Source: Halorussus limi (GTDB lineage: Archaea > Halobacteriota > Halobacteria > Halobacteriales > Haladaptataceae). From it: a stretch of 64,000 nt of DNA. The DNA is taken from contig NZ_CP096662.1 of the NCBI RefSeq assembly GCF_023238205.1, forward strand, positions 1 to 64,000. Reading direction: 5' to 3'. A program made the position numbers and the translations under genes. How positions within the stretch are numbered: position 1 is the stretch's first letter; every line of letters begins with the position of its first letter. The notes under the pieces were generated by a model, which saw only the letters and a program-made list of their open reading frames with translations, was not told where the DNA came from and did no database searches. Shown one piece after another: positions 1 through 64,000 of the stretch.

Positions 1-20
1 GGCTTGTACTCGATGAACAG

Positions 21-210
21 AACGAGTGAAACGAACGTAACGAATAGAACGAATGCATTGATGGCAACGATAGTGTTTGCCTCAACGAGCGAAACGAACA
101 ATTGGTTTTAACATCGTAGTATTCCTCTCACCGAGTGAAACACCCTCACCGAACCAAACGAACAGAACGACCAAAACGAACGAAACGAACACAACGAGAG
201 AAACGAAGAT
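21..210. repeat. 9-bp-phased iteron array, candidate centromere (parS-like) of the partition locus
   Basis: The core AACGA recurs at 21, 30, 39, 48, 66, 84 and 93, all in one 9-bp phase. After a 1-bp phase shift it continues at 157, 166, 175, 184, 193 and 202, with one-mismatch copies at 130, 139 and 148. The array ends right before the parA start. Short phased repeats next to parA are the usual form of plasmid centromeres and autoregulatory sites; that role is inferred. The second block is also open in frame with parA and could be misread as an N-terminal extension. Confidence 0.75.
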
Positions 211-211
211 A

Positions 212-1030
212 ATGACCGACACCAATACCGCACGAATCACGGTGGCGAATCAGAAGGGAGGCGCGGGGAAGACAACCGACGTCATTCATACTGGCGGCGC
301 ACTCGCCGCCCGAGGTCACGATGTCCTCCTGGTCGATATCGACTACCACGGGGGGCTCACCTGCTCGCTTGGCTACAACGATCTGTACTACGACACCGAC
401 CGTACGACGCTGTTCGACGTCCTCGACTTCGACCAGATGGAGTCGGTGAACGACATCATCGTCGAGCACGAGGAATTCGACATCCTCCCCGCCAGCGAGA
501 AGCTCGCGAACAACAAGAACATCCAGACCCTGCTTGAGGCGCCGAAGAGTCGCGAGCGGTTGGAGATGACTCTCGACGAGCTCGACAAGGACTACGACTA
601 CATCATTGTCGACACGCCGCCATCCCTGAACGTCCTCACCGACAACGCCCTGGTCGCGACCGGCAACGTCGTCATCCCCGTCATTCCCGAGAAGCTAAAC
701 GCCAACAGCCTCCAGATTTTCGCGAAGCAGCTGAGTTCCCTCGAACAGGCGTACGGAGACATCAATCGGCTCGCCATCGTCTGTAACCGTGTCGAGCAGA
801 ACGCCGAGCACCGTGACACTATCGAGGAGATCAAGTCGGCGTACTCCCTCCCAGTGTTCGAGATCCCGAAGCGGACCGACCTCTCTCAGTCGATTGGCGA
901 GGGTGTGTCCGTCTTCGGCTTCGGCAAGGAGAACCAGCGCGTCGAGGATGCACGCGACCTGTTCAACGAGATCGCCGACCTGTTCGACGAGACGTTTGAG
1001 AAGACCGCACCTGAGGAGGTGGAAGCATGA
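212..1030 (+). CDS. parA: ParA/Soj-family partition ATPase
   Basis: Deviant Walker-type ATPase of the ParA/MinD family, expected to position plasmid copies by cycling on the nucleoid. The first residues MTDTNTARITVANQKGG lead into the deviant Walker A (KGGAGKTT, about residues 15-22). The A' loop is VDIDYHGGLT, where the family usually has D-P-Q-G, and Walker B is IIVDTPPS. The C-terminal half is typical (VCNRVE, PVFEIPKRTDLSQS). I chose ATG 212 because the frame upstream runs through the iteron array and gives a low-complexity N/T/E peptide before the conserved start. It overlaps the next gene by ATGA, implying translational coupling. Probably autoregulated through the array. The family is certain; plasmid partition is inferred from context. 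Confidence 0.9.
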   Translation: MTDTNTARITVANQKGGAGKTTDVIHTGGALAARGHDVLLVDIDYHGGLTCSLGYNDLYYDTDRTTLFDVLDFDQMESVNDIIVEHEEFDILPASEKLANNKNIQTLLEAPKSRERLEMTLDELDKDYDYIIVDTPPSLNVLTDNALVATGNVVIPVIPEKLNANSLQIFAKQLSSLEQAYGDINRLAIVCNRVEQNAEHRDTIEEIKSAYSLPVFEIPKRTDLSQSIGEGVSVFGFGKENQRVEDARDLFNEIADLFDETFEKTAPEEVEA

Positions 1031-1434
1031 CCGACGGCTGGGGTGATGCTTCCGGCATCGAGGGCAACTACGAAGAGGAGGACGATGAGGTCGATTCCAG
1101 CGAAACGAGTGAGGTGAGTGAAACGGTGGAAACCAGTTCATCGACCGAAACGACCGAATCGACTTCAACGAGTGAAACGAAAGAAACGAGCAAAACGAAG
1201 ACGAACATCAAGGACGAGTGGAATGGGCGGACGATCTACATTCCCGACGATATCCTCGACGAGATGGAGGATACCTACCTCGAGTCCCAGCTGAAGCTCC
1301 GCAAGGCGGGGCAGGACGAGTTCAAGAAGAACCGACACTTCTACCCGCTACTCGTCCAGTTCGGTGTTGAGGCACTCTCTGATGCGGATTCTGGGGAAAT
1401 TCAGGCTCGGCTTTCGGAACTCGGAGACGAATGA
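1027..1434 (+). CDS. small partner of ParA, probable centromere-binding protein
   Basis: 135 aa, starting inside the parA stop (ATGA overlap). Residues 1-25 are acidic and about 22-60 are a low-complexity S/T/E/K stretch with a three-residue period (x-E-T). Residues 60-135 look folded (EWNGRTIYIPDDILDEMED, then FKKNRHFYPLLVQFGVEAL). No classical ParB HTH or nuclease motif is visible. Position and size fit the small second gene of plasmid par operons, so binding the iterons and stimulating ParA is a reasonable guess. The low-complexity part is encoded by the same 9-bp repeat that lies upstream of parA. I do not recognise a named family with certainty. Confidence 0.7.
   Translation: MTDGWGDASGIEGNYEEEDDEVDSSETSEVSETVETSSSTETTESTSTSETKETSKTKTNIKDEWNGRTIYIPDDILDEMEDTYLESQLKLRKAGQDEFKKNRHFYPLLVQFGVEALSDADSGEIQARLSELGDE
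1104..1198 (+). repeat. iteron-like 9-bp repeats inside the ParA partner gene
   Basis: AACGA occurs at 1104, 1149, 1167, 1176, 1185 and 1194. One-mismatch versions at 1122, 1131, 1140 and 1158 keep the same 9-bp phase. In frame this encodes a Glu-Thr-x tripeptide repeat. The motif and spacing match the upstream array at 21-210, so the DNA could be a second binding array as well as coding sequence. Confidence 0.6.
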
Positions 1435-1663
1435 CCTCGCGCAGAACGAGGACTGACAGAAGTTGAGACTGGAGCTCTCAATGCATACGCATTCAGCACA
1501 CATAATCCCGAACGTGGATTTTACTTCAGACAGTTTCGTCGATGTACTCGTCTTTCTAGCGCACTGATTCGGGATTCAAATCGGTGGTGTTGAGGCTACA
1601 CCGAGGGTCTAAGATGATTCTACAGTTGCGAATGGTTCCGTCGAGGAAAACATATTAGTATTT

Positions 1664-1675
1664 GCTTGTATAAGC
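1664..1675. promoter_or_regulatory. candidate ArsR operator at the arsR-arsM promoter
   Basis: GCTT-GTAT-AAGC is a short imperfect dyad 11 bp before the arsR ATG, next to AT-rich promoter sequence (CATATTAGTATTTG at 1651-1664). The placement is right for an autorepressor site. The preceding stretch 1435-1650 holds no gene I can support; it contains GAAGTTGAGACT at 1459, which matches the inner end of the insertion sequences described below. Confidence 0.4.
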
Positions 1676-1685
1676 TGAACCTGAT

Positions 1686-2045
1686 ATGGTAGAGGACGCG
1701 ATCGTTGACGGAACCGCGGAAGGGACTGCTCCCTGCTGTGCACCGCCCGGTGATGTTGACTCAGATACGATGGCGACGGATCTCCAAGTGCTGACCGCGA
1801 TGGGGAACGACACGCGATACGAGCTGCTTCGCCGAATCGCGAACGCCGACGACGGCGTCTGCGTCTGTGATCTCGAAGCCGCAGTCGGCGTCAGTCAAAG
1901 TGCCGTCAGCCAAGCACTCTCTCGCTTGTACACCGCACAATTGGTCACGCGCCGCAAGGAGGGGTCTTGGCGGTACTACGAAACGACTGAAACGACCTCA
2001 GCCCTCCTCGAAACGCTCGACGACCTGCGAGGAACCTATGAGTAA
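1686..2045 (+). CDS. arsR: ArsR-family metalloregulatory repressor (first copy)
   Basis: 119-aa winged-helix repressor that leaves DNA when As(III)/Sb(III) binds cysteines. The sequence shows the ArsR core (NDTRYELLRRI, about residues 38-48). The metal-site motif VCVCDLE follows, and the recognition helix is GVSQSAVSQALSRL; the wing is GSWRYYE. The N-terminus carries an extra vicinal pair (APCCAPPG). It overlaps arsM by 8 nt (stop TAA at 2043, arsM ATG at 2038), so the two are translated together, the arsR2M arrangement known from halobacterial plasmids. Family and As response are well supported; other metalloids are possible ligands. Confidence 0.92.
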   Translation: MVEDAIVDGTAEGTAPCCAPPGDVDSDTMATDLQVLTAMGNDTRYELLRRIANADDGVCVCDLEAAVGVSQSAVSQALSRLYTAQLVTRRKEGSWRYYETTETTSALLETLDDLRGTYE

Positions 2046-2883
2046 CGATACTGAGACAGCGACCGGTGACCCCGATCCCGAGGAGACTCGTCAGATGGTG
2101 CGCGAACGCTACGGGACTATCGCTTCGGATGACCAAGACTGCTGTGGCGATGTCGGCATCGATGTCACCGACGACGGTGGGTGCTGTGACGGCGACACGG
2201 ACGCGACCGGGAGCGAACGCCTCGGCTACGACGCGGACGACGTCGCGTCGGTCGCCGACGGTGCGGACCTCGGCCTCGGGTGTGGAAACCCGAAAGCGTT
2301 CGCCGAGATGACGCCCGGCGAGATAGTGCTCGACCTTGGCTCCGGTGCGGGCTTCGACTGCTTCCTCGCTGCACAGGAGGTTGACCCGGACGGACACGTC
2401 ATCGGTGTCGACATGACCCCGGAGATGGTCTCAAAAGCGAGAGAGAACGTGACGAAGAACGACGCCGACAACGTCGAGTTTCGTCTCGGCGAGATTAGTC
2501 ATCTCCCCGTTGCTGACGCAACCGTCGACGTCGTCATCTCGAACTGCGTCGTCAATCTCGCCCCGGAAAAACAGCGCGTGTTTGATGACGCCTACCGGGT
2601 CCTCAAGCCCGGCGGCCGCCTCGCCATTTCAGACGTCGTCCAAACCGTGCCGTTCCCGGACGATGTTAAGATGGATCCGGACTCGCTGACTGGCTGCGTC
2701 GCTGGGGCCTCAACGGTCGACGCCCTCGGAGCGATGCTCGACAGTGCCGGCTTCGAAGCAATCGAGATAGAGCCCAAGGACGAGAGTACCGAGTTCATCA
2801 GTGACTGGGATGCGAACCGGGACCTCGGTGACTACCTCGTATCTGCAACCATCGAGGCCCGGAGACCACCTCGCGACGTCTGA
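2038..2883 (+). CDS. arsM: arsenite S-adenosylmethionine methyltransferase
   Basis: 281 aa. Methylates As(III) with SAM, giving volatile or less retained methylarsenicals. Seen: SAM motif VLDLGSGAGFDC (about 97-108), and the family cysteines in GLGCGNP (Cys82), ISNCVVNL and LTGCVAGA, which bind As(III) in characterised ArsM enzymes. The N-terminus has two further Cys pairs (Cys35-36 and Cys49-50) in an acidic region. The ATG lies inside the last codons of arsR; the longer upstream frame is only arsR read out of frame. The two genes form a repressor-enzyme operon separate from arsDA and acr3. Confidence 0.95.
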   Translation: MSNDTETATGDPDPEETRQMVRERYGTIASDDQDCCGDVGIDVTDDGGCCDGDTDATGSERLGYDADDVASVADGADLGLGCGNPKAFAEMTPGEIVLDLGSGAGFDCFLAAQEVDPDGHVIGVDMTPEMVSKARENVTKNDADNVEFRLGEISHLPVADATVDVVISNCVVNLAPEKQRVFDDAYRVLKPGGRLAISDVVQTVPFPDDVKMDPDSLTGCVAGASTVDALGAMLDSAGFEAIEIEPKDESTEFISDWDANRDLGDYLVSATIEARRPPRDV

Positions 2884-2993
2884 CTCACTTCGAGTACTGC
2901 TGGGTTCGACTACTCAAGCATTCTTGCAGGCGAATTAACCGAACCCCTACGAATCATCAAACCGATCGAGAACCGTCTGATCTCGATATTGAA

Positions 2994-3371
2994 CTACTGA
3001 ACTGTCGCACATTTCGACGACTCGTCCGTGGTTGCACACTCGCTTCCGTCGGAGCACTCCGCAAGACCAATCATTCCTTCCATCTCTTCGAGGAGTTCGA
3101 CGAATGCGTCCCCATTCTCGGTCAGTTCGTACGTCGTCGAGGGCGGCGTCGTCGCTTCGACGTGCTTCTCGACGAAGCCGTGACACTGTAGCTCTTTCAG
3201 TCGTCGTGAGAGCATCGTCGCCGTCACGCCGTCGATGGAGCGCTGCATCTCGTTGAACCCGTATTGTCGATCCGAAAGCAACCGCAAGGCGTGAAACGCC
3301 CACTTCGAGCCGAGAATCTCTCGCAGTTGGTGCCACGACTGCTGCCAATCAGACACGTCGGTCGTCTTCAT
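2994..3371 (-). CDS. HxlR-family winged-helix regulator with Cys-rich tail
   Basis: 125 aa from MKTTDVSDWQQSW; an ATG at 3395 would add eight residues. HxlR signatures are present: LREILGSKWAFHALRLL near the N-terminus, FNEMQRSIDGVTATMLSRRL (recognition helix) and the wing TTYELTENG. The C-terminal tail has three cysteines (ECSDGSEC and SSKC) beyond the normal fold. HxlR proteins often sense redox or electrophile stress through thiols, so metalloid or redox sensing is plausible here, inside the arsenic island and facing arsM. The target genes are unknown; the adjacent minus-strand Cys-rich genes are candidates. Confidence 0.85.
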   Translation of the reverse strand: MKTTDVSDWQQSWHQLREILGSKWAFHALRLLSDRQYGFNEMQRSIDGVTATMLSRRLKELQCHGFVEKHVEATTPPSTTYELTENGDAFVELLEEMEGMIGLAECSDGSECATTDESSKCATVQ

Positions 3372-3433
3372 ACCCGCTAATGGGCGTGCAAACACTCGAA
3401 AGTATCGTCAGTGGCCTCTGTCAGCTGTCGCGC

Positions 3434-3706
3434 TCACCCGTCGTGAATCTGTAGGCGGGGACACTCATCAGGAGCGAGATTCATTCCCTCCAGGTTCGCG
3501 AGTGGACAGCCACAATGTTCGCACTTGAATTGCTTGGCACCAGTCGCGGCTTCGAGTGCTTTCGTCTCGAGCCGAGCGAGTCTATCAACAACTGCACGAC
3601 CCGTTCCGTCCTGGCCGGCCACGAGATGTGGGCACGCTGTCTCGACGTCCGGGTGGGTTCCTCGACAAATAGCTTGGTCGAAATCATCGACACGAGTCTT
3701 GCTCAT
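3434..3706 (-). CDS. small Cys/His-rich (zinc-finger-like) protein
   Basis: 90 aa. Cysteines at the start of the fold (AICRGTH and ETACPHL) and a CEHCGCPLAN knuckle near residue 63, then DECPRL. The spacing suggests one or two zinc sites. No named family is recognised. It lies 15 bp downstream of the Rdx-like gene and 62 bp before the HxlR gene on the same strand, so it is probably co-transcribed with the arsenic-island thiol proteins. A DNA-binding or metal-buffer role is possible but unproven. Confidence 0.6.
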   Translation of the reverse strand: MSKTRVDDFDQAICRGTHPDVETACPHLVAGQDGTGRAVVDRLARLETKALEAATGAKQFKCEHCGCPLANLEGMNLAPDECPRLQIHDG

Positions 3707-3721
3707 CTGTATAGAGCGAAC

Positions 3722-4027
3722 TCAACAACACCCAGGACTGCAATCATTCGAATCGGGAACCTCGTCGACGAGTTCGCGGGGATCACAGTCACAGTCAGAG
3801 AGTTGCCCACACACACCCTCCATAATTGTCGTGAGGTCGTACTCGATCTCGTCGACGTCGAAGACGACAACGTCGTCGACTCGAACTTCGAAGATGCCGT
3901 CCTCGCCGGGGACCAGTTCGACGCCGTCCACTGTTTCGCCACACGACTCCAGAATCTGTGTCTGCGTTTCCGTTGCGCGGTCGATGAAGCCACACGGGTC
4001 ACAGTATTCGACTTCGACGCTTGTCAT
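3722..4027 (-). CDS. Rdx/SelW-like thioredoxin-fold protein with C-terminal Cys-Cys
   Basis: 101 aa. The N-terminus VEVEYCDPCGF matches the CxxC redox loop of the selenoprotein W/Rdx family (here Cys, not Sec). GIFEVRVDDVVVFD matches the family's second half. The C-terminal extension is Cys-rich (CGQLSDCDCDP) and ends in CSPGCC. It belongs to the same minus-strand run as arsDA but is 162 bp beyond the last arsDA-linked gene, so it may have its own promoter. Likely a thiol oxidoreductase or metalloid-binding protein; the substrate is unknown. Confidence 0.7.
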   Translation of the reverse strand: MTSVEVEYCDPCGFIDRATETQTQILESCGETVDGVELVPGEDGIFEVRVDDVVVFDVDEIEYDLTTIMEGVCGQLSDCDCDPRELVDEVPDSNDCSPGCC

Positions 4028-4189
4028 CGGAGTATCACAGGAACCACTACGTGGACGGCCCCCATAAGATGCCAGTACCCTGGTACGAAGTACCTTTCAG
4101 CGCTGAAACCACCCGTCGAATGTGCTATCACGAAGAATATATATCCGCATACAAGCGCCGGACGAGTACCGGCCTCTACATGGGAATAG

Positions 4190-4378
4190 TCAGCAGCAGT
4201 CGTCGGTACTACAGACGCTCCCGTAGTTCAGGCCAGTCGCTTCGCTAATCGCGTCGTTGTACTCTTTGAGCATCGTCTCGAACTCAGATGACGCTCCGTC
4301 AGGCTGACTCTCTGCCAGTTCCTCGCCGAACGCTTCGGCAGCGGCCAGTACTTCCTCGTCGGTCGCGCTCAACAGCAC
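4190..4378 (-). CDS. small acidic protein ending in Cys-Cys, paralogous to the YlbF-like tail
   Basis: 62 aa from a GTG at 4378, overlapping the stop of the preceding gene. The middle is helical (LAAAEAFGEELAE, FETMLKEYNDAISEATG) and the end is CSTDDCC. The piece NDAISE followed by Gly and a Cys-Cys end also closes the neighbouring YlbF-like protein, suggesting partial duplication. Translational coupling to arsA through two overlaps implies a shared role in arsenite handling. No catalytic motif is visible, and a start other than GTG is not available. Confidence 0.6.
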   Translation of the reverse strand: MLLSATDEEVLAAAEAFGEELAESQPDGASSEFETMLKEYNDAISEATGLNYGSVCSTDDCC

Positions 4379-4737
4379 CCACCTCCAGTTGACCGGGCGA
4401 ACTTGCGGCCGATCTGCTCACTGATCGCGTCGTTCGTCTCCTGGAGCAGATCGACGAGCGTCTCCTGTGCGTCCTTGTGTCGCTGGATGGTCTCGTTGTC
4501 CGCCATCTCCGATTTGAGCTCTCGCAGCTCGCTCAGCAGCGACTGATCGTATCCATCGCGTTGCATCCGTTGCTGTTTTTCCCGGTACTCCTCGAGGAGT
4601 GCCGTCGCTTCCGAGTCGTTCTCGAGGGCTCGGCTGGCTGCCGTGAACTCCTGATAGGTTTCGGAATCGGTGAGCATTTCGACGAACGTCTGGAACGACG
4701 CTTCGACTGGCTCCTCGTCCGAGCGAACTTTACTCAT
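4369..4737 (-). CDS. YlbF/YmcA-like helical protein with C-terminal Cys-Cys, in the ars operon
   Basis: 122 aa, all-helical. FVEMLTDSETYQEFTAASRAL and DSEATALLEEYREKQQRMQ resemble the YlbF/YmcA (DUF964) fold of small helical proteins that act in complexes. The tail STGGGCC adds a vicinal thiol pair not usual for the family. ATGA overlap with arsA (start 4737, arsA stop 4734) shows coupling. I infer an accessory As(III)-binding or assembly role beside ArsA/ArsD. The family call rests on pattern similarity only. Confidence 0.65.
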   Translation of the reverse strand: MSKVRSDEEPVEASFQTFVEMLTDSETYQEFTAASRALENDSEATALLEEYREKQQRMQRDGYDQSLLSELRELKSEMADNETIQRHKDAQETLVDLLQETNDAISEQIGRKFARSTGGGCC

Positions 4738-6659
4738 GAGATCGTCACCTCCGGTTCCTTCTTCGGGAGAGCTGACAAGCCAGTGATCTCGTCGCCGAAC
4801 GAGCTCAGTTCCTCGAGTCCGACTGGCTCGTCCCGGCGCAGTGGTGCGAGCATCATTGGCGTCTCAAAGCGGTCCTTGATCTCATCGAGGTAGTTCTCCT
4901 GCTGTGCCCGCCGGTTCGCGAAGAACGCGTTGTCGCCGTATTCCTCGGGGAGCAGGTAGTTCGCGACGACGAACGCTGTCTCGATACCGACCTGGTCTTC
5001 GAGGTCCTCGGCCGCGCGGTACGCCTCCATCATGGGCGTGTACTCAGGATACATGACGAACGCGAACGAACTCCGTTCAGGGTCTTGCATCGTCTCGATG
5101 ACCTCGTCGTACTGGTCGCCCTTCGCTGGGGCGGCACCCTTCGTCAGCGAGCCGAGGTCCATAAATCCCTTCCAGTCGGAGGGCAACTCCAGCAGGCGGA
5201 GCGTGTGCCCCGTCGGCGCGGTGTCGAAGACCACCACGTCGTAGCCGTCTTCCTCGAAGTAGCTCACGAACTTCTCGAGCGCCGCCATCTCCTCGGCACA
5301 CGGCGACTCCAGTTCCTCCTCGACGTTCGCGATCGCGGTGTCGACATCGATCTGGGTGTCCTCCTTGTCCTCGTACATCTCAGTGACGTGGTCGAGGACC
5401 TGCGTGCGGTACTCTTCGAGGGCCTTCTCCTGGTCGATGCGGGCCGCGTCGAGGTTCGCCTGGCTCACCGACGTCGGTTCGTGGCCGACCGGCTCACCGA
5501 AGATGTCCTCGAGGTGGGCTGCCGGGTCCGTGGTCACGACGAGCGTCTCGTAGCCCGCCTCCGCGAGCTTCGTCGCCGACGCCGCGGCGATGGTGCTCTT
5601 GCCGACGCCGCCCTTCCCGGTGAAGAACAGGTACCGCGTGTCGTCGCCCGGCGTCACTCGGTCGGCGACCGACTCTGGGTCGGCCAGCGCATCGACGTCG
5701 ACCGACTGGTCGGTCTCGACGTCGGTCGCCGAGCCGACGTCGACGATAGCGTTCTCGCCGTCGTAGATGACGCCCGCGACGTCCGACAGCAGGTCGAGGC
5801 CGGCGATTTCGCCAGGCTGGAGGGGATAGGTTGCCATCGCGTCGGCGTTGAACTCGGTTTCCGCGCGTTCGATGGCCGCCTGTTCGTCCTCGCGTTTCCC
5901 CTCGAAGAAGGGGTCTTCACAGACCGACTCGGGGAGGTAGCCGTTGACGACGAGCAGCTGAGACTCGATACCGAGGTCGCCGAGGTCGGCGGCACTGCGT
6001 TCGATCTCGTCGAGCGAGGAGTCCTCGGGCTTGCCGACGAACCCGAAGGTCGTCCGCTCGGTGTCCTGGAGCGTGTCGATGGCTCGCTCGTACTGGTCTT
6101 TCCTGTCCTCCATCGAGGCCGCGGGGCCGATACAGGTCGAGCCGCCCTTCTCGAGTTCGGCGTTCCAGTCGGAGGGCAGTTCCATGAGCCGGATGGTGTG
6201 TCCGGTCGGCGCGGTGTCAAAAACCACCACGTCGTACTCTGGGCTGTCCATGAAGTCGACGAAATTGTCGAAGGCTGCGATCTCGTCGACGCAAGGACTG
6301 TTGAGTTGCTCTTCGACAGTCTCGATCTCCTCGTCGTCGAGCAGCTGGCGCATCGGTTCGATGGTCTCCTGGCGGTACTCTTCGGCCGCCGTGTCCGGGT
6401 CGATCTCGATGGCAGAGAGGTTCTCGATGCCTTCGATTTCAGTCACTTCGTGGCCGATCTGCTGGCCGAAGATGTCCGAGAGGTTCGGTGCAGGGTCAGT
6501 CGTCACGAGTAGCGTCTCGTAGTCGTTATCGGCGAGCCACGTCGCAGTCGCACAACTGACGGTGCTCTTGCCGACGCCGCCCTTCCCGCTGAAGAAGACG
6601 AATTCTGTGTCGTCACTGCTCGGTTCGACGAGCTCTCGTGGCGTAGTGTCCGTACTCAT
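4734..6659 (-). CDS. arsA: arsenite-stimulated pump ATPase, two-domain
   Basis: 641 aa, the full two-domain ArsA. Soluble ATPase that energises arsenite extrusion through a membrane permease. Each half has a deviant Walker A (SGKGGVGKST about 24-33; TGKGGVGKST about 348-357) and the switch DTAPTGHT. All three metal-site cysteines seem present: SPCVDEIAAF (about 121), STCIGPAAS (about 174) and SPCAEEMAAL (about 453), matching Cys113/172/422 of the E. coli enzyme. arsD ends 3 bp upstream and the YlbF-like gene overlaps downstream. The acr3 permease is on the opposite strand nearby, the likely membrane partner. Confidence 0.95.
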   Translation of the reverse strand: MSTDTTPRELVEPSSDDTEFVFFSGKGGVGKSTVSCATATWLADNDYETLLVTTDPAPNLSDIFGQQIGHEVTEIEGIENLSAIEIDPDTAAEEYRQETIEPMRQLLDDEEIETVEEQLNSPCVDEIAAFDNFVDFMDSPEYDVVVFDTAPTGHTIRLMELPSDWNAELEKGGSTCIGPAASMEDRKDQYERAIDTLQDTERTTFGFVGKPEDSSLDEIERSAADLGDLGIESQLLVVNGYLPESVCEDPFFEGKREDEQAAIERAETEFNADAMATYPLQPGEIAGLDLLSDVAGVIYDGENAIVDVGSATDVETDQSVDVDALADPESVADRVTPGDDTRYLFFTGKGGVGKSTIAAASATKLAEAGYETLVVTTDPAAHLEDIFGEPVGHEPTSVSQANLDAARIDQEKALEEYRTQVLDHVTEMYEDKEDTQIDVDTAIANVEEELESPCAEEMAALEKFVSYFEEDGYDVVVFDTAPTGHTLRLLELPSDWKGFMDLGSLTKGAAPAKGDQYDEVIETMQDPERSSFAFVMYPEYTPMMEAYRAAEDLEDQVGIETAFVVANYLLPEEYGDNAFFANRRAQQENYLDEIKDRFETPMMLAPLRRDEPVGLEELSSFGDEITGLSALPKKEPEVTIS

Positions 6660-6662
6660 CGG

Positions 6663-6992
6663 TTAAGCCTCCTGGGGCGTGTTCTGTTGCTCGCGGATCT
6701 CGCCCGCGAGCTCGTCGTAGGAGAGGTACGCCGATTTGGCGAGTATCTCGTCGTCGAGGACCGTAATGGGGAGGATCGAGGGACCGTGTTCGTCGACGAG
6801 ATCGGCGATCGCCTCGGTCTCGAGGAATCGGTCGATGTCGTGTTGCATATTCGCCCTCGACACCTCGAGATCGAATTCCTCTTCGAGTTGATCAAGTGCG
6901 GCACTGACCTCGACGAGTTCGTCGTCGGGATCGGGGCCACAGACGCCTGTGGAGCAGCACATCGCCTCTTCGTACAGTGTGAGTTCTATCAT
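6663..6992 (-). CDS. arsD: arsenite metallochaperone ArsD
   Basis: 109 aa. Delivers As(III) to ArsA and can act as a weak repressor. Cys12-Cys13 and Cys18 (EAMCCSTGVCGPD) are exactly the As(III)-binding cysteines of characterised ArsD. The thioredoxin-like rest (ANMQHDIDRFLE, GPSILPITVLDDEIL) fits as well. First gene of the minus-strand arsDA operon. The 245-bp divergent region to the second arsR (6993-7236) must hold both promoters; AT-rich blocks are at 7070-7085 (TTCAATTAAAACTC) and 7204-7212. Confidence 0.95.
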   Translation of the reverse strand: MIELTLYEEAMCCSTGVCGPDPDDELVEVSAALDQLEEEFDLEVSRANMQHDIDRFLETEAIADLVDEHGPSILPITVLDDEILAKSAYLSYDELAGEIREQQNTPQEA

Positions 6993-7189
6993 ATGTGGTT
7001 TCCTCGGTTACCGTTCCGGCTGCCGGTAGAGTCGTGGTCACAAACCACCGCATCTAGTTTACCAACGATTCAATTAAAACTCTGTTCAGACATCAGCATA
7101 AACACTTTGGTTCGCTCACCCACGAGTACTCGCCCCACTAACGACTCCCATTAACGACCCAATAGAGTATGTGAGTTAATCTTCTGCTA

Positions 7190-7199
7190 GGAATATTCC
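7190..7199. promoter_or_regulatory. palindrome upstream of the second arsR
   Basis: GGAATATTCC is a perfect 10-bp palindrome 37 bp before the arsR ATG, next to the AT-rich AATAGTTAATTG likely to be the TATA region. A candidate ArsR or ArsD operator serving the arsR-acr3 transcript and perhaps the divergent arsDA transcript. Confidence 0.4.
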
Positions 7200-7236
7200 G
7201 CAATAGTTAATTGAGAGAGTGGTCAAGTGATTGCTG

Positions 7237-7635
7237 ATGGCACAAGCGACCGAACGATTACAGCGGTATCTCGATGACGAACTCGGGGAGTGCCGCAGCG
7301 AGGATGTCGAGCGCCGTCTCGACGAACTCTCCACGCTTGAGGCCGGACTCGGGACGGCACAGGCGGAGGCCGAACTCGACGTCTTGTCGGCGCTGTCCAA
7401 CGAGACGCGCTACACGCTCGTGCGCGTCCTCGTTGCAGCCCAAGAGGAACTCTGCGTCTGCGAGCTGAACGCCGTCGTTGACGTGACCGAGAGCGGTCTC
7501 AGCCATGCCCTCTCGGCACTCGTCGACGCAGACCTTGTCGAGGGTTGGAAGGACGGGCGCTGGAAGAAGTATCGGGCTACCAATCGAGCTGTTGCGCTTG
7601 TTACCGTTCTTGAGGGAAGCGTGGCAGATGAGTAA
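7237..7635 (+). CDS. arsR: ArsR-family metalloregulatory repressor (second copy)
   Basis: 132 aa from ATG 7237; a TTG two codons upstream is in frame. It has an N-terminal helical segment of about 45 residues (RLQRYLDDELGE) before the ArsR core. The core shows SNETRYTLVRVL, the metal motif ELCVCEL and the recognition helix TESGLSHALSALV. It differs clearly from the first ArsR, so the island has two separate sensors. The stop overlaps the acr3 start by 8 nt, so repressor and permease are co-translated. It probably controls acr3-arsC-arsC and perhaps arsDA. Confidence 0.92.
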   Translation: MAQATERLQRYLDDELGECRSEDVERRLDELSTLEAGLGTAQAEAELDVLSALSNETRYTLVRVLVAAQEELCVCELNAVVDVTESGLSHALSALVDADLVEGWKDGRWKKYRATNRAVALVTVLEGSVADE

Positions 7636-8791
7636 CGTCGAACACGACCACGGTCCCAATTGCGACTGTGAGAGCTGTGGCGACCCACGGTCGATGGACT
7701 TCCTCGACAAGTACCTCACCGTCTGGATCTTCGGTGCGATGGCGATCGGCGTCGGGCTGGGATTCGTCGCCCCATCAGTAACCCAACCGATTCAGGACTT
7801 CCACCTCGTCGAGATCGGGCTTATCCTGATGATGTACCCGCCACTGGCGAAGGCCGATTACTCGCAACTTCGGACCGTCTTCAGCAACTGGCGGGTACTC
7901 GGATTGAGTCTCATCCAGAACTGGCTGATTGGCCCGACGCTCATGTTCGGGCTCGCCGTATTCTTCTTCAGCGGCCTCGTTCCCGGTCTGCCGGCACGCC
8001 CCGAGTACTTCCTCGGGCTCGTGTTCATCGGGATGGCTCGGTGTATCGCGATGGTTCTGGTCTGGAACGAACTCGCCGAAGGCTCGACCGAGTACGTCAC
8101 CGGCCTCGTCGCGTTCAACAGCCTCTTCCAGATCGTCACCTACGGCGTGTACGTCTGGTTCTTCGCACTGTTCCTCCCGCCGCTGCTCGGCATGGAGTCA
8201 CTTGTGGCCGGGATCACGACCTTCGACATCTCGCCGATGCAGGTGTTTGAGGCGATCGTCATCTTCCTGGGGATTCCGTTCGCGGGCGGCTTCCTGACCC
8301 GGTATGTCGGAACTCGCGTCAAGAGCGAAGCCTGGTACGATGATGAGTTCATCCCGAAGATCGATCCGCTGACGCTCATTGCGTTGCTGTTCACCGTCAT
8401 CGTGATGTTCGCCACGCAGGGCGGCGCCATCGTCGCCTCGCCGGGCGACGTCCTCTTGATTGCGGTGCCGCTGACGATCTACTTCGTCGTGATGTTCCTG
8501 GTGAGCTTCGGGATGGGGCGGGGCATCGGCGCAGACTACTCGACGACGACGGCGATCGGCTTCACGGCGGCGTCGAACAACTTCGAGCTCGCCATCGCCG
8601 TCGCCGTGGCGGTGTTCGGTGTTGGCTCCGGCGTCGCGTTCGCCACCGTCGTCGGCCCACTCATCGAAGTTCCCGTCCTGCTCGCGCTGGTCAACGTCGC
8701 GCTGTACTTCCAGCGAAAGTTCGACTGGCGTGGCGCCACGACCGGACAGCTCACCCCAACTGGTTCAGAACCCACTCCTGAGGATGATTGA
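7628..8791 (+). CDS. acr3: ACR3-family arsenite permease with Cys-rich N-terminal extension
   Basis: 387-aa inner-membrane arsenite efflux carrier of about ten helices. ACR3 hallmarks: the TM4 cysteine in GMARCIAMVLVWNEL and the conserved glutamate in GPLIEVPVLLALV, both essential in studied ACR3 proteins. The body begins FLDKYLTVWIF. Before it lies an unusual 25-residue His/Cys leader (EHDHGPNCDCESCGD) that could receive As(III) from ArsD or ArsA. The start is ATG 7628, inside the arsR stop; longer upstream frames are arsR out of frame. Followed after 15 bp by arsC. Confidence 0.95.
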   Translation: MSNVEHDHGPNCDCESCGDPRSMDFLDKYLTVWIFGAMAIGVGLGFVAPSVTQPIQDFHLVEIGLILMMYPPLAKADYSQLRTVFSNWRVLGLSLIQNWLIGPTLMFGLAVFFFSGLVPGLPARPEYFLGLVFIGMARCIAMVLVWNELAEGSTEYVTGLVAFNSLFQIVTYGVYVWFFALFLPPLLGMESLVAGITTFDISPMQVFEAIVIFLGIPFAGGFLTRYVGTRVKSEAWYDDEFIPKIDPLTLIALLFTVIVMFATQGGAIVASPGDVLLIAVPLTIYFVVMFLVSFGMGRGIGADYSTTTAIGFTAASNNFELAIAVAVAVFGVGSGVAFATVVGPLIEVPVLLALVNVALYFQRKFDWRGATTGQLTPTGSEPTPEDD

Positions 8792-8806
8792 GCCCCAAAC
8801 AATCCA

Positions 8807-9277
8807 ATGATTCCCCAGACAAACTCCGTCGATTCCCTTCGCCTCGCGTTCGTCTGCGTGGAAAACGCGGGTCGAAGTCAGATCGCGGCCGCCATCGCTG
8901 AAACCCAAGTTCAGATCCAGGACCGAACGGATATCGAGATCCTCAGCGGTGGGACGGACCCAGCAGAGGAGATCTATCCGGCCGTAATCGACGTAATGCG
9001 GGAGAAAGGCTATGACCTGTCGACGCGGACACCGACACAGATCTCCCGCGAGACCCTCAAGGGGTGTGATGTCGTCGCCTTGATGGGGTGTTCGTTGTCG
9101 GTCGATGACCTTCCAGTGGGAGTGGTCGTTCGTGACTGGGGGTTCATCGATCCGGCGGATGCTGACGTGGAGTCTGTATGGGCGATCAGTACAGAGATCG
9201 AACAGCGGGTTATCGAACTAATTGCCGACCTGCCGACCGAAGCGGAACGAAGAAACCACACACACCAGATACAATGA
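8807..9277 (+). CDS. arsC: low-molecular-weight-phosphatase-type arsenate reductase (first copy)
   Basis: 156 aa. Reduces As(V) to As(III) by a Cys cascade regenerated by thioredoxin. The nucleophile loop is CVENAGRSQ (Cys17 to Arg23), with resolving cysteines in GCDVVALMGC (Cys87 and Cys95) and the catalytic Asp in VRDWGFIDP. The spacing matches the S. aureus-type enzyme rather than the glutaredoxin type. Its stop overlaps the second arsC (ATGA), so both are made from one message with acr3. Confidence 0.93.
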   Translation: MIPQTNSVDSLRLAFVCVENAGRSQIAAAIAETQVQIQDRTDIEILSGGTDPAEEIYPAVIDVMREKGYDLSTRTPTQISRETLKGCDVVALMGCSLSVDDLPVGVVVRDWGFIDPADADVESVWAISTEIEQRVIELIADLPTEAERRNHTHQIQ

Positions 9278-9729
9278 CTGAACACAGCGACACCGATCCG
9301 ATTCGAATCGCCTTTATGTGCGTCCAGAATGCTGGCCGCTCCCAAATGTCCACGGCATTTGCGGAGCGTGAACGGGAGCGACGTGGACTTGAAGACCGCG
9401 TCGAAATCCTTACCGGAGGGACGCATCCGGCCGACCACGTGCACGACGAAGTCGTCAACGTGATGGAAGAGGCGGGGTTCGATCTCTCCGAGCGGACGCC
9501 ACGAGAGATCACGCTGGACGAACTGCGCTCCTGCGACTACGTTGCCACGATGGGCTGCTCGACACTCGACGTCGGCGAAGTCGGTGACGACGTCGATATC
9601 CGTGATTGGGCGCTGGAGGACCCTGACGGACAGGATCCTGATCGGGTGCGCGACATCCGCGATGAAATCGAACAGCGGGTTCGTAGTCTATTCGATGAAA
9701 TTGAAGCCACCGAAGCTGCAACGTCATAA
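9274..9729 (+). CDS. arsC: low-molecular-weight-phosphatase-type arsenate reductase (second copy)
   Basis: 151 aa from ATG 9274, coupled to the first arsC. It has the same cysteine plan: CVQNAGRSQ (Cys17), Cys87 and Cys95 in SCDYVATMGC, and IRDWALEDP. It is similar to but clearly different from its neighbour, so the duplication is old or the copies came from different sources. They may differ in reductant partner or affinity, or may form a heterodimer; the sequence cannot decide. Confidence 0.92.
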   Translation: MTEHSDTDPIRIAFMCVQNAGRSQMSTAFAERERERRGLEDRVEILTGGTHPADHVHDEVVNVMEEAGFDLSERTPREITLDELRSCDYVATMGCSTLDVGEVGDDVDIRDWALEDPDGQDPDRVRDIRDEIEQRVRSLFDEIEATEAATS

Positions 9730-9745
9730 TTCGATAGAGTAGATA

Positions 9746-10414
9746 CTATGGGTTAGACTCTGAGTTCACTGAATGGACGATTGTATTTTCGAGGATGTTC
9801 TTTTCTCCGTACCGTAGTCTCGCTATCACAGCCTGCTGTGTAATCCCTAATAACTCGCCGAGTTCCTCTAGAGTGATTTTCCGAGGTGTCTCAAAATAGC
9901 CCTCCGTATACGCGAGTGCTAATGCTTCGTGCTGCTTGTCTGTGAGATTGTACTCCTGCGAATTGAAAATCTGGAGTTGGGTCGGGAACCGGGTCAACCG
10001 AACACCGAAATCGTTCTCTTGGCAGTACGCTTGAAATGTGGAGAGCTGTTCAGCTGATTCGGCTCGAAGTCGAAACGTCCACTTGTTTGGAGTTGACTGT
10101 GCCGATTCGAGCTCGACAGCTGCCTTCGTGATTCCGACACAGATACTCTCATGGTCGTTGTGCAAGCGTGCGGTGTAGAGAGACTCTTCGTCGAGTGAAT
10201 CAAGCAGTTCTACAGAGTGGAAAACGTCATGATCTGATAATTCAGATGCCGCTGGTGAATTTGACCGCGTACTCAACCAGAAATAGATGCTAATGGATGT
10301 ATCGCTCTGTTTCAGCTGTTCTATCTCAACGTCCACCATTGGGTACTCAGCAAACACGTTTCCAATGGGAAACTGAGCGGATTGACTGGTGAATTCTGCC
10401 ACAGTGGGCATCAT
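9746..10414 (-). CDS. HTH-10 (bacterio-opsin-activator-type) transcription regulator
   Basis: 222 aa, convergent with arsC. The C-terminal HTH-10 domain is clear: LTDKQHEALALAYTEGYFE, then LEELGELLGITQQAVIARLR (about 160-210). The N-terminal 150 residues resemble the Bat-type sensor half of haloarchaeal regulators, without a clear ligand motif. Two adjacent ATG codons (10414, 10411) are possible starts. It sits between the arsenic genes and the ECF transporter, so either could be its target. Confidence 0.85.
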   Translation of the reverse strand: MMPTVAEFTSQSAQFPIGNVFAEYPMVDVEIEQLKQSDTSISIYFWLSTRSNSPAASELSDHDVFHSVELLDSLDEESLYTARLHNDHESICVGITKAAVELESAQSTPNKWTFRLRAESAEQLSTFQAYCQENDFGVRLTRFPTQLQIFNSQEYNLTDKQHEALALAYTEGYFETPRKITLEELGELLGITQQAVIARLRYGEKNILENTIVHSVNSESNP

Positions 10415-10572
10415 GTGAAGACTGAGCCCGTACCCCTCTATCTCTTACCAATTATGACAACTGTGAGTGCCATAGGCGAATGTACGGCTCTATATGGGCC
10501 CCATCGCCACGTTTCTTGAAAACGTGTACGTGTGACAGAAGTAAGTGTCTGCGCCGAACCGTTATGAACCGG

Positions 10573-10797
10573 TCAATTCATATCTTCAAAATCGGCCAAT
10601 TCGTAGTCTCGGTTTACAGTTGCGATACGATCGACAATCACATCGTGGAATGCGAGGCCCCCGAAGACGACGATCCCGAGGACCGCCGATATCACGAACT
10701 CTGGTATCATATGTACGGCTATACACCACTCTGTAAAGAGCGTGTTGTGGATTATCCAGACTCGTCCTCTTGGGCCAAATAGCTGGGTCGACACCAC
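10573..10797 (-). CDS. possible small one-helix membrane protein
   Basis: 74 aa, low confidence. A single hydrophobic segment (VISAVLGIVVFGGLAF) followed by a charged tail (DRDYELADFEDMN-like end). An internal ATG would give about 44 residues starting MIPEFV. The opposite strand is also open (10567-10782, MNRSIHIFKIGQF...), and base use does not clearly favour either. The rest of 10415-10961 holds no supportable gene; the AT-rich end carries the promoter of the next gene. Confidence 0.3.
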   Translation of the reverse strand: MVSTQLFGPRGRVWIIHNTLFTEWCIAVHMIPEFVISAVLGIVVFGGLAFHDVIVDRIATVNRDYELADFEDMN

Positions 10798-10936
10798 GGT
10801 CGGTATCTCGTTACCGGGGCAAGGGAGCGTTCGATATGTGGTCTAAATACTACCATATACCACTCGGGATAGTAATGGTGGATTGGGTCCCCTCCACATT
10901 CGTTAGTACTCGACCGTACACCTCATAGCAGCCTTC

Positions 10937-10944
10937 TTTAAATA
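10937..10944 (+). promoter_or_regulatory. TATA box of the ECF transporter operon
   Basis: TTTAAATA centred about 22 bp before ATG 10962, in an AT-rich stretch. This is the spacing of a leaderless archaeal transcript. Confidence 0.55.
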
Positions 10945-10961
10945 CTAAATCTGAATCCCAT

Positions 10962-11558
10962 ATGATGTCACAGGCTACAGCCTCTGAACGGGGGAAATCA
11001 TCCTCCTTCACGACCGACGTCGATCTGACGAACCTCGTGGTCATCGCGGGGCTCACGGCCGTACTGTTCGCGGGGGCACTGGCGATTGGGGAGGGCCTCG
11101 GCGAAATCCCACCGGACATCGACTGGAAAGCGTTCTTCGTGGTGTACACGGTAATCGTATTCGTCCCGTGGGGGACGCCGACCATCGCCGCGGCCGTCGG
11201 GGCAACCATCGCGGAGGGTATCCTCGACTTCTTCGAGGGTATTGAACCGGACGAGCCGTTCGGGTGGACCGGATATATTGTCGGATTCACTGTCGCTGGC
11301 TACTTCATGAAGGACCCGAGCAACAAGGTCAAGCTCGCCATCGGTGCGGTGCTCGGGGCATTCATCCAGTTCGCCATCGAGGGGTTGAGCCTCATCATCA
11401 TTTCCGGCGATGCGACGTCTGTGTACCTGACGGCACTCGCGGGTAACACTGTTACGCACGGAATTATACTCGGTGCGATTCCGCTAATCCCGATCGTCGG
11501 CGCACTCCGTGGCCGGATGGAGCGCGTGCTTGCTCCGGCGGCACAGCAGGCCGACTAA
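10962..11558 (+). CDS. ECF transporter S component (substrate-binding membrane subunit)
   Basis: 198 aa with about five or six hydrophobic helices (LVVIAGLTAVLFAGALAI, AFFVVYTVIVFVPWGTPTI, YIVGFTVAGYF, LAIGAVLGAFIQFAI, GIILGAIPLIPIVGAL). The next two genes encode an ECF ATPase and T component, so this is the substrate-specific subunit. The substrate cannot be read from the sequence; it does not obviously match the BioY, ThiT or CbiM patterns. The 75-bp gap to the ATPase gene suggests one operon. Confidence 0.75.
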   Translation: MMSQATASERGKSSSFTTDVDLTNLVVIAGLTAVLFAGALAIGEGLGEIPPDIDWKAFFVVYTVIVFVPWGTPTIAAAVGATIAEGILDFFEGIEPDEPFGWTGYIVGFTVAGYFMKDPSNKVKLAIGAVLGAFIQFAIEGLSLIIISGDATSVYLTALAGNTVTHGIILGAIPLIPIVGALRGRMERVLAPAAQQAD

Positions 11559-11632
11559 CGGTCTTTCGTCCCTCATTTCCATATTCACACGCATGGATAG
11601 ATACCAAACATCAGGTGGTAACGAGAGGATCG

Positions 11633-13453
11633 ATGATACGAGCTGAGGAGTTCACGTTCCAGTATCCGACGCAAGACACGACCGCGCTTGACCGCCTTTC
11701 CTTCAAGGTCGACGAGGGAGAAGTCCTGGGCGTCGTCGGGCCGGTCGAAGCGGGGAAGACGACGCTCGCGATGGCGCTCGCGAGTTTCGCGCCGCAGAAC
11801 ACTGGCGGGAGTACCGACGGCACCCTTACGATCGCTGGTCGGGACCCCCGCGAGGCAACGGACAACCAGGTGGCGATGGTGTTCGAGGATTACTCCGCCC
11901 AGCTCACGCAGGTTCGCGTCATCGACGAGGTCATCGCCCCGCTCGTGAATCGTGGCATACCCCGCAGGGAGGCGATCAAACGCGCCCGTGAGTTGCTCGA
12001 CGACGTCCGACTGGACGGTATTGAGGAGACGAAGTTCTCGTGGGAGCTCTCGGGAGGACAGCAACAGCGGCTCGCCATCGCCGCCGCTCTCGCGATCGAC
12101 CCCGACGTGATGATCTTCGACACGGCCACGGATATGCTCGACCCAGCAGGCCAGGACGAAGTCGCGAACCTCATCGCGTCGCTCAAGGGTGACAAGACCC
12201 TCGTCGTCACCGACAACGATCCCGATGCGCTGGTCGGCATCGCCGACAAACTGCTCGTCCTCAACGACAGTGAACAGGCCGCGTTTGGCCCCGCTGACGA
12301 CCTCCTACGGGACGCTGACCTCCTCGAAAACATAGGAGTGGCTCCGCCCGTCTGTGTTCGCATCGCGCGGAAGGTAGGGCTGTCCAAATCACCCCTCACG
12401 CCCGGGGAGTTCCTCGACGCGCTAGATACGGATACGTCATCAAACCAGTCCGAACCGGTTGGTCATGTACGGGGCGCTGACGCGGAAGAAGCTGACATGA
12501 CGTCTTCGGATTTCGGAAAATCTCTCCTCAGTACGGACGGAATTGGGCATGACGGTGAAGTCGAAGGGGAGACCGTCTCTGACCTTGGAGATCCACTACT
12601 GCGCGCAGAGGACGTGCGATACGAATACGGTTCGAACGCAGTTGCCGTCGAGGACGTGGCGTTCTCCGTTCGGGGGGGTGAGGTTCACGCGATCATCGGC
12701 GGGAACGGTGCCGGGAAGACCACGTTCAGCAAGCTCCTCGTCGGGCTGTTCAAGCCTGACGACGGCACGATGCTCGTCGACGGTAAATCGACAGACGGTC
12801 GGACAGCTCGCGACATCGCGGAGTCCGTCGGTATCACCCTCCAGAATCCGGACGAACAGCTTTCGGAGCAGACTGTCGAGAAGGAGATCCGCTTCCCGCT
12901 GGAGAAGCGCCGGTACGAGCGGACCGGCTTCCTCGGACTCTCGAAACGCGAACGTTACGACGAGGCGTTCATCGAAGAGCGAGTCGCGGAGGTGTGTGAT
13001 CTCGTCGGCCTCTCCGAGGACATCATGCAAGAGGACCCGATGTTCCTGCCCCGCGGCGTCCGCCGACAGGTGACTGTGGCGACCGCGCTCGCCCCCGACC
13101 CGGACGTGCTGGTCCTCGACGAACCCGTCGCGGGGGTCGACGGGACCGCCCGCAGGCACATGACCCGTGCCATCGAGCGACTGCGCCAGCAAGGGAAAGG
13201 CGTCGTCGTCATCGACCACGACATGGATTTCGTCTGTGAGGTCGCCGACACAGTTACCGTTCTCCATGAGGGACAGGTGGCGATGCAGGGGCCGACCCAC
13301 GAGGTGTTCGGCCCTGACAACTGGGAGTGGTTATCGAGTCACCACATGCGTCCGCCCCGGGCTGCCAGACTCGCACGGCGGGTCGGTATCGAGGCGCTCA
13401 CCGCCGACGAGTTTGTCGCGGCGTTCGTGCCCCAACTGGAGGTGTCGGGATGA
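11633..13453 (+). CDS. ECF transporter ATPase, two ABC domains fused (EcfA1-A2 type)
   Basis: 606 aa. Domain 1 (about 3-230): Walker A GPVEAGKTT, signature LSGGQQQRL, but a degenerate Walker B end (MIFDTATDMLD, Thr where the catalytic Glu should be) and VTDNDP in place of the His switch. Domain 2 (about 320-590): Walker A GGNGAGKTT, Walker B VLVLDEPVAGVD, His switch VIDHDMD, but a degraded signature (PRGVRRQ). A roughly 70-residue linker joins them. Together they can form one complete and one degenerate ATP site. Start ATG 11633 is chosen over a GTG-like extension. It energises uptake through the S and T components encoded on either side. Confidence 0.9.
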   Translation: MIRAEEFTFQYPTQDTTALDRLSFKVDEGEVLGVVGPVEAGKTTLAMALASFAPQNTGGSTDGTLTIAGRDPREATDNQVAMVFEDYSAQLTQVRVIDEVIAPLVNRGIPRREAIKRARELLDDVRLDGIEETKFSWELSGGQQQRLAIAAALAIDPDVMIFDTATDMLDPAGQDEVANLIASLKGDKTLVVTDNDPDALVGIADKLLVLNDSEQAAFGPADDLLRDADLLENIGVAPPVCVRIARKVGLSKSPLTPGEFLDALDTDTSSNQSEPVGHVRGADAEEADMTSSDFGKSLLSTDGIGHDGEVEGETVSDLGDPLLRAEDVRYEYGSNAVAVEDVAFSVRGGEVHAIIGGNGAGKTTFSKLLVGLFKPDDGTMLVDGKSTDGRTARDIAESVGITLQNPDEQLSEQTVEKEIRFPLEKRRYERTGFLGLSKRERYDEAFIEERVAEVCDLVGLSEDIMQEDPMFLPRGVRRQVTVATALAPDPDVLVLDEPVAGVDGTARRHMTRAIERLRQQGKGVVVIDHDMDFVCEVADTVTVLHEGQVAMQGPTHEVFGPDNWEWLSSHHMRPPRAARLARRVGIEALTADEFVAAFVPQLEVSG

Positions 13454-14241
13454 AGCGACGCGTACCGGTCATCTACAACGACCGTGACACCTGGTTCCAC
13501 CGGCGCGATCCACGGGCGAAGCTCGGCGTCTTCGTGCTGATGCTCCTGTACATGTACCTTGCGCCGACGTGGGAGTGGATGCTGGCGATGGTGGTCGTCG
13601 GTCTTGGGTTGGTCATCGTTGCGAGAGTGCCACCGCTCTGGATCGGGGCCCTCCTCGCGCTGCAGGTCACCAACGTAATCGGTATCCTCGCGTTCCCGGC
13701 AATAGAGCGGATGGTGACCGGCGGAAGCGCGTTTGGCGGTGACTTCGATTTCGGACTGAAACTCGCGTTCTCATGGCAGGCCGCCCTGTTGATCAGTGCG
13801 AGTCTGTTCACCACGATGGAGTTGACCGAGATCACCGACGGGCTCCGTGGCCTAGGCGTTCCGGAACTCGCCTGTTTCACACTCGAGTATGTCTTCCTGC
13901 TGTTCTACGTCACCATTAGCGACCTCTTCCGGATTATGGACGGGATGAAAGTGAAGGGGCTCGGTATCGAGACGAAGAACCCGATCAAATTCGCCCGCAA
14001 TATGCCCAGTCTGGCGGTCCCGATGTTTATGTCGGTCCTCCAGCGGTCGAACACGATGATGTCCGTCCTGCAGATGCGGGGTTACTCGTTCTCCCGTGGG
14101 GACCGCGAGCTCCGTCACGACCTGAAGTTCGACGCCGGTGACGTCCTCCTGTTCGGAACCGGAGTGCTCGTCCTCGGTGGCACCGTCGCGGTGAATTTCG
14201 GATTCCTCACGGTTCCCATCCTTCCCTCACCGACTCCCTAA
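13450..14241 (+). CDS. ECF transporter T component (EcfT)
   Basis: 263 aa, overlapping the ATPase stop (GGATGA). The N-terminus carries DPRAKLGVFVLMLLYMY, a common EcfT opening, followed by several membrane helices. The cytoplasmic coupling-helix motif is seen as MQMRGYSFSRGDRE, the family's A-R-G element that docks into the ATPase grooves. An upstream in-frame extension is just the ATPase gene out of frame. It couples ATP hydrolysis to S-component toppling. Confidence 0.88.
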   Translation: MKRRVPVIYNDRDTWFHRRDPRAKLGVFVLMLLYMYLAPTWEWMLAMVVVGLGLVIVARVPPLWIGALLALQVTNVIGILAFPAIERMVTGGSAFGGDFDFGLKLAFSWQAALLISASLFTTMELTEITDGLRGLGVPELACFTLEYVFLLFYVTISDLFRIMDGMKVKGLGIETKNPIKFARNMPSLAVPMFMSVLQRSNTMMSVLQMRGYSFSRGDRELRHDLKFDAGDVLLFGTGVLVLGGTVAVNFGFLTVPILPSPTP

Positions 14242-14243
14242 CT

Positions 14244-14690
14244 ATGACCGACAATACAGAACCCGTCTCGCAATCGACCGGCGGTGGTTCAATCGTGAAC
14301 GTCAACCCGAGTACGGCCGAGGGGCGAAGCCGAGTCCTCCTGTTCGGTGGACTCGCGTGGCTCGCACTCGGTCACCTCGTCGACATCGCCTTGGTCGTGT
14401 GGGGTGGAGTCGGTCTCATCGCTGTCGCCTTCGCCCTCAACACTGCCGGGAAGGTCGTCCACTACCGCTCACTGTCGATCCCGTCACGAGACCATCTAAC
14501 ACTGTCAGCAACGTGGACGCTGCTCGCAGTCACCGTCGTCGCACTGCTGGCGAACTTTGCGCATACCCGATACGGTCCCGGTGACGGGGCGTACTTCTGG
14601 TCGCTGGCGGTTGCCGGCGTTGGCTTCGGATTGCTCCATATGGCAGCACAATCGAAGTACCTCCCCGAGAGTGCGGTACAGACAGACTAG
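14244..14690 (+). CDS. four-helix membrane protein of unknown function, last gene of the ECF operon
   Basis: 148 aa, 2 bp after ecfT. A polar N-terminus of about 30 residues, then four hydrophobic segments (VLLFGGLAWLALGHL, IALVVWGGVGLIAVAFAL, TWTLLAVTVVALLANFA, YFWSLAVAGVGFGLLHMAA). No known motif is seen. Tight spacing suggests an accessory subunit or co-regulated membrane protein of this transporter. Confidence 0.7.
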   Translation: MTDNTEPVSQSTGGGSIVNVNPSTAEGRSRVLLFGGLAWLALGHLVDIALVVWGGVGLIAVAFALNTAGKVVHYRSLSIPSRDHLTLSATWTLLAVTVVALLANFAHTRYGPGDGAYFWSLAVAGVGFGLLHMAAQSKYLPESAVQTD

Positions 14691-14699
14691 TAACGGACG

Positions 14700-14834
14700 A
14701 CACGCTCATGGAAGGACGACGTCTCACGGTTACTGCTCACGATTCGAGACCTCGAACGAGTCGCCGACCACGGCGTCAATATCGCCGCCAGGACCCTATA
14801 CCTCGTCGACAGTAATCCGGAACTGATCTACTGA
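14700..14834 (+). pseudogene. 3' remnant of a PhoU-like gene
   Basis: Open frame without a start, ending at TGA 14832. It reads TIRDLERVADHGVNIAAR and then TLYLVDSNPELIY, the typical last helix of PhoU proteins (compare RQLERIADHAAKIAR in the gene that follows). It begins right after the stop of the four-helix gene and ends 2 bp before the intact PhoU gene, so a phoU copy has been cut away here, probably by recombination with its neighbour or by an IS. Confidence 0.7.
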
Positions 14835-14836
14835 CG

Positions 14837-15832
14837 ATGGAAACCAGAAAAATCCAACAAGTTGGTGGCGGCACATACACTGTCTCCATCCCTGTTCAGT
14901 GGGCGAACGACCACGATATCGAGGCGGGCAATACTGCCTATCTTTACACACATCGTGACGGTTCCCTCGTGGTTCGCTGGAACGAGAAAGAACACAGTGA
15001 ACTCGCGACAACCGACATCGAACTGGACGATACTGCTCCGGAAGTTGCCGAACGGATGCTAGTAGCCGCGTATTCGGCAGGCTTCAAGAAGATACAGCTT
15101 CGCAATTCGGAGGGATTGTCGTCCGCACAGCGACGAGCGATCGACACCTGTACTCGCGGTCTCACGGGTGTTGAGATCACCGAAGAATCGACTCACCACG
15201 TAACCGTGCAGGGGTTGTTGGATGCCAGCGACGTCTCGATCCGTCAGTCTACCATTCAGTTACAGTACATCACGCTGTCGATGTACCAGGCCGCATTGGA
15301 TTTCTTTGCAGGAGAGTCGACTGAATCTGAACACATCATCACCCGGGATGACGAAGCTGATCGTATCTTTCACCTCATTACACGCCATTTCAACCGGTCG
15401 CTACTGGATTTGGCAGAACTCGATCAGCTTGGAATTACTCGGCCACAGCTGTTCGAATACTACGTCACGGCACGCCAATTAGAACGAATAGCGGATCATG
15501 CAGCCAAGATTGCGCGGTGTGTCCAACGGACCGAGTATACCGTCTCCGAGGAGTTAGTGACCGAATCGAGAGCGATTGGTGAGAATGCTCGTCAGATCGT
15601 CGAAGATGCTTCTGGTGCTGTCATAAATGCAGAGACGACAGGGATGGCACACTCGGCGCTCGAGGACTGTGAGCACGTCGTCCAAGCAGCGAGGAACTTA
15701 GACCGTTCATTACCTGATCGTCCTCCAGAAGAGGCCTACGTTTTGACCCGTGTTCTTGATAGCATAATTCGCACAGCGGAGTATGGCGGGAATATTGCTG
15801 AAATCGCCCTTCGGATATCGCTCCGGGACTAG
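14837..15832 (+). CDS. AbrB-PhoU fusion, phosphate-signalling regulator
   Basis: 331 aa. Residues 1-50 form an AbrB/SpoVT-like swapped-hairpin DNA-binding domain (METRKIQQVGGGTYTVSIP). The rest is a PhoU helical bundle with ARQLERIADHAAKIAR and a second repeat ending TAEYGGNIAEIALR. Such fusions are common in haloarchaea and are thought to link DNA binding to phosphate or Pst signalling. Next to arsenate genes it may tie phosphate status to arsenate entry; that is inference. No pst genes are in the window. Confidence 0.85.
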   Translation: METRKIQQVGGGTYTVSIPVQWANDHDIEAGNTAYLYTHRDGSLVVRWNEKEHSELATTDIELDDTAPEVAERMLVAAYSAGFKKIQLRNSEGLSSAQRRAIDTCTRGLTGVEITEESTHHVTVQGLLDASDVSIRQSTIQLQYITLSMYQAALDFFAGESTESEHIITRDDEADRIFHLITRHFNRSLLDLAELDQLGITRPQLFEYYVTARQLERIADHAAKIARCVQRTEYTVSEELVTESRAIGENARQIVEDASGAVINAETTGMAHSALEDCEHVVQAARNLDRSLPDRPPEEAYVLTRVLDSIIRTAEYGGNIAEIALRISLRD

Positions 15833-15948
15833 TGATGTACATCTAAAAAGAGACATCTACCGTATATTTCGTAACTTCCTCAGCATATTGTAGGTGCACT
15901 TCTGACGATTTATTTTCTAGTGGGAATCCTCGAATGAGCTCTTTGCGC

Positions 15949-17840
15949 GAAGTTGACGTATGCGTTGTAACAGATGAATTCACCAACTTATAAGTCACGA
16001 CGAGATGTCTTTCGACGAATTGCTCGGCAATCACATGTGGAGTGGCCGGTATACGACGCGACGCCCCTGTACGAGCGAAGCTCGCTTGACGGTCTAGAAT
16101 CAGATATTCGGACAATCTCCCAGACCTGGTTCAAACACGACCGCCACGAGTCGGTTGAGAAGTTCGTCTGCGCACTCCCCTTAGCATATTTCAAATTCGA
16201 CGCATACGACTGCTACGCGGGGCCGACTCGCTACGAGATGGACACTCTCTTTCGCGTGTTCGTCCTGAAGGAACTCCACGGGTGGGAGCACGAGACAGCA
16301 CTCCTTGAGTACCTCGAAAACCAGCCCGAACTCTGTGAGAGTCTTGATCTAGAGACACTCCCCGACCAATCAACACTCTGGCGTAGTTGGCATATGCGTT
16401 TCACTGATGCCCTTCGCGAGACGGTCCAGAAAGCGGCTCGAACGATTCTCATCAAAGCGCAGAACGTGGATGTAGCCGTGCCACGCGAACCAGAACGAAA
16501 TCTCCCGGATCGAAGCCACGACGCTACTGACTCGGACCCTTACGACCAAGCCATCCTCGACAAGACCGGCACGATTACCAAGCACGTCAGTCGCGTCGTG
16601 TTCCCCGCGTTCTCGCTCAATCGTGGCGAGGACTGTGAGATTCCCGAGAACGCCTACTGGGGCTTACAGACCTACTTGGGACTCCGTGAGAACTTGGCCG
16701 CCAACGAGGGCGCTCGGAGCTTCATTCACGAGTCGACACGGAAGCGAACACCACTCGGACACGGTCATCGCGACCAGATTCGTGATCTCTCTATCGATCA
16801 AATCCGCGAGATGTATCGACAAGCGGTTCGACAACTCACCGACGAGCTCGCAGAGACGGGGGAGTTCTTCCGCGCAGGCATCGTCGCCATCGACATCACC
16901 GAGAATGATCCCTTCACGGGCGACCGCACTGGCCACGAAGACGAAATAATCGGGACGAAAGAGAAGAACGATGAGTACGCCTATCAGTGGGCGACCGTCC
17001 AGCTGGTCGGCAACGCTGTCCCACTCGTCCTTGATGCCCGCCCGGTACGGAAAGGCGAGTCACGACAGGAGATCGTTGTGGACCTGCTCGACCCCGCTGA
17101 GGACCTGATTCACGTCGATAACGTGCTGATGGACCGGGAGTTCGATAGCCAGCACGTCTTGGAGATGATCAGCCAGCGCGGACTGTCGTACGTCGTCCCG
17201 AAGCGGATGCAGACCAGCGAGAAAGCCCAGGCCAAGCGGTTGCTCCAACGTGGTCAGGACCGACACGAAACCGACCGGAAGCTCCATCTCGGGAAGAACG
17301 AATGGCACGAGACGACGCTGGTCTACCGTCGGAAAGAGGGCTCCGAGCACGATGACCATCGGCAGTATTCGGTGTTCATGACGAATAGAGGGACTGGGCA
17401 CCTCACGGAGTACGGCTACCGGTGGGAAATCGAGAGTGGCTACAAGTCGATAAAGCGATTCATGGCGGCGACGACGTCGAAGGATTTCGGGCTGCGGTTC
17501 TTCTACTTCGCGTTCGCCTGTCTGCTATACTCGATTTGGCGAGCGGTGGACCTGCTGGTACAGGTTGAGTTGACCGATGAGTACGAGCACTCGCCAATTG
17601 TGACGGCCGATAACACGCTGACTCTGGTGAAGAAGGAAACGGGAATCGGATAGAGAGGTTTTACCCGTGTTAGCGCGGCGTCTGAGTGGCAACACTGTCG
17701 GAAGCCGCCGAAATTCGTGTATGTAGTTGTATTTCCAATATGAATGGCCGTTTGGAGAGCAATCTGAGCCAGTTCCCGATCACTGAACCAGCCAAAACCA
17801 CGCATCACAGCCCCGCTAAACCCGCTGTAGTCTCAACTTC
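15949..17840 (+). mobile_element. IS4-type insertion sequence, copy A
   Basis: Candidate ends are GAAGTTGA at 15949-15956 and its inverse TCAACTTC at 17833-17840, giving about 1.9 kb around one transposase gene. The last part after the gene (17797-17840, with CCCGCTAAACCCGCTGTAG) recurs almost unchanged after copy B at 23215-23258, so it belongs to the element. Exact ends and target duplication are not proven. Confidence 0.6.
15974..17653 (+). CDS. IS4-superfamily DDE transposase (copy A)
   Basis: 559 aa, intact. DDE plan: Asp in IVAIDITEND (about 306), Asp in VDNVLMDREFD (about 386) and the IS4 signature Y-(2)-R-(3)-E-(6)-K in YGYRWEIESGYKSIK (about 480-495). The N-terminal half is a haloarchaeal-type extension (RYEMDTLFRVFVLKELHGW). 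About three quarters or more of residues agree with copy B at 21393. Likely active, since no frame damage is visible. Confidence 0.88.
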   Translation: MNSPTYKSRRDVFRRIARQSHVEWPVYDATPLYERSSLDGLESDIRTISQTWFKHDRHESVEKFVCALPLAYFKFDAYDCYAGPTRYEMDTLFRVFVLKELHGWEHETALLEYLENQPELCESLDLETLPDQSTLWRSWHMRFTDALRETVQKAARTILIKAQNVDVAVPREPERNLPDRSHDATDSDPYDQAILDKTGTITKHVSRVVFPAFSLNRGEDCEIPENAYWGLQTYLGLRENLAANEGARSFIHESTRKRTPLGHGHRDQIRDLSIDQIREMYRQAVRQLTDELAETGEFFRAGIVAIDITENDPFTGDRTGHEDEIIGTKEKNDEYAYQWATVQLVGNAVPLVLDARPVRKGESRQEIVVDLLDPAEDLIHVDNVLMDREFDSQHVLEMISQRGLSYVVPKRMQTSEKAQAKRLLQRGQDRHETDRKLHLGKNEWHETTLVYRRKEGSEHDDHRQYSVFMTNRGTGHLTEYGYRWEIESGYKSIKRFMAATTSKDFGLRFFYFAFACLLYSIWRAVDLLVQVELTDEYEHSPIVTADNTLTLVKKETGIG

Positions 17841-17929
17841 CACGGTCGCGCAGTAGTTGAGGTCGGTCGTCTCAATGCATAGAGCATAGTCTCATGGGGT
17901 GGTATGGTTTCGACCCTTATTGCAGTCTA

Positions 17930-18611
17930 TTTCTTTTGTAACGGCTGATAGGAACATACTACGAATCGATTGTAGTCCCATCGATAGTCTCACTGATCAA
18001 TCGAAATGGCTGAAGTTCACCCGTGTCGGGCTGGCTTGCACAACCTCGTCATCGACAAGACAGGGTGCATCAATCCCCTCCTCGAGCTGTCTATCAGTGT
18101 TGGTATCCTGATAAATGGCAGTTCTAATAACATTCGTCCTCAAAAAGGCCTGTGTTTCTAATACACCGCCATCGGCGTTGATACCGTTGTCATACGAGTT
18201 CTTCATGCACTGACGCCCTGAACTGTCCCGTTGACGTACGTGACCAACAGAATGGTCGTCCCAGTCGCTCCGAACAACGCACGAAACACCGACGATACGC
18301 TCGATATCGAGTACAGGGTCGAAGACTAAATCGAGGAACACAGCGAAGACATTCAGATGAAGCAATCGACGCTAGACGAGACGTACAATCGTCATACAGG
18401 AGTTGAAAGAGCTAACGAATCAATGAAGGACTGCGGCCTCGGGCGCACCCATGCCCGATGCCGCGTCCACGTACGAGCGCACGTGTTCCTCGCTCTGTGT
18501 CTTCGCCTCGTCGTTGCTATCACCAACTACCCACGGAGACAACCCGGGAAACACGACCATCACGGTGTGAGAAGAGCTTTATCGCACTCTCGTTTCATTA
18601 CCAGTTATTAG
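17930..18611 (+). pseudogene. degenerate transposase remnant
   Basis: The plus strand carries pieces of a transposase C-terminus, best seen at 18357-18560 (GVERANESMKDCGLGR, then RAHVFLALCLRLVVAI). The frame is broken by TAA at 18327 just upstream, and further stops lie 5' of it. It is a different family from the two flanking IS4-type copies. The antisense open frame across 17997-18365 looks accidental. Confidence 0.55.
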
Positions 18612-18719
18612 ACACTCGTTCAGCGTGGGTATTTATCCCAATAGCTGAATATATTTTACAATATTGCATCCATACAAAAGTATTCATGCAAAGGGTTTGA
18701 TGTTGATTTGCAGCCAAAA

Positions 18720-19403
18720 ATGACTCAAGAAACAAATTTGTCCACTGACGAATCAACACGACGTAGAGTTCTACAAGGCATCGGAGTTACTGGGCTTGGG
18801 TTTGCCGGTGTTAGCAACGCAAACGCTGCCACTACGACGATAGGCAATTCTGTGCAGTTCGTGGAGGCAGTGCTTGATTACACGGTGAACTCAGCTAGTC
18901 CGGATGTCGTACAACGGTCTGTAGTTGAGATTGACAATCCGAAAGGTTTCTCAGTGAACTTGGAGGAGCAGAAAATCGTTTTTAACCAATTTGCCCGCTC
19001 AGGTCTTGTATCAGAAGTAAAGGCAGCCGAAGAAGCTGTCGCAACAAGTAACCAACATTTGGAGGCCAACTTCGATGGCCATCAGAAAATGCAGTACTTG
19101 GTAACTGATCGGACTGAGGACCTTCGTCCACTCCGTGGTGTTCTGACGAAGCGACCGTTCACTCCTCCGCAGTTCAAAGCTCAGTTTGTCGGTGACACTG
19201 TTCGGTTTACTGGGCCTCAGTCTATCGAAGTTCCTGTTGGGAGGGAGACATCACGCAATCTTCCAGAACGCGAGGTTGTGGTAAAAATCCGCCCGGAGAG
19301 GAGCTCTGACACCTATCCAAAAAAGAGTATAGAACAGCACACTGTCACACCGGTTATTACAGTTCGCAACCACGGCTCGCTTGAGATTCACAAGGTGAAA
19401 TAA
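18720..19403 (+). CDS. Tat-exported protein of unknown function
   Basis: 227 aa with a twin-arginine signal (STRRRVLQGIGVTGLGFAG) and a likely cleavage after ANA near residue 37. The mature part is mostly beta-prone with no family I recognise (VEIDNPKGFSVNLEEQK, VPVGRETSRNLPEREVVVK). Start ATG 18720 is preferred to a TTG at 18708. Codon use is much more AT-rich than in neighbours, a mark of recent transfer. It is 1 bp from the zincin-like gene and so probably acts with it, for example as carrier, inhibitor or pro-domain. Confidence 0.7.
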   Translation: MTQETNLSTDESTRRRVLQGIGVTGLGFAGVSNANAATTTIGNSVQFVEAVLDYTVNSASPDVVQRSVVEIDNPKGFSVNLEEQKIVFNQFARSGLVSEVKAAEEAVATSNQHLEANFDGHQKMQYLVTDRTEDLRPLRGVLTKRPFTPPQFKAQFVGDTVRFTGPQSIEVPVGRETSRNLPEREVVVKIRPERSSDTYPKKSIEQHTVTPVITVRNHGSLEIHKVK

Positions 19404-19404
19404 A

Positions 19405-20085
19405 ATGTCATACACAAAAACTGGAGGAAGTTCGCGGGGTGACACGAACAAAGATCACACAATGCGGATTAAGGTAATGAAGGCAAAGGTCCCCAGCACA
19501 AGTGAGCTTGATACGGTATATCAGGCGGTTCTCAACGCACTGGATCAAATTATGGACGAGACAGGAAGTGCCTATGGTATGGACATACCAGGTTATGTAA
19601 TAGAAAAGTATGAAACTGACCACTCTTTAAATTGTTCCAATATGGAAAGTTCCGCGACGACGTGGTTGGATAATAATGGGTTCACCGATGGACAGTTCCT
19701 CTGGGTGACAAACTGTTCCGATGCCTTCGCTGATTCAGAAGGGGCATGGGAGGGTCGGACTGAGGCATTCGTCAGTACCGACTGGTACTCCGGTGACATG
19801 CTGGGAGCCGTGGCAATTCAAGAGGCATTACATTCCTTCCTGCTGGACAGTTGTCTCAAGCTTCCAGGGGATGATCACTCACTCGGCCAGGATGCTGATG
19901 AGGGTTCATATGATAATGCAACACCAATGGTCGCCTCATACGGTGATAGTAGCGAAAATTACGAGTCTAAGGGAGACTGCAACCGCGATAAGAATACTGA
20001 TGGTGTGACTTACGATATTACCTACTGTACGGTTGAAGGAATGAACTATTCTAGAGAGCATGCCTACAATAACGGTGTACACTAA
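19405..20085 (+). CDS. zincin-like protein with altered metal motif
   Basis: 226 aa, no signal peptide of its own. The centre reads AIQEALHSFLLD, close to a zincin HExxH helix but with Gln in place of the first His; DDHSLGQDAD follows and could supply a further ligand. Seven cysteines suggest disulfides, so export is likely. With the Tat signal only on the preceding protein, co-export as a complex is a reasonable idea. Low GC, like its neighbour. It may be a degenerate or divergent metallopeptidase; activity is unknown. Confidence 0.55.
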   Translation: MSYTKTGGSSRGDTNKDHTMRIKVMKAKVPSTSELDTVYQAVLNALDQIMDETGSAYGMDIPGYVIEKYETDHSLNCSNMESSATTWLDNNGFTDGQFLWVTNCSDAFADSEGAWEGRTEAFVSTDWYSGDMLGAVAIQEALHSFLLDSCLKLPGDDHSLGQDADEGSYDNATPMVASYGDSSENYESKGDCNRDKNTDGVTYDITYCTVEGMNYSREHAYNNGVH

Positions 20086-20158
20086 CGTATAGAAAGTAAT
20101 AATCTCTAATCTGTGTTCTATATTTGAGTTCGGTAGAGACAGACTGTCTGCGTTCCGC

Positions 20159-20659
20159 TTATGAGCACTCAATGATCTGCACAGTAAACTCAGTCGCCGC
20201 TCGTTCGTCGGGACGCTGGTAGACGATCTTAATGTCTGTTGGAAGATGATTTTGTGCCGTTAGTTCGACTTGATACTGATACGAGGCACCAGCGCAGTCA
20301 ACACTCTCGGGGGGGTCTGAGTTGGTCCAACGGGGATACAAGACCAGTTCTGCGTACCGCTCGGTGCTGTTGTATTGGAGCGCCCGAATAGCCACTGTCC
20401 GACAACTACTCGTCGAGAACCACCCACTGAGCGTTGCGCTCTGAGCCGTGCAGTCGCCGGACTGAGACACACTCTCCTCATTTTCTCCGGCCGTCCCATC
20501 GTATGAGACACTCGTGACGGTCGCTGACAGACCATCTGTTTCCTTTTGTTTTGTCGCTGTTGGAGATCCAGCTGTAGGTGAATTGAGTGTCGAGAGACAT
20601 CCTGCGACACTTGCAACGCTTATTGCACCAAAAGAAGAGAGGAGGGCACGGCGATTCAT
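20159..20659 (-). CDS. Tat lipoprotein, haloarchaeal, function unknown
   Basis: 166 aa. Signal MNRRALLSSFGAISVASVAGC combines the RR motif with a lipobox, so Cys21 would be lipidated outside the membrane. A Thr/Ser-rich linker follows, then a beta-rich domain with four cysteines (CTAQ, SSCRT, VDCAG, IIECS). No named domain. Convergent with the AT-rich pair and probably independent of it. Confidence 0.75.
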   Translation of the reverse strand: MNRRALLSSFGAISVASVAGCLSTLNSPTAGSPTATKQKETDGLSATVTSVSYDGTAGENEESVSQSGDCTAQSATLSGWFSTSSCRTVAIRALQYNSTERYAELVLYPRWTNSDPPESVDCAGASYQYQVELTAQNHLPTDIKIVYQRPDERAATEFTVQIIECS

Positions 20660-20759
20660 AGTGAGATTATTGAGTGCCGAGAGGTAAAATTATCCCTTAG
20701 GCTCAAAGAGTAGCTGAGTCAACAACACCATTATATCAGATACCGACTTGGTGGCTGTT

Positions 20760-21254
20760 TCAGTAGGAACAGTGTCGAGACAATAGGGTTTGCTTCGTCC
20801 CCGCGTACCCCGAGAGCAATCGGTGAAGCATCTCACACAACAACTCGACGGTGACAGTCTTACCTGCCGTTATCGCATCTCGGCTGTGTGTCAGGGCGTG
20901 CAAGTAGTTTATGATCTCCTGGGTACCCTGTCGTCTGTCCTCGTCGATGAACGTCTCCTGTCCTGCTTCATACGCGTAGATATCTGAGAGGGTCACATGA
21001 GTGCCTTCGATCTGGGACGCTTCCAGTGTCTCCTTCCGAATGAACGGTTCAATGAGGATCTCTCTTGACCCGATGCGAGGGCCAATGCCGTGGAGCCGGC
21101 TTAGCTTGCGTCGCCCTCGCTAACGGGCATCAGTTGGTCAGTGCTAGTTGTGGGCGGTAACGGATCCAGGTTTGAACGCCGAATACGTTCCCTTTGGGGT
21201 CGTAATCGGAACGATTTCACCGGGTGCCGTCTCTTCGAAGTCGTCTCGATCCAT
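20760..21254 (-). pseudogene. frameshifted and truncated Fic/DOC-family gene
   Basis: The minus strand starts MDRDDFEETAPGEIVPIT at 21254, typical of Fic proteins. It then needs two frame changes, near 21170 and 21110. Downstream it reads LSRLHGIGPRIGSREILIEPF, EASQIEGTHVTLSDIYAYE (the inhibitory-helix region) and ELLCEMLHRLLSG. It stops before the catalytic HPFxxGNGR motif, so it cannot AMPylate. Probably cut by IS activity on this segment. Confidence 0.75.
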
Positions 21255-21256
21255 TA

Positions 21257-21352
21257 CTGGTAGTAGCCGTACAAAACACGATCCATTATTGGCATTTTGA
21301 TCCTAAATCAAAATAGCGCAGAGGCGGATTGCACCATTGCAACTACTACCAG
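21257..21352. repeat. nested inverted repeats upstream of the Fic pseudogene
   Basis: CTGGTAGTAG (21257-21266) and its perfect inverse CTACTACCAG (21343-21352) enclose a perfect hairpin, ATTTTGAT-CCTAA-ATCAAAAT (21294-21314). A further pair, ATTGCAACTACTAC (21336-21349) and GTAGTGGTTGCAAT (21390-21403, one mismatch), runs into the transposase start. This is either the old fic promoter with operators or a small MITE-like element. Confidence 0.5.
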
Positions 21353-21366
21353 AGAGTGGCGTTTTT

Positions 21367-23258
21367 GAGAGAGTCGTGTTCAACGTCCCGTAGTGGTTGC
21401 AATTCGTGAGTCGCGACGAACTGTCTTTCGACGGATTGCCCAACGAACGCACGTCGAGTGGCCAGTATACGATGCCACGCCAGTATACGATCGAAGCACG
21501 CTTGCCGGGTTGGAGTCCGATATCCGGACGGTCTCACAGACGTGGTTTAGGCACGACCGCCATGTATCGGTTGAGAACTTCGTCTGCTCACTCCCTCTGG
21601 CGTATTTCGTATTCGCCGCGCACGACCGCTATGTGGGGGCGACTCGCTACGAGATGGACACGCTCTTTCGCGTCTTCGTTCTGAAAGAATGCCACGGATG
21701 GGAGCACGAAACCGCACTAATTGAGTACCTTGAGCGTCGTCCAGCACTCTGCGACCAACTGGATCTGGAGACAGTACCGAACCAATCAACGCTGTGGCGC
21801 AGCTGGCACAACCGGTTCACTGCCGAGCTTCGCAGTACAGTCGAGACAGCTGCGCGGACCATCCTCATCAAAGCCCAGAACGCGGGTGTCACCGTTCCGC
21901 GCAAGCCAGAAAGACACCTTCCATCTCGAGGTGGCAAAGAGGACGAATCGGACCCAGACAATCGAACTGTCCTCGACGAAGCGGCACCGATCACGGACCA
22001 CATCAGCCGCGTCGTATTCCCCGCGTTCTCACTGAATCGTGGCGACGGTTGTGAGATTCATGAGAACGCCTACTGGGACTTACAGACGTATCTCGGGCTT
22101 CGTGAGCGGCTGGCTGTCAATGAAGGCGCTCGCAGTTTCGTCTACGAGTCGATGCGTGAGCGGACACCGCTGGGGCACGTCCATCGCGAGCACATCCGTG
22201 ACCTCTCAATCGAACAGACTCGCGAGATGTACCGACAGGCGGTAGATCGGTTGTTAGGAGAAGTCTCGGAGACAGAGCAGTTCTTCCGGGCCGGGATCAT
22301 CGCGATCGACATCACCGAAGCGGATTCCTTCACCGGTGATCGAACGGGACACGAAGACGAAATTATAGGGACGAAGGAGAAGACCGATGAGTACGCTTAC
22401 CAGTGGGCCACTGTCCAGCTGGTCGGCAACGCCATCCCGATCGTGTTGGATGCTCGCCCTGTTCGACGAGGTGAGTCACGCAAGGAGATCGTCGAGGACC
22501 TTCTCAACTCCGCCGAGGAATTGGTCCATGTCGATAACGTGCTGATGGATAGGGAGTTCGATAGCCAGCATGTTTTGGAAATGATTAGCCAGCGCGGACT
22601 CTCATACGTCGTGCCGAAACGAATGCAGACGAGCGAGAGAGCTCAGGCGAAGCGACTCCTCCAGCGGGATGATGATCGATACGAAGCGGACCGCAAACTC
22701 CATCTCGGGAATAACGAGTGGCACGAGACGACGCTGATCTACCGGCGCAAAGAGAACGCTGAGCACGATGATCACCGGCAGTACTCAGTGTTTATGTCGA
22801 ATCATGGCGGGAGTTTCCTCACCGAGTATGCGTATCGCTGGGAGATCGAGAGTGGGTATCGGTCGATCAAGCGATTCATGGCGGCGACGACCTCGAAGGA
22901 TTTCGGACTCCGGTTCTTCTATTTCGCGTTCGCGTGTCTGCTGTATTCGATCTGGCGGGCAGTCGATGCGCTGGTGCAGGTCGAATTGACCGGTGAGTAC
23001 GAACATTCGCCACTCGTGACGGCGGACAATACGCTAACGCTGTTGAAGAAGGAGACTGGAATCGGATAGACCGCGGCTATTTGCTGAGATAGTCGAGTCG
23101 TGAGTGGCGACACTATGGAGCAGAGAGGAAAATTCCTGAACTAGTTACAAATTCGATAAGGTGGTGTGGTTGAGAGCCGATCTGAAGCTGTCTTGTCTCA
23201 CTGATCCGTCCGAAACCACGCATTACAGCCCCGCTAAACCCGCTGTAGTCTCAACTTC
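21367..23258 (+). mobile_element. IS4-type insertion sequence, copy B
   Basis: Same layout as copy A, with the matching 3' non-coding end CCCGCTAAACCCGCTGTAG...TCAACTTC finishing at 23258. The left end is uncertain: homology to copy A starts only at about 21411, and no GAAGTTGA is seen, so the left end may be changed or lost. Same orientation as copy A; the two enclose 17.8-21.4 kb like a composite transposon. Confidence 0.5.
21393..23069 (+). CDS. IS4-superfamily DDE transposase (copy B)
   Basis: 558 aa from a GTG start; intact. Key residues as in copy A: IIAIDITEAD, VDNVLMDREFD and the signature YAYRWEIESGYRSIK. It differs from copy A over the whole length (for example CHGWEHETALIEYLERRP), so the two are related isoforms rather than a fresh duplication. 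The unusual GTG start and the changed left end raise some doubt about its expression. Confidence 0.85.
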   Translation: MVAIRESRRTVFRRIAQRTHVEWPVYDATPVYDRSTLAGLESDIRTVSQTWFRHDRHVSVENFVCSLPLAYFVFAAHDRYVGATRYEMDTLFRVFVLKECHGWEHETALIEYLERRPALCDQLDLETVPNQSTLWRSWHNRFTAELRSTVETAARTILIKAQNAGVTVPRKPERHLPSRGGKEDESDPDNRTVLDEAAPITDHISRVVFPAFSLNRGDGCEIHENAYWDLQTYLGLRERLAVNEGARSFVYESMRERTPLGHVHREHIRDLSIEQTREMYRQAVDRLLGEVSETEQFFRAGIIAIDITEADSFTGDRTGHEDEIIGTKEKTDEYAYQWATVQLVGNAIPIVLDARPVRRGESRKEIVEDLLNSAEELVHVDNVLMDREFDSQHVLEMISQRGLSYVVPKRMQTSERAQAKRLLQRDDDRYEADRKLHLGNNEWHETTLIYRRKENAEHDDHRQYSVFMSNHGGSFLTEYAYRWEIESGYRSIKRFMAATTSKDFGLRFFYFAFACLLYSIWRAVDALVQVELTGEYEHSPLVTADNTLTLLKKETGIG

Positions 23259-23553
23259 ACCGGTCGCGGCTTTGGTATAGCGGCATATGATTTATACCGT
23301 TGGCCAAATCCGAATTTCGGGGGATAGAACCCTTCTATCATAGGAAAAATGGTTATGAGACTTCTGTCACCGGTGGTCCTGATTACACTGGTAATCACGA
23401 CCAGTTTGAAGTACCCCGCCGCCGTCGGTGAAGCACGAATGCTGCAACCGCCTCACGACGCCGCTTCCCCCGGGGTTGAGCCGCAGCAAGCGGCTGTCTC
23501 TCTGCGGGTATTGGACTGGTTGCGAGTTCCGATCCATCGCCGGAAGTCTTATC
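23259..23553. other. intergenic stretch without a supportable gene
   Basis: About 300 bp between copy B and the next operon. Weak open frames exist on both strands but have no start context or known motif. CCGCAG...CTGCGG (23481-23507 region) can form a short hairpin. It may contain remnants of another element. Confidence 0.4.
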
Positions 23554-23573
23554 ACGAATTATCTATAATTCGT
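23554..23573. promoter_or_regulatory. 20-bp palindromic operator over the promoter of a TA-like operon
   Basis: ACGAATTAT-CT-ATAATTCGT is a perfect 9-bp inverted repeat, 7 bp before ATG 23581. Its AT-rich centre doubles as the TATA/start region. The position is ideal for autorepression by the winged-helix protein encoded next. Confidence 0.65.
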
Positions 23574-23580
23574 AATCGAG

Positions 23581-24117
23581 ATGGCGCACTCGCCGCCCCG
23601 GTCAGGTCGACCACCTATTCAGCAGCTGCAGACGGTCGTCGACCTTCTCGAGACGCCGGCACTCGCTCGGCTGTACGCCTACATCTTGCAGCACGGCCCC
23701 GTCACCGTTTCCGAGATCGTCGACGAGCTCGATATCCCACAAGGGACCACCTACGACTACGTGCAGAACCTCGAAACAGCTGGCTTAGTGGAGAAAACCC
23801 GTGATCAGCGACCGTATAAATACGACGCCGAGTCGATTGCACTCACGCTCTCGACGGACGGCGAGACCCAAACGATCACGCCGGCCCTTATTGCAGCCGT
23901 CGCCCGCCGAGAGGAGGACGAGGACGTCGACGTCTACATCGAGCGTCATGGCCTCGACAGCCTTGCTGTCGCCCTCGAGTACGCCTACGAGTACGTCGAC
24001 GGCACGGTCAACCATCGGATTGCGGCCCGGGAGCTTGACCTCTCACCGCTTGAGGCCGAGATCATCCTCCAGGCGCTGGAACCGGTTGCGACCGAGTACG
24101 CCGACGCGGCTGCATGA
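23581..24117 (+). CDS. winged-helix regulator, likely antitoxin of the PIN gene that follows
   Basis: 178 aa. Residues 15-75 form a TrmB-like winged helix (LARLYAYILQHGPVTVSEI, DELDIPQGTTYDYVQNLE). The second half is a helical domain (ITPALIAAVARREED, YIERHGLDSLAVALEYAYEY) shared with the gene cut off at the window end, a haloarchaeal family. The stop overlaps the PIN gene by ATGA, the standard antitoxin-toxin arrangement. Probably represses itself through the palindrome at 23554. Confidence 0.8.
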   Translation: MAHSPPRSGRPPIQQLQTVVDLLETPALARLYAYILQHGPVTVSEIVDELDIPQGTTYDYVQNLETAGLVEKTRDQRPYKYDAESIALTLSTDGETQTITPALIAAVARREEDEDVDVYIERHGLDSLAVALEYAYEYVDGTVNHRIAARELDLSPLEAEIILQALEPVATEYADAAA

Positions 24118-24641
24118 CGACGGTCTATATCGCCGATACCGGCGTCTTTGTACGGTGTGGTGGCCCGGACAAGGACAAATTTCAACGGCTTCGTCGGGCA
24201 CTCCGACAGGCCGGTGTCTCATTGCGTATCCCGCAGCGCGTCTACGAAGAGCTCGGGGGCGATCCTGCAGCGGACGAGTATCCCTCGGGGAACATTCCCT
24301 ATCCCGATGGATTCGAGGAGGGGTGGATCGTCGTCGCCGACGAGCTCGACTACACCAATCCACTCGTCTCGACAGTGATGGACGAAGCGCGCCGATTCAT
24401 CGCCAACGAGACCGACCGCGACGAGGATGTCACCGAGAAAGCGGACACGGCACTCGTTGGGCTTGCTGCTCAAGTACTCGACACTGGGGAGGCAGACCAC
24501 GTTGTTCTCCTAACGACGGACAAACCGGCTGGACGCGCGGCCGAGACGCTCCTCCCTCAACACGGCTTCAGCGACCGAATCGAATTCCGGTACGTCAGCG
24601 TCGAGTATCTCGAGACGATCACCGCCAACGAATTTCGGTGA
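24114..24641 (+). CDS. PIN-domain ribonuclease-like toxin
   Basis: 175 aa. PIN-fold acidic residues are visible: VYIADTGVFV (Asp, N-terminus), RVYEELGG (Glu), KADTALVGLA (Asp) and LLTTDKPAGRAAE (Asp in the last motif). PIN proteins are Mg2+-dependent RNases, often VapC toxins. This one is longer than typical VapC (about 130 aa) and pairs with a winged-helix partner rather than VapB. Toxin function is inferred from the coupling. Confidence 0.8.
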   Translation: MTTVYIADTGVFVRCGGPDKDKFQRLRRALRQAGVSLRIPQRVYEELGGDPAADEYPSGNIPYPDGFEEGWIVVADELDYTNPLVSTVMDEARRFIANETDRDEDVTEKADTALVGLAAQVLDTGEADHVVLLTTDKPAGRAAETLLPQHGFSDRIEFRYVSVEYLETITANEFR

Positions 24642-24711
24642 CCCATCCCCTGATGTCGATATAGAACTATCCATCTCAACCTATATTAAGAAATCGCGTT
24701 GATAGTAGGAT

Positions 24712-25239
24712 ATGACAGAAGATACTGGACTACGGAATCAACAGACTACGGGCGAAGACCGCGTGCGGATGGTCGCCCGGCAGCTGTCGGAGCCGCGGAC
24801 GGCCAACTGGATCGCCTCCGAAGCGGGCTGGTCACACGAACCAACCAAACGCGTCCTCGAACGCCTCGTCGACGATGGGATCCTCCATCGTGACGAAAGC
24901 GGCACTCACACGACGTATTACCCTGATTACCGCCGCCAAGCGATGCAGGAGGCGATGCGCCTCCGAGACAGCGGGCACACTGTCGAGGAGCTCACGGACC
25001 GTCTCGCCGATATGAAGACGCAGATTCGCGACTGGGAGGACGAATTCGGCGTCGAGTCACCGAACCAGCTTCGTGGAACGCTCGCCGACGAGTCCCTTGA
25101 CTCCGACGAGGAAGACCGGCGCCGTGAGATCGCCCGCGAGTGGGAGCACCTTCAGCGGCGTATCCAGATCGTTGGCTTCGCCATCCGCGAATGGGACTTC
25201 CTCGCTCCGACGACAGAGCCTGCCGAGGCCAACAGCTAA
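24712..25239 (+). CDS. winged-helix regulator of a haloarchaeal plasmid family
   Basis: 175 aa. Winged helix at about 20-75 (RTANWIASEAGWSHEPTKRVLERL, wing SGTHTTYYPDYR), then a coiled-coil (VEELTDRLADMKTQIRDWEDEF) and a conserved WEHLQRRIQIVGFAIREWDF. Related to the gene at 61825 in plan. AT-rich TATATTAAG at 24680-24690 is the probable promoter. No partner toxin follows directly, so it may be a stand-alone regulator. Confidence 0.7.
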   Translation: MTEDTGLRNQQTTGEDRVRMVARQLSEPRTANWIASEAGWSHEPTKRVLERLVDDGILHRDESGTHTTYYPDYRRQAMQEAMRLRDSGHTVEELTDRLADMKTQIRDWEDEFGVESPNQLRGTLADESLDSDEEDRRREIAREWEHLQRRIQIVGFAIREWDFLAPTTEPAEANS

Positions 25240-25367
25240 CGGATGTCGGTCCCACATCCAGGTGGTGATCCGAACGCGAACCTCTACGCTCGATAGAAGC
25301 TCGCCACCCACCCACGTGTTCACACATGGGGGAACAACTTATCACTCTGCCCCGCGTAATTCGTATC

Positions 25368-25679
25368 ATGAGCCAGGAATCGCTTGACGATACGATCAAA
25401 TTCCGTGCTGGGCCGCTCAAAGAGGCGGCGAACGAACTCGATTCCGTCCATCTGGGCGGAATCAACATTAGTGAACTCGCACGCGAAGGGCTCACTCAGA
25501 TGCTTCGGCGAGCGATGACGGACGACGACAAGATCGCGATTTACGAACGCTATTCAGCGGGCGACCTCTCGGAGGACGCTGCTCGCGTGCTCCTCGGTGA
25601 AGAGTTCGACCTGCTCGAAGAGGACATTGGCGATTTCCGTGAGGCTGCCAAGGATGACACTAGTGACTATCTCGTCTAA
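25368..25679 (+). CDS. probable antitoxin of a PIN-like module
   Basis: 103 aa starting MSQESLDDTIKFRAG (ATG 25368, in preference to ATG 25326). The N-terminus looks like a short strand-helix-helix dimerisation/DNA-binding part (ISELAREGLTQMLRRAM). The C-terminal half (YSAGDLSEDAARVLLGEEF) resembles the toxin-wrapping helix of antitoxins. It is followed with zero spacing by the putative toxin. Confidence 0.7.
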   Translation: MSQESLDDTIKFRAGPLKEAANELDSVHLGGINISELAREGLTQMLRRAMTDDDKIAIYERYSAGDLSEDAARVLLGEEFDLLEEDIGDFREAAKDDTSDYLV

Positions 25680-26285
25680 ATGGCAAGTGACGACACTCGG
25701 TATCCGATCTTGGTCGATACGGACGCGCTGATTGCCGTCGCGAACAGCCCCTTGTGGACCGAGATAACCGACCAAATCGGCCTCACGACGACAAACGTTT
25801 GCAAACAGGAACTCAAGCGACACGTCGAGAACACACGCGAGACAGCGCCAGAGGGAAGCCGTCCGTACCGGCTTCATTACGGGAGCCGTACCGCGCTCGA
25901 TGCGCTCGAGGATAACGAAACACCGCTCACCCAGGTGACGAGCGTCCCCCGTCCCCACGGAGCGGACGCCGGCGAGGAATCGCTCCGACAGGAAGTGCTA
26001 CAGAACCCGGGGGCCGTTGACTACGTCATCTTGATGGACGCGGCGGGCCGGCGCTCGATTCGTCGTGCTGTCGACGACCAAGACGAAGATATCCGTGTCG
26101 TGACACCGCCGTTTTTGTTCTACATTCTTTACGACAACGAGCTAATTTCGCGTCGCGAGTTCTGCGAAGCGTGCGGCGAGATGTTGGAACGTGAGGGCTG
26201 GACCGGATACAACGCCGTGAAAGCTGCGTGGGAGGCGATCCCGATTGATTGTAGTGATATTCTGGACGACCACCTGCTCCCGTGA
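25680..26285 (+). CDS. PIN-like nuclease, probable toxin
   Basis: 201 aa directly after the antitoxin-like gene. Opens with ILVDTDALIAVAN (PIN motif 1 Asp); VCKQELKRHVE supplies the Glu, and the motif VDYVILMDAAGRRSI fits the third acidic position. The C-terminal 60 residues (ELISRREFCEACGEMLEREGW) are an extra helical part. Likely a ribonuclease toxin; longer than VapC. It ends 9 bp before the integrase gene. Confidence 0.7.
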   Translation: MASDDTRYPILVDTDALIAVANSPLWTEITDQIGLTTTNVCKQELKRHVENTRETAPEGSRPYRLHYGSRTALDALEDNETPLTQVTSVPRPHGADAGEESLRQEVLQNPGAVDYVILMDAAGRRSIRRAVDDQDEDIRVVTPPFLFYILYDNELISRREFCEACGEMLEREGWTGYNAVKAAWEAIPIDCSDILDDHLLP

Positions 26286-26294
26286 CGAAACCGT

Positions 26295-27563
26295 ATGAAT
26301 CAGAACACCTCATCGACACGCGATGGTTCGACACCGCTCGACGACAGCTTCGAGCGCTACCTGCAGGACAAGGGGAAAGGCCGGGGTGGCGATGGCGGGA
26401 ACTACCGACGCAACGCGGCGCGCGAGCTCGAGCGGTTCGCCGAGTGGGCCGCCGGCGACCGCGGTGACGACGACTGGACCGGTATCACTACCGACGACGT
26501 CGACCGCAAACCCACCTTTGAGGACCTCGACGAACGCGTCTTCCGGGAGTACGCCCGGCACCTCGCCGGTGATCGCGGGCTCAAGCAGAATACCGTACAA
26601 ACCTATTACCGCTATATCTCTGCGTGGTGTGGCTGGTGCGTCAACGAGGGTTACCTCGAGGCCCACTACGCTCAGCGGGCGAGTGCGATGGCTCCACTTC
26701 CCGAAGACGACGGCCGCAAGCCCGGCGACCAGCAGGCCTGGACGTCCGAGCAGCGCCACGCCTTCACCCGCCACGTCGACGAACGGGCCCGCGACGCCGT
26801 CGAGGCGTACACGACCCTCTCGGAGGATACTGACCCCCTCGACAAACAGCGAGCGCGCTACGCGGCGCTGAAGGCGGCTCGTGACCGGGCGCTGGTGTTC
26901 GTTCTCGCGTACACCGCCGTTCGGGTCGGGGAACTCCTTCGAGACCCAAACGATCCGCGCCGGCGCGGCGTCCGCTGGGAGGACCTCTCCCTCGACGACG
27001 GGAGTATGGACGTCTACCGGAAGAAACAGCAGTGGGACGCCGCCAGTCTCCCCGACCCGGTGATCTCGCCCCTGCGGAGCTACCGCAAGCTGATGGACCC
27101 GCCGACGGACCGCTGGCCGGTGTTTTCGACGTTCGACCAGCGGACGCTTGCGACGCTCGTACAGGACGAGCTGGCCGACCGAGGGAAACACCCGGATACA
27201 ATCGACGATAGACGTAGCGAGTTCGCTCGTGACCTCTTATTGGCGCTCGATGAGGACGTGCGACCGCCGTCGATCACGACGGACGGCGCACGGTCGATTC
27301 TCCAGCGACTCTCAGAGGCCGCAGAGATCGACATCGACCATCCGAAACACGACTATCTCGCCCCTCACGGCGGTCGACGTGGGATGGGAGAGGTCCTCGT
27401 TCGGGCGTTCGGGTACACTGTCGCTGCCCGGTACTTGGACAACTCCGAGGAGATGGTTCGCGAACGGTATTCGCATATCGAGGCTGGGGAACTCGGTGAT
27501 GTTGCGACTGAGGCACTTTCCGAAATTGACGACTATCTGGGAACAGGTGCATCCCCGGGATAA
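26295..27563 (+). CDS. tyrosine recombinase/integrase (XerC/D-like)
   Basis: 422 aa. N-terminal SAM-like core-binding domain (SFERYLQDKGK to WCGWCVNEGYLEAH, about 18-130) and catalytic domain (about 150-415). Catalytic residues: Arg in YTAVRVGELL, His-x-x-Arg in HGGRRG, and Tyr in VRERYSHIE. The usual LGH box reads LDN, so the second His is replaced by Asn. Candidate role: resolving multimers or integrating the element. No att site is recognisable beside it. Confidence 0.87.
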   Translation: MNQNTSSTRDGSTPLDDSFERYLQDKGKGRGGDGGNYRRNAARELERFAEWAAGDRGDDDWTGITTDDVDRKPTFEDLDERVFREYARHLAGDRGLKQNTVQTYYRYISAWCGWCVNEGYLEAHYAQRASAMAPLPEDDGRKPGDQQAWTSEQRHAFTRHVDERARDAVEAYTTLSEDTDPLDKQRARYAALKAARDRALVFVLAYTAVRVGELLRDPNDPRRRGVRWEDLSLDDGSMDVYRKKQQWDAASLPDPVISPLRSYRKLMDPPTDRWPVFSTFDQRTLATLVQDELADRGKHPDTIDDRRSEFARDLLLALDEDVRPPSITTDGARSILQRLSEAAEIDIDHPKHDYLAPHGGRRGMGEVLVRAFGYTVAARYLDNSEEMVRERYSHIEAGELGDVATEALSEIDDYLGTGASPG

Positions 27564-27618
27564 CGTTTTGCTGTTGTCCGGAGAGGTGTGTTCACCGTTA
27601 GGGGGGACTCCGCACTGG

Positions 27619-29850
27619 TCATTTCGATAGCTGTTCCTCTAGAGGACGCGTAGCTGGCTCGTCGACTTCGAGGGGACCGCGAACGATGCCAACGTTGCTC
27701 GTTGCCTCCTGACTGATGCGTTCTGCGATCGTTCCAAACATAATCCGAGACGCTTCGCTCCGTTCGGACAGCCCGACACAGATCGTATTGTAGTGATTAA
27801 CGGTCTCGAGGATCGTGGCTTCGATATCATCGGCAACGATGACCTCACTCTCATACTCCTCTGGATCGAGTCCTGCTTGGTGTGCAACGTCTTCGATCAC
27901 TGCTTCCCCTCGTTCGACAGCAGCGGATTCCGGTTCTCTTTCTGGCTGAACGTTCACTAGTGTCGGGACGCTCCCGTCGACGGTCGCAAACTCAGCAGCC
28001 CGCCGTGCAGCAACCGGCGAGTGGGGCCCCGGACCTGCCAGGGCCACGGTGGTACCGATCGTCTCGTCGTGGAGCGTAACGAGAGTGACTTCACATGGTG
28101 CCCTCTCGACGACGGAGTCGAGATTCGGGCCGAACACGTGCCCCAGTCGAGTGAGCGTTCCCTTCCAGCCGAGCAGCACTTGATCGGCGTCCTCTTCGAG
28201 AATCGCCTCAAGAATCGTCTCGTCGACGCGCTGTCCGGTCATCGCCACCGTCCGCAGATTCACGTCCATCTCCGCTGCGATATCCCGTGCCGCTTCGAGG
28301 AGGTCGTGCTGGTGGTCGAGGCGCTCGGCTTCGATGTTCTGTTGTGGTGACGGGTCGGCAACCTGGAGAACGTTCACTGCCACGAGTTCTGGCGTCTCTT
28401 CGTCGGTATGTGCGTGTGCAGTTGCCGCTGCCAGTCGGAGGAGGTCCTGCTGTGTCTCGGGATTCACGACTGGAACAACGACCGTGTATCCATCTACTGT
28501 CGGCGAGATTGCATCGTCGATGAGGCCTCTGTCGATGGCGTGCTCCTTGACGTAGATGAAGTACCAGCCCACACCGACTCCGACGATTCCTAATCCGAGG
28601 AGGATGATGACCGACGCCATCTGTGAGATGACGACGAGCGAGAGTACCACCCCGAGGATCGGTACTGCCGGATACAATACATCGGGAATCTTGAACGACG
28701 GATCGTAGTCTTCGGGATCGGCCCGACGGAAGACGACAAGGGCGACGTGGACCATCGAATACGAGACGAGGAAGCTGAAACTCGCAACCTCGGCCAAGAG
28801 CGCGACGATCGTCTCGATATTGAGCCCGGCAGCAATCAGTAACGCCGTGACGGCACCGGTTGCGATGATCGCCCGGTGTGGGGTACCGAATCTGTCGTGG
28901 GTGACGTTCAGCCAGTTGCTCATCAACTCATCGCGCCCCATCGCGAAGTTCACTCGGGCCGCTGCGAGAATCGAAGAGTTCGAACTGGAAATCGCTGCGA
29001 TGGCTGCAGCGGCGACGATTGCCACAACTCCGATTGAGCCCATAAACACGACTGCGACATCCGAAACCGGAACGAGTGAGTCACCAAGTGCTTCGTATCG
29101 GATGACCCCGGTACTGACAAGCATCACTAATGCGTAGAGGATCGTGACGAGGACGACCGAGAGAATCATCGTCAGCGGGATGTTCCGGCTGGGATCTTTG
29201 ACTTCCCCTGCGACAGTCGCGATGATCTCGAAGCCGAGAAATGAGACGAAAACGACGCCAGTCGTGGCGATAATCCCACTCGGTCCCGTGGGAGCAAACG
29301 GCTCGAGATTGGACGGGTCGATAAAGAACAGACCGAGAGCCACGTACGCCAGGACGACTACGGTTTCCGTCCCAATCATCACGTTTTGTAGCTGGCTCGA
29401 CTCCTCTGTCCCGTAGTAATTCACCCCGACAATCAGGGCCAGTCCCGCGAGTCCCAGAAGGACAATGAACAGTCGGCCATCGAGAAATGGAATCGGCTCG
29501 ACGAGGTATTGGCCGAATCCGATCATATAGAACGCGCTGGCGAACATGAGGCCACTCCACATTCCCCATCCGACGATGCTTCCGAACAGTCCACCGAGAG
29601 CACGATTCACGTAATGGTAGCTTCCGCCGGCAATGGGCATTCCTGTCGCCAGCTCGGAGAGCGACAGGGCCGCGAGCAACGCGACGAAGCCAGCGAGTAT
29701 GAAGGAGATCGAACTCGCGGGGCCGGCACCTTCGGCTGCGATTCCTGGTAGGATGAAAATTCCCGCTCCAATCATCGTACCACCGCCTAGTGTCATCGCC
29801 TCGAGGAACCCGATATTCCGCTCTAGTTCCCCGCCGCTGTCGTCGGTCAT
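27619..29850 (-). CDS. APC-family amino-acid/cation permease fused to two universal-stress domains
   Basis: 743 aa. Residues 1-470: APC transporter with about 12 helices (opening FLEAMTLGGGTMIGAGIFILPG; helix 8 region AISSSNSSILAAARVNFAMGR). Residues about 480-620 and 625-735: two Usp domains, the first with VLLGWKGTLTRLGHVFGPNLD near its nucleotide loop. The Usp part probably gates transport by ATP/AMP or stress. Solute unknown. A stand-alone Usp gene precedes it, and a similar permease sits at 39098 beside the diadenylate cyclase gene. Confidence 0.88.
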   Translation of the reverse strand: MTDDSGGELERNIGFLEAMTLGGGTMIGAGIFILPGIAAEGAGPASSISFILAGFVALLAALSLSELATGMPIAGGSYHYVNRALGGLFGSIVGWGMWSGLMFASAFYMIGFGQYLVEPIPFLDGRLFIVLLGLAGLALIVGVNYYGTEESSQLQNVMIGTETVVVLAYVALGLFFIDPSNLEPFAPTGPSGIIATTGVVFVSFLGFEIIATVAGEVKDPSRNIPLTMILSVVLVTILYALVMLVSTGVIRYEALGDSLVPVSDVAVVFMGSIGVVAIVAAAAIAAISSSNSSILAAARVNFAMGRDELMSNWLNVTHDRFGTPHRAIIATGAVTALLIAAGLNIETIVALLAEVASFSFLVSYSMVHVALVVFRRADPEDYDPSFKIPDVLYPAVPILGVVLSLVVISQMASVIILLGLGIVGVGVGWYFIYVKEHAIDRGLIDDAISPTVDGYTVVVPVVNPETQQDLLRLAAATAHAHTDEETPELVAVNVLQVADPSPQQNIEAERLDHQHDLLEAARDIAAEMDVNLRTVAMTGQRVDETILEAILEEDADQVLLGWKGTLTRLGHVFGPNLDSVVERAPCEVTLVTLHDETIGTTVALAGPGPHSPVAARRAAEFATVDGSVPTLVNVQPEREPESAAVERGEAVIEDVAHQAGLDPEEYESEVIVADDIEATILETVNHYNTICVGLSERSEASRIMFGTIAERISQEATSNVGIVRGPLEVDEPATRPLEEQLSK

Positions 29851-29883
29851 GCTGGTCGCTCAGAAATAGTTGTCATGAAGAGT

Positions 29884-30603
29884 CTAATTGATGTCTCGAA
29901 CGACGATCGCAGGTTTCTCGGTTCCATCGAGGATCGGAGTGAGAACAGTTCCCAGAATCCGGCCTCGAAGTGATGGTTCTGTTTCCCCAAGAATGATCAG
30001 ATCGTGCTCCGCAGCGATGTCGATAATCGCTGACTTCGGATCCTCGGCTCCGGAAAGTTCCCAGTCGAGCCGGTCGCGATCGATTCCCTCCTCCGATAGC
30101 CGGTCAGCTGCACCCCGGAGAACAAACTCTCCTTGACTCGGATCGGTCCCCTCCTCAACAGAATGAAACAAGGTGACAGTCGCATCACTCGCTCGGACGA
30201 GATCGCCGACGAGTGAGATGATTCGCTCTAGGTTCACGTCTCCTCGAAGGGGAACGAGTATCCGTTCGACGGGTCCGGCTTCACCGGGGACAAAGACCGC
30301 GTCGCAGTCGTGTTGATCTGCGACCCGGTCGATGGAATCCTGACGGTCCTTCGTGAAGACGAGGACGCCCTCGACGTCGTGTTCAGTACTGTCAAACTGT
30401 CTAACGAGGTCGTCCAATCGCTCTGAGGCGTCGGATTCGTGGTCTTCCTTGAGATGAGCTGGGGCGGTCTGTTTTGGGACCGGATAGTAACCGAGTACCA
30501 CGAGGTTAACCGGTCGAAGTAGTTCTAAAACCTCCTGATCAGGTGGTTCTGCGACGGAGACGTCGACCGGAACGAGAATCGTCGAGTCACCGGTGAGGGG
30601 CAT
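29884..30603 (-). CDS. tandem universal stress protein
   Basis: 239 aa with two Usp halves: STILVPVDVSVAEPP at the start and ERILVPLRGDVNLERIISLV mid-protein. It ends LIILGETEPSLRGRILGTVLTPILDG, the family's G-x2-G-x9-G-type nucleotide loop in modified form. Transcribed just before the APC-Usp permease (33-bp gap), so probably a regulatory partner in the same unit. Confidence 0.85.
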   Translation of the reverse strand: MPLTGDSTILVPVDVSVAEPPDQEVLELLRPVNLVVLGYYPVPKQTAPAHLKEDHESDASERLDDLVRQFDSTEHDVEGVLVFTKDRQDSIDRVADQHDCDAVFVPGEAGPVERILVPLRGDVNLERIISLVGDLVRASDATVTLFHSVEEGTDPSQGEFVLRGAADRLSEEGIDRDRLDWELSGAEDPKSAIIDIAAEHDLIILGETEPSLRGRILGTVLTPILDGTEKPAIVVRDIN

Positions 30604-30703
30604 GGGTATACTACCTTTTCCAGACGTGTCGTTTTATACCTCGTGTCGAGGGGCTCCGATCTAACCGTCTTTGAGACAGCATTCAAGCGCACATGTAGAG
30701 CGG

Positions 30704-31714
30704 TCACCCCTCGAGATTTCTGGATTTAACCGTTGGGCTGATACCGAAATCGCCAGTTTGCCACCAAATGTATCCTATGATCGCAAGTGCCGCCGGGAAC
30801 TGGAGTACCAACGGTATAAATCCCGTCTGCCCGGTGAGCCAGGAGGGCCCGTGGACGGTCAACGAGAGCACGGCTACTGATGGATCAGCAGCTGTCGGAA
30901 AGACGTACGCAGAGACGAAATTGAAGCCAGCGTGGATGCCGATTGGGAGGGCGAGCTGTCCCGAACAGAGGTATGCGAGGCCCAGCAAAAGACCGGCACA
31001 CAGGAAATGGAGACCATTGACGAGTTCAGGTGCTGGATGCGTGAGTGCGAATAGAAGGGCGGACAACCCCAATGCAGTACCGACCCTTACGGGCTGGGAC
31101 AGCCATCGAAAGTTAAGCCCCTCGATGGCGTTCGAGAGTACGTACCCTCGAAAAACGAGTTCTTCAACAATCGCGATACCCACTGTAATAACGATAGCAA
31201 AGCCGAGATCTCGGAGATAGGTGGCTGTTGGAGTGTACTCCACTCCACTAACTGTCATCCAGCCACCAACCAATCCGAGTACAGTTGCTACTGTTGGGAT
31301 TGCGCCTCCAATTATGAGGCCGACGAGTGCGTCAACCCCCCACCGCCCGTCAATCTCGAGTCCAAACGAGCGAATGGGGCGTTTGTCGATGTAGGTTGCT
31401 GCCCCAAACAGGAGCCCAATCACACAGACTGTGAGTATCGTGCGAAGCAAAGCAGACCGGAAGAGGCTGTCACCAGATGGCGCTACGAGGACCGGAATCG
31501 AGATGAAGATAATGGTGTAGGCTATCAAGAAGATATATATCCGAAGAAACGCCCGAGGTCGCTGCTCTCGCTTGTTCCATACGACTAAGCGAAGACGCCG
31601 GAGATATTCGCGGAGGTACGAGTGCACTCTGGATCCTTGTCCGGTGGTTGGGCTGTAGAGTATTAATCCATGGTATGGTTGCAGACGTTCTTTGAAACAA
31701 CGAATGTGTATCAA
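30704..31714 (-). CDS. CPBP-family intramembrane metalloprotease (Rce1-like)
   Basis: 336 aa if it begins at TTG 31714, which overlaps the stop of the preceding gene; GTG 31627 (VHSYLREYL) is a good alternative giving 307 aa. Eight or so helices. Catalytic motifs: EELVFRGY (motif 1), FALTHPAPE (motif 2 His) and IHAGFNF (motif 3 His/Asn). Family members cleave prenylated or other membrane proteins or mediate bacteriocin immunity. The substrate is unknown. Coupled to the flippase-like gene. Confidence 0.82.
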   Translation of the reverse strand: MIHIRCFKERLQPYHGLILYSPTTGQGSRVHSYLREYLRRLRLVVWNKREQRPRAFLRIYIFLIAYTIIFISIPVLVAPSGDSLFRSALLRTILTVCVIGLLFGAATYIDKRPIRSFGLEIDGRWGVDALVGLIIGGAIPTVATVLGLVGGWMTVSGVEYTPTATYLRDLGFAIVITVGIAIVEELVFRGYVLSNAIEGLNFRWLSQPVRVGTALGLSALLFALTHPAPELVNGLHFLCAGLLLGLAYLCSGQLALPIGIHAGFNFVSAYVFPTAADPSVAVLSLTVHGPSWLTGQTGFIPLVLQFPAALAIIGYIWWQTGDFGISPTVKSRNLEG

Positions 31715-32736
31715 ACAGCGTCAACGCCTACGATTCCCATTACTACGCCACCGATAGTCACAGGAACCCAGTAAACTGCTCCCCGAAAAATAGCGACAGC
31801 GGCGAAGGCGGTACCCCCTCCAATCGCCAGTTCAGGAAGGGTAGTAAGCACGCCGACGAGTACTACCTCTATGCCACCAGCGCCACCTGGAAGCGGCGTG
31901 ATCGCAGCGAGAGCCCCAACTGGGATCACGAATAACAGGACGGAGAACGGGATCGGAGAACCGATCGCCAGAAAGGCTAACCAGAGCGCGACCATCTGGA
32001 GGACCCAGCCAGCCGTCGAGGCAGCGAGTGCAACAATAATTCCCCGACGATCCCCCGCCACGCGTTCTATAGCGGCGACAAAATGCCTGACCCGAGAGCG
32101 GATAGCCTGTCGTGTGGGGGATTGCATCCGCGGGAGAATCCCACCTAGCCGTTTGAGACCTGGAGTGAGAATTCGAACGATCCACGACTGTACCCGAGTT
32201 CGCCTTCGCCACGAAAGATATCCGACGGCGGGGGCAACTATAGCAAGGATGATGATACCAGCGACGAGGAATTGCAGGCGCCGCCCGAACGACATTTTGG
32301 TGGCGTAATATCCGGCACCGATCAGAGCGAACGTCACCGATGGAATGAAGTTGAGGGTATCTACGCTTGCGATAGCTGCTAGCCCTTGCTCGTATTCCGA
32401 GTCAGTTACTTTTGAGATAAGCAGTGCGGTCACCGGTTCACCACCTGCTTGCCCAAATGGGGTGATGTTGTTCGAGAACATTGCTCCGTTGAGAATGAAA
32501 AACGATCGTATGAACGAGATCTCGATGTCCATCACCGCCAGGACTGTCCGAAGACCAATTCCCCACGCAGCGAGCCATCCGAGTGTAACTAGGAGGATAA
32601 GTGCAACGATACGACGATTAGCGTCAGCAAGTTCCTGAATGAATCCTTCTGCGCCGACAAGATATGCCAATATACCAAAGACGACAAACACGCCAAGAAA
32701 TCCGAGTGCAGTCGCGCGTACTTGATTCCGGTTCAT
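31711..32736 (-). CDS. lysylphosphatidylglycerol-synthase-TM (UPF0104) family membrane protein
   Basis: 341 aa from MNRNQVRATALGF (an upstream ATG would add nine residues). Multi-helix protein with family landmarks ILNGAMFSNNITPFGQAGGEP and ITPLPGGAGGIEVVL. These proteins are often called flippase-like and may move lipids or lipid-linked sugars. Forms a two-gene unit with the CPBP protease. Role in this island unclear; envelope adaptation is one option. Confidence 0.82.
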   Translation of the reverse strand: MNRNQVRATALGFLGVFVVFGILAYLVGAEGFIQELADANRRIVALILLVTLGWLAAWGIGLRTVLAVMDIEISFIRSFFILNGAMFSNNITPFGQAGGEPVTALLISKVTDSEYEQGLAAIASVDTLNFIPSVTFALIGAGYYATKMSFGRRLQFLVAGIIILAIVAPAVGYLSWRRRTRVQSWIVRILTPGLKRLGGILPRMQSPTRQAIRSRVRHFVAAIERVAGDRRGIIVALAASTAGWVLQMVALWLAFLAIGSPIPFSVLLFVIPVGALAAITPLPGGAGGIEVVLVGVLTTLPELAIGGGTAFAAVAIFRGAVYWVPVTIGGVVMGIVGVDAV

Positions 32737-32860
32737 GAGCCCACCCCTGTAATCCAAATACAACTTTGACTGAGCTCATTTCCAGAACGGAACTGGTATT
32801 TCGCTTCCCTGCAAAAACATAGAATTAAACATCTCATCAATATATAACAGATGTTCGGAG

Positions 32861-33052
32861 TTAGAGCAACTGTCGGCCACAGGATGGACACTCTTCGTAT
32901 TGTGACTTAACCGTAGTTTCGCAGTTCGGACATTCAAAGTCTGGACTGGAGAGTAATGAGATGTCACTCAATCTCCGAACCATCACTCGGAGTTTTTCCA
33001 TACCGACACCTTCTTCAAAAAGGCTATGAACTTTTTGCTTCGTCGCTTCCAT
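32861..33052 (-). CDS. small zinc-ribbon protein
   Basis: 63 aa. The N-terminal helix is MEATKQKVHSLFEEGVGMEKL. The C-terminal ribbon has Cys pairs CPNCETTV and CPSCGRQLL. The ribbon closely resembles that ending the wHTH protein at 35233. Many such haloarchaeal micro-zinc proteins exist and some affect stress or biofilm responses. Function here unknown. Confidence 0.7.
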   Translation of the reverse strand: MEATKQKVHSLFEEGVGMEKLRVMVRRLSDISLLSSPDFECPNCETTVKSQYEECPSCGRQLL

Positions 33053-33064
33053 TCTTAGGTCCCA

Positions 33065-33250
33065 CTAGTGTAATCTGAAACTGTGCTCACTTCGACCGTT
33101 TGAATGAATAGCCGGCTTCTTCCAGAGCCCTTTCGACGTGAGGCTCATGGAGGATGTCAAGTTCGCCTTTTGCTTGAACCATCCACTTCTCTCTTCAAAC
33201 GTAAACTGATAGGTGGCAATAGCGAACTCACCACGATTATCGATGCCCAT
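33065..33250 (-). CDS. possible small hypothetical protein
   Basis: 61 aa from ATG 33250. The frame stays open about 27 codons further upstream (YEYTTEIIVEV) without a start, so this may be a damaged longer gene. FAIATYQFTFEERSGWF is protein-like, but the rest (SEHSFRLH end) is not typical of a halophile. The remaining bases to 33400 hold nothing clear. Confidence 0.25.
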   Translation of the reverse strand: MGIDNRGEFAIATYQFTFEERSGWFKQKANLTSSMSLTSKGLWKKPAIHSNGRSEHSFRLH

Positions 33251-33402
33251 GACCTCGACGATTATCTCAGTCGTGTACTCGTAGAGTTTTTGTCGGTCAC
33301 TTCCTCCATAAGCGCTCTAGAAGACTATTTCTCGGCTGGACATAAAGCCGCCAGGAGCGACGTTGAGTAGCAACTCGCCGGAAATTGCTTCAACGCACGT
33401 CA

Positions 33403-33410
33403 TTTATCAT
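33403..33410 (+). promoter_or_regulatory. TATA box of the first KhtT-KefB-like operon
   Basis: TTTATCAT, centred about 26 bp before ATG 33433. Leaderless spacing; no ribosome-binding site is seen. Confidence 0.5.
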
Positions 33411-33432
33411 ACTCGGCCTCCCGCGATAACGT

Positions 33433-33936
33433 ATGACGATCTATGAAACCGAAGTTCCAGGGGTCGGTCATAAATTCGAACTCGAACTGGATGGTGAGGA
33501 ACGACTAATTGTACTCATTCACCACGATGGGAAGCGTGAGGTCTATCGCCGTCCTGGAGAAAACCAAGACAGCCAGAAGTTGTTCAGTCTTACTGGTAAG
33601 CGAGCGCGCCAGCTTGGCTCTATCCTTGAGGGAGCACACTTTCAGCCCATCGAAATGGACGAAATCCAAGTGCCCTTGGGCGAAGCGATCATCGAGTGGG
33701 TCGATATCGATTCATCATCACCATTAGTGGGACAGACCCTCCGGGCGGCCAATATTCGGGAGCAGACCGGCGTATCAATTATTGCAATTCAGCGGGCCGA
33801 AAAGACGATAGCGAATCCGATGCCCGATACGACTATCGAGGCTGATGATATCCTCGTCACGCTCGGGAGCCGGGACGAGCAACAGGCGTTCTCCGAACTT
33901 GTCGAAACCGGATCTACCGATACTTCGCAGGCCTAA
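33433..33936 (+). CDS. KhtT-like regulatory subunit with RCK_C (TrkA-C) domain (copy 1)
   Basis: 167 aa. The N-terminal part is a KhtT-type domain (MTIYETEVPGVGHKFELELD). Residues about 80-160 form an RCK_C domain (SPLVGQTLRAANIREQTGVS, IEADDILVTLGSRDE). In bacteria KhtT binds c-di-AMP and opens the partner K+/H+ antiporter. The gene ends 2 bp before the antiporter gene, so the pair is one functional unit. Ligand binding here is by analogy. Confidence 0.88.
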   Translation: MTIYETEVPGVGHKFELELDGEERLIVLIHHDGKREVYRRPGENQDSQKLFSLTGKRARQLGSILEGAHFQPIEMDEIQVPLGEAIIEWVDIDSSSPLVGQTLRAANIREQTGVSIIAIQRAEKTIANPMPDTTIEADDILVTLGSRDEQQAFSELVETGSTDTSQA

Positions 33937-33938
33937 GA

Positions 33939-35147
33939 ATGGCGGAACTGTTGCTTGTCGAGATCGGCATCGCACTGACTGGTATCGCGCTCGCAGGTGC
34001 TTTGGCCAACCGCATCGGCCTGTCCGTAATCCCAGCATACATCATCATCGGGATCCTCATCGGACCGAATGAGCCGTCCTCAATTGGCGGAATCTCACTC
34101 ACCCTCGTCGAACATCGGGAGTTTATCGATGTACTCGCTGAACTCGGTATCATATTCCTGTTGTTCTTCCTTGGTCTCGAGTTCAGCGTCTCTCAGCTGC
34201 TGGCCGATCGGAAACGCATCGCGAAAATCGGGAGTATCGACTTCCTCATCAACTTCGGTCTCGGCCTGACTCTTGGTGTCGTCTTCGGCTACACGCTCTT
34301 GGAGACGTTCTTCATCGCGGGGATCGTCTACATTTCCTCGAGTGCCGTGATCACGAAGTCACTCATCGATAACGGCTGGGTTGCGAACCCGGAGAGTAGC
34401 CCGATCTTGGGCACACTCGTCTTTGAAGATATTCTCATCGCCATCTACTTAGCACTACTATCGGCGGTCGCACTGGGTGAGGGGACAGCTCTGGATGCTG
34501 CGATGTCTGTGGGGTCGGCGTTTGCGTTTCTCGGTGTCCTCACCGTCGTTGCGTGGTACGGCTCGGAGTACGTGGAGCGAGCGTTCGACGCGGATTCAGA
34601 TGAACTATTCCTGCTTCGGGTTCTGGGGATCACGACACTCATAGCCGGTGCAGCTCTCACCGCTGGACTCAGTGAAGCTGTCGCTGCGTTCTTCGTCGGG
34701 ACAGCGTTCAGCGGAACCGACCATACCGAACGGATCGAGGACGTCGTCGCACCTGCCCGTGACTTCTTTGCTGCTGTGTTCTTCTTCTCGATCGGGCTCA
34801 CGACAGACATTACATTACTCGCCAACGTCGTCTGGTTGCTCCTTGCAGCCATTCTCGTCACGACTGCTGGAAAGCTGGTGAGTGGCACACTGTCCGGTCA
34901 AGTCTACGGATTGGATCGAATACGTTCGGCCCGTGTCGGTTTTGGGATGGTGCCACGAGGTGAGTTTTCTCTCGTGATCGCTACACTTGCTGCCAGTGTT
35001 GGCACTGGGGCACTCGGATCCGTAATTCCCGCATTTACGGTTGGTTACGTCTTGCTGATGAGCATCTTGGGGACTGTTCTGATCCAGAACTCGGATCCGA
35101 TTCTGGACCGTGTTCCACTGAGACTGCGAAAGTCAACACCCGAGTGA
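33939..35147 (+). CDS. CPA2-family cation/H+ antiporter, KefB/KhtU-like (copy 1)
   Basis: 402 aa, about 12 helices (IGLSVIPAYIIIGILIGPNEP; GIIFLLFFLGLEFS; SSAVITKSLIDNGW; VFEDILIAIYLA). The V-F-E-D-I segment carries the transport aspartate of CPA2 exchangers. It lacks its own RCK tail; the regulator is the separate KhtT-like protein before it. Expected to expel K+ in exchange for protons when signalled. Close relative of the gene at 45007. Confidence 0.9.
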   Translation: MAELLLVEIGIALTGIALAGALANRIGLSVIPAYIIIGILIGPNEPSSIGGISLTLVEHREFIDVLAELGIIFLLFFLGLEFSVSQLLADRKRIAKIGSIDFLINFGLGLTLGVVFGYTLLETFFIAGIVYISSSAVITKSLIDNGWVANPESSPILGTLVFEDILIAIYLALLSAVALGEGTALDAAMSVGSAFAFLGVLTVVAWYGSEYVERAFDADSDELFLLRVLGITTLIAGAALTAGLSEAVAAFFVGTAFSGTDHTERIEDVVAPARDFFAAVFFFSIGLTTDITLLANVVWLLLAAILVTTAGKLVSGTLSGQVYGLDRIRSARVGFGMVPRGEFSLVIATLAASVGTGALGSVIPAFTVGYVLLMSILGTVLIQNSDPILDRVPLRLRKSTPE

Positions 35148-35232
35148 AGCCGGGATATCTTGAAGGGCATTCCGACCCTATTTAAGCTCGAAAGCCGTAT
35201 GCGACGCGTAGGTACCCGTACTATCCCTCATC

Positions 35233-35568
35233 ATGCCTGACCCGAATCCCGATAGCGAGTCGTCGAATGGGGATGAGCTCTCCCCTGAGGATGTCTATGA
35301 GACTATGGACCCGCTCGAACCATACACTACGGATGAGTTAGCACGCCGCCTCGAGACATCGAAAGGTCTCATTTGGTCGTTTCTGAACAAGCTCGTCGGC
35401 GAAGACAAAGTCCGGAAAAAAGAGCCCGAACCAAACCGGACGATCTGGATTCGAGAACCACCCGTCTACGAGTGTGAGAACTGTGGCTTCGAGTTTCAAG
35501 TCAAGTTTCTCCATCCAATCCTCTCTTCAGTCCGTCTGTGCCCTCGATGTGGAAAGCAGCTGGACTAG
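35233..35568 (+). CDS. winged-helix protein with C-terminal zinc ribbon
   Basis: 111 aa. An acidic N-terminus, a winged helix at about 30-75 (EPYTTDELARRLETSKGLIW, VRKKEPEPNRTIWI), then a zinc ribbon with CENCGFEF and CPRCGKQLD. The layout is that of haloarchaeal regulators. A TATTTAAG box at 35179 leaves a roughly 25-nt leader. It converges on trkH and may regulate the K+ genes. Confidence 0.8.
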   Translation: MPDPNPDSESSNGDELSPEDVYETMDPLEPYTTDELARRLETSKGLIWSFLNKLVGEDKVRKKEPEPNRTIWIREPPVYECENCGFEFQVKFLHPILSSVRLCPRCGKQLD

Positions 35569-35587
35569 TACCGCTTCTCCACGCTTT

Positions 35588-37084
35588 TCACGATTGCCAG
35601 TAGGACGGCGTCAATAGCACCAGCACCGGAATGATTTCGATCCGTCCAACCCACATGAGGAACGTCATAACGAGCTTCGTCGACCGCGGGAACGGCTCGT
35701 AGCTTTCGAGTGGGCCTGCGATACCGAAGGCCGGTCCGATATTGAAGAACGTTGCTGCTGCAGCACTCATCGCCTCAAACTCAGAAACCGTTAATTGTAC
35801 CCGAGAAGCGTCGAGCACGACGAAAATCGTCGCCAGGATGAAAAACACGAGACTCACGAGGGTGTACGCATAGATATCCCGAATCGTCTCTTCGTCGATG
35901 ACGGATCCGCTCAGTCGGACTGGGCGAATCGCACTTGGACTAGCTGCCGTAAACAGGTCGCGCCGAAACGCCTTCACGACGACCAACCAGCGCAGCGTCT
36001 TGATCGAACAGGTCGTACTGCCAGCCATTCCACCGATGAACATACAGACGAACAGGAGGTGTTTGGGTCCCGCCGACCAGAGGTTGAAGTCCGTGCTCGC
36101 GTAGCCAGTGGTTGTGACGATTGAGACAACCTGGAAGATAGCGTGTCGAGCGATCTCTTCGAGGCTCGTGTATGGCCCGCCGTTCGCGAACAGCATCCCG
36201 CCAACACCGAGGGAAAAGAACCCGAGGATCGCGACGTAGAACCGAAACTCGTCGCTGTTCCGGAGCCGGTCGAAGTTCCCTTGGAAGACGAAGTAGAGTA
36301 ACACGAAACTGGTTGCACCGATTGCCATGAACGGAATAATCACCCACTGCACAGCAGGAGAGAAGGCAGCAATGCTGTCCCCCCGGGGTGAAAAGCCACT
36401 CGTCGCGATCGTCGTGAATGCGTGCGCAATCGCATCGTACAACGTCATCTCCGGTGCATATCCAACCAAGTGAAGCCCGTAGAGAACCGCCACCTGGAGC
36501 CCGGTCAGGCCGATATAGAGCTTCCAGAGAAGAGCAGCCGTTTCCGAAATTTTGGGAGTGAGTTTGTTGACGTCTTGGGTCTGGCTTTCGGTCTCCATGA
36601 GCTGCGCCCCACCGACGGATAACTGGGAGAGGACCGCCGTCGCTAGCACGAGGATTCCGAGCCCACCGAGCCACTGAAGAACCGCTCGCCACATGAGGAT
36701 GGCCCGCGAGTGGCGGTCGAAATTCACGATGACCGTCGCGCCGGTAGTCGTGATGCCGCTCATACTCTCGAAGAGCGCGTTCACAGGTTCTGCAAGAGTG
36801 CCTTCACCAGCCAGCAGAAATGGGACGGCACCGACGAGAGCTATGCTCAGCCACGTCAGCGAGACCATCAGGAACGCCTCCCGGGCACGGAGGTCACGCT
36901 CGTCGGTTAGCTGTTCGAGACCGAATCCTAGGAGTACCGTGCCCAATATCGGGAGGACGAACGGGAGCAGTGCCGTTCCGTCGTAGAGAGCGATACCGAG
37001 TGGGAAGAGTAATGGCACCCACAGCCACTTGAGAATCGTTCCAACCAGTCGGCAGCTAACCCGCCAATCGACGCGAATCCTCAT
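35588..37084 (-). CDS. trkH: Trk potassium uptake membrane subunit TrkH
   Basis: 498 aa from ATG 37084, overlapping the trkA stop (ATGA). Four K+-channel-like pore loops are visible: MSGITTTGATVI, ATSGFSPRGDS, TTTGYASTDFN and NIGPAFG. Each has the selectivity-filter glycine region. Forms a dimeric K+ channel/transporter gated by TrkA. An upstream extension of the frame is trkA antiphase and not coding. Clear functional pair with trkA. Confidence 0.93.
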   Translation of the reverse strand: MRIRVDWRVSCRLVGTILKWLWVPLLFPLGIALYDGTALLPFVLPILGTVLLGFGLEQLTDERDLRAREAFLMVSLTWLSIALVGAVPFLLAGEGTLAEPVNALFESMSGITTTGATVIVNFDRHSRAILMWRAVLQWLGGLGILVLATAVLSQLSVGGAQLMETESQTQDVNKLTPKISETAALLWKLYIGLTGLQVAVLYGLHLVGYAPEMTLYDAIAHAFTTIATSGFSPRGDSIAAFSPAVQWVIIPFMAIGATSFVLLYFVFQGNFDRLRNSDEFRFYVAILGFFSLGVGGMLFANGGPYTSLEEIARHAIFQVVSIVTTTGYASTDFNLWSAGPKHLLFVCMFIGGMAGSTTCSIKTLRWLVVVKAFRRDLFTAASPSAIRPVRLSGSVIDEETIRDIYAYTLVSLVFFILATIFVVLDASRVQLTVSEFEAMSAAAATFFNIGPAFGIAGPLESYEPFPRSTKLVMTFLMWVGRIEIIPVLVLLTPSYWQS

Positions 37085-38418
37085 ACGAGATCCATAACAG
37101 GAGAAAGGACATCTGTAGCCACAAAGAGAACGACGTGATCGCCGGGTTCGATGACGGTTTCGCCGCGGGGAACGATGAACTCCTGATCGCGAGTGACCGC
37201 TCCAATGACGACGTCGGATGGGAGTTCGGTAACGCACTCGCGGATCGGTCGACCGGTGAGGACGCTTTCCTCGTCGACCTCGATCTCCAGCACCTCAGCT
37301 TGACGATCTTCGATAAGTGAGAGGTTTTCGACCTGGCCCTTCTGTGTAAAGCGGATGATCTCCTCTGCAGTCGCTTCACGTGGATTGATTGCGACGTCGA
37401 TCCCGATCGCCTCAAATAAGCCGGCGTATTGCCCTTCCTCGACAACGGCGACTGTTCGTTGAACTCCAATGTTCTGTGCGAGCAGCGAGACGAGGAGGTT
37501 CTTTTCGTCGCTGTCGGTCGCTGCGATGACTGCGTCCGCTCGATCGATCTGTTCCCCGACGAGGAAATCTGTATCTGTCGCATCGTGTTCCAACACGATT
37601 GTTCCGGGGAGGTCTTCGGCGAGTTCCCGACCACGGTCCGCATCTTGTTCGATTAGACGAGGTTCGATACCACGCTCTTCGAGTAGCTTAGCCGTGTGAT
37701 ATCCGATGTCGCTCCCACCAACGACGACAATATTGCGGGCCTCATCTGAAGATTCAGGTGAGGCAACCGTTCTCGAAAAGGATTGGACACTCTCTGGACT
37801 GCCGATGACGATCACCCTGTTCCCAGCTTCGATACGCGTCTGCCCACGAGCGATTACGACGTCGCCATCCTGAACAAGTGCAGCGAACGTGAGCGCCTCG
37901 AATTTATCCGCCTCTTCGACGGTCTGTCCCGCGATTTCACTTTCTGCTGTCACCTCGAACTCGGCCATCTGGACGAGTCCGCCAGCGAACGGGTCGACGT
38001 CGATTGCTGCTGGGAGCCCGACGACGCGGACGATATCATTCGCCGTGAGGAGATTCGTCGAGACCATGAAGTCGACGCCGAATGCATCCTCCGACTTTGT
38101 CCAAGTCTTGAAGAAGTTCGTATTTCGAGTCCTGGCAATAGTAAAGACGCCACCAACTGTTTTCGCGGTTCCACAGGTGACGAGGTTCGTCTCATCGTCG
38201 TCTGTACTGGCGATGAGCATGTCTGCTTCGGCGATGCCAGCGTTTTCGAGTGTCTCCAGCGAGGTCCCGTCCCCCTCTATCGCTAAGATGTCGTTCGAAT
38301 AGGTAAGTTCATCAACTTTCTCGGGGTCAACATCGATAACGATGACGTCGTGGCTCTCGGCGAGACTGACTGCGATATTGGAACCGACTTCACCAGCCCC
38401 AACTACGATTACACGCAT
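37081..38418 (-). CDS. trkA: Trk potassium uptake regulatory protein TrkA
   Basis: 445 aa with two RCK units. RCK1: MRVIVVGAGEVGSNIAVSLA (GxGxxG) with Asp in VIVIDVDPEK; RCK_C about 140-220. RCK2: NIVVVGGSDIGYHTAKLL and a C-terminal RCK_C (VLTGRPIRECVTELPSDVV). Start ATG 38418 is preferred over a 47-codon extension without homology. Binds nucleotides and gates TrkH; RCK_C domains are known c-di-AMP targets in several organisms. Confidence 0.93.
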   Translation of the reverse strand: MRVIVVGAGEVGSNIAVSLAESHDVIVIDVDPEKVDELTYSNDILAIEGDGTSLETLENAGIAEADMLIASTDDDETNLVTCGTAKTVGGVFTIARTRNTNFFKTWTKSEDAFGVDFMVSTNLLTANDIVRVVGLPAAIDVDPFAGGLVQMAEFEVTAESEIAGQTVEEADKFEALTFAALVQDGDVVIARGQTRIEAGNRVIVIGSPESVQSFSRTVASPESSDEARNIVVVGGSDIGYHTAKLLEERGIEPRLIEQDADRGRELAEDLPGTIVLEHDATDTDFLVGEQIDRADAVIAATDSDEKNLLVSLLAQNIGVQRTVAVVEEGQYAGLFEAIGIDVAINPREATAEEIIRFTQKGQVENLSLIEDRQAEVLEIEVDEESVLTGRPIRECVTELPSDVVIGAVTRDQEFIVPRGETVIEPGDHVVLFVATDVLSPVMDLV

Positions 38419-38533
38419 TGGTTCTCCCTCAATGTACTCATTAGACGTGACTAAAGGGCGAACCCTACAAAAAAGTCGTTCTCGACATTCCGGGTCGAAT
38501 CTTCTAAGGAAGGATGTTCTTGAAGAGTCTGAA

Positions 38534-39097
38534 TCAACCCGAAGGACGCCACTCACCACCTAACTCATCGCGCTGATAATCGTTGTAATCCCCATCCTCA
38601 AAGAGTGTCATGCGACCGTCTTCCTCACTGAGCGTCACAGCCGCGACCACTTCTTCACGGACAGACACCTCGATTGCGCTCAAGTGCTTCGTTCCCATCC
38701 AGTCAGCATACTCAATCGTTTCTGCCGCCTCCGCTTCGTCGGAATTCGGACTTTTGATCCGGACCATCTGCTCTTGGATAGTTCCGTCCGTACTGACGAC
38801 AACCGCGCCGTCACGTGAATGGCCGACCGTTCGCGCTGCCTGGACGAATCCGTCGAGATTCTCCGTGACGACCCGACAGGTCTCGGTCGGCCAGACGTTC
38901 TCGCCCAGTGGGTCCGCATACGCGCCAGAATGCACCCCTGCCACGACCACGAAGTACAACCCCGGTCCCCGAACGTGCTCTTCGCCCCACCTCTCGAATT
39001 CGAGACTAATATCCTCGATCGCATATATGATGAAGTCAATGAGTTCACCAACTGTCGTGTACTCTACGCGCAACGGATCCGCATCCGGCTCGGACAT
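38534..39097 (-). CDS. DisA_N-domain diadenylate cyclase (DacZ-like)
   Basis: 187 aa. Would make c-di-AMP from two ATP. DisA_N features: GPGLYFVVVAGVHSG, the DGA motif (Asp96-Gly97-Ala98 in SRDGAVVVSTDG), and GTKHLSAIEVSVREEVVAAV (135-154). The last is where bacterial enzymes have GTRHRAA, so the RHR motif reads KHL here. Archaeal DacZ enzymes are of similar plan. The gene directly abuts the APC-Usp permease stop and faces trkAH, which argues for a link to K+/osmolyte control. Confidence 0.83.
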   Translation of the reverse strand: MSEPDADPLRVEYTTVGELIDFIIYAIEDISLEFERWGEEHVRGPGLYFVVVAGVHSGAYADPLGENVWPTETCRVVTENLDGFVQAARTVGHSRDGAVVVSTDGTIQEQMVRIKSPNSDEAEAAETIEYADWMGTKHLSAIEVSVREEVVAAVTLSEEDGRMTLFEDGDYNDYQRDELGGEWRPSG

Positions 39098-41551
39098 TTA
39101 TTCCTCCCCACCTTGCTCCATCGTGTTTGACTGCCCAGTCAGACGCTCGCGTAATATGTCGATCGACTGTTGAAGTCGCGACCGCACGTCTAGGTTCCGC
39201 TTGGCCATGATGACCGTGTTAGACGCTCGCATGGCGACCGTTTCCGGAATCGTGCCGAACAGGAACCGCTGGAACGCGCCTTCCCGCGTCGCGCCGATGA
39301 TGGTGAGGTCGTGATCTGCACTCGCCTCAACCAAGGTCGCCACCACGTCTTCTCCTTCTAGGAGGGTTGTCTCGAATGCTCCACCGGTTTCGAACGCCTC
39401 GGTCGCCGAAGCGAGCAACGAGCGTGCCCGCTCGTATTCCGCGTCGGACGCGTCGGGGTCGATGACGTAGGCGGACGTCACTGTCGCGCCAGTTCCGCGG
39501 GCGAGCGCGGCGGCCGTTTCGGCTGCCAGTTCGGCGTGTGGGCCACCCGCCGTCGGTAACAGGATCGAATCGAGATCGCCGTCGGCTTCTATCCCGATCC
39601 GCTCGACGAAGACGTCACAGTCGGCTTCGGCGACAACACGATCGACGACAGAGCCGAGTACGACGTCACTATCGCTCGACCGGTCGCCACCCCATCCGAC
39701 GAGGACGGCGTCGCTGCCGTGCTGGGCGACCGTGTTGATGATGGCGTCGGCGGCGTGGTGGCCAATCCTGATCGTCCCGCTGACGGGAACTCCCTCCTCC
39801 TCGGCGATATCCATCGCTTGGTCGAGGACGGCACGCTTCTCGCCGGTCCGTTCACGTCCACGCGAGAGCGGCGTCTGGTTGGGAACAGTGACCGCACTCA
39901 TGACGAGCACTTCGCCGTCGTTTTCATTGGCGAGTGTCGTCGCAGTTCGCATTAACTGGGGTGCATTCCGTGGATTCGCAATCGGGACGACAATCTGATA
40001 GCCGTTACCAGGAGCCGTATATTCGGCGACAGCCGTCGGTGTCTCCTCCTCGAGTTGTTCGACTGACGGTGTCCGACTCTTCCAGGCGAACCAGATTCCC
40101 ACGCCGATAACCTCCGCTAGAACCCCGAGTGCGACGGCGTACTGTCCGACCGTATCGGTGACGATGGTTCCGATGAGCACGAGGTTAGCGAGGACGGCAA
40201 TCGCCGGGATGATCGGGACCAGCGGGACCCGGAAGCCACGGTTGATGTCAGGATACTTGCGACGGTTGACGACTAACGCGACGTTGACGACCGTGAGACC
40301 AGTGATCAACAGGAAATTAGCGAACTGTGCGAGCCCCTCGATCCCGAGGTGTATACCGAACAGCGGGCGGGAGCCACCGGTCTCACCGAACAACACCGCG
40401 AACACGAAGATATACAGGAAGATGAGTCCCCCAGTCATGAGCACCGTCTTGTACGGCGTCCCCCAGTTCGGATGAATCGCCTCGAGGCTTCGTGGCAGGT
40501 GGTTCCGGCGACTCATTGCCAGTTTCACGCGCGACCCGGCCATGATCGTCGCATTTGCAGCCGACAGCATCGAGAACAGTGCCCCGACGATAATCACGTA
40601 GAACCCGGCGTTGTAGGGCAATCCGAGGAAGAACCGAGCCGCGTACCCCATCGATACCTCTCCATGGGTAGCGATGTATTCGGCGGCGTCCACGCCACCG
40701 AGATCAACATTCGCTGCGAGGAATTGAACGAAGGCATCACTGTTGACGGCGATGACGATCACCAGCACGACCAGCGTGTAGATGACCGTCACAATCCCCA
40801 TGCTGAGATAGATCGCTTTCGGGATAGTGTCACCAGGGTCTTTGATTTCCTCGGCGTTGGTGGCGATCGCGGAGAAGCCGAAGAACGTGATGAACACGAG
40901 GGCACTGGTCAGGCCGATGTTGGCGAACTCGCTAATGTTCTCTGTGACTGACTGTTGGATGACCGCCGGATCCAGCGCCTGTAATCCACCGTAGAGAAAC
41001 AACAGCAACAGCGCGACCTTCAGGCCGGTGACGATGATCTGGAACTGGTTGGATTCCTCTGTGCCGCGCATATTGACGAGCACAAGCAAAGAGAGAATGA
41101 CGATTCCCGGGACCCAGAACGGAATTGCCTCGGGGATGCTCAGAGCGGGATAGATGAACCGGTAGAACCAGTCAGAGAACGCAGCGAGGTAGAAGGCGGC
41201 GCTCGCGGGATAGCCGAGAATCATCGTCCATCCCATGATGTAGGTGAGATTGTTGTCGAAGGTGTTAGCGGTGTACATGTATCCGCCCCCACTCTCCTGG
41301 TAGATGGAGGAGAATTCGGCGTAGGCGGCGGCGGTGAACGCGGCGACTATCGCAGCGATAAGAAACGAGAGGATAGCGACGGCACCGACCTTTTCGACGG
41401 CGAGGCCGGACAGAACGAAAATGCCAGCGGCAATCATCGTCCCCACGCCGATCGCCAGCGCGCCGAGGAGCCCGATTTCCGGATTGAGTTCTTCGGTTAC
41501 GCTTTGCCCACCCCCTGCCTGAGTAGAAGACGAAATTGAATCATCGGCCAT
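39098..41551 (-). CDS. APC-family permease fused to universal-stress domains (second, upstream of dacZ)
   Basis: 817 aa. Transporter part about 1-500 (IGLLGALAIGVGTMIAAGIFVL; SAANATIMAGSRVKLAMSRR). Two Usp domains follow: about 510-640 with VLVGWGGDRSSDSDVVLGSVVD, and 645-775 with LTIIGATREGAFQRFLFGTI. Stop TAA is directly before dacZ ATG, so both come from one message. Related to, but distinct from, the permease at 27619. Probably moves an amino acid or osmolyte; direction unknown. Confidence 0.88.
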   Translation of the reverse strand: MADDSISSSTQAGGGQSVTEELNPEIGLLGALAIGVGTMIAAGIFVLSGLAVEKVGAVAILSFLIAAIVAAFTAAAYAEFSSIYQESGGGYMYTANTFDNNLTYIMGWTMILGYPASAAFYLAAFSDWFYRFIYPALSIPEAIPFWVPGIVILSLLVLVNMRGTEESNQFQIIVTGLKVALLLLFLYGGLQALDPAVIQQSVTENISEFANIGLTSALVFITFFGFSAIATNAEEIKDPGDTIPKAIYLSMGIVTVIYTLVVLVIVIAVNSDAFVQFLAANVDLGGVDAAEYIATHGEVSMGYAARFFLGLPYNAGFYVIIVGALFSMLSAANATIMAGSRVKLAMSRRNHLPRSLEAIHPNWGTPYKTVLMTGGLIFLYIFVFAVLFGETGGSRPLFGIHLGIEGLAQFANFLLITGLTVVNVALVVNRRKYPDINRGFRVPLVPIIPAIAVLANLVLIGTIVTDTVGQYAVALGVLAEVIGVGIWFAWKSRTPSVEQLEEETPTAVAEYTAPGNGYQIVVPIANPRNAPQLMRTATTLANENDGEVLVMSAVTVPNQTPLSRGRERTGEKRAVLDQAMDIAEEEGVPVSGTIRIGHHAADAIINTVAQHGSDAVLVGWGGDRSSDSDVVLGSVVDRVVAEADCDVFVERIGIEADGDLDSILLPTAGGPHAELAAETAAALARGTGATVTSAYVIDPDASDAEYERARSLLASATEAFETGGAFETTLLEGEDVVATLVEASADHDLTIIGATREGAFQRFLFGTIPETVAMRASNTVIMAKRNLDVRSRLQQSIDILRERLTGQSNTMEQGGEE

Positions 41552-41572
41552 ACTAGCGTGGCTGTATGCCAG

Positions 41573-41580
41573 TTATAAAT
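41573..41580 (-). promoter_or_regulatory. TATA box of the APC-dacZ operon
   Basis: ATTTATAA on the minus strand, centred 25 bp before the ATG at 41551. Leaderless spacing. The rest of 41581-42021 contains no supportable gene or repeat. Confidence 0.6.
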
Positions 41581-42021
41581 AAGTAAATACTGCATCCTAC
41601 GGCGACCAGAACGAGAGTCCACGCGACAATACCCCGACAACGCGACTGGCGATACTGTGATCAAGTCGGATGGCCCTATGAGAATCTCCGTAAGTCCCAG
41701 ACGCATGAAGTGTCAGAGAGTGACAGAGTTCAACAACTCCTACGGCTCAGAACGAGATAGGATCACTGGCCTGGTATGCAAAGGAACTGGAGAATTGGGT
41801 TCCCACCTCGGTTGACCCGCGAAGAGAGCACTCATCGTTGCCGAGCAGCATACGGAATCGTTCTTGAGTCCCAACATAGTGCTCAAGCCAGGAGTCCAAT
41901 ACAGTTTGGCTGTCCAATTAGATGACTGGTAGGTCCTCCGACTTCTCCGAGAAAAGACGTTGTGGTCTGATACCAGTCAGGTCCTCACCGTCAATTGGTG
42001 AGGATACGAATTAATTCCGGA

Positions 42022-42423
42022 TTATACTATGCTTGAGACCATTCGAAGCGCAGGAGGGAGGGTCACTCGAAGCAGTGCGCCACCGAATCCAAGACTGATG
42101 AATCCCATCAGGACTGCGAACTCTGACTTCTCGTCCTCGACCCCAACGAGGAAATGATACAGCAAGAACGAACCAGCACTCTGAACGACGAATAACCCCA
42201 CAATTGCGCCTCCGATGACGAAGAATGGGTCAGATTCCAGTGATAATGGAGGATACGGTGGGTCGAACCACCCAGACATTTTTACAAATAGTCCAATAAT
42301 GGTATACAGAATAAACCAGCTCCCAAAAAATATCATTCCTCGAACGCCGATATAGACGGAGAGCGCGAGATATCTCTCGAGGAGGGTTGCGATCTCAACG
42401 ACTCTTGACCGGGGCGGTTCCAT
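42022..42423 (-). CDS. three-helix membrane protein, unknown
   Basis: 133 aa. Hydrophobic segments: MIFFGSWFILYTIIGLFV, FFVIGGAIVGLFVVQSAGSFLLYHFLV and FAVLMGFISLGFGGALL. No recognised motif. Sits alone upstream of the K+ channel gene on the same strand with a 115-bp gap. Possibly a small stress-island membrane protein. Confidence 0.6.
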   Translation of the reverse strand: MEPPRSRVVEIATLLERYLALSVYIGVRGMIFFGSWFILYTIIGLFVKMSGWFDPPYPPLSLESDPFFVIGGAIVGLFVVQSAGSFLLYHFLVGVEDEKSEFAVLMGFISLGFGGALLRVTLPPALRMVSSIV

Positions 42424-42538
42424 ATCTGGTTGAGACTCCGCTTATCGAGACCGAATTCACATCCCGTGTTTAAAACAGCTTGTAACATCGAACAAGAGTA
42501 TCGATGAGCGGTCCGTATGTATCTTGGACAGGATTGTG

Positions 42539-43711
42539 CTATTCGTCGAGAAACTCTGTCGTTAACTCGTCCATCTCGTCCATACTCTGCCGATTCAACG
42601 CCGATCGGACGAGGATTTCGCCCGCAATACTCTGCGGACTGATGACGGTGTCTGCCCCTGCCCGTTTTAGCTTCCCGATATTCTCACGGTTCGTCGCTGC
42701 AGCAACAATGTAACCCTCGGTGTTCAAATCTCGCGCGGTAAGGACGGAGAGCGCGTCTTCAGCATCGTTGTTCGTCGCGACGAGTATCGCTCGAGCTTCC
42801 TCGATATGCGCTTTCCGAAGGGTTTCCTCATCGCTGGGGTCGCCAGTCAGCACGTTGAAATCCCGCTCAGCGAGGTGTTGTGCGTTATCGCTGTCTGGCG
42901 TTATCACGAGAATCTCGGTTCCGTCTCGAATATCCTGCGAGAACTCCTCGAGGATTGCCTCGGTGAGGTCGCCATATCCGAGAATGAGGATGTGATTGCT
43001 GAGGAGTTCGAGCTGTGAGTCCGTCATTCGTCCGAGTGCACGGGATAGACGGGCTTCAATTGCAGGGCCTAGGACCGTCCCGAGTGCGAGTGCGAAGCTC
43101 GTGGTCCCGATCACGATAACCGACATCCCGAAGAGGCGGGCACTCTGGGTCGTCGGTGCAGCATCCCCGTACCCGACGGTGCTGGCAGTCACCAGCGTGT
43201 AGTAGAACGCATCAACCAGCGTGGTGATATTTGCAAATTCGTCTCGGAGTGCATAGGTCCCGACCGTCCCGTAGATCTGTGCACCGACAATCGCGGCCAA
43301 AGCCGTCAGTTGTGATATCGAAAACGAGAGTTCGCGGTCGAAGTGACGTCGGTTCGCCAGAACATTTGGAAGAGCGAGGAGTGAGAGGACAATTAGCGGG
43401 AACGACAGGGGACTGGACTGCATCAATCCCTGGAGCGCGGTGATCGGAAGCAGTACGACAGTCGAGTACCAAGCAACACGGAGCCCTCGACGCAGCCCGA
43501 ACGCACTGATGAGAATGAGAAAACCAGTGAGCGCGCCCGTAAACCCCGCAGTGCGTTGAATCGCTGGTGGGATGAACTCTGCAAGTGGCCCAACGACACT
43601 CTGTGCTCCGATATTTGCGATACCTGTGAGGACTGAGAGGAGCGCTACCGCGAGTGTGAGTATAACTGTAAGCCGAGCTCCGTACTGACTCCACCGCGAG
43701 TACAGGGACAT
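42539..43711 (-). CDS. potassium channel with TrkA_N (RCK) domain
   Basis: 390 aa. The N-terminus has several hydrophobic helices, then a pore module with selectivity filter TVGYGD (178-183) inside FYYTLVTASTVGYGDAAP. RCK domain about 240-370 starts HILILGYGDLTEAILEEF, with the GxGxxx nucleotide loop, and ends NRENIGKLKRAGADTVISP. There is no clear RCK_C tail. Likely a nucleotide-gated K+ channel for uptake or release. Extra N-terminal helices make it more than a minimal two-helix channel. Confidence 0.9.
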   Translation of the reverse strand: MSLYSRWSQYGARLTVILTLAVALLSVLTGIANIGAQSVVGPLAEFIPPAIQRTAGFTGALTGFLILISAFGLRRGLRVAWYSTVVLLPITALQGLMQSSPLSFPLIVLSLLALPNVLANRRHFDRELSFSISQLTALAAIVGAQIYGTVGTYALRDEFANITTLVDAFYYTLVTASTVGYGDAAPTTQSARLFGMSVIVIGTTSFALALGTVLGPAIEARLSRALGRMTDSQLELLSNHILILGYGDLTEAILEEFSQDIRDGTEILVITPDSDNAQHLAERDFNVLTGDPSDEETLRKAHIEEARAILVATNNDAEDALSVLTARDLNTEGYIVAAATNRENIGKLKRAGADTVISPQSIAGEILVRSALNRQSMDEMDELTTEFLDE

Positions 43712-43767
43712 GAAGTACTGACTGATATGCAGAGACGTAATTTAAAGACTAAACTCGATGGCGTTAC

Positions 43768-44166
43768 TCAGGGTACCACGACGAGTTCGATATCCAAATT
43801 CGCTCGGAGATAGCTCTCGATATCCACACTGACATCAAGCAGTTCGAGCAGTGAATCGACCCACTTCCTGCGGCGCGCTTCGCTAATGACTACGTGGGTA
43901 ATCTCTTCACGACTCGCTTCTTCCAGGACTGCCTCTTCAATGAGAAAGCCATCACGAGTAATGTAGTCAGCCCGAACGTCTCCATACTCACGCTCAACGA
44001 CAGTCCTGAGATCACGACGAGTCACGCGTTCATCGTCCGGATACGAATTCAGATGCAGGACTGTCACCAACGCCATGGGATCGTCATCGATAAGCGAGAG
44101 TGCACGTTCCAGCGCACGCTTGTTCCGGTCGGTAAGAGGGAAACGGACCGGGATGAGGACGTTCAT
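43768..44166 (-). CDS. universal-stress-like single-domain protein
   Basis: 132 aa. MNVLIPVRFPLTDRNKRALERAL is the Usp opening, with an Rossmann-like HUP fold. The latter half (THVVISEARRRKWVDSLLELLDV) lacks the usual G-x2-G nucleotide motif, so ATP binding is doubtful. Between a K+ channel and the second antiporter pair; probably a signalling partner. Confidence 0.75.
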   Translation of the reverse strand: MNVLIPVRFPLTDRNKRALERALSLIDDDPMALVTVLHLNSYPDDERVTRRDLRTVVEREYGDVRADYITRDGFLIEEAVLEEASREEITHVVISEARRRKWVDSLLELLDVSVDIESYLRANLDIELVVVP

Positions 44167-44438
44167 AGCTCCTCACTTAGCAGAGCGACGGCAAAACTAT
44201 GGAGGTGCCTTCCTGACTGAGATATCGACTACTCACGATGGGGATAGAATTCTCGACCACAGCGGAGACATCGATAGTGTGAGACCCGCCAGCCTCCTCC
44301 CGTTGTATACCGTGGCCGGTACGAATCCTCGGCCCCACAGTCCGGGCAGATAGTCGGCGGTGTTCGGCGAGTACCCATACACACTCGGTGGTTCGGATAG
44401 ATGCGAGAAAAGTGCTCGTATCACTGACCCGAAGGCCA

Positions 44439-44446
44439 ATATGTAT
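44439..44446 (+). promoter_or_regulatory. TATA-like box of the second KhtT-KefB-like operon
   Basis: AATATGTA centred 25 bp before ATG 44467. The remainder of 44167-44438 has no gene I can support. Confidence 0.4.
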
Positions 44447-44466
44447 CTCCTGCGAATACCCGCTCA

Positions 44467-44943
44467 ATGAAGGTCTTCGAAACCCAGCTTCCAGGCGTCG
44501 GTCGTCGCTATACTCTATCGTTCCCGACCGGTGGTGAGTTCGTCATCGTGGTGCATAACAACGGCCGTCGGGAGACCTACTGGCGAGAAGACGCCGATGG
44601 TGACAGTGAGCAACTGTTCGAAGCGACCGAGTCACAGGCCCGAAAAATCGCGGAGATATTCGATGGGACATATTTCCATCCGGTCGGGGAAGGCCTCGAG
44701 GACGCCTTTGAAGATGCTCGCATCAAGTGGATCGAAGTCGGGCAAACATCGCCAATTGCAAATCAGCCCATTCGCCAGACACAGCTCCGAAGTCGCACAG
44801 GAGTCTCGATTCTCGCAATCCAGCGCGGTGACCGGACAATATCGAATCCAGACCCGGACACCGACATTCAGGCCGGAGATATGCTCGTTGTGGTCGGGAC
44901 TGATGAGGCATACGACGCCCTCGATGAACTCCTAACAGCGTAG
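44467..44943 (+). CDS. KhtT-like regulatory subunit with RCK_C domain (copy 2)
   Basis: 158 aa, same plan as the gene at 33433: opening MKVFETQLPGVGRRYTLSFP and RCK_C part TSPIANQPIRQTQLRSRTGVS, IQAGDMLVVVGTDE. The core NPxPDT loop (ISNPDPDTDI) matches copy 1 (IANPMPDTTI). A 63-bp gap separates it from its antiporter gene, versus 2 bp in copy 1. Putative c-di-AMP or nucleotide sensor. Confidence 0.87.
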   Translation: MKVFETQLPGVGRRYTLSFPTGGEFVIVVHNNGRRETYWREDADGDSEQLFEATESQARKIAEIFDGTYFHPVGEGLEDAFEDARIKWIEVGQTSPIANQPIRQTQLRSRTGVSILAIQRGDRTISNPDPDTDIQAGDMLVVVGTDEAYDALDELLTA

Positions 44944-45006
44944 CTGTCGAGCGAGCCGGCAAGAGAGACAACGCCTTTCATCTCTCCCGAAGTCAGGTAG
45001 CCCACT

Positions 45007-46209
45007 GTGGTCGAGTTCAATCTTCTCTTTACGGCCGGTGTCCTCCTCCTGTTGCTCGCGGGGGCAGGAGCGCTGGCACTTCGATACAAGCAGTCTGTTA
45101 TTCCTGCGTACATCATCGTCGGAATTCTCATTGGTCCATACGCACCGTCGCTCGGCGGTATCTCGTTGACTCTCATAGACAGTCCAGATATCGTGAGACT
45201 GCTGGCTGACCTGGGTGTCGTCTTGCTTCTGTTTTTCGTGGGCCTCGAACTGAGCCTCGAACAGCTCTTCACGAACCGCATTAGATTCCTGCGTGCCGGT
45301 GCCGTCGATATCGGGATTAGTCTCCCACTCGGTATCGCTCTCGGGCTCGCATTCGGGTTTACCTGGCTAGAAGCAGGGTTCATCGCCCTGATCGTCTTCA
45401 ACTCTTCGACGGTCATCATCGCGAAATCGCTCATCGATCTCGGGTGGATCGTAGATCCGGAGAGTCAGGCGATTCTCGGTGTTATTGTTATCGAGGATAT
45501 CCTGACTGCTCTCGGATTCGCTCTTCTCTCTGTGTTCTTAGTTGGTGGCACGGATGCATCAACCGTTGTTCTCTCCATCGGTCAATCGATACTGTTTCTG
45601 CTCCTCCTGCTTGGCGCAGCGTATTACGGAGCAGGAATCCTCGAACGGCTCTTCGGCGTGGGCTCAACCGAAATCTTCGTCATCGGTGTCCTCGGTGTTG
45701 GAGCTATTGTCGCCGGTGCCGGGCTCATGGTGGGGGTCAGTGAAGCTGTTGCTGCGTTTCTCGTTGGGACTGCTTTCGGCCGAACGAGACACACAGATAG
45801 AATTGAACGGCTCATCGCGCCCACTCGGGATCTCTTCGCCGCGATGTTCTTTTTCGTGATCGGATTACAGACGAACCCGGCATTGTTGATGGCAACACTT
45901 GGATTCGTTCTCGTCGCAGTCGTTGTTACCACAAGCGGACAGCTCGTAAGTGGGTTCTTCGCTGGACGGGCGTACGGATTGGATCGTCATCGGTCAGTAC
46001 GGGTTGGGTGTGCATTAGCGCCCCGCGGCGAGTTCTCGCTCGTCATCGCTGCGTTCCTCGTAACAGCAGGTACCACCTCTGCGCTTCGAGAGACGATCCC
46101 GGCGTTCACCGTTGGGTACGTTCTCCTAACGAGTATCATAGGGACGGTACTGATGCGGAACGCCGATCGCCTTTCGACAACACTTATACGCTCCCTCTTT
46201 CGTCAGTAA
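45007..46209 (+). CDS. CPA2-family cation/H+ antiporter, KefB/KhtU-like (copy 2)
   Basis: 400 aa from a GTG start. The same helix plan as copy 1 (QSVIPAYIIVGILIGPYAP; GVVLLLFFVGLELS; SSTVIIAKSLIDLGW; VIEDILTALGFA). Conserved acidic residue in V-I-E-D-I. Differences throughout suggest a different set point or ion preference. Ends shortly before the histone-fold gene. Confidence 0.9.
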   Translation: MVEFNLLFTAGVLLLLLAGAGALALRYKQSVIPAYIIVGILIGPYAPSLGGISLTLIDSPDIVRLLADLGVVLLLFFVGLELSLEQLFTNRIRFLRAGAVDIGISLPLGIALGLAFGFTWLEAGFIALIVFNSSTVIIAKSLIDLGWIVDPESQAILGVIVIEDILTALGFALLSVFLVGGTDASTVVLSIGQSILFLLLLLGAAYYGAGILERLFGVGSTEIFVIGVLGVGAIVAGAGLMVGVSEAVAAFLVGTAFGRTRHTDRIERLIAPTRDLFAAMFFFVIGLQTNPALLMATLGFVLVAVVVTTSGQLVSGFFAGRAYGLDRHRSVRVGCALAPRGEFSLVIAAFLVTAGTTSALRETIPAFTVGYVLLTSIIGTVLMRNADRLSTTLIRSLFRQ

Positions 46210-46227
46210 CACCGTAGTTCTTCAACG

Positions 46228-46235
46228 TTTATATG
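46228..46235 (+). promoter_or_regulatory. TATA box of the small histone-fold gene
   Basis: TTTATATG centred about 30 bp before ATG 46261; no ribosome-binding site. Confidence 0.45.
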
Positions 46236-46260
46236 CTGAACAAGATAACTCCAGGATGGA

Positions 46261-46428
46261 ATGTCTGACCTGATCGTCAAAGCAGCTGTGAAGGATGCAC
46301 TGTCGAAGCACAACGTGTCGGCAGATTTCTACGACGGCCTCAACGAAGAGGTCGCCGAACTGCTCGACGACGCCGCAGAGCGTGCTGAGGCCAACGATCG
46401 GAAGACGGTTCAGCCCCGCGACCTGTAG
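46261..46428 (+). CDS. 55-aa histone-fold protein (DUF1931/CBFD-NFYB-HMF type)
   Basis: Short gene starting MSDLIVKAAVKDALSKHNVS, with a central helix DFYDGLNEEVAELLDDAAERA and ending NDRKTVQPRDL. The final R-K-T-x-x-P-R-D pattern is the histone-fold loop-helix junction, well known from small haloarchaeal members. It could bind DNA or a protein partner. Placed just before xseAB, whose gene follows after 73 bp, suggesting a DNA-maintenance group. Confidence 0.8.
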   Translation: MSDLIVKAAVKDALSKHNVSADFYDGLNEEVAELLDDAAERAEANDRKTVQPRDL

Positions 46429-46501
46429 GCCTGCGTAACACAGCCGACCCATCACTCGAACGTAGCTTTTTGAGGTTCCTGGCAAGAGTTAGTAGACGGA
46501 G

Positions 46502-47554
46502 ATGGCGGACGCACCGGAAACCGAACGGCAGGCGGTCGAACCCGATGCGAGAGAGGTCCTCACCGTGTCACAGCTGAACGACCGGATTGCATCTATCGTC
46601 GAGGAGATGCCTGCCCTCAACGGTGTCCGCGGTATTGGCGAAGTCACTGACCTCCACCAGAACAGTACGGCGCTCTACTTCACGCTCACCGACGGCGACG
46701 CTGAACTCCCCTGTATGATTTGGGCGAACCGCTACCGGGATATGGACGCCGAGCTCGAAGACGGCACCGAGGTCATCCTCGAGGGCGATATCGACTACTG
46801 GGTCGAAGGTGGGAAAATCGACCTCAAACCGTGGGAAGTGATCGTCGTCGGCGACGGCGACCAGGCGGCCGCAGTCGAGCGACTGCGAAGCGAACTCGAA
46901 GAGCGTGGCTGGTTCGACGACGAGCAGAAACAACAACCACCGGCGTTCCCGGAGCGGGTCGGCGTCGTCACTTCTCTCCGGGGGGACGCCCAGTACGACA
47001 TCCAGAACGCGATCCACGAGCAGGACCCCACCGCCGATATCCTGGTGAAGGACGCGACTGTCCAGGGATCGGAGGCGCCGACGTCCATCGCGAACGGCAT
47101 CCACCACCTCGACCGCTCCGAGGACGTCGACGCGATCATCGTCGGTCGCGGCGGCGGGAGTGATTCGAACCTCCAAGCCTTCAACACCGAGCGGGTCGCG
47201 GAGGCGATCTTCACCGCGAACACGCCGATCATCACCGCAATTGGGCACACTGATGACCAGCTAATCGCTGATCAGGTGGCGGATGTCGCGACGATCACGC
47301 CGACGGCCGCCGGCGAGTATATCGTGAGTTCTCGCGAGGAGTTCCTTGCGAGTGAGGTCGAACCGCTGGAGCAGCAACTCGAGGCTGCGTACGAAACTTT
47401 CCAGCAGGAGCACGAACACGAACAGGAACTCGTCGAAGCAGTCGACGAGGCGGCCGCACCTGAGGGGGTTCCGCCGATCTACTACAAGGCCGCAATCGCT
47501 GTGCTGCTGTTGCTGTTGTTGGTCATTACCGGACTGTGGCTGGGGGTGATCTGA
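46502..47554 (+). CDS. xseA: exonuclease VII large subunit with C-terminal membrane anchor
   Basis: 350 aa. OB-fold NTD: LTVSQLNDRIASIVEEMP, VRGIGEVTDLHQNSTALYF. Catalytic part: RVGVVTSLRGDAQYDIQNAI, IIVGRGGGSDSNLQAFN and GHTDDQLIADQVADVATITP, all matching XseA (bacterial GHExD reads GHTDD). The long bacterial coiled-coil region is reduced to about 50 residues and followed by one hydrophobic helix (AAIAVLLLLLLVITGLWLG) at the end. It would degrade single-stranded DNA with XseB, apparently at the membrane. Confidence 0.88.
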   Translation: MADAPETERQAVEPDAREVLTVSQLNDRIASIVEEMPALNGVRGIGEVTDLHQNSTALYFTLTDGDAELPCMIWANRYRDMDAELEDGTEVILEGDIDYWVEGGKIDLKPWEVIVVGDGDQAAAVERLRSELEERGWFDDEQKQQPPAFPERVGVVTSLRGDAQYDIQNAIHEQDPTADILVKDATVQGSEAPTSIANGIHHLDRSEDVDAIIVGRGGGSDSNLQAFNTERVAEAIFTANTPIITAIGHTDDQLIADQVADVATITPTAAGEYIVSSREEFLASEVEPLEQQLEAAYETFQQEHEHEQELVEAVDEAAAPEGVPPIYYKAAIAVLLLLLLVITGLWLGVI

Positions 47555-47556
47555 GC

Positions 47557-47739
47557 GTGGCAAACGACCAAGAGATCCACGATCGGCTGAGCCGTGTCGA
47601 GGAAATCATTGAGCAGCTCGATGCGGACGAGTGTGACCTCGATGAAGGCACAAGGCTCCACGAGGAAGGTCAAGAGTTCTTGGCCGAGGTGCGAGAAATC
47701 CTCGACAACGGGCGTGGAGACGTCGTGGAACTCGAATAG
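47557..47739 (+). CDS. xseB: exonuclease VII small subunit
   Basis: 60 aa from GTG 47557; an in-frame GTG at 47536 would overlap xseA. A helical hairpin (DRLSRVEEIIEQLDADECDLDEGTRLHEEG), the characteristic XseB pattern of a short acidic repeat before E-G. Binds XseA. GTG start and close spacing indicate coupling with xseA. Confidence 0.82.
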   Translation: MANDQEIHDRLSRVEEIIEQLDADECDLDEGTRLHEEGQEFLAEVREILDNGRGDVVELE

Positions 47740-47754
47740 AGTGCCATACCAACC

Positions 47755-47795
47755 TTAACCAACAGTCAACCGCAGCTAACCCCATTGTTGGTTAA
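47755..47795. promoter_or_regulatory. 41-bp inverted repeat (first copy), upstream of the conjugation operon
   Basis: TTAACCAAC (47755-47763) and GTTGGTTAA (47787-47795) are perfect inverse arms 23 bp apart; the inner pair A/T extends the arms to ten. It lies after xseB and about 150 bp before the first gene of the T4SS operon. The copy at 61680-61720 has the same arms and the same total length. Confidence 0.7.
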
Positions 47796-47871
47796 TAGTT
47801 TCCTTGCAAGGTGAACGAGCTCTCCGATTATAATTTACTTTAGAATTTTGCGCCAGTTGGTAGCCAGAAAG

Positions 47872-47879
47872 CATATACC
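47872..47879 (+). promoter_or_regulatory. possible TATA box of the conjugation operon
   Basis: CATATACC with a start site expected near 47900, leaving a leader of about 40 nt before ATG 47943. It lies 77 bp after the 41-bp inverted repeat. Confidence 0.35.
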
Positions 47880-47942
47880 GATCTTCTAGCTATCGCACCA
47901 CCATGGACCGGGGCTCAACCGGTGCATACCCACCCCGCACAT

Positions 47943-48191
47943 ATGATCACACGGGCAGTCACCATCGAAGACATCGATGATCTGTATCTGACGTGGAACA
48001 GCCATATCAACGGTTCCGCCCTCTATCGGCGCGCCCTCCGAGACGAGATGGAGCTTCGCGACGTCGACCCTGACGAGCTTCGAGATCTCTTCGAACGGGC
48101 CCGCGAACAGGGCTACACGAAAGACGAGATCGTCGACGAGACCAACCGCTACGCTGATCTGAAAGCACTCGTCGACGACGCAGAGGAGTAA
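47943..48191 (+). CDS. small acidic protein, first gene of the T4SS operon
   Basis: 82 aa from ATG 47943 (a GTG at 47922 is possible). Helical and acidic (MELRDVDPDELRDLFERARE, YTKDEIVDETNRYADL). No known family. Six bp before the pilin-like gene, so co-transcribed. Perhaps a regulator or assembly factor. Confidence 0.6.
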   Translation: MITRAVTIEDIDDLYLTWNSHINGSALYRRALRDEMELRDVDPDELRDLFERAREQGYTKDEIVDETNRYADLKALVDDAEE

Positions 48192-48197
48192 CCCGCT

Positions 48198-48620
48198 ATG
48201 TCACAGGACAATACGCCCTCCGAGACGGCCCCGAATCGCGCCGAAAGTCAGCCGACAGCATCGAGTAGGCTTCCCAGGCAAGCTGTGTTCATCGTCGTCG
48301 TCCTGAGCCTGTTCGCTGTGGAACCCGCCGCCGCACAGACGAACGCCGTCTGTAGCGCAGACAACCTCCCCAGCATGATCGAGGGCTTCTTCCAGCTTAC
48401 CACGGCGCTGGGTATTGTCGGCCTCGCGGTCGTGTGGCAGGCCGACTCCCTCATCGAGATGTTCACGATCACGCCCGACCAAAAGAAGGGGCTCAAGCGT
48501 CACAAGCGGTCGGCGATGAAGTCTACGGTCGTCCTCGTCGCCCTTGGACCACTCTACACCGTTGCCGGGTCGATGATGAACCTCCCGCTGGCGCAGTGCG
48601 TCGACCTCGCCCCCTGGTAG
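48198..48620 (+). CDS. VirB2/TrbC-like pilin candidate
   Basis: 140 aa. A signal-like helix (AVFIVVVLSLFAVEPAAAQ, likely cleaved after AAA), then two hydrophobic segments (FQLTTALGIVGLAVVWQA and VVLVALGPLYTVAGSMM) separated by a basic loop (KKGLKRHKRSAMK). This layout is that of VirB2 major pilins. Two cysteines (AVC, QC) could pair. Position at the head of the conjugation operon supports it; sequence identity alone would not. Confidence 0.6.
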   Translation: MSQDNTPSETAPNRAESQPTASSRLPRQAVFIVVVLSLFAVEPAAAQTNAVCSADNLPSMIEGFFQLTTALGIVGLAVVWQADSLIEMFTITPDQKKGLKRHKRSAMKSTVVLVALGPLYTVAGSMMNLPLAQCVDLAPW

Positions 48621-48648
48621 GCGACTACCGCCCCCGTCGCAAGCCCCC

Positions 48649-50385
48649 ATGAAACAACGAGAGCTCTCCGTGCTAATGGCCGCCCTGTTCGTGACGGGCC
48701 TAGTCACGGGTCTCGTTACTGCAAGCCCGCCACGGCCAGGTACGGAGGGGAATGGACTCACTGCGAATGAATCAGCGACGCTGTGGTCTCGCGACGCGGA
48801 CAACTACATCAGCCAGGAGGAGTACCAGCAGCGATACGGCGAGGACCGTTCCGCTGTCCATCAAGTAGCAAACGGGACGGATATCACGTTCAAACGGCCG
48901 CCGGAGACTGCGGCAACGTGGACGCGGAACGACTTCGAGGACCTCGACGCTGGCGGAGCAGATACTTCCATGCATCCGCAGCACGCGGACCTTGAGGACG
49001 GTGTCTTCATCGAGGATGCCCACGCCACCATCTTCGCGGTCCAACCCTCTACCCGAGGACACCTGGAGTCCGGAGGGACACCGTTGTACATCGCGCCGAA
49101 TGGGACGATGCGCGGATTCGTTGATTACCGGGTTCGCGTGCCCAACGGGAGTTCCTCCGGCAACACGACTATCTCGTGGTCTCTCACGGAGCACGAGATC
49201 GAAGAAGTCCGGTTGAAGAAGAACGGGGAGACCATCGCGACGCAGGACGGGACCCATACGCCCGCTCTCGATTACCGGATCGAAGATGACTGGAGCGCGA
49301 ATCTCACGCTCGAAGCGGAGATCAGCGTCCGTCTAAAGAAGACCACCCGAACTAACCACGGCAATCAGACGGACGTCGACGTCACCTATCGGACGGAATC
49401 ACGCAACGTTTCCGATTCGATCGCCGTCGAGATCTACGACCTCTCGGCGTATCCCTACTACGCCGAGTATCCCAATGGCGACGCTGGTGTGGCTATCTTC
49501 CAGTCCCGCCCGTGGCAGGGGTACACGCTCACGGAGAATGGAAGCGCACGAGTGCGTGGCGTCTGGCGGTTTTACACGGCCCGCAACACCAACTGGGACA
49601 CGCTCGTCCGGTCGAACCGGACCGACAGCGCCACCGTCGAGTCGGATGCGATTCCAGTCTATGTTCACGCGTTCCCGTCGCGAATCGGCCCGAGGGCTGA
49701 ACCAGTTCGCGATGGCCCAGAGATTATCGACACCTGGGGCACTGACCGACCGTCTCCGGACGGAACTATCGGCGAGAACATCAACATCGACATCGTCAAC
49801 CAGTCGTACACGACGACGTACGGCGTCGCAGTTCGTGCCGAGACAGTCGACCGCGACGCGCTCCAAGTTGCGGGGATCGTACGGGGTGTGAATGCCTCGA
49901 TTGTGGCACCTGATGCTGGCTCTGAGCGGCAGCTCCGGCGCAGTAATCTGACTGTTGAGGTTCTCCGGCAGAACGAAAGCCAGGCCACACTCCGCATCGA
50001 ACTCCGGGACAACGATACCGGCGCCCCAATCGTGCTCAGCGATCCCGACCGACGATATCCAATCGGCGGGAACACTCGCAACGGCTACATCACCATCGCG
50101 GAGCAACGCGTCGAGACCAACGCCTCCGGGGTAACGATCGTGACGATCGACGAGCCGGGCATCTACACGGCTCGGTACCACCCAGGCTCGTGGCTCGGGC
50201 ACAACCCCGCGTATGTGAGTGCGACGGCAACTGCTCGGTGGCATCCGCTCGGCACCATTGCCGGTTGGTTCGCGTTCATTCTCGAGGTCGGCTGGCAGCT
50301 CATCCCGTTTATTGTGATGTTCTACGCAGGCAAGCGGCTCCTCCGAATGCTTGGTCCAGAAGACATCTTCCAACGGAACCCATAG
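48649..50385 (+). CDS. surface glycoprotein anchored by a C-terminal helix, T4SS operon
   Basis: 578 aa. N-terminal signal (VLMAALFVTGLVTGLVTA) and a final membrane helix (AGWFAFILEVGWQLIPFIVMFY). The large outside part is beta-rich with many N-x-S/T glycosylation sites (NGT, NES, NGS, NAS) and no known domain. Between the pilin-like and lipoprotein genes; a cell-surface adhesin or mating-bridge protein is the natural guess. Confidence 0.7.
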   Translation: MKQRELSVLMAALFVTGLVTGLVTASPPRPGTEGNGLTANESATLWSRDADNYISQEEYQQRYGEDRSAVHQVANGTDITFKRPPETAATWTRNDFEDLDAGGADTSMHPQHADLEDGVFIEDAHATIFAVQPSTRGHLESGGTPLYIAPNGTMRGFVDYRVRVPNGSSSGNTTISWSLTEHEIEEVRLKKNGETIATQDGTHTPALDYRIEDDWSANLTLEAEISVRLKKTTRTNHGNQTDVDVTYRTESRNVSDSIAVEIYDLSAYPYYAEYPNGDAGVAIFQSRPWQGYTLTENGSARVRGVWRFYTARNTNWDTLVRSNRTDSATVESDAIPVYVHAFPSRIGPRAEPVRDGPEIIDTWGTDRPSPDGTIGENINIDIVNQSYTTTYGVAVRAETVDRDALQVAGIVRGVNASIVAPDAGSERQLRRSNLTVEVLRQNESQATLRIELRDNDTGAPIVLSDPDRRYPIGGNTRNGYITIAEQRVETNASGVTIVTIDEPGIYTARYHPGSWLGHNPAYVSATATARWHPLGTIAGWFAFILEVGWQLIPFIVMFYAGKRLLRMLGPEDIFQRNP

Positions 50386-50388
50386 TCC

Positions 50389-51225
50389 ATGACTAGAAAC
50401 CACCCACACATCAGTCGGCGAACCGCCCTCCGAACAGTCGCAGGTGCTGCGCTCGTAAGCGTCGCTGGTTGTCTGAACGACAATGGCGGTTCTGGGACGC
50501 CTAGTGACGGAACGACCTCTCCAGATGGAAACGGCCCACTCACGCGTATTACTGTCGAGGGGACAACACTCGTCGTCGAACTCTCCGAAGAGGCCGACGT
50601 CGACCAAGTCAACCTCATCCAACCGAACGGCGAGCTATTCGGGAAGCGTGACGTAGCTGCGGGTGCTCAACAGGTCTCGTTCGAGATCGGCACCGCGTAT
50701 GCGTCTGGTGAGTACCGCGTACTCGCGTTGAAGGGTGAGGAGACAGTAGTTGAGACCACGACTGAACTCCGTCCAGAGATTCAGATACAGGATGTTGGAC
50801 TCTATCGAAATAATCCAGATAAGCCGTGGGACGAAGTCTATGGCGAGAGCGAGACGGACCGGATCAAGAATGGCGAGGCTTTCGTCACGGTAGAGAACAC
50901 AGGGAGTGGCCCGGAAGCGATAACTGAACTGGTTTTCTCGGGAGACGTTCCCAATCCAATTGAGAATCCCAGAGGTAGTGGGATATACGAAGCTGATCAG
51001 GTCGTAGTCTCCCCTGGCGAGACAATCGACCTGTTCAGTAATTCGTTCCCGTTCGGTTCAGAGAGTGAGGACGGAATGGGGTGTTCCCCAGACGGTAACA
51101 GTGGCCAGTTTACGGTTGTCGTCGAGACCCGAGTCAGTGGAAATCGAGTCACGAGTACCTACGACGTCCAGTACTCCGGATCTGACGAGATGACTGACTG
51201 TGAGGCCACGATCACGGAGGCCTGA
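50389..51225 (+). CDS. Tat lipoprotein of the T4SS operon
   Basis: 278 aa. Signal: SRRTALRTVAGAALVSVAGC; lipidation at Cys28. A Gly/Ser/Thr linker, then two beta-sandwich-like parts (VEGTTLVVELSEEADVDQV; FVTVENTGSGPEAI). Three bp after the glycoprotein gene and two before the VirB6-like gene. Probably an extracellular part of the transfer apparatus, comparable in position to a VirB7-type lipoprotein. Confidence 0.72.
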   Translation: MTRNHPHISRRTALRTVAGAALVSVAGCLNDNGGSGTPSDGTTSPDGNGPLTRITVEGTTLVVELSEEADVDQVNLIQPNGELFGKRDVAAGAQQVSFEIGTAYASGEYRVLALKGEETVVETTTELRPEIQIQDVGLYRNNPDKPWDEVYGESETDRIKNGEAFVTVENTGSGPEAITELVFSGDVPNPIENPRGSGIYEADQVVVSPGETIDLFSNSFPFGSESEDGMGCSPDGNSGQFTVVVETRVSGNRVTSTYDVQYSGSDEMTDCEATITEA

Positions 51226-51227
51226 CG

Positions 51228-52343
51228 ATGGTTGATCTCATTGACGTCGTCCTTGAGGGTATCAAGGGCGTCGTTGATTGGTTCATCGGACTGTTTATGA
51301 ACGGTCTCAGATCGGGGTATGAGACTTTGACTGAGGGAATGTTCGGAACCCCGACTCCAGAGACGAATGGAGCCTTTGTCTTCGGTGAACCAACCAATGC
51401 ACCCTGGCCAGCGATTCACGATGCTCTCATCGGCGGCGAAATTATGCTGATCGCCCTTTTGCTCCTCGTAATGAGCGTTCAGGGGCGTCACACTGTTCGG
51501 ATCTTCAATATTGGAAGTGCCTACGAAGCCCGAAAAACGAAGAAGACGGCCTGGGTCGGAGCCTTTCTAATCATTACGTGGTATTGGGTTGGAACTCTCG
51601 CGCTCTACCTCGTCGACGGCTTCACCATTGCACTGATGCCGGAGCTTTCCTCCGTAGCCTCGGCAATGCTTCAGTTCTTGGGAACAGCCATTACAAATCC
51701 CGGATTGGGGCTATTGTTCGCCGTGATTGGTGGAATCTCAATGTGGGCTCTGGAGGCGCTGTTCTACATCCGGATAATTCTGATTTATGTCTACCTGTAC
51801 GGAATGCCGATCGCTATTGCACTGGCCTACGGAAACATTCCGGTCGTATCCGATATCGCGATGGGGTTCTGCAAACGGTTTGTCCCGTTGGCTGTCCTCC
51901 CGCTCCCGGCCGCGATGATCCTCAAGGGATACGACTTGATCTACTCCGGTGGGACACTCACGCCAGGAACAGCGTTCCTCAAATACCTCGTCGCCGCATC
52001 GCTCCCACTTGTTGCCCTCTACATCACGTGGAAGACGTTCAAATACGCGACGCCATTGACGGCCAAAGTCGTCGGCGGTGCGACGAAAGGCGCAGCACTC
52101 GTCGGCGGTGTCGCCGCCGGTGGATACCTCGCTGGCTCCGGCGTCGCGACGACTGCCGCTCGATGGGGGCCAAAAGCCGCCGCCGGCCACGCCGTCGCGC
52201 AAAAAGCAGCTGCCCGCGGTGGGCATGGAGGAGACGATGGTGGTACGCCGTCGTATCGCCGAACGGAGAATGACCCAGGTGGAGCAACAACGGAATCGGC
52301 GAGTGACGACCGTGGAATGGAGTTTGATCGAGGAATCCACTAA
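51228..52343 (+). CDS. VirB6/TrbL-like polytopic membrane protein
   Basis: 371 aa with about six or seven helices (IMLIALLLLVMSVQG, GAFLIITWYWVGTLALYLV, ALFYIRIILIYVYLYGMPIAIA, LVAASLPLVALYI) and a long Gly/Ala-rich hydrophilic tail (AAGGYLAGSGVATTAAR). The layout and position (before VirB4 genes) fit VirB6/TrbL. No enzymatic motif. Likely forms the inner-membrane channel. Confidence 0.68.
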   Translation: MVDLIDVVLEGIKGVVDWFIGLFMNGLRSGYETLTEGMFGTPTPETNGAFVFGEPTNAPWPAIHDALIGGEIMLIALLLLVMSVQGRHTVRIFNIGSAYEARKTKKTAWVGAFLIITWYWVGTLALYLVDGFTIALMPELSSVASAMLQFLGTAITNPGLGLLFAVIGGISMWALEALFYIRIILIYVYLYGMPIAIALAYGNIPVVSDIAMGFCKRFVPLAVLPLPAAMILKGYDLIYSGGTLTPGTAFLKYLVAASLPLVALYITWKTFKYATPLTAKVVGGATKGAALVGGVAAGGYLAGSGVATTAARWGPKAAAGHAVAQKAAARGGHGGDDGGTPSYRRTENDPGGATTESASDDRGMEFDRGIH

Positions 52344-52345
52344 CA

Positions 52346-53467
52346 ATGTCAGCAGATCAAGACGCAGCCGCACGGCGCATCATGGATCAGTTCGGCGAGG
52401 AGAGTCGCATCCCGTATCTCAATATCGAGGAAGGGGACGTCGGCATGCTCATCGCCTTCCCCATTATTGGGCTGTTTATCGCTGGCCTCACCGGGATCGA
52501 GTCGCTTGCCCTCCCGTTCGTCGCTGGCGGGCTTGGCTTTGGCGTCGCCGTCATCTACGTCTCACCAACCCACCTGAACGCCTGGACGTGGACCAAAGAC
52601 GTCTATCGGTACCTCAAGCGGCCTCAGGTCACGTTCAGTGCGCCCGCCGAAGCCGACACGAGTACCAACGAGTCAGAGCGGAACGAGGGTGGACTCGCGA
52701 ACTACACGCCGTTCAAGCCGGACGAGCGAACGCAGGACCTCACGAACATCAAGCGAGCGTGGCCAGGCGCTGGTGCCATCCAGCGTGAGGACGGCGCGAT
52801 GGAGGCGTTCATCGAAATCGATCCAGCCAACATGGACTTCGCGATGTCCGACGACTGGGCGCAGCTCCAGGAGGCAGGCGAAGAGTTCGCCAACAAAGAG
52901 CTGGACTCGAAGCTCAAACTTCACGCCACAACCCGTTCATTTCCGGTGGAGCAGATCACCGAGACCATCGAGGATCGACTCACTGACGAAGACGTCACGG
53001 AAAACCAGATCTTCCGGGAACTCCTCGAAGAATACCGGGAGACACGTCCGAAGGAGATGCGTGACCGGGGCATCCAGCAGGTTCGGTACTACATCGGCGT
53101 TGAAGTCAGCCCGATAGAGGTGTACGACCGCTTCCGCGACGAGGGCACCCCCGCCGAGAAGCTGACCCAGTTCCCGGTCATCGGGTTCCTGTTCAACCCG
53201 TTCGTCACCCGCCGCGAGGACCTCACCGACGTCGAGCGCCGTGCCCAGATGTTCGAGAAACTCGACAGTCGCGTCAACGACGTTCGCTCCGAGTTCATCC
53301 AGCAGGCGTCGGGGTGGTCCGCACGCCGGCTCAGCACGGTTGAGCTGTTTGTCCTGAATATGGACTTCTGGAACGGCCGCGAACACGACTACGACGAGGC
53401 GGAGCGTGTCGTTCGCGACCAATCGATTATCGGCCACTCGCGCCGGGAGGACCCACACGATGCGTAA
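52346..53467 (+). CDS. VirB3/PrgI-like helices fused to a VirB4 N-terminal domain
   Basis: 373 aa. Residues about 30-85 carry two membrane helices (MLIAFPIIGLFIAGLTG; LPFVAGGLGFGVAVIY), as in VirB3/PrgI. Then a soluble CagE/VirB4-N-like region follows (WTWTKDVYRYLKRPQ; QREDGAMEAFIEIDP; LTQFPVIGFLFNPFVTRR). No Walker motifs. The following gene supplies the ATPase half, so VirB4 is split in two here. Overlaps that gene by 8 nt. Confidence 0.7.
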   Translation: MSADQDAAARRIMDQFGEESRIPYLNIEEGDVGMLIAFPIIGLFIAGLTGIESLALPFVAGGLGFGVAVIYVSPTHLNAWTWTKDVYRYLKRPQVTFSAPAEADTSTNESERNEGGLANYTPFKPDERTQDLTNIKRAWPGAGAIQREDGAMEAFIEIDPANMDFAMSDDWAQLQEAGEEFANKELDSKLKLHATTRSFPVEQITETIEDRLTDEDVTENQIFRELLEEYRETRPKEMRDRGIQQVRYYIGVEVSPIEVYDRFRDEGTPAEKLTQFPVIGFLFNPFVTRREDLTDVERRAQMFEKLDSRVNDVRSEFIQQASGWSARRLSTVELFVLNMDFWNGREHDYDEAERVVRDQSIIGHSRREDPHDA

Positions 53468-55667
53468 CGTGATCCTCCAGACAGGTGGTGGCGCGCTTGG
53501 CCCCGTCGCCGGGTGGCTCCAGAACCTGACACCAGCAGAGGGTGCAGTACTTGCACTCCTGGTGGGCCTCGTTCTCGGTGTCGGCAGCAAACATCTCTGG
53601 GACCGCTTCACTGCGGATGATGAACCAGACGTGGACTTTACGGATGTCCTCGACGAGGAGACACTCAAAGAAGGCGAGGCCGAACGCCAACTCCTCGATG
53701 ATATCTCCGAGTCGCACAAGACCGTCACCGCGCCCGGAGCTGTCGAGTGGGAAACGCGAGCCGCACGGGTCGGCGAGCAGTGGACGACGACGCTGTATAT
53801 CGCTAACTATGCCGACTACCCCAACGACGGGTATCTGAGCGACCTCTTCGAGCTGACCGATGTCGAGTTCGACCTCACAGCGCACATCACGCCGAAAAAT
53901 CAGGAGCGAGCCCGGAACGAACTGCAGGACATCGCTGACGACCTTCAGGTCGACGCTGACCTCGAACAGAGTATCCGGAGCGCCTATCTCCAAGAGCGCG
54001 CCAACGATGCCGCAGCGACGTACAAGGCCGTCGAGAACGGCGCGAACGTCTTCGACCAGGGGATGTTCGTCACGGTTCGCGCTGACGACAAGGACGACCT
54101 CAGGGACTCCGTCCAGAAGGTCAAGAGTGCGCTCCGCGATGATCCAGCGAACCTCACGCCGAAGACAGCGATCTGTCGCCAGGACCTTGCCCTCCAGTCC
54201 GCCGCACCCATTGGCGACAACGAGTTCGGTCGCGAATCCATCGCCCTCGGTGGAGCCGTTGGCGCACTGCTCGCGTCGCCGCATAACGCGACTATCCTCG
54301 AGGAGGGCGGCGTCGAGTTCGGGGTTCACAAGGACAACCAGAGCCCCGTCGTCATCGACCCGTTCGCCCGGGACAACGGCTACGCGATGTTCACCGTCGG
54401 CGACACGGGCTCCGGAAAGTCGTTCAGCTCCAAACAAAACTTCATCCGCTCCATCGAGCAGAGCAAGGACCGCATCGGCATCATCCTCGAACCCCTGAAC
54501 AACTGGGCCGGCGTCTCAGAGGCGCTCGACGCCAAACGCATCACCGTCGGTGGGACGCTCGGGCTGAATCCGCTGGAAATTCGAGAGACACCCGAACACG
54601 TCCAGCGGGCGATGGGCGAGGACGCGAGCCCGTTCAACGAGAAGCTCGACGACGCGATGAGCTTCCTCACGAACTTCTTCGCGCTCCGCGGCATCTCGCT
54701 GGGTGACCGCCGCACCACGCTCGAACTCGCCCTCAAACGTGCCTACCAGCGCAAGGGCATCACCGACGACATCTCTACGCACGACAACCCGAGTCCAACC
54801 ATCCGGGACATGATGGACGTCTTCGAGGATATGGTCGACGAGCCCGAGGAGTTCGTCGTCCGATCCGACGAGGAGGCAGGGAAGATCAAGGACGACGCGA
54901 CGTGGTTGCTCGATCAGCTTCGCCCCTTCGAGGACGACGGTCGCCACGCCAATCTCGGTCAGGCGTCGGACTTCGACATCCGGGACGAGAAGGTCATTTA
55001 CCTCGATCTCGCCCAGCAGGAGGGCAGCGTCGACAGCAGCACGGCGCTGACGATGCAGCTGTTGATCTCGCTGGTGTACGAGCGGGCGAAGGTCTCAGAC
55101 AAGGAGGTCGTGTTCTACATCGACGAGGCACGCTACATTATGCAGGATGCCGCGAGTTTGGCGTTCCTCGAAACGGTGTTCCGGCACCACCGCCACCACG
55201 ATCTCTCGATTCGGCTGGTCACGCAGACCGTCGATGAGTTCTTCGAGCACGCTGAGTCCGAAGCGATCCTCGACCAGTGTGCGGTCAAGCAGTTCCATCG
55301 ACTCGACGGGATGGACGAAGAGTGGGCCGACGAGTTCGGGCTGAACTACGCGCAGATGCGGTTCGTCCAAGATGCCGTCCCCGGAAACGAAGATGCGGGC
55401 TTCTCCGAGGCACTGGTCGGCGTCGACGGCGAGTGGCGCGGCATCCAGGTCAAAGCGATGCCCAAGGAGAAGGAGGTTATCGACTTCGAGCCAACCGAGC
55501 AACGGCGATCCTCGCTCCCCGGTACTGGCGAGATTGCTGTGGACGCGGACGTTCAGGCGTTCCAGGACGACATTGAAAGCCGAACGACCGACAACGGACA
55601 ACTTCCACCTGAGCGGACGCCAACAGAGACTGATGGTGGCTCAGAGGGAGGTGACGACGATGCGTGA
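53460..55667 (+). CDS. VirB4-type secretion ATPase
   Basis: 735 aa from ATG 53460. An N-terminal helix (GAVLALLVGLVLGVGSKHL), a VirB4-N remnant (TAHITPKNQERARNEL), then the ATPase: Walker A TVGDTGSGKSFSS (about 311-320), Walker B EVVFYIDEARYIMQD (about 548-555), sensor region RLVTQTVDEFF. Powers pilus assembly or substrate transfer at the membrane. The stop is overlapped by the next start (ATG 55660). Confidence 0.9.
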   Translation: MRNVILQTGGGALGPVAGWLQNLTPAEGAVLALLVGLVLGVGSKHLWDRFTADDEPDVDFTDVLDEETLKEGEAERQLLDDISESHKTVTAPGAVEWETRAARVGEQWTTTLYIANYADYPNDGYLSDLFELTDVEFDLTAHITPKNQERARNELQDIADDLQVDADLEQSIRSAYLQERANDAAATYKAVENGANVFDQGMFVTVRADDKDDLRDSVQKVKSALRDDPANLTPKTAICRQDLALQSAAPIGDNEFGRESIALGGAVGALLASPHNATILEEGGVEFGVHKDNQSPVVIDPFARDNGYAMFTVGDTGSGKSFSSKQNFIRSIEQSKDRIGIILEPLNNWAGVSEALDAKRITVGGTLGLNPLEIRETPEHVQRAMGEDASPFNEKLDDAMSFLTNFFALRGISLGDRRTTLELALKRAYQRKGITDDISTHDNPSPTIRDMMDVFEDMVDEPEEFVVRSDEEAGKIKDDATWLLDQLRPFEDDGRHANLGQASDFDIRDEKVIYLDLAQQEGSVDSSTALTMQLLISLVYERAKVSDKEVVFYIDEARYIMQDAASLAFLETVFRHHRHHDLSIRLVTQTVDEFFEHAESEAILDQCAVKQFHRLDGMDEEWADEFGLNYAQMRFVQDAVPGNEDAGFSEALVGVDGEWRGIQVKAMPKEKEVIDFEPTEQRRSSLPGTGEIAVDADVQAFQDDIESRTTDNGQLPPERTPTETDGGSEGGDDDA

Positions 55668-58600
55668 GTACCTTCGCGTGACGCCAACCTCCGAACGCCT
55701 CAATCCGGAGCGTCTACCGCAGGCACTGGAAAGTCTTCACAAACTGACCTCAGCGGACTCAGCAGGGCTAGTTGACAAACTCAATCCTCTACATAGCGAA
55801 ACACCGCTACGATTCGAATTCCTCGCGCTCAGCGAGGGTGCAGACGACCCCGTCGAATTCTACTACGGTGCCGACGACCATCTGGATACCCTTGAGAAAC
55901 GACTCCGGTCGATCTATCCAGAGACGTTCGACATCGAGCGTTCCGAGATCGACATCGCATCCCGACTCGTACAGCCTGTCGAATTCGACCGCGAGACATT
56001 CGTCGAGCACTATGAGTCAGGCGAGCTCACGTACGAGTTCGGCCCTGACGAGCAATACGAGAGTGGCACTGACGACAACAGTCAAGCGGGGTCAGGGGAC
56101 GCCGAATCAGTCGCGGATGGAGGAACGGTCGGCGATCAGTCTGCCGACCACTTCATCGAAATCGAAGATACTGTCCTCGAACTCGCCCCACCAGATGCGA
56201 TTCCCGAGGATGAGCCACTCACGACGCTTGCCAAACCAACGGTAACATCGAAGGGGACGATACTCGCGCGGCCAGCGATCGAGACCGTCTCCCCACTCGG
56301 CGTGCGGTGGCAAGGGTCGGCAACTCGGAAGCAGGACTGGATGACGTCACTCTCACCATTTACTGCCGACGACGAAGCAGAACTCCCCGCGGTCGATCAG
56401 CCAGGGGGTGCGCTCGCGTCGCTTGTCGACCACCTGATGGAGGCGACAGCACCAGTAGCGTTCCAAGTCGTCTTCCAACGACGCGAGAGCTGGCAGTCCG
56501 ATGCCGATCTTCGCAAGGAGGACGTCATCGACGGTCGAGACACACTCGCCCAGGAGATTATTGACTCCCTCTTCGAACTCAACGATCAGTCGGAGAGCCG
56601 GGACAGAAACCAGCTGAGCGACGCGGTTGCAAAACGTGTCGCGGCAATCGAGGCGAAAAATCCGAAGCGGTCGTTCACCGCGAACATCCGAGCAATCGGG
56701 ATTCCATCCGGTGACGACGGTCGCGGTGAACTCGATGAGCGAATGCAATCACTTGTCCCGGTATTCGACCCGCTTGACGGGCCGTACTACGAGGTGGAGG
56801 CTGAACGGTTGCGCGACAACGGCTTGCGGCAGGCCAAGAAAGAACAGCACGCACGATCCGCACTCCACCGACTCTTGGATCGTGAGATCACGACCGGCCG
56901 TGGGAAGACCCGACCGGAGTTCGTCCTGAGTGGCCGAGAACTCGCGAACTTCGTACTCGTACCCTCCTCGGAACAGCTTACTGTCGAGGGGACACGTGGA
57001 ACGCGTGCGGAACAGCAGAGTCGGAATCCGTTGCCCCGTCCCCACCAGGACCTCATGAGCGAGTTCCGAGACGGGATGGCAATCGGGTACGCCCTCAACG
57101 ACAACGGCGAGGCCGAAGACGTGCCGACACACATTCCACCCGGACTGCTGCCCACTCATTACGGCCGGTTCGGAACAACCGGCTCTGGGAAGTCGAAAGC
57201 CCTCATCAACGACATGCTGTCGCTGTACGACAACACCGAGGGACCGACGATCCTCATCATCCCGAAGAACGACGACATGGCCCAGAATTATATGCGGGCT
57301 CACGCGCGTCGGTTCGGAATGACCGACCTCGAAGAGAACGTCGTCCACTTCCCGATCCCGGACGTACTCCCCGGGTTCTCGTTTTTCGATCTCGAACCGT
57401 CGATGGAGAGCGGACGGCGCCGCGAAGACGCCGTCCAACGGAAGGCCGACCACTACGAAGAGATTTTGAAGCTCGTGATGGGGACCGACCGCTACGAGCG
57501 AGCGACTGTGGCCCCGACTCTCATCAAGACACTCATCAAAACACTGTTCGACGAGGAATACGGGCGTGAGAACGGGCTGTACCGAGCGTCGACGGACTAC
57601 TTCGCCCACCGACAGCTAGAACACGTCGTCGACCAGCTCTGGGAGGCCGGGCCACCGAACGAGAACATCGGCGATGCCCCACGGTCGAGCGATGAGGAAG
57701 TCACTCGGACGATTCGACGGCAGCTCCAGTTAGATTCGAACACCTTCGCGAACGTGATGGGCGGTGTCGGAAACCGCCTTGCGTACATTTCACAGGATAC
57801 GCACCTGCGGCAGATCTTCAATAATACCGAGAACCAGTTCGACTTTCGGGATGTCCTCGACGAGGATACGGTCATCCTCTTCGACCTGGGCGACCTCCGC
57901 GACGACGCCGCCCGGATTATGACCGGTGTGATCCTGACCAATCTCGATGCAGCCCTCAAAGATCGCAAACAGGCGCTCTCCGAGCACCCGGACGACTACG
58001 TCGTGAACTTGCTCGTCGACGAGGCAGCGTCGGTCGTGGTCTCCGACATCATGAACGATCTCCTCGAGAAAGGGCGGGGCTTTCGCCTCTCTGTCGGCCT
58101 GTCGATGCAGTTCCCCGAACAGATGGAGGCCGAAGGTGGGCGGAAAATCTACCTGAACGCCCTGAACAACATCGGCAGTTCGCTTATCGGGAAAATCAAC
58201 GTCGACCGGGAGCTGGCGCGAGCGATGGCCCACGAAGAAATGGACCCCGCGGATTTCGCCAATCGGATTCGTTCGTTACCGCGCGGAGAGTGGATCGCTA
58301 GCCTGCCAAGCCCGACGTTCGGTGAAACGGGGCCGTATCCGTTCAGTCTCGAACCACTCTCGATTCCACCGGGGCACCCCGAGAGTGAATGCCCGCTCAC
58401 TGAGCGTGAAGAGGAAGAGTTCACTGAGACGCTCTCCTCGATGCACGAGCACATCAGTAACGAACACGGCGTGCCGGCTGCAACAGACGCCTCAACAACG
58501 AGACCACCTACCGACGGACACGAGGTGCTCGATATCGGGAGTGACGATCTGGACATCGCGATTGCGAAGGTGGTTCGGAGTCTCCAGCTTCGAGAGGGCT

Positions 58601-59955
58601 GCCGTGAAGAGAACGGCTGGGTGGCTGTCGAAGCAGTTGACGACGAACTCAGACGGCTCTTCGACGACGTCGACGCCGAGCCGCCATCGTATGATGCACT
58701 CGCGGACATCCGAGAACGATCACGATACCTCGATACGACCGTCGATATCGACGCCGACGAGCTCCGCATCCGGCTCACTGAAGCCGGAGCGGAGGTCGCT
58801 ACGCCCGATACTGGTGGCGTGCAGGCCGCTGGTGGGAGTGCCCACGACGCAGCACTCCGCCAGATCGAAGAAGAACTCACTGCACTCGGTTTTACCGTCT
58901 CGATTCTCGCACAGGATGGCAGCGAGAAACCTGACGCGAGGGCGAGCCACCCCGACGTTGACGACCGATTCGCTATCGAAGTCGAAACGACAACACCCGA
59001 GAATCCCGCGAAGGTACTCACGAACCTCCGGAAAGCCCAAGCATCAGGGGATATCCCCCTGTTTGTCGTTCGACCAGGAAACGACGAAACGGAGTGGGCC
59101 AAGCGCGTTGACGGCATTCTCACACCACCCGTTCGTACCCTTCAGAATGGTGAGACTCGGTTCTACACGACTGACTCGAATCTCACGTTCAACGGCGGGG
59201 CAACCGAAGAAGGTGGAGTAACGGCCGTGCGACCGGCGACCGACGACGAGAACGGGACCCAGAACATCTGGCAACGTGATGGCGAAGAGATCGTCCTTCG
59301 GGATGCCAGCGGGACAGAACACATCCGCCTCCCGTCGCTTGGAAAACTCTCGAAAGATCGTGTTCCAGCCATCTACAGCTACGATCACGCTGCCGACGAG
59401 TACGTCGTATACGAGCACGGTGAGCAACACATCTACGAGACGAAATCGGCGTTCGAGGACGACTGGGTGCGTGTCAAGAAGCCATTCGTCCCCGAAGCCG
59501 AACTCCAGACACCTGATTATAGCCCCACGTCGTACGCTATCGTCATTCTCCCTGAGGAAGGTGACCCGGTCGTGTACGATACCGACGGTACGTACTCGAT
59601 GGACACCTTACTCGATACCGTCACCACAAGTGAGTGCGAAGAAACGACAGGAGAACAGGCTGACCATATCCAGCAGGCACCTCAGCCATCGATTGACGAT
59701 ATTGCTGATGATCCAGAGGCGGTGGTTGAGCGATTCGCAGAGACACACCTCGTTGAAGACCCGCAAAGCAGAGTAGCCGCCGGAGATGTCTACGATATCT
59801 ACGAGCAGTGGGCTGAAGCTCACGGAATTGATACAGATAGCAAACCTTGGTTCGGTCGTCGCCTCGGGAACTATGTCACGTTCGAGCGGAACACAGACAG
59901 TGAGAACGGCGACTCTGTTCGATACTACGAGGGGCTTGCACTCAAATCAGAATAG
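55660..59955 (+). CDS. giant T4SS ATPase (TraD/VirD4- or HerA-like) with nuclease-like and winged-helix tails
   Basis: 1431 aa. Residues 1-480: large N-terminal part, partly VirB4-N-like. Residues about 490-950: ATPase with Walker A GRFGTTGSGKSKALI (about 501) and Walker B VVNLLVDEAASVVV (about 781), then QFPEQMEAEGGRK. Residues about 1063-1157: HDAALRQIEEELTALGF, then KPDAR, FAIEVETTT and NLRKAQASG, reminiscent of a PD-(D/E)XK nuclease. Residues about 1347-1430: GDVYDIYEQWAEAHG and PWFGRRLGNYV, like the winged helix closing D5-type plasmid/viral primases. A coupling protein that may also bind or cut DNA. Last gene of the operon. Confidence 0.8.
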   Translation: MREYLRVTPTSERLNPERLPQALESLHKLTSADSAGLVDKLNPLHSETPLRFEFLALSEGADDPVEFYYGADDHLDTLEKRLRSIYPETFDIERSEIDIASRLVQPVEFDRETFVEHYESGELTYEFGPDEQYESGTDDNSQAGSGDAESVADGGTVGDQSADHFIEIEDTVLELAPPDAIPEDEPLTTLAKPTVTSKGTILARPAIETVSPLGVRWQGSATRKQDWMTSLSPFTADDEAELPAVDQPGGALASLVDHLMEATAPVAFQVVFQRRESWQSDADLRKEDVIDGRDTLAQEIIDSLFELNDQSESRDRNQLSDAVAKRVAAIEAKNPKRSFTANIRAIGIPSGDDGRGELDERMQSLVPVFDPLDGPYYEVEAERLRDNGLRQAKKEQHARSALHRLLDREITTGRGKTRPEFVLSGRELANFVLVPSSEQLTVEGTRGTRAEQQSRNPLPRPHQDLMSEFRDGMAIGYALNDNGEAEDVPTHIPPGLLPTHYGRFGTTGSGKSKALINDMLSLYDNTEGPTILIIPKNDDMAQNYMRAHARRFGMTDLEENVVHFPIPDVLPGFSFFDLEPSMESGRRREDAVQRKADHYEEILKLVMGTDRYERATVAPTLIKTLIKTLFDEEYGRENGLYRASTDYFAHRQLEHVVDQLWEAGPPNENIGDAPRSSDEEVTRTIRRQLQLDSNTFANVMGGVGNRLAYISQDTHLRQIFNNTENQFDFRDVLDEDTVILFDLGDLRDDAARIMTGVILTNLDAALKDRKQALSEHPDDYVVNLLVDEAASVVVSDIMNDLLEKGRGFRLSVGLSMQFPEQMEAEGGRKIYLNALNNIGSSLIGKINVDRELARAMAHEEMDPADFANRIRSLPRGEWIASLPSPTFGETGPYPFSLEPLSIPPGHPESECPLTEREEEEFTETLSSMHEHISNEHGVPAATDASTTRPPTDGHEVLDIGSDDLDIAIAKVVRSLQLREGCREENGWVAVEAVDDELRRLFDDVDAEPPSYDALADIRERSRYLDTTVDIDADELRIRLTEAGAEVATPDTGGVQAAGGSAHDAALRQIEEELTALGFTVSILAQDGSEKPDARASHPDVDDRFAIEVETTTPENPAKVLTNLRKAQASGDIPLFVVRPGNDETEWAKRVDGILTPPVRTLQNGETRFYTTDSNLTFNGGATEEGGVTAVRPATDDENGTQNIWQRDGEEIVLRDASGTEHIRLPSLGKLSKDRVPAIYSYDHAADEYVVYEHGEQHIYETKSAFEDDWVRVKKPFVPEAELQTPDYSPTSYAIVILPEEGDPVVYDTDGTYSMDTLLDTVTTSECEETTGEQADHIQQAPQPSIDDIADDPEAVVERFAETHLVEDPQSRVAAGDVYDIYEQWAEAHGIDTDSKPWFGRRLGNYVTFERNTDSENGDSVRYYEGLALKSE

Positions 59956-60046
59956 ATCTGGAGGTGAATACAATGCAATCCACACTCAGCGCCAAATATA
60001 TCGTAAATGCAAATTTGAGTTTTCATAATATGAAATTCCTCTCGCA

Positions 60047-60220
60047 TTACGGAAATATCGAGGCATATCGTCTCCGCAGCACCGAAATAAGCAAACGGCG
60101 AGTTGTTACGGCAATCAGCCGAAATGCCGTAACACAAGCATTCTGGAGATATTTTGCCGTATGCACGTATCGGGAGCCTCAAACCCAGGATTTCGCGGAG
60201 TTGGGTGATCTGTTACGGCA
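60047..60220. repeat. iteron-like TGTTACGGCA sites, candidate origin or regulatory region
   Basis: TGTTACGGCA occurs exactly at 60104-60113 and 60211-60220 and inverted at 60125-60134; partial copies are at 60047 (TTACGG) and 60155 (TGCCGTA). The first two form an inverted repeat with an 11-nt spacer. The non-coding, AT-rich interval 59956-60343 lies before the primase-polymerase gene. This looks like a replication origin or operator; no proof. Confidence 0.5.
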
Positions 60221-60343
60221 AAAACCAACTAGTATAGAACGGGGGGTCCCCGTTGGGACCAAGGGATTGGATCGCGACGTACAGCTGAGTGAGTTCTGTG
60301 CTGGCTCACAGCCAGTGAGAGCCATGCAAGGTGCTACGTGAGG

Positions 60344-61612
60344 ATGAGTGAACCTATGATCGACGAGCCGGAGGCGATTCCGGAGACGTTACGCGACCGC
60401 GAGCAGTGGGTGTGCTGGCGGGAAGCAGAGCGAGACGGCAAACCGACGAAGATTCCGGTGACGCCAGGGGCTGGGGGGTTCGCGTCAGCAACAGAGTCAG
60501 AGACCTGGGCGAGTTTCGAGGCAGCACTTGACTACAGCGAGACGGAGCACGCCGATGGCGTCGGGTTCGTGTTTACTGACGACGACTCCATCGTCGGCGT
60601 CGATCTGGATGACTGCCGCGATCCCGAAACAGACGACGTCGACGACGCAGCGCTGGACATCATCGAGCGACTCGACTCCTATACGGAGATATCGCCGTCC
60701 GGCACCGGCTATCACGTCCTCATCAGGGGAGAGCTTCCGGACGGCCGGAACCGGCGCGGGAGCGTAGAACTGTACGACACAGCACGCTTTTTCACCGTCA
60801 CTGGCGACCACGTCGAGCGGACACCCACTCGCGTTGCACGCCGGCAGGACGCGCTCACAGCGATTCACCGAGAGTACGTCCAGGACACCGAGCGAGACCC
60901 AGCATCCGAATCCGAGCAGCGTGATGGCACTGACGACCGGTCACCGACGACCGATACGGTCGACGCCGTCGTTGACGTCGACCTTGAAGACGAGGACCTC
61001 CTCGAGAAAGCGCGAAACGCATCGAACGGCGAGAAGTTCGAGCGGCTCTGGAACGGAAATACGGTCGGCTACGACAGTCAGTCCGAGGCCGACATGGCGC
61101 TGTGCTGTTTGCTGGCGTTCTGGACCGGCGGCGACCATACGCAGATGGATCACCTGTTCCGCCAGTCAGGATTGGTTCGGGAGAAGTGGGACGAGGTCCA
61201 CTACGCTGACGGGTCGACGTACGGCGAGAAGACCATTGAGCGAGCGATTGCGACAACGCCGGAGTTCTACGACCCGGACGCCGGCGACGACGCCACAGAT
61301 CCTCATGGCCCACCAGACGGGGTCACAACTGGCGGGACGCCTGACGACGCAGACCGGAGTCGTGCGTATCTGGCTGAGAAAAACCGCTTGTTGACCAATC
61401 GGGTCGACGAACTCGAGGCAACACTCGAACAGAAGACTGAGCGGATCGAGACTCTCGAAGCAGAGGTCGAGCGGCTCACCGACGAACTCGATGCCCGTGA
61501 CCGGGAGACTGAGCAGCCCCACGAAGAAGAACCCGGTACTGCGGGCGAGACCGGTGATGACTCAGAGCCAGCCTCTCTGTTGAGTCGATTCTTCGGTGGT
61601 CGGTCCGAGTAG
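60344..61612 (+). CDS. archaeo-eukaryotic primase-polymerase (NrS-1/PrimPol-like)
   Basis: 422 aa from ATG 60344; GTG 60338 is in frame. AEP core in the first 170 residues: REQWVCWREAERDGKPTKIP (opening), acidic catalytic motif IVGVDLDDCRD (about 83-93), SGTGYHVLIRGE (about 119-130) and LYDTARFFTVTGDH. Residues about 225-310 match the helper domain of such enzymes (FERLWNGNTVGYDSQSEAD; CLLAFWTGGD). The end is a coiled coil (about 345-390) instead of a helicase. Primes and/or copies element DNA. Confidence 0.85.
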   Translation: MSEPMIDEPEAIPETLRDREQWVCWREAERDGKPTKIPVTPGAGGFASATESETWASFEAALDYSETEHADGVGFVFTDDDSIVGVDLDDCRDPETDDVDDAALDIIERLDSYTEISPSGTGYHVLIRGELPDGRNRRGSVELYDTARFFTVTGDHVERTPTRVARRQDALTAIHREYVQDTERDPASESEQRDGTDDRSPTTDTVDAVVDVDLEDEDLLEKARNASNGEKFERLWNGNTVGYDSQSEADMALCCLLAFWTGGDHTQMDHLFRQSGLVREKWDEVHYADGSTYGEKTIERAIATTPEFYDPDAGDDATDPHGPPDGVTTGGTPDDADRSRAYLAEKNRLLTNRVDELEATLEQKTERIETLEAEVERLTDELDARDRETEQPHEEEPGTAGETGDDSEPASLLSRFFGGRSE

Positions 61613-61679
61613 TAGCGCCGCTTTACCGCCATCCGAGAAGCCCTCCCTCGAGAGTTCTGGTTCTGCGAGTCGAGAAGGA

Positions 61680-61720
61680 TTAACCAACAGACTTGGAATA
61701 TCGCGCTGTCCGTTGGTTAA
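61680..61720. promoter_or_regulatory. 41-bp inverted repeat (second copy)
   Basis: TTAACCAAC (61680-61688) and GTTGGTTAA (61712-61720), 23 bp apart. It shares arms and length with 47755-47795, but the spacer differs. It lies just after the primase gene and 105 bp before the winged-helix gene at 61825. A possible shared operator or recombination site. Confidence 0.7.
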
Positions 61721-61824
61721 CTACGCTCAATCTCGCCGCAAAATCGGGGCTACCGCAGGATACTGTGGTTTAGGAAACTATTCCTCGAAGTAAGAACTAT
61801 ATCCTTCGCCCTGCAATTCCGAGT

Positions 61825-62358
61825 ATGTCCGAGACAGACGCCGCCGATGGCCCGCCCCCCTTCGAGGAGCCGTTCAGCAGCGATGACGTCGAACAACGCA
61901 TCTACGGCACCATCCTGCAAACCCGCGAGCCGACGACGGCAAGCGCGATCGCCGACAGCGCCGACTGTGACCCCAAGACCGCCCGGAAGTATCTGGGGTG
62001 GTTCGACGACTTGGGGATCGTCACCCGGCACGATGGCCATCCGGCCACCTACGAGCGCAATGACGCGTATTTTGAGTGGCGACGCATCAACCAGCTCGCG
62101 GCCGACCATTCCGTCGAGGACCTGCAGGATCGCGTTCGTGAACTCACGACGCGCATCACCGAGTATGAGGAGGCGTACGACGCCGCGTCACCGGCCGCAG
62201 TCGACGCCGTCGCCGCCGCGGAGGGCAGCAACGAGCGGACCATCGACGACGTGTACGGCGACCTCGGCGACTGGGCGACCGCCCTCGAGGAGCGTGACCG
62301 CTACGAACGCGCACGCCAGCAACGCACGGGTGGCGAGCGCGAACAGGCGTCCGGGTAG
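61825..62358 (+). CDS. winged-helix regulator of a haloarchaeal plasmid family, likely antitoxin
   Basis: 177 aa. A winged-helix part at about 25-80 (VEQRIYGTILQTREPTTASA; DCDPKTARKYLGWFDDLG; wing HPATYERNDAYFEWRR). A helical part follows (VEDLQDRVRELTTRITEYEEAY). Organisation like the gene at 24712. GGAAACTATTCC (61767-61778) is a short palindrome near its promoter. The TumE-like gene starts 8 bp downstream, so an antitoxin role is likely. Confidence 0.72.
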   Translation: MSETDAADGPPPFEEPFSSDDVEQRIYGTILQTREPTTASAIADSADCDPKTARKYLGWFDDLGIVTRHDGHPATYERNDAYFEWRRINQLAADHSVEDLQDRVRELTTRITEYEEAYDAASPAAVDAVAAAEGSNERTIDDVYGDLGDWATALEERDRYERARQQRTGGEREQASG

Positions 62359-62366
62359 CCCGCTCG

Positions 62367-62801
62367 ATGGTGCCACCGACAGGCGATGGCGGGAGCCCTG
62401 CCCCCATCGATCGCCCCATCCTCGAGTTCCTCCAGACGCGGCTCGAAGCGACGAGGCAGGTCTCCCGAGCGACCGTCACGGACGCCAGCGGCCATCTAGA
62501 ACTCCACGTCGTCTTTACCCCGTCGTACTACCCGGCAGCCGTCGACGAGGCGCAGTTGACGGTCAGTTGGTACACGAACGACGACTTCAAACTCCACTAT
62601 CGAGAGGTACATTCGGAGCACACCTGGGAATGCCGATGGGATCGGCATCCGAACCCCCACAATACGCGCGACCACTTCCATCCCCCGCCCACCGACCCGA
62701 CACCCGGCGAGGACGCATCGTGGCCAGACGACCATCGTGACGTCGTTGCGCTCGTCCTCGATGAGATCGAAGACCGGATCGTGACTCTCTGGAGCGAGTA
62801 A
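62367..62801 (+). CDS. TumE-like toxin candidate (DUF6516 type)
   Basis: 144 aa. The conserved piece DFKLHYREVHSEHTWECRWDR, then HPNPHNTRDHFHPPP, matches the pattern of TumE-type toxins (W-D-R-H-P-N-x-H-N-T-R-D-H-F-H). The N-terminal half has a strand-rich part (HLELHVVFTPSYYPAA). It directly follows a winged-helix gene, the usual TumA-TumE order. Biochemical activity of the family is not settled. Confidence 0.7.
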   Translation: MVPPTGDGGSPAPIDRPILEFLQTRLEATRQVSRATVTDASGHLELHVVFTPSYYPAAVDEAQLTVSWYTNDDFKLHYREVHSEHTWECRWDRHPNPHNTRDHFHPPPTDPTPGEDASWPDDHRDVVALVLDEIEDRIVTLWSE

Positions 62802-62879
62802 GGGCTACGGTCTCGCGTGGAGTGTTTATCGGCGCCGAAAGGCGTGCAGCGCGCGACAGCGTGCGCGGCGTGACTCACT

Positions 62880-63170
62880 ATGGCTGATCCCGATCCGAAC
62901 GACGACACGAGTGCCGACTACGAACAGTTCGAGAAAGAGTTGCTCGCCCAGGACCGCGACGCCGCCAGGGTCGATACGGCGGACATCGACGACACGATGG
63001 CCCGTAGCCTGGTCGACGATCTCGTCGACGCGGACCTCGTCACTCCAGTTCCCGAGGACAGCGTCCTCGTTCACGAGCCGAGCGGCACCGCGTTCAACTC
63101 AACGATGCAGCTGGCCGTCTTCCATCGAGGCTGGACGGCCGGCCGCGACGCCGATGAGGAGGCCGAGTGA
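62880..63170 (+). CDS. small acidic haloarchaeal plasmid protein, unknown
   Basis: 96 aa, very acidic (DPNDDTSADYEQFEKELL; DADEEAE end). A helix-strand core (MARSLVDDLVDADLV; LAVFHRGWTAGR) without a recognised family. The stop overlaps the next start (TGATG), so the two genes are coupled. Confidence 0.62.
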   Translation: MADPDPNDDTSADYEQFEKELLAQDRDAARVDTADIDDTMARSLVDDLVDADLVTPVPEDSVLVHEPSGTAFNSTMQLAVFHRGWTAGRDADEEAE

Positions 63171-63505
63171 TGCAGCAGACGCTCACAGGGTGTGCGTTCT
63201 GCGACGCCCCGCCCGGCACCGAGACTGGTGAGGCGCACACCTGGGGCCAGGATGAGCGAGTCTCCCACCCGATCTGTGTCGACTGCGCCATCCAGACGCG
63301 GCCGGATCCCGACGAACGCGATCACTTCGCCTGCGACAGCTGTGGGCTGGTCGTCGACGCGCTCGCAGCGCTGACACGGTTCCGCGTGGAACTCGGACAC
63401 CTCGAAGGGCCGTTGCAACTGTGCGAGCACTGTAGTCCAGGCGGGCTTGCGACGTACTGGACGCGCGATCTCGAGGAGCACCTCGTCACGACGCCGGCGG
63501 AGTGA
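63170..63505 (+). CDS. zinc-finger protein, haloarchaeal plasmid family
   Basis: 111 aa from ATG 63170. Three Cys pairs: GCAFCDAPP, CVDCAIQ, and CDSCGLVV with CEHC later, so two or three zinc sites. Frequently such small zinc proteins sit beside plasmid regulators. Coupled to the preceding gene. Function unknown. Confidence 0.68.
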   Translation: MQQTLTGCAFCDAPPGTETGEAHTWGQDERVSHPICVDCAIQTRPDPDERDHFACDSCGLVVDALAALTRFRVELGHLEGPLQLCEHCSPGGLATYWTRDLEEHLVTTPAE

Positions 63506-63554
63506 CCCAAACACGCTTTACTGGTTCGCTGTAAACTGTAATCAAGAACGACCC

Positions 63555-64000
63555 GTGTCACGCACCTCAAACCGGGCCGACGGCGACATCGTCCGCGACT
63601 TCCTCTCGGTCGCAGACCTGCTGGAAGAGCCACAGCTTGCCCAGTTGTACGCGTACCTCACTCGGGAGGGGGAAGCGACCGTCCAGGACGTGATAGACGA
63701 CCTCGAGCTCGCCCAGGGGACGGCTTACAGCTACGTCAATCGGCTCGTCGACGCCGGCGTCGTCGGGGTTACCCACGACGAGCAACCCCGGCGGTACGCC
63801 GCTCGTGAGATCGACCTGACCGTGACCGCGGCCGCCGGCGACCGCGAGTACACGATTACGCCGGCGCTCATCCACGCCGTCGGCCGCCGCGAGACGAACG
63901 CCGACATCGACACCTACATCGACCGCCACGGCGTCGCCGGCCTCACGACCGCGCTCACCTACGCCGTCGCCCGCGAACGCGGCGAGGTGACCCACCGGCT
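63555..64000 (+). CDS. winged-helix regulator, partial (cut by window end)
   Basis: Begins at GTG 63555 and runs off the window; 148 residues are visible. Paralogue of the gene at 23581: LEEPQLAQLYAYLTREGEA, DDLELAQGTAYSYVNRLVDAG, then ITPALIHAVGRRETN and YIDRHGVAGLTTALTYA. By analogy with 23581-24641 a PIN gene should follow outside the window. A short dyad (TTTAC/GTAAA, 63519-63537) precedes it. Confidence 0.78.
   Translation, partial: MSRTSNRADGDIVRDFLSVADLLEEPQLAQLYAYLTREGEATVQDVIDDLELAQGTAYSYVNRLVDAGVVGVTHDEQPRRYAAREIDLTVTAAAGDREYTITPALIHAVGRRETNADIDTYIDRHGVAGLTTALTYAVARERGEVTHR

Follow-up and report, generated by a model that had tools for sequence, protein, structure and literature searches.

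By what means could a haloarchaeal conjugative plasmid process its DNA for transfer? According to reviews (PMC12857230, PMC9905601), no relaxase has been recognised in archaeal conjugative plasmids, and their DNA processing is unexplained. The window, i.e., the whole stretch of 64,000 nucleotides of Halorussus limi DNA analysed here, includes a conjugation cluster with a coupling ATPase gene and, directly downstream, an intergenic site of short repeats. We consider it rather probable that this haloarchaeal conjugation coupling ATPase carries its own origin-processing tail in place of a separate relaxase, and the best reading of the tail is that of a built-in relaxosome.

Coupling ATPase and its gene neighborhood

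The genes of the cluster are as follows.

48649..50385, + strand, surface/membrane cluster protein of 578 aa
50389..51225, + strand, exported-type cluster protein of 278 aa
51228..52343, + strand, TrbL/VirB6-like membrane protein (PF19590, E 1.9e-136)
52346..53467, + strand, conserved conjugation-cluster protein of 373 aa with a hydrophobic stretch at the N-terminus
53406..55667, + strand, VirB4-like conjugation ATPase
55660..59955, + strand, coupling ATPase (VirD4/HerA-like) of 1431 aa with a nuclease-like and winged-helix tail
60338..61612, + strand, NrS-1-type AEP primase with HBD domain

The start of open reading frame 55660-59955 overlaps the 3' end of the VirB4-like gene, and an alternative start nine codons upstream is annotated in a plasmid with 96% identity. 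The following regions were assigned to its product.

55660..56283, + strand, N-terminal region, residues 1-208
56284..58494, + strand, motor region, residues 209-945, common to homologues with different tails
57166..57204, + strand, Walker A RFGTTGSGKSKAL, residues 503-515
58003..58035, + strand, Walker B VNLLVDEAASV, residues 782-792
58549..58803, + strand, probable first winged helix, residues 964-1048 (low-confidence secondary structure)
58822..59130, + strand, nuclease-like domain, residues 1055-1157
59137..59694, + strand, conserved linker domain, residues 1160-1345, no fold assigned
59725..59952, + strand, D5/RFX-type winged helix, residues 1356-1431, proposed repeat reader

With a RecA-like motor containing both Walker motifs, and with VirB4 and type IV secretion genes alongside, the product is a VirD4/HerA-type coupling ATPase beside VirB4 and VirB6. 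The DUF87, TraG-D_C, and T4SS-DNA_transf profiles stay below threshold on the 1431-aa protein itself, and its relatives clear the curated cut-offs of the motor profiles; the FtsK/HerA-type motor of the original prediction is confirmed by these relatives, by the located Walker motifs, and by the VirB4/VirB6 neighbors. No transmembrane helix was detected in the N-terminal region (maximum Kyte-Doolittle value 1.36, nothing above 1.4). An N-terminal membrane anchor is a trait of the classical TrwB/VirD4 form and not of every coupling protein.

The protein is not confined to the window: its family was found on 181 haloarchaeal plasmids, and PGAP labels relatives "conjugal transfer protein" or "primase-like DNA-binding domain-containing protein". 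Among the viral contigs searched, no relatives of the tail were found. The loci were sorted into types A-D, of which type C has a diverged motor with the same tail as type A, and type B has motors 53-57% identical.

Winged helix and nuclease-like domain of the tail

The C-terminal domain is, by family profile and by predicted fold, a genuine D5/RFX-type winged helix, as had been proposed from its likeness to the D5-primase tail. The Pox_D5 profile matches 26 of the 34 members (best 3.3e-8), and the RFX_DNA_binding profile matches six. The AlphaFold model of this domain is confident (pLDDT 82-91), and its top PDB matches are the DNA-bound domains of RFX5 and RFX1 (TM 0.85-0.87).

In the nuclease-like domain, KPD occupies residues 1090-1092, EVE residues 1107-1109, and the downstream lysine residue 1118. 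Among 73 homologues (about 16 effective sequences, down to about 35% identity), H1062, D1063, E1070, D1092, E1107, E1109, and K1118 are all invariant. A second tail family, which cannot be aligned with the first, keeps an invariant H..D..ExE..D..K pattern; in profile-profile comparison of the two families the H, D, ExE, and K fall in register at a probability below 1%, and for this reason homology between them is not claimed. The signature PD..ExE..K departs from the usual ExK, with E in place of K and the lysine nine residues further on. PDB and Pfam profiles gave no match to this domain, and its pLDDT was about 45 in both AlphaFold runs, a low confidence due to the shallow alignment; in one model, at this same pLDDT, the helix-strand order matches the alpha-beta-beta-beta-alpha-beta core. 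As judged from the alignments, the conservation of KPD...EVE...K exceeds that of a chance motif, yet falls short of proving a nuclease fold. Structure prediction gave a confident winged helix but not a confident nuclease-like part. The PD-(D/E)XK-like stretch of the original prediction holds at the level of its invariant residues, whereas its fold was not confirmed, and the predicted cutting likewise retains an active-site-like pattern but no fold.

Candidate origin of transfer downstream of the coupling gene

Directly 3' of the coupling gene, positions 60047-60256 contain short repeats and a core, ACCAACTAGTATAGA-n-CCCGTTGG.

60047..60220, + strand, repeat array of five copies
60047, + strand, repeat TTACGG
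60106-60113 and 60213-60220, + strand, repeat TTACGGCA
60125-60132, + strand, repeat TGCCGTAA
60155-60161, + strand, repeat TGCCGTA
60221..60256, + strand, candidate-origin core AAAACCAACTAGTATAGAACGGGGGGTCCCCGTTGG

Repeat types among the family members include TTACGGCA, GTTCCACCCA, and GGTCAGGG, and some type C cores are without the GTTGG arm. A short open reading frame spanning this intergenic region (59964-60341) was judged to be a non-gene, because the repeats and core fill it and switch type among relatives. As to the features of an oriT, a conserved core with reader-specific repeats is present near transfer genes, and copies are found also on plasmids without transfer genes. The conserved core and repeats after the coupling gene represent, on comparative grounds, a newly recognised candidate origin of transfer. 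A hairpin in the single-stranded core was not significant (z -1.6 at best), and the core was not found in the phage records searched. Since the type B loci have no common 14-mers, no origin was found for this type.

The layout of a site-reading motor with short repeats beside its gene is shared with Streptomyces TraB, which binds 8-bp clt repeats and needs no relaxase to move dsDNA (PMC4170104, PMC12857230). By analogy, the winged helix would load the motor on the repeats, no strand would be cut, and the nuclease-like domain, the fold of which is unconfirmed, would be an inactive clamp or structural part. Such dsDNA transfer, the main rival to the built-in relaxosome, is judged unlikely in view of the active-site-like residues invariant in two tail families, the conserved core adjoining the repeats, and the presence of VirB4, VirB6, and an adjacent AEP primase, which fit single-strand transfer. 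The primase adjoins the coupling gene in types A and C (NrS-1-type) and in type B (PriS-like).

Association of the core and repeats with the tail

Nearly every type A and type C locus has the core, and no type B or D locus does. The core follows the tail and not the motor, because types A and C have the core and type B is without it despite the 53-57% identity of the motors. Among 20 primase loci examined, the core was found in seven of the eight with the tail and in none of the 12 without (hypergeometric p ~1e-4). Three exceptions were noted: one locus (L058) with the tail, in which core and intact primase are both missing; one (L201) with tail and primase and no recognisable core; and one (L117) with core and primase, in which the tail is missing.

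The core adjoins the primase gene in most loci, and its lower strand, 5'-AGTTGGTTTT, resembles 5'-TTTGGTTA, at which NrS-1 PrimPol starts (PMC8718748). The core might then serve the adjacent primase as its site of priming (single-strand initiation), with the tail inactive on it. This is improbable, however, for the primases of three loci (L193, L196, and L197), 73-76% identical to that of the window, are without tail and without core; the primase is present in 100 of 195 genomes and the core in 33; and the plasmid pHG4 has the core and no primase. By its distribution, the core accompanies the tail rather than the neighboring primase.

Plasmid pHG4 (35 kb) is without transfer genes. Its core is intact (32/32) and its repeats are kept at 85%, with all five copies retained, while the flanks have decayed, the coupling-protein end to 71% with 9 gaps and the primase start to 57% with 27 gaps; the next gene lies on the opposite strand. 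Further isolated copies of the origin occur elsewhere, not upstream of a primase. The retention of the site on pHG4 suggests that it is used in trans.

Two genes of the same direction flank the site, and winged helices are frequent regulators. The site could accordingly be a promoter/operator to which the coupling protein binds by its winged helix, autoregulating the primase operon that follows. To this we give the lowest probability of the alternatives considered: the isolated copies with repeats and core do not precede a primase, the gene next to the pHG4 site is in the opposite direction, and we know of no regulator fused to a coupling motor. The core as a primase promoter was ruled out by the core-less primase loci without tail and by the primase-less core of pHG4.

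The repeats vary with the winged helix. In all 74 pairs with nuclease domains more than 85% and winged helices less than 60% identical, no repeat was in common, while 63 pairs with the same winged helix gave a mean repeat similarity of 0.945; in partial rank correlation, the repeats tracked the winged helix (0.47) more closely than the nuclease domain (0.13). Since the winged helix adjoins the repeats on the DNA, one recombination event could exchange the two together even if they were not functionally matched. In line with such physical linkage alone, repeats and winged helix lie within about 0.5 kb, and the homology between swapped groups breaks off sharply at the core edge, a boundary that counts in favor of the built-in relaxosome as well. 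We nevertheless hold linkage alone to be hardly probable, because it accounts neither for the five repeat copies kept by pHG4 next to decayed coding DNA nor for the same repeat types on distant plasmids with different bodies. Binding to an origin, as originally predicted, is strongly supported by these comparisons: a conserved site exists within 59956-60343, with repeats that vary with the winged helix and a core that goes together with the tail.

Distribution of relaxases

In four haloarchaeal loci that carry an HUH relaxase, the coupling proteins are short (521-844 aa) and without the nuclease-like tail, and the core is missing; none of the tail-bearing loci compared has this relaxase. No HUH motif or relaxase profile match was detected in the 1431-aa protein or on its own contig (C4). 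By profile search of the whole genome, PF08751 and PF03389 were not found, and the only match to PF03432 is on another contig (C2). The replication-relaxation family PF13814 gave no match in the genome, with the control equally silent. The idea that the protein could replace a relaxase gains support from this complementary distribution.

Proposed mechanism and comparison with known systems

In the model of a built-in relaxosome, the C-terminal winged helix would bind the repeats 3' of its gene and set the plasmid-type specificity, a step strongly supported by comparison, and the whole conserved tail would act on the core, as supported by their co-occurrence. The nuclease-like domain would probably nick at or near the core via H1062, E1070, D1092, E1107, E1109, and K1118. 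From the gene context, the HerA-type motor would pass the strand to the VirB4/VirB6 channel, and the adjacent AEP primase may begin the complementary strand. A wider proposal, to which we assign somewhat less than an even chance, is a relaxase-free archaeal conjugation with motor, site-specific nickase, and origin reader in one polypeptide. It would occur in two or more tail families and exclude HUH relaxases, and its modular origin, with a fixed core and swappable repeats, would also serve non-conjugative plasmids. The model offers a concrete haloarchaeal answer to the relaxase gap, with named residues, a candidate origin of about 200 bp, and a natural non-conjugative carrier, pHG4. If it is true, haloarchaeal plasmids typed "non-mobilizable" (180 of the 181 in the family) become predictable as conjugative or mobilisable.

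The haloarchaeal protein is similar to VirD4, TraD, and TrwB in the HerA/FtsK motor and the clustering with VirB4 and VirB6-like partners, but differs in having no detected N-terminal membrane helices, a nuclease-like and winged-helix tail of about 480 residues, and a cluster without relaxase. TraB with its clt/TRS repeats needs no type IV channel, whereas the haloarchaeal locus has VirB4/VirB6, a core, a nuclease-like domain, and a primase, and its repeat reading is comparative only. The pWBG749-family oriT of staphylococci likewise combines an identical core with variable repeats set by the reader, and mimic origins occur on non-conjugative plasmids (PMC8136818); there, however, reading and nicking are divided between two proteins, SmpO and the relaxase SmpP, whereas in the haloarchaeal protein the reader and the putative cutter form one chain with the motor. 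The archaeal HerA-NurA motor-nuclease pair, proposed as the ssDNA source for Ted/Ced transfer (PMC9905601), also couples a HerA-type motor to a nuclease (putative in the haloarchaeal protein) in archaeal DNA transfer, but HerA and NurA are separate and without a site reader, and NurA differs from the nuclease-like domain. Although it contains neither SF3 helicase nor primase domain, the haloarchaeal protein has the C-terminal winged helix in common with the D5/P4-type primase-helicases and the RFX proteins.

Candidate transfer origin 3' of the coupling gene

A two-part site common to the relatives was identified directly 3' of the stop codon of the coupling gene, in a 382-bp intergenic region that is followed by an AEP primase of the NrS-1 type (PDB 6k9a, E 9e-36).

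55660-59955, + strand, coupling ATPase ORF (1431 aa), starting inside the end of the VirB4-like gene
60221-60256, core of the candidate origin, sequence AAAACCAACTAGTATAGAACGGGGGGTCCCCGTTGG

The left part of the core, ACCAACTAGTATAGA, is nearly invariant, and the GTTGG arm is missing in some type C plasmids (types are defined below). Upstream of the core are 3-5 short repeats, the type of which varies by plasmid: TTACGGCA in the window, and GTTCCACCCA, GGTCAGGG, GTTACGACAG, TGTCCACGCA, TGTTCAGGGCAAA and TGTCCAGGGTAAA in other plasmids. A second fixed element like CGCAAGACGG was observed among the repeats in many type A and C sites (intergenic regions 3' of the coupling gene, loci L083-L098). 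A search of 195 genomes gave 33 copies of the exact core 16-mer, AAAACCAACTAGTATA, spread over 22 of them, and matches to a looser pattern in 33 genomes, with 0 matches on the reversed control in either case. The core matches in plasmid records are located outside annotated genes.

Modular types of the coupling protein

A relative of the coupling protein was found in 181 of 72,556 plasmid records, nearly all haloarchaeal, and in 124 of the 195 genomes of the class, under annotations such as 'conjugal transfer protein' or 'primase-like DNA-binding domain-containing protein'. Being widespread and already annotated, the protein as such is not new, but the papers found do not seem to explain its design. 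In Haloquadratum walsbyi J07HQW2, a broken, 91-97% identical copy of the coupling gene lies in a 3.6-Mb scaffold (L031), which points to spread and decay in recent times.

Motor motifs were found in the window protein; its domain matches are below threshold, and its relatives pass for DUF87, TraG-D_C, T4SS-DNA_transf and TrwB_AAD_bind. The coupling proteins of 100 loci were classified into four kinds. Type A is like the window protein; type B has the N-terminus and motor of type A (53-57% identity to residue 945) and a different tail; type C has a diverged motor and the same tail as type A (34-37%); and type D has a diverged motor and tails like, or related to, those of type B. Since tails and motors are combined differently among these types, the tail is an exchangeable module. 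The motor (residues 499-876) resembles the PADLOC model mad8 (E 3e-8; E 5e-21 for the type C protein of L083), and scans for defence systems may thus mislabel such coupling proteins.

Association of the core with the tail

Nearly every type A or C locus has the core and no type B or D locus does, so the core does not follow the motor. Among the 20 loci with a primase gene, it was found in seven of the eight whose tail is at least 40% identical and in 0 of the 12 without such a tail (hypergeometric 8/77520, about 1e-4). The core thus does not follow the primase either; the loci lacking both core and tail include primases 73-76% identical to that of the window. The exceptions are L201 (tail and primase, no core), L058 (tail and a primase fragment, no core) and L117 (core and primase, no tail).

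Isolated copies of the site were also found, in Halobacterium sp. DL1, Natribaculum breve and pHG4 of Haloferax gibbonsii. pHG4 (35,465 bp) carries Orc1/Cdc6 and ParA, no transfer genes, and a relic of the origin region. Alignment of the relic with its closest relative, L051, shows 71% identity and nine gaps for the end of the coupling-protein gene and 57% identity and 27 gaps for the start of the primase gene, whereas the repeats are 85% identical and the core 32/32. Such a decay pattern is the footprint expected if a site is retained to act in trans. In pHG4 the gene that follows lies on the other strand, so that the site does not serve as a promoter there. By sequence comparison (core and repeats, co-occurrences and decay pattern), the region 59956-60343, already proposed as the origin, is well supported as the putative transfer origin.

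Nuclease-like domain and winged helix

Among 73 type A and C sequences (about 16 effective), H1062, D1063, E1070, Q1085-D-G, P1091, D1092, E1107, E1109, T1112, P1116, K1118 and N1122 are invariant. Type B and D tails have an invariant H..D..ExE..D..K, and no reliable alignment of these with type A and C tails was obtained (hhalign probability <1%). The conserved pattern resembles a PD-(D/E)XK active site in which E replaces the usual K, as in BamHI. The original prediction of the tail structure was borne out for the winged helix, while two AlphaFold runs on the nuclease-like domain gave no confident fold (pLDDT ~45), so that 'nuclease' is a function we infer. A D5/RFX winged helix makes up the last 75 residues: 26 of 34 members match Pfam Pox_D5, AlphaFold modelled the domain with pLDDT 82-91, and its nearest solved structures are RFX5 on a nucleosome (TM 0.85) and RFX1 on its X-box (TM 0.87).

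The repeats were compared among 42 non-redundant loci, the pairs of which are not independent. None of the 74 pairs with nuclease domains >85% but winged helices <60% identical has a repeat in common, and mean repeat similarity is 0.945 among the 63 pairs that share a winged helix. The partial rank correlation of the repeats with the winged helix is 0.47 when the nuclease domain is controlled for, and 0.13 the other way round (permutation p 0.0005), with the caveat that the repeats adjoin the winged-helix sequence, so that a single exchange can replace both. Between types, DNA homology starts exactly at the core.

Relaxases and the predicted mode of transfer

A single HUH-type relaxase match was found in the genome, on another contig (C2; L205, 617-1983) with a NikA-like partner, and none on the contig of the window. 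Its relatives are on 21 plasmids, mostly of Haloarcula, of which 20 were typed as non-mobilizable by MOB-suite and none is among the core-bearing records. In the four relaxase loci examined (L214-L217), which lack the core, the gene after that of the relaxase codes for a coupling protein of 521-844 aa without a match to either tail profile. NC_014299.1, the only record common to the tail and relaxase searches, has a tail match of 30%, 176 kb from the relaxase. Given the absence of tail and core from the four loci and this weak and distant match, relaxase and tail look like alternatives. Archaeal conjugative plasmids have been described as being without relaxase (PMC9905601, PMC12857230), a statement now qualified by the haloarchaeal relaxase.

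In the mechanism that we infer, the hexameric motor would be loaded onto the repeats by the winged helix, DNA would be nicked by the nuclease-like domain in the core or close to it, the motor would thread DNA to the VirB4/VirB6 channel (a TrbL/VirB6 gene is in the same cluster), and the primase would start the second strand. The earlier proposal of a motor, possible cutter and DNA reader in one chain was a good guess at the role of the protein. The main rival is a TraB-like motor for double-stranded DNA, reading the site without cutting it. A primase adjoins type B coupling proteins too, being PriS-like there, and this favours single-strand transfer. The closest known origin design is that of the pWBG749 family, in which the core is constant, SmpO reads the variable repeats, and mimics occur on other plasmids (PMC8136818). 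Type B coupling genes of L063 (12677-15069) and L070 (5328-7726) overlap the PriS-like primase gene; next comes the gene for a cysteine-motif protein of 503-505 aa that may be PriL-like.

Neighbouring genes

The window is 64 kb long and lies at the start of a 168,596-bp contig of a haloarchaeal genome. Just upstream of the transfer cluster is the gene for the exonuclease VII large subunit (46502-47554, + strand; PF02601, E 1.2e-52), adjoined by that for the small subunit; these genes, unusual in archaea, are also kept in the Halorussus vallis plasmid NZ_CP100003.1. Conserved in the same plasmid is a region of plasmid-borne ion and c-di-AMP genes (27619-46209), coding for a diadenylate-cyclase-like protein, amino-acid permease/UspA fusions, a TrkA channel and Na/H exchangers.
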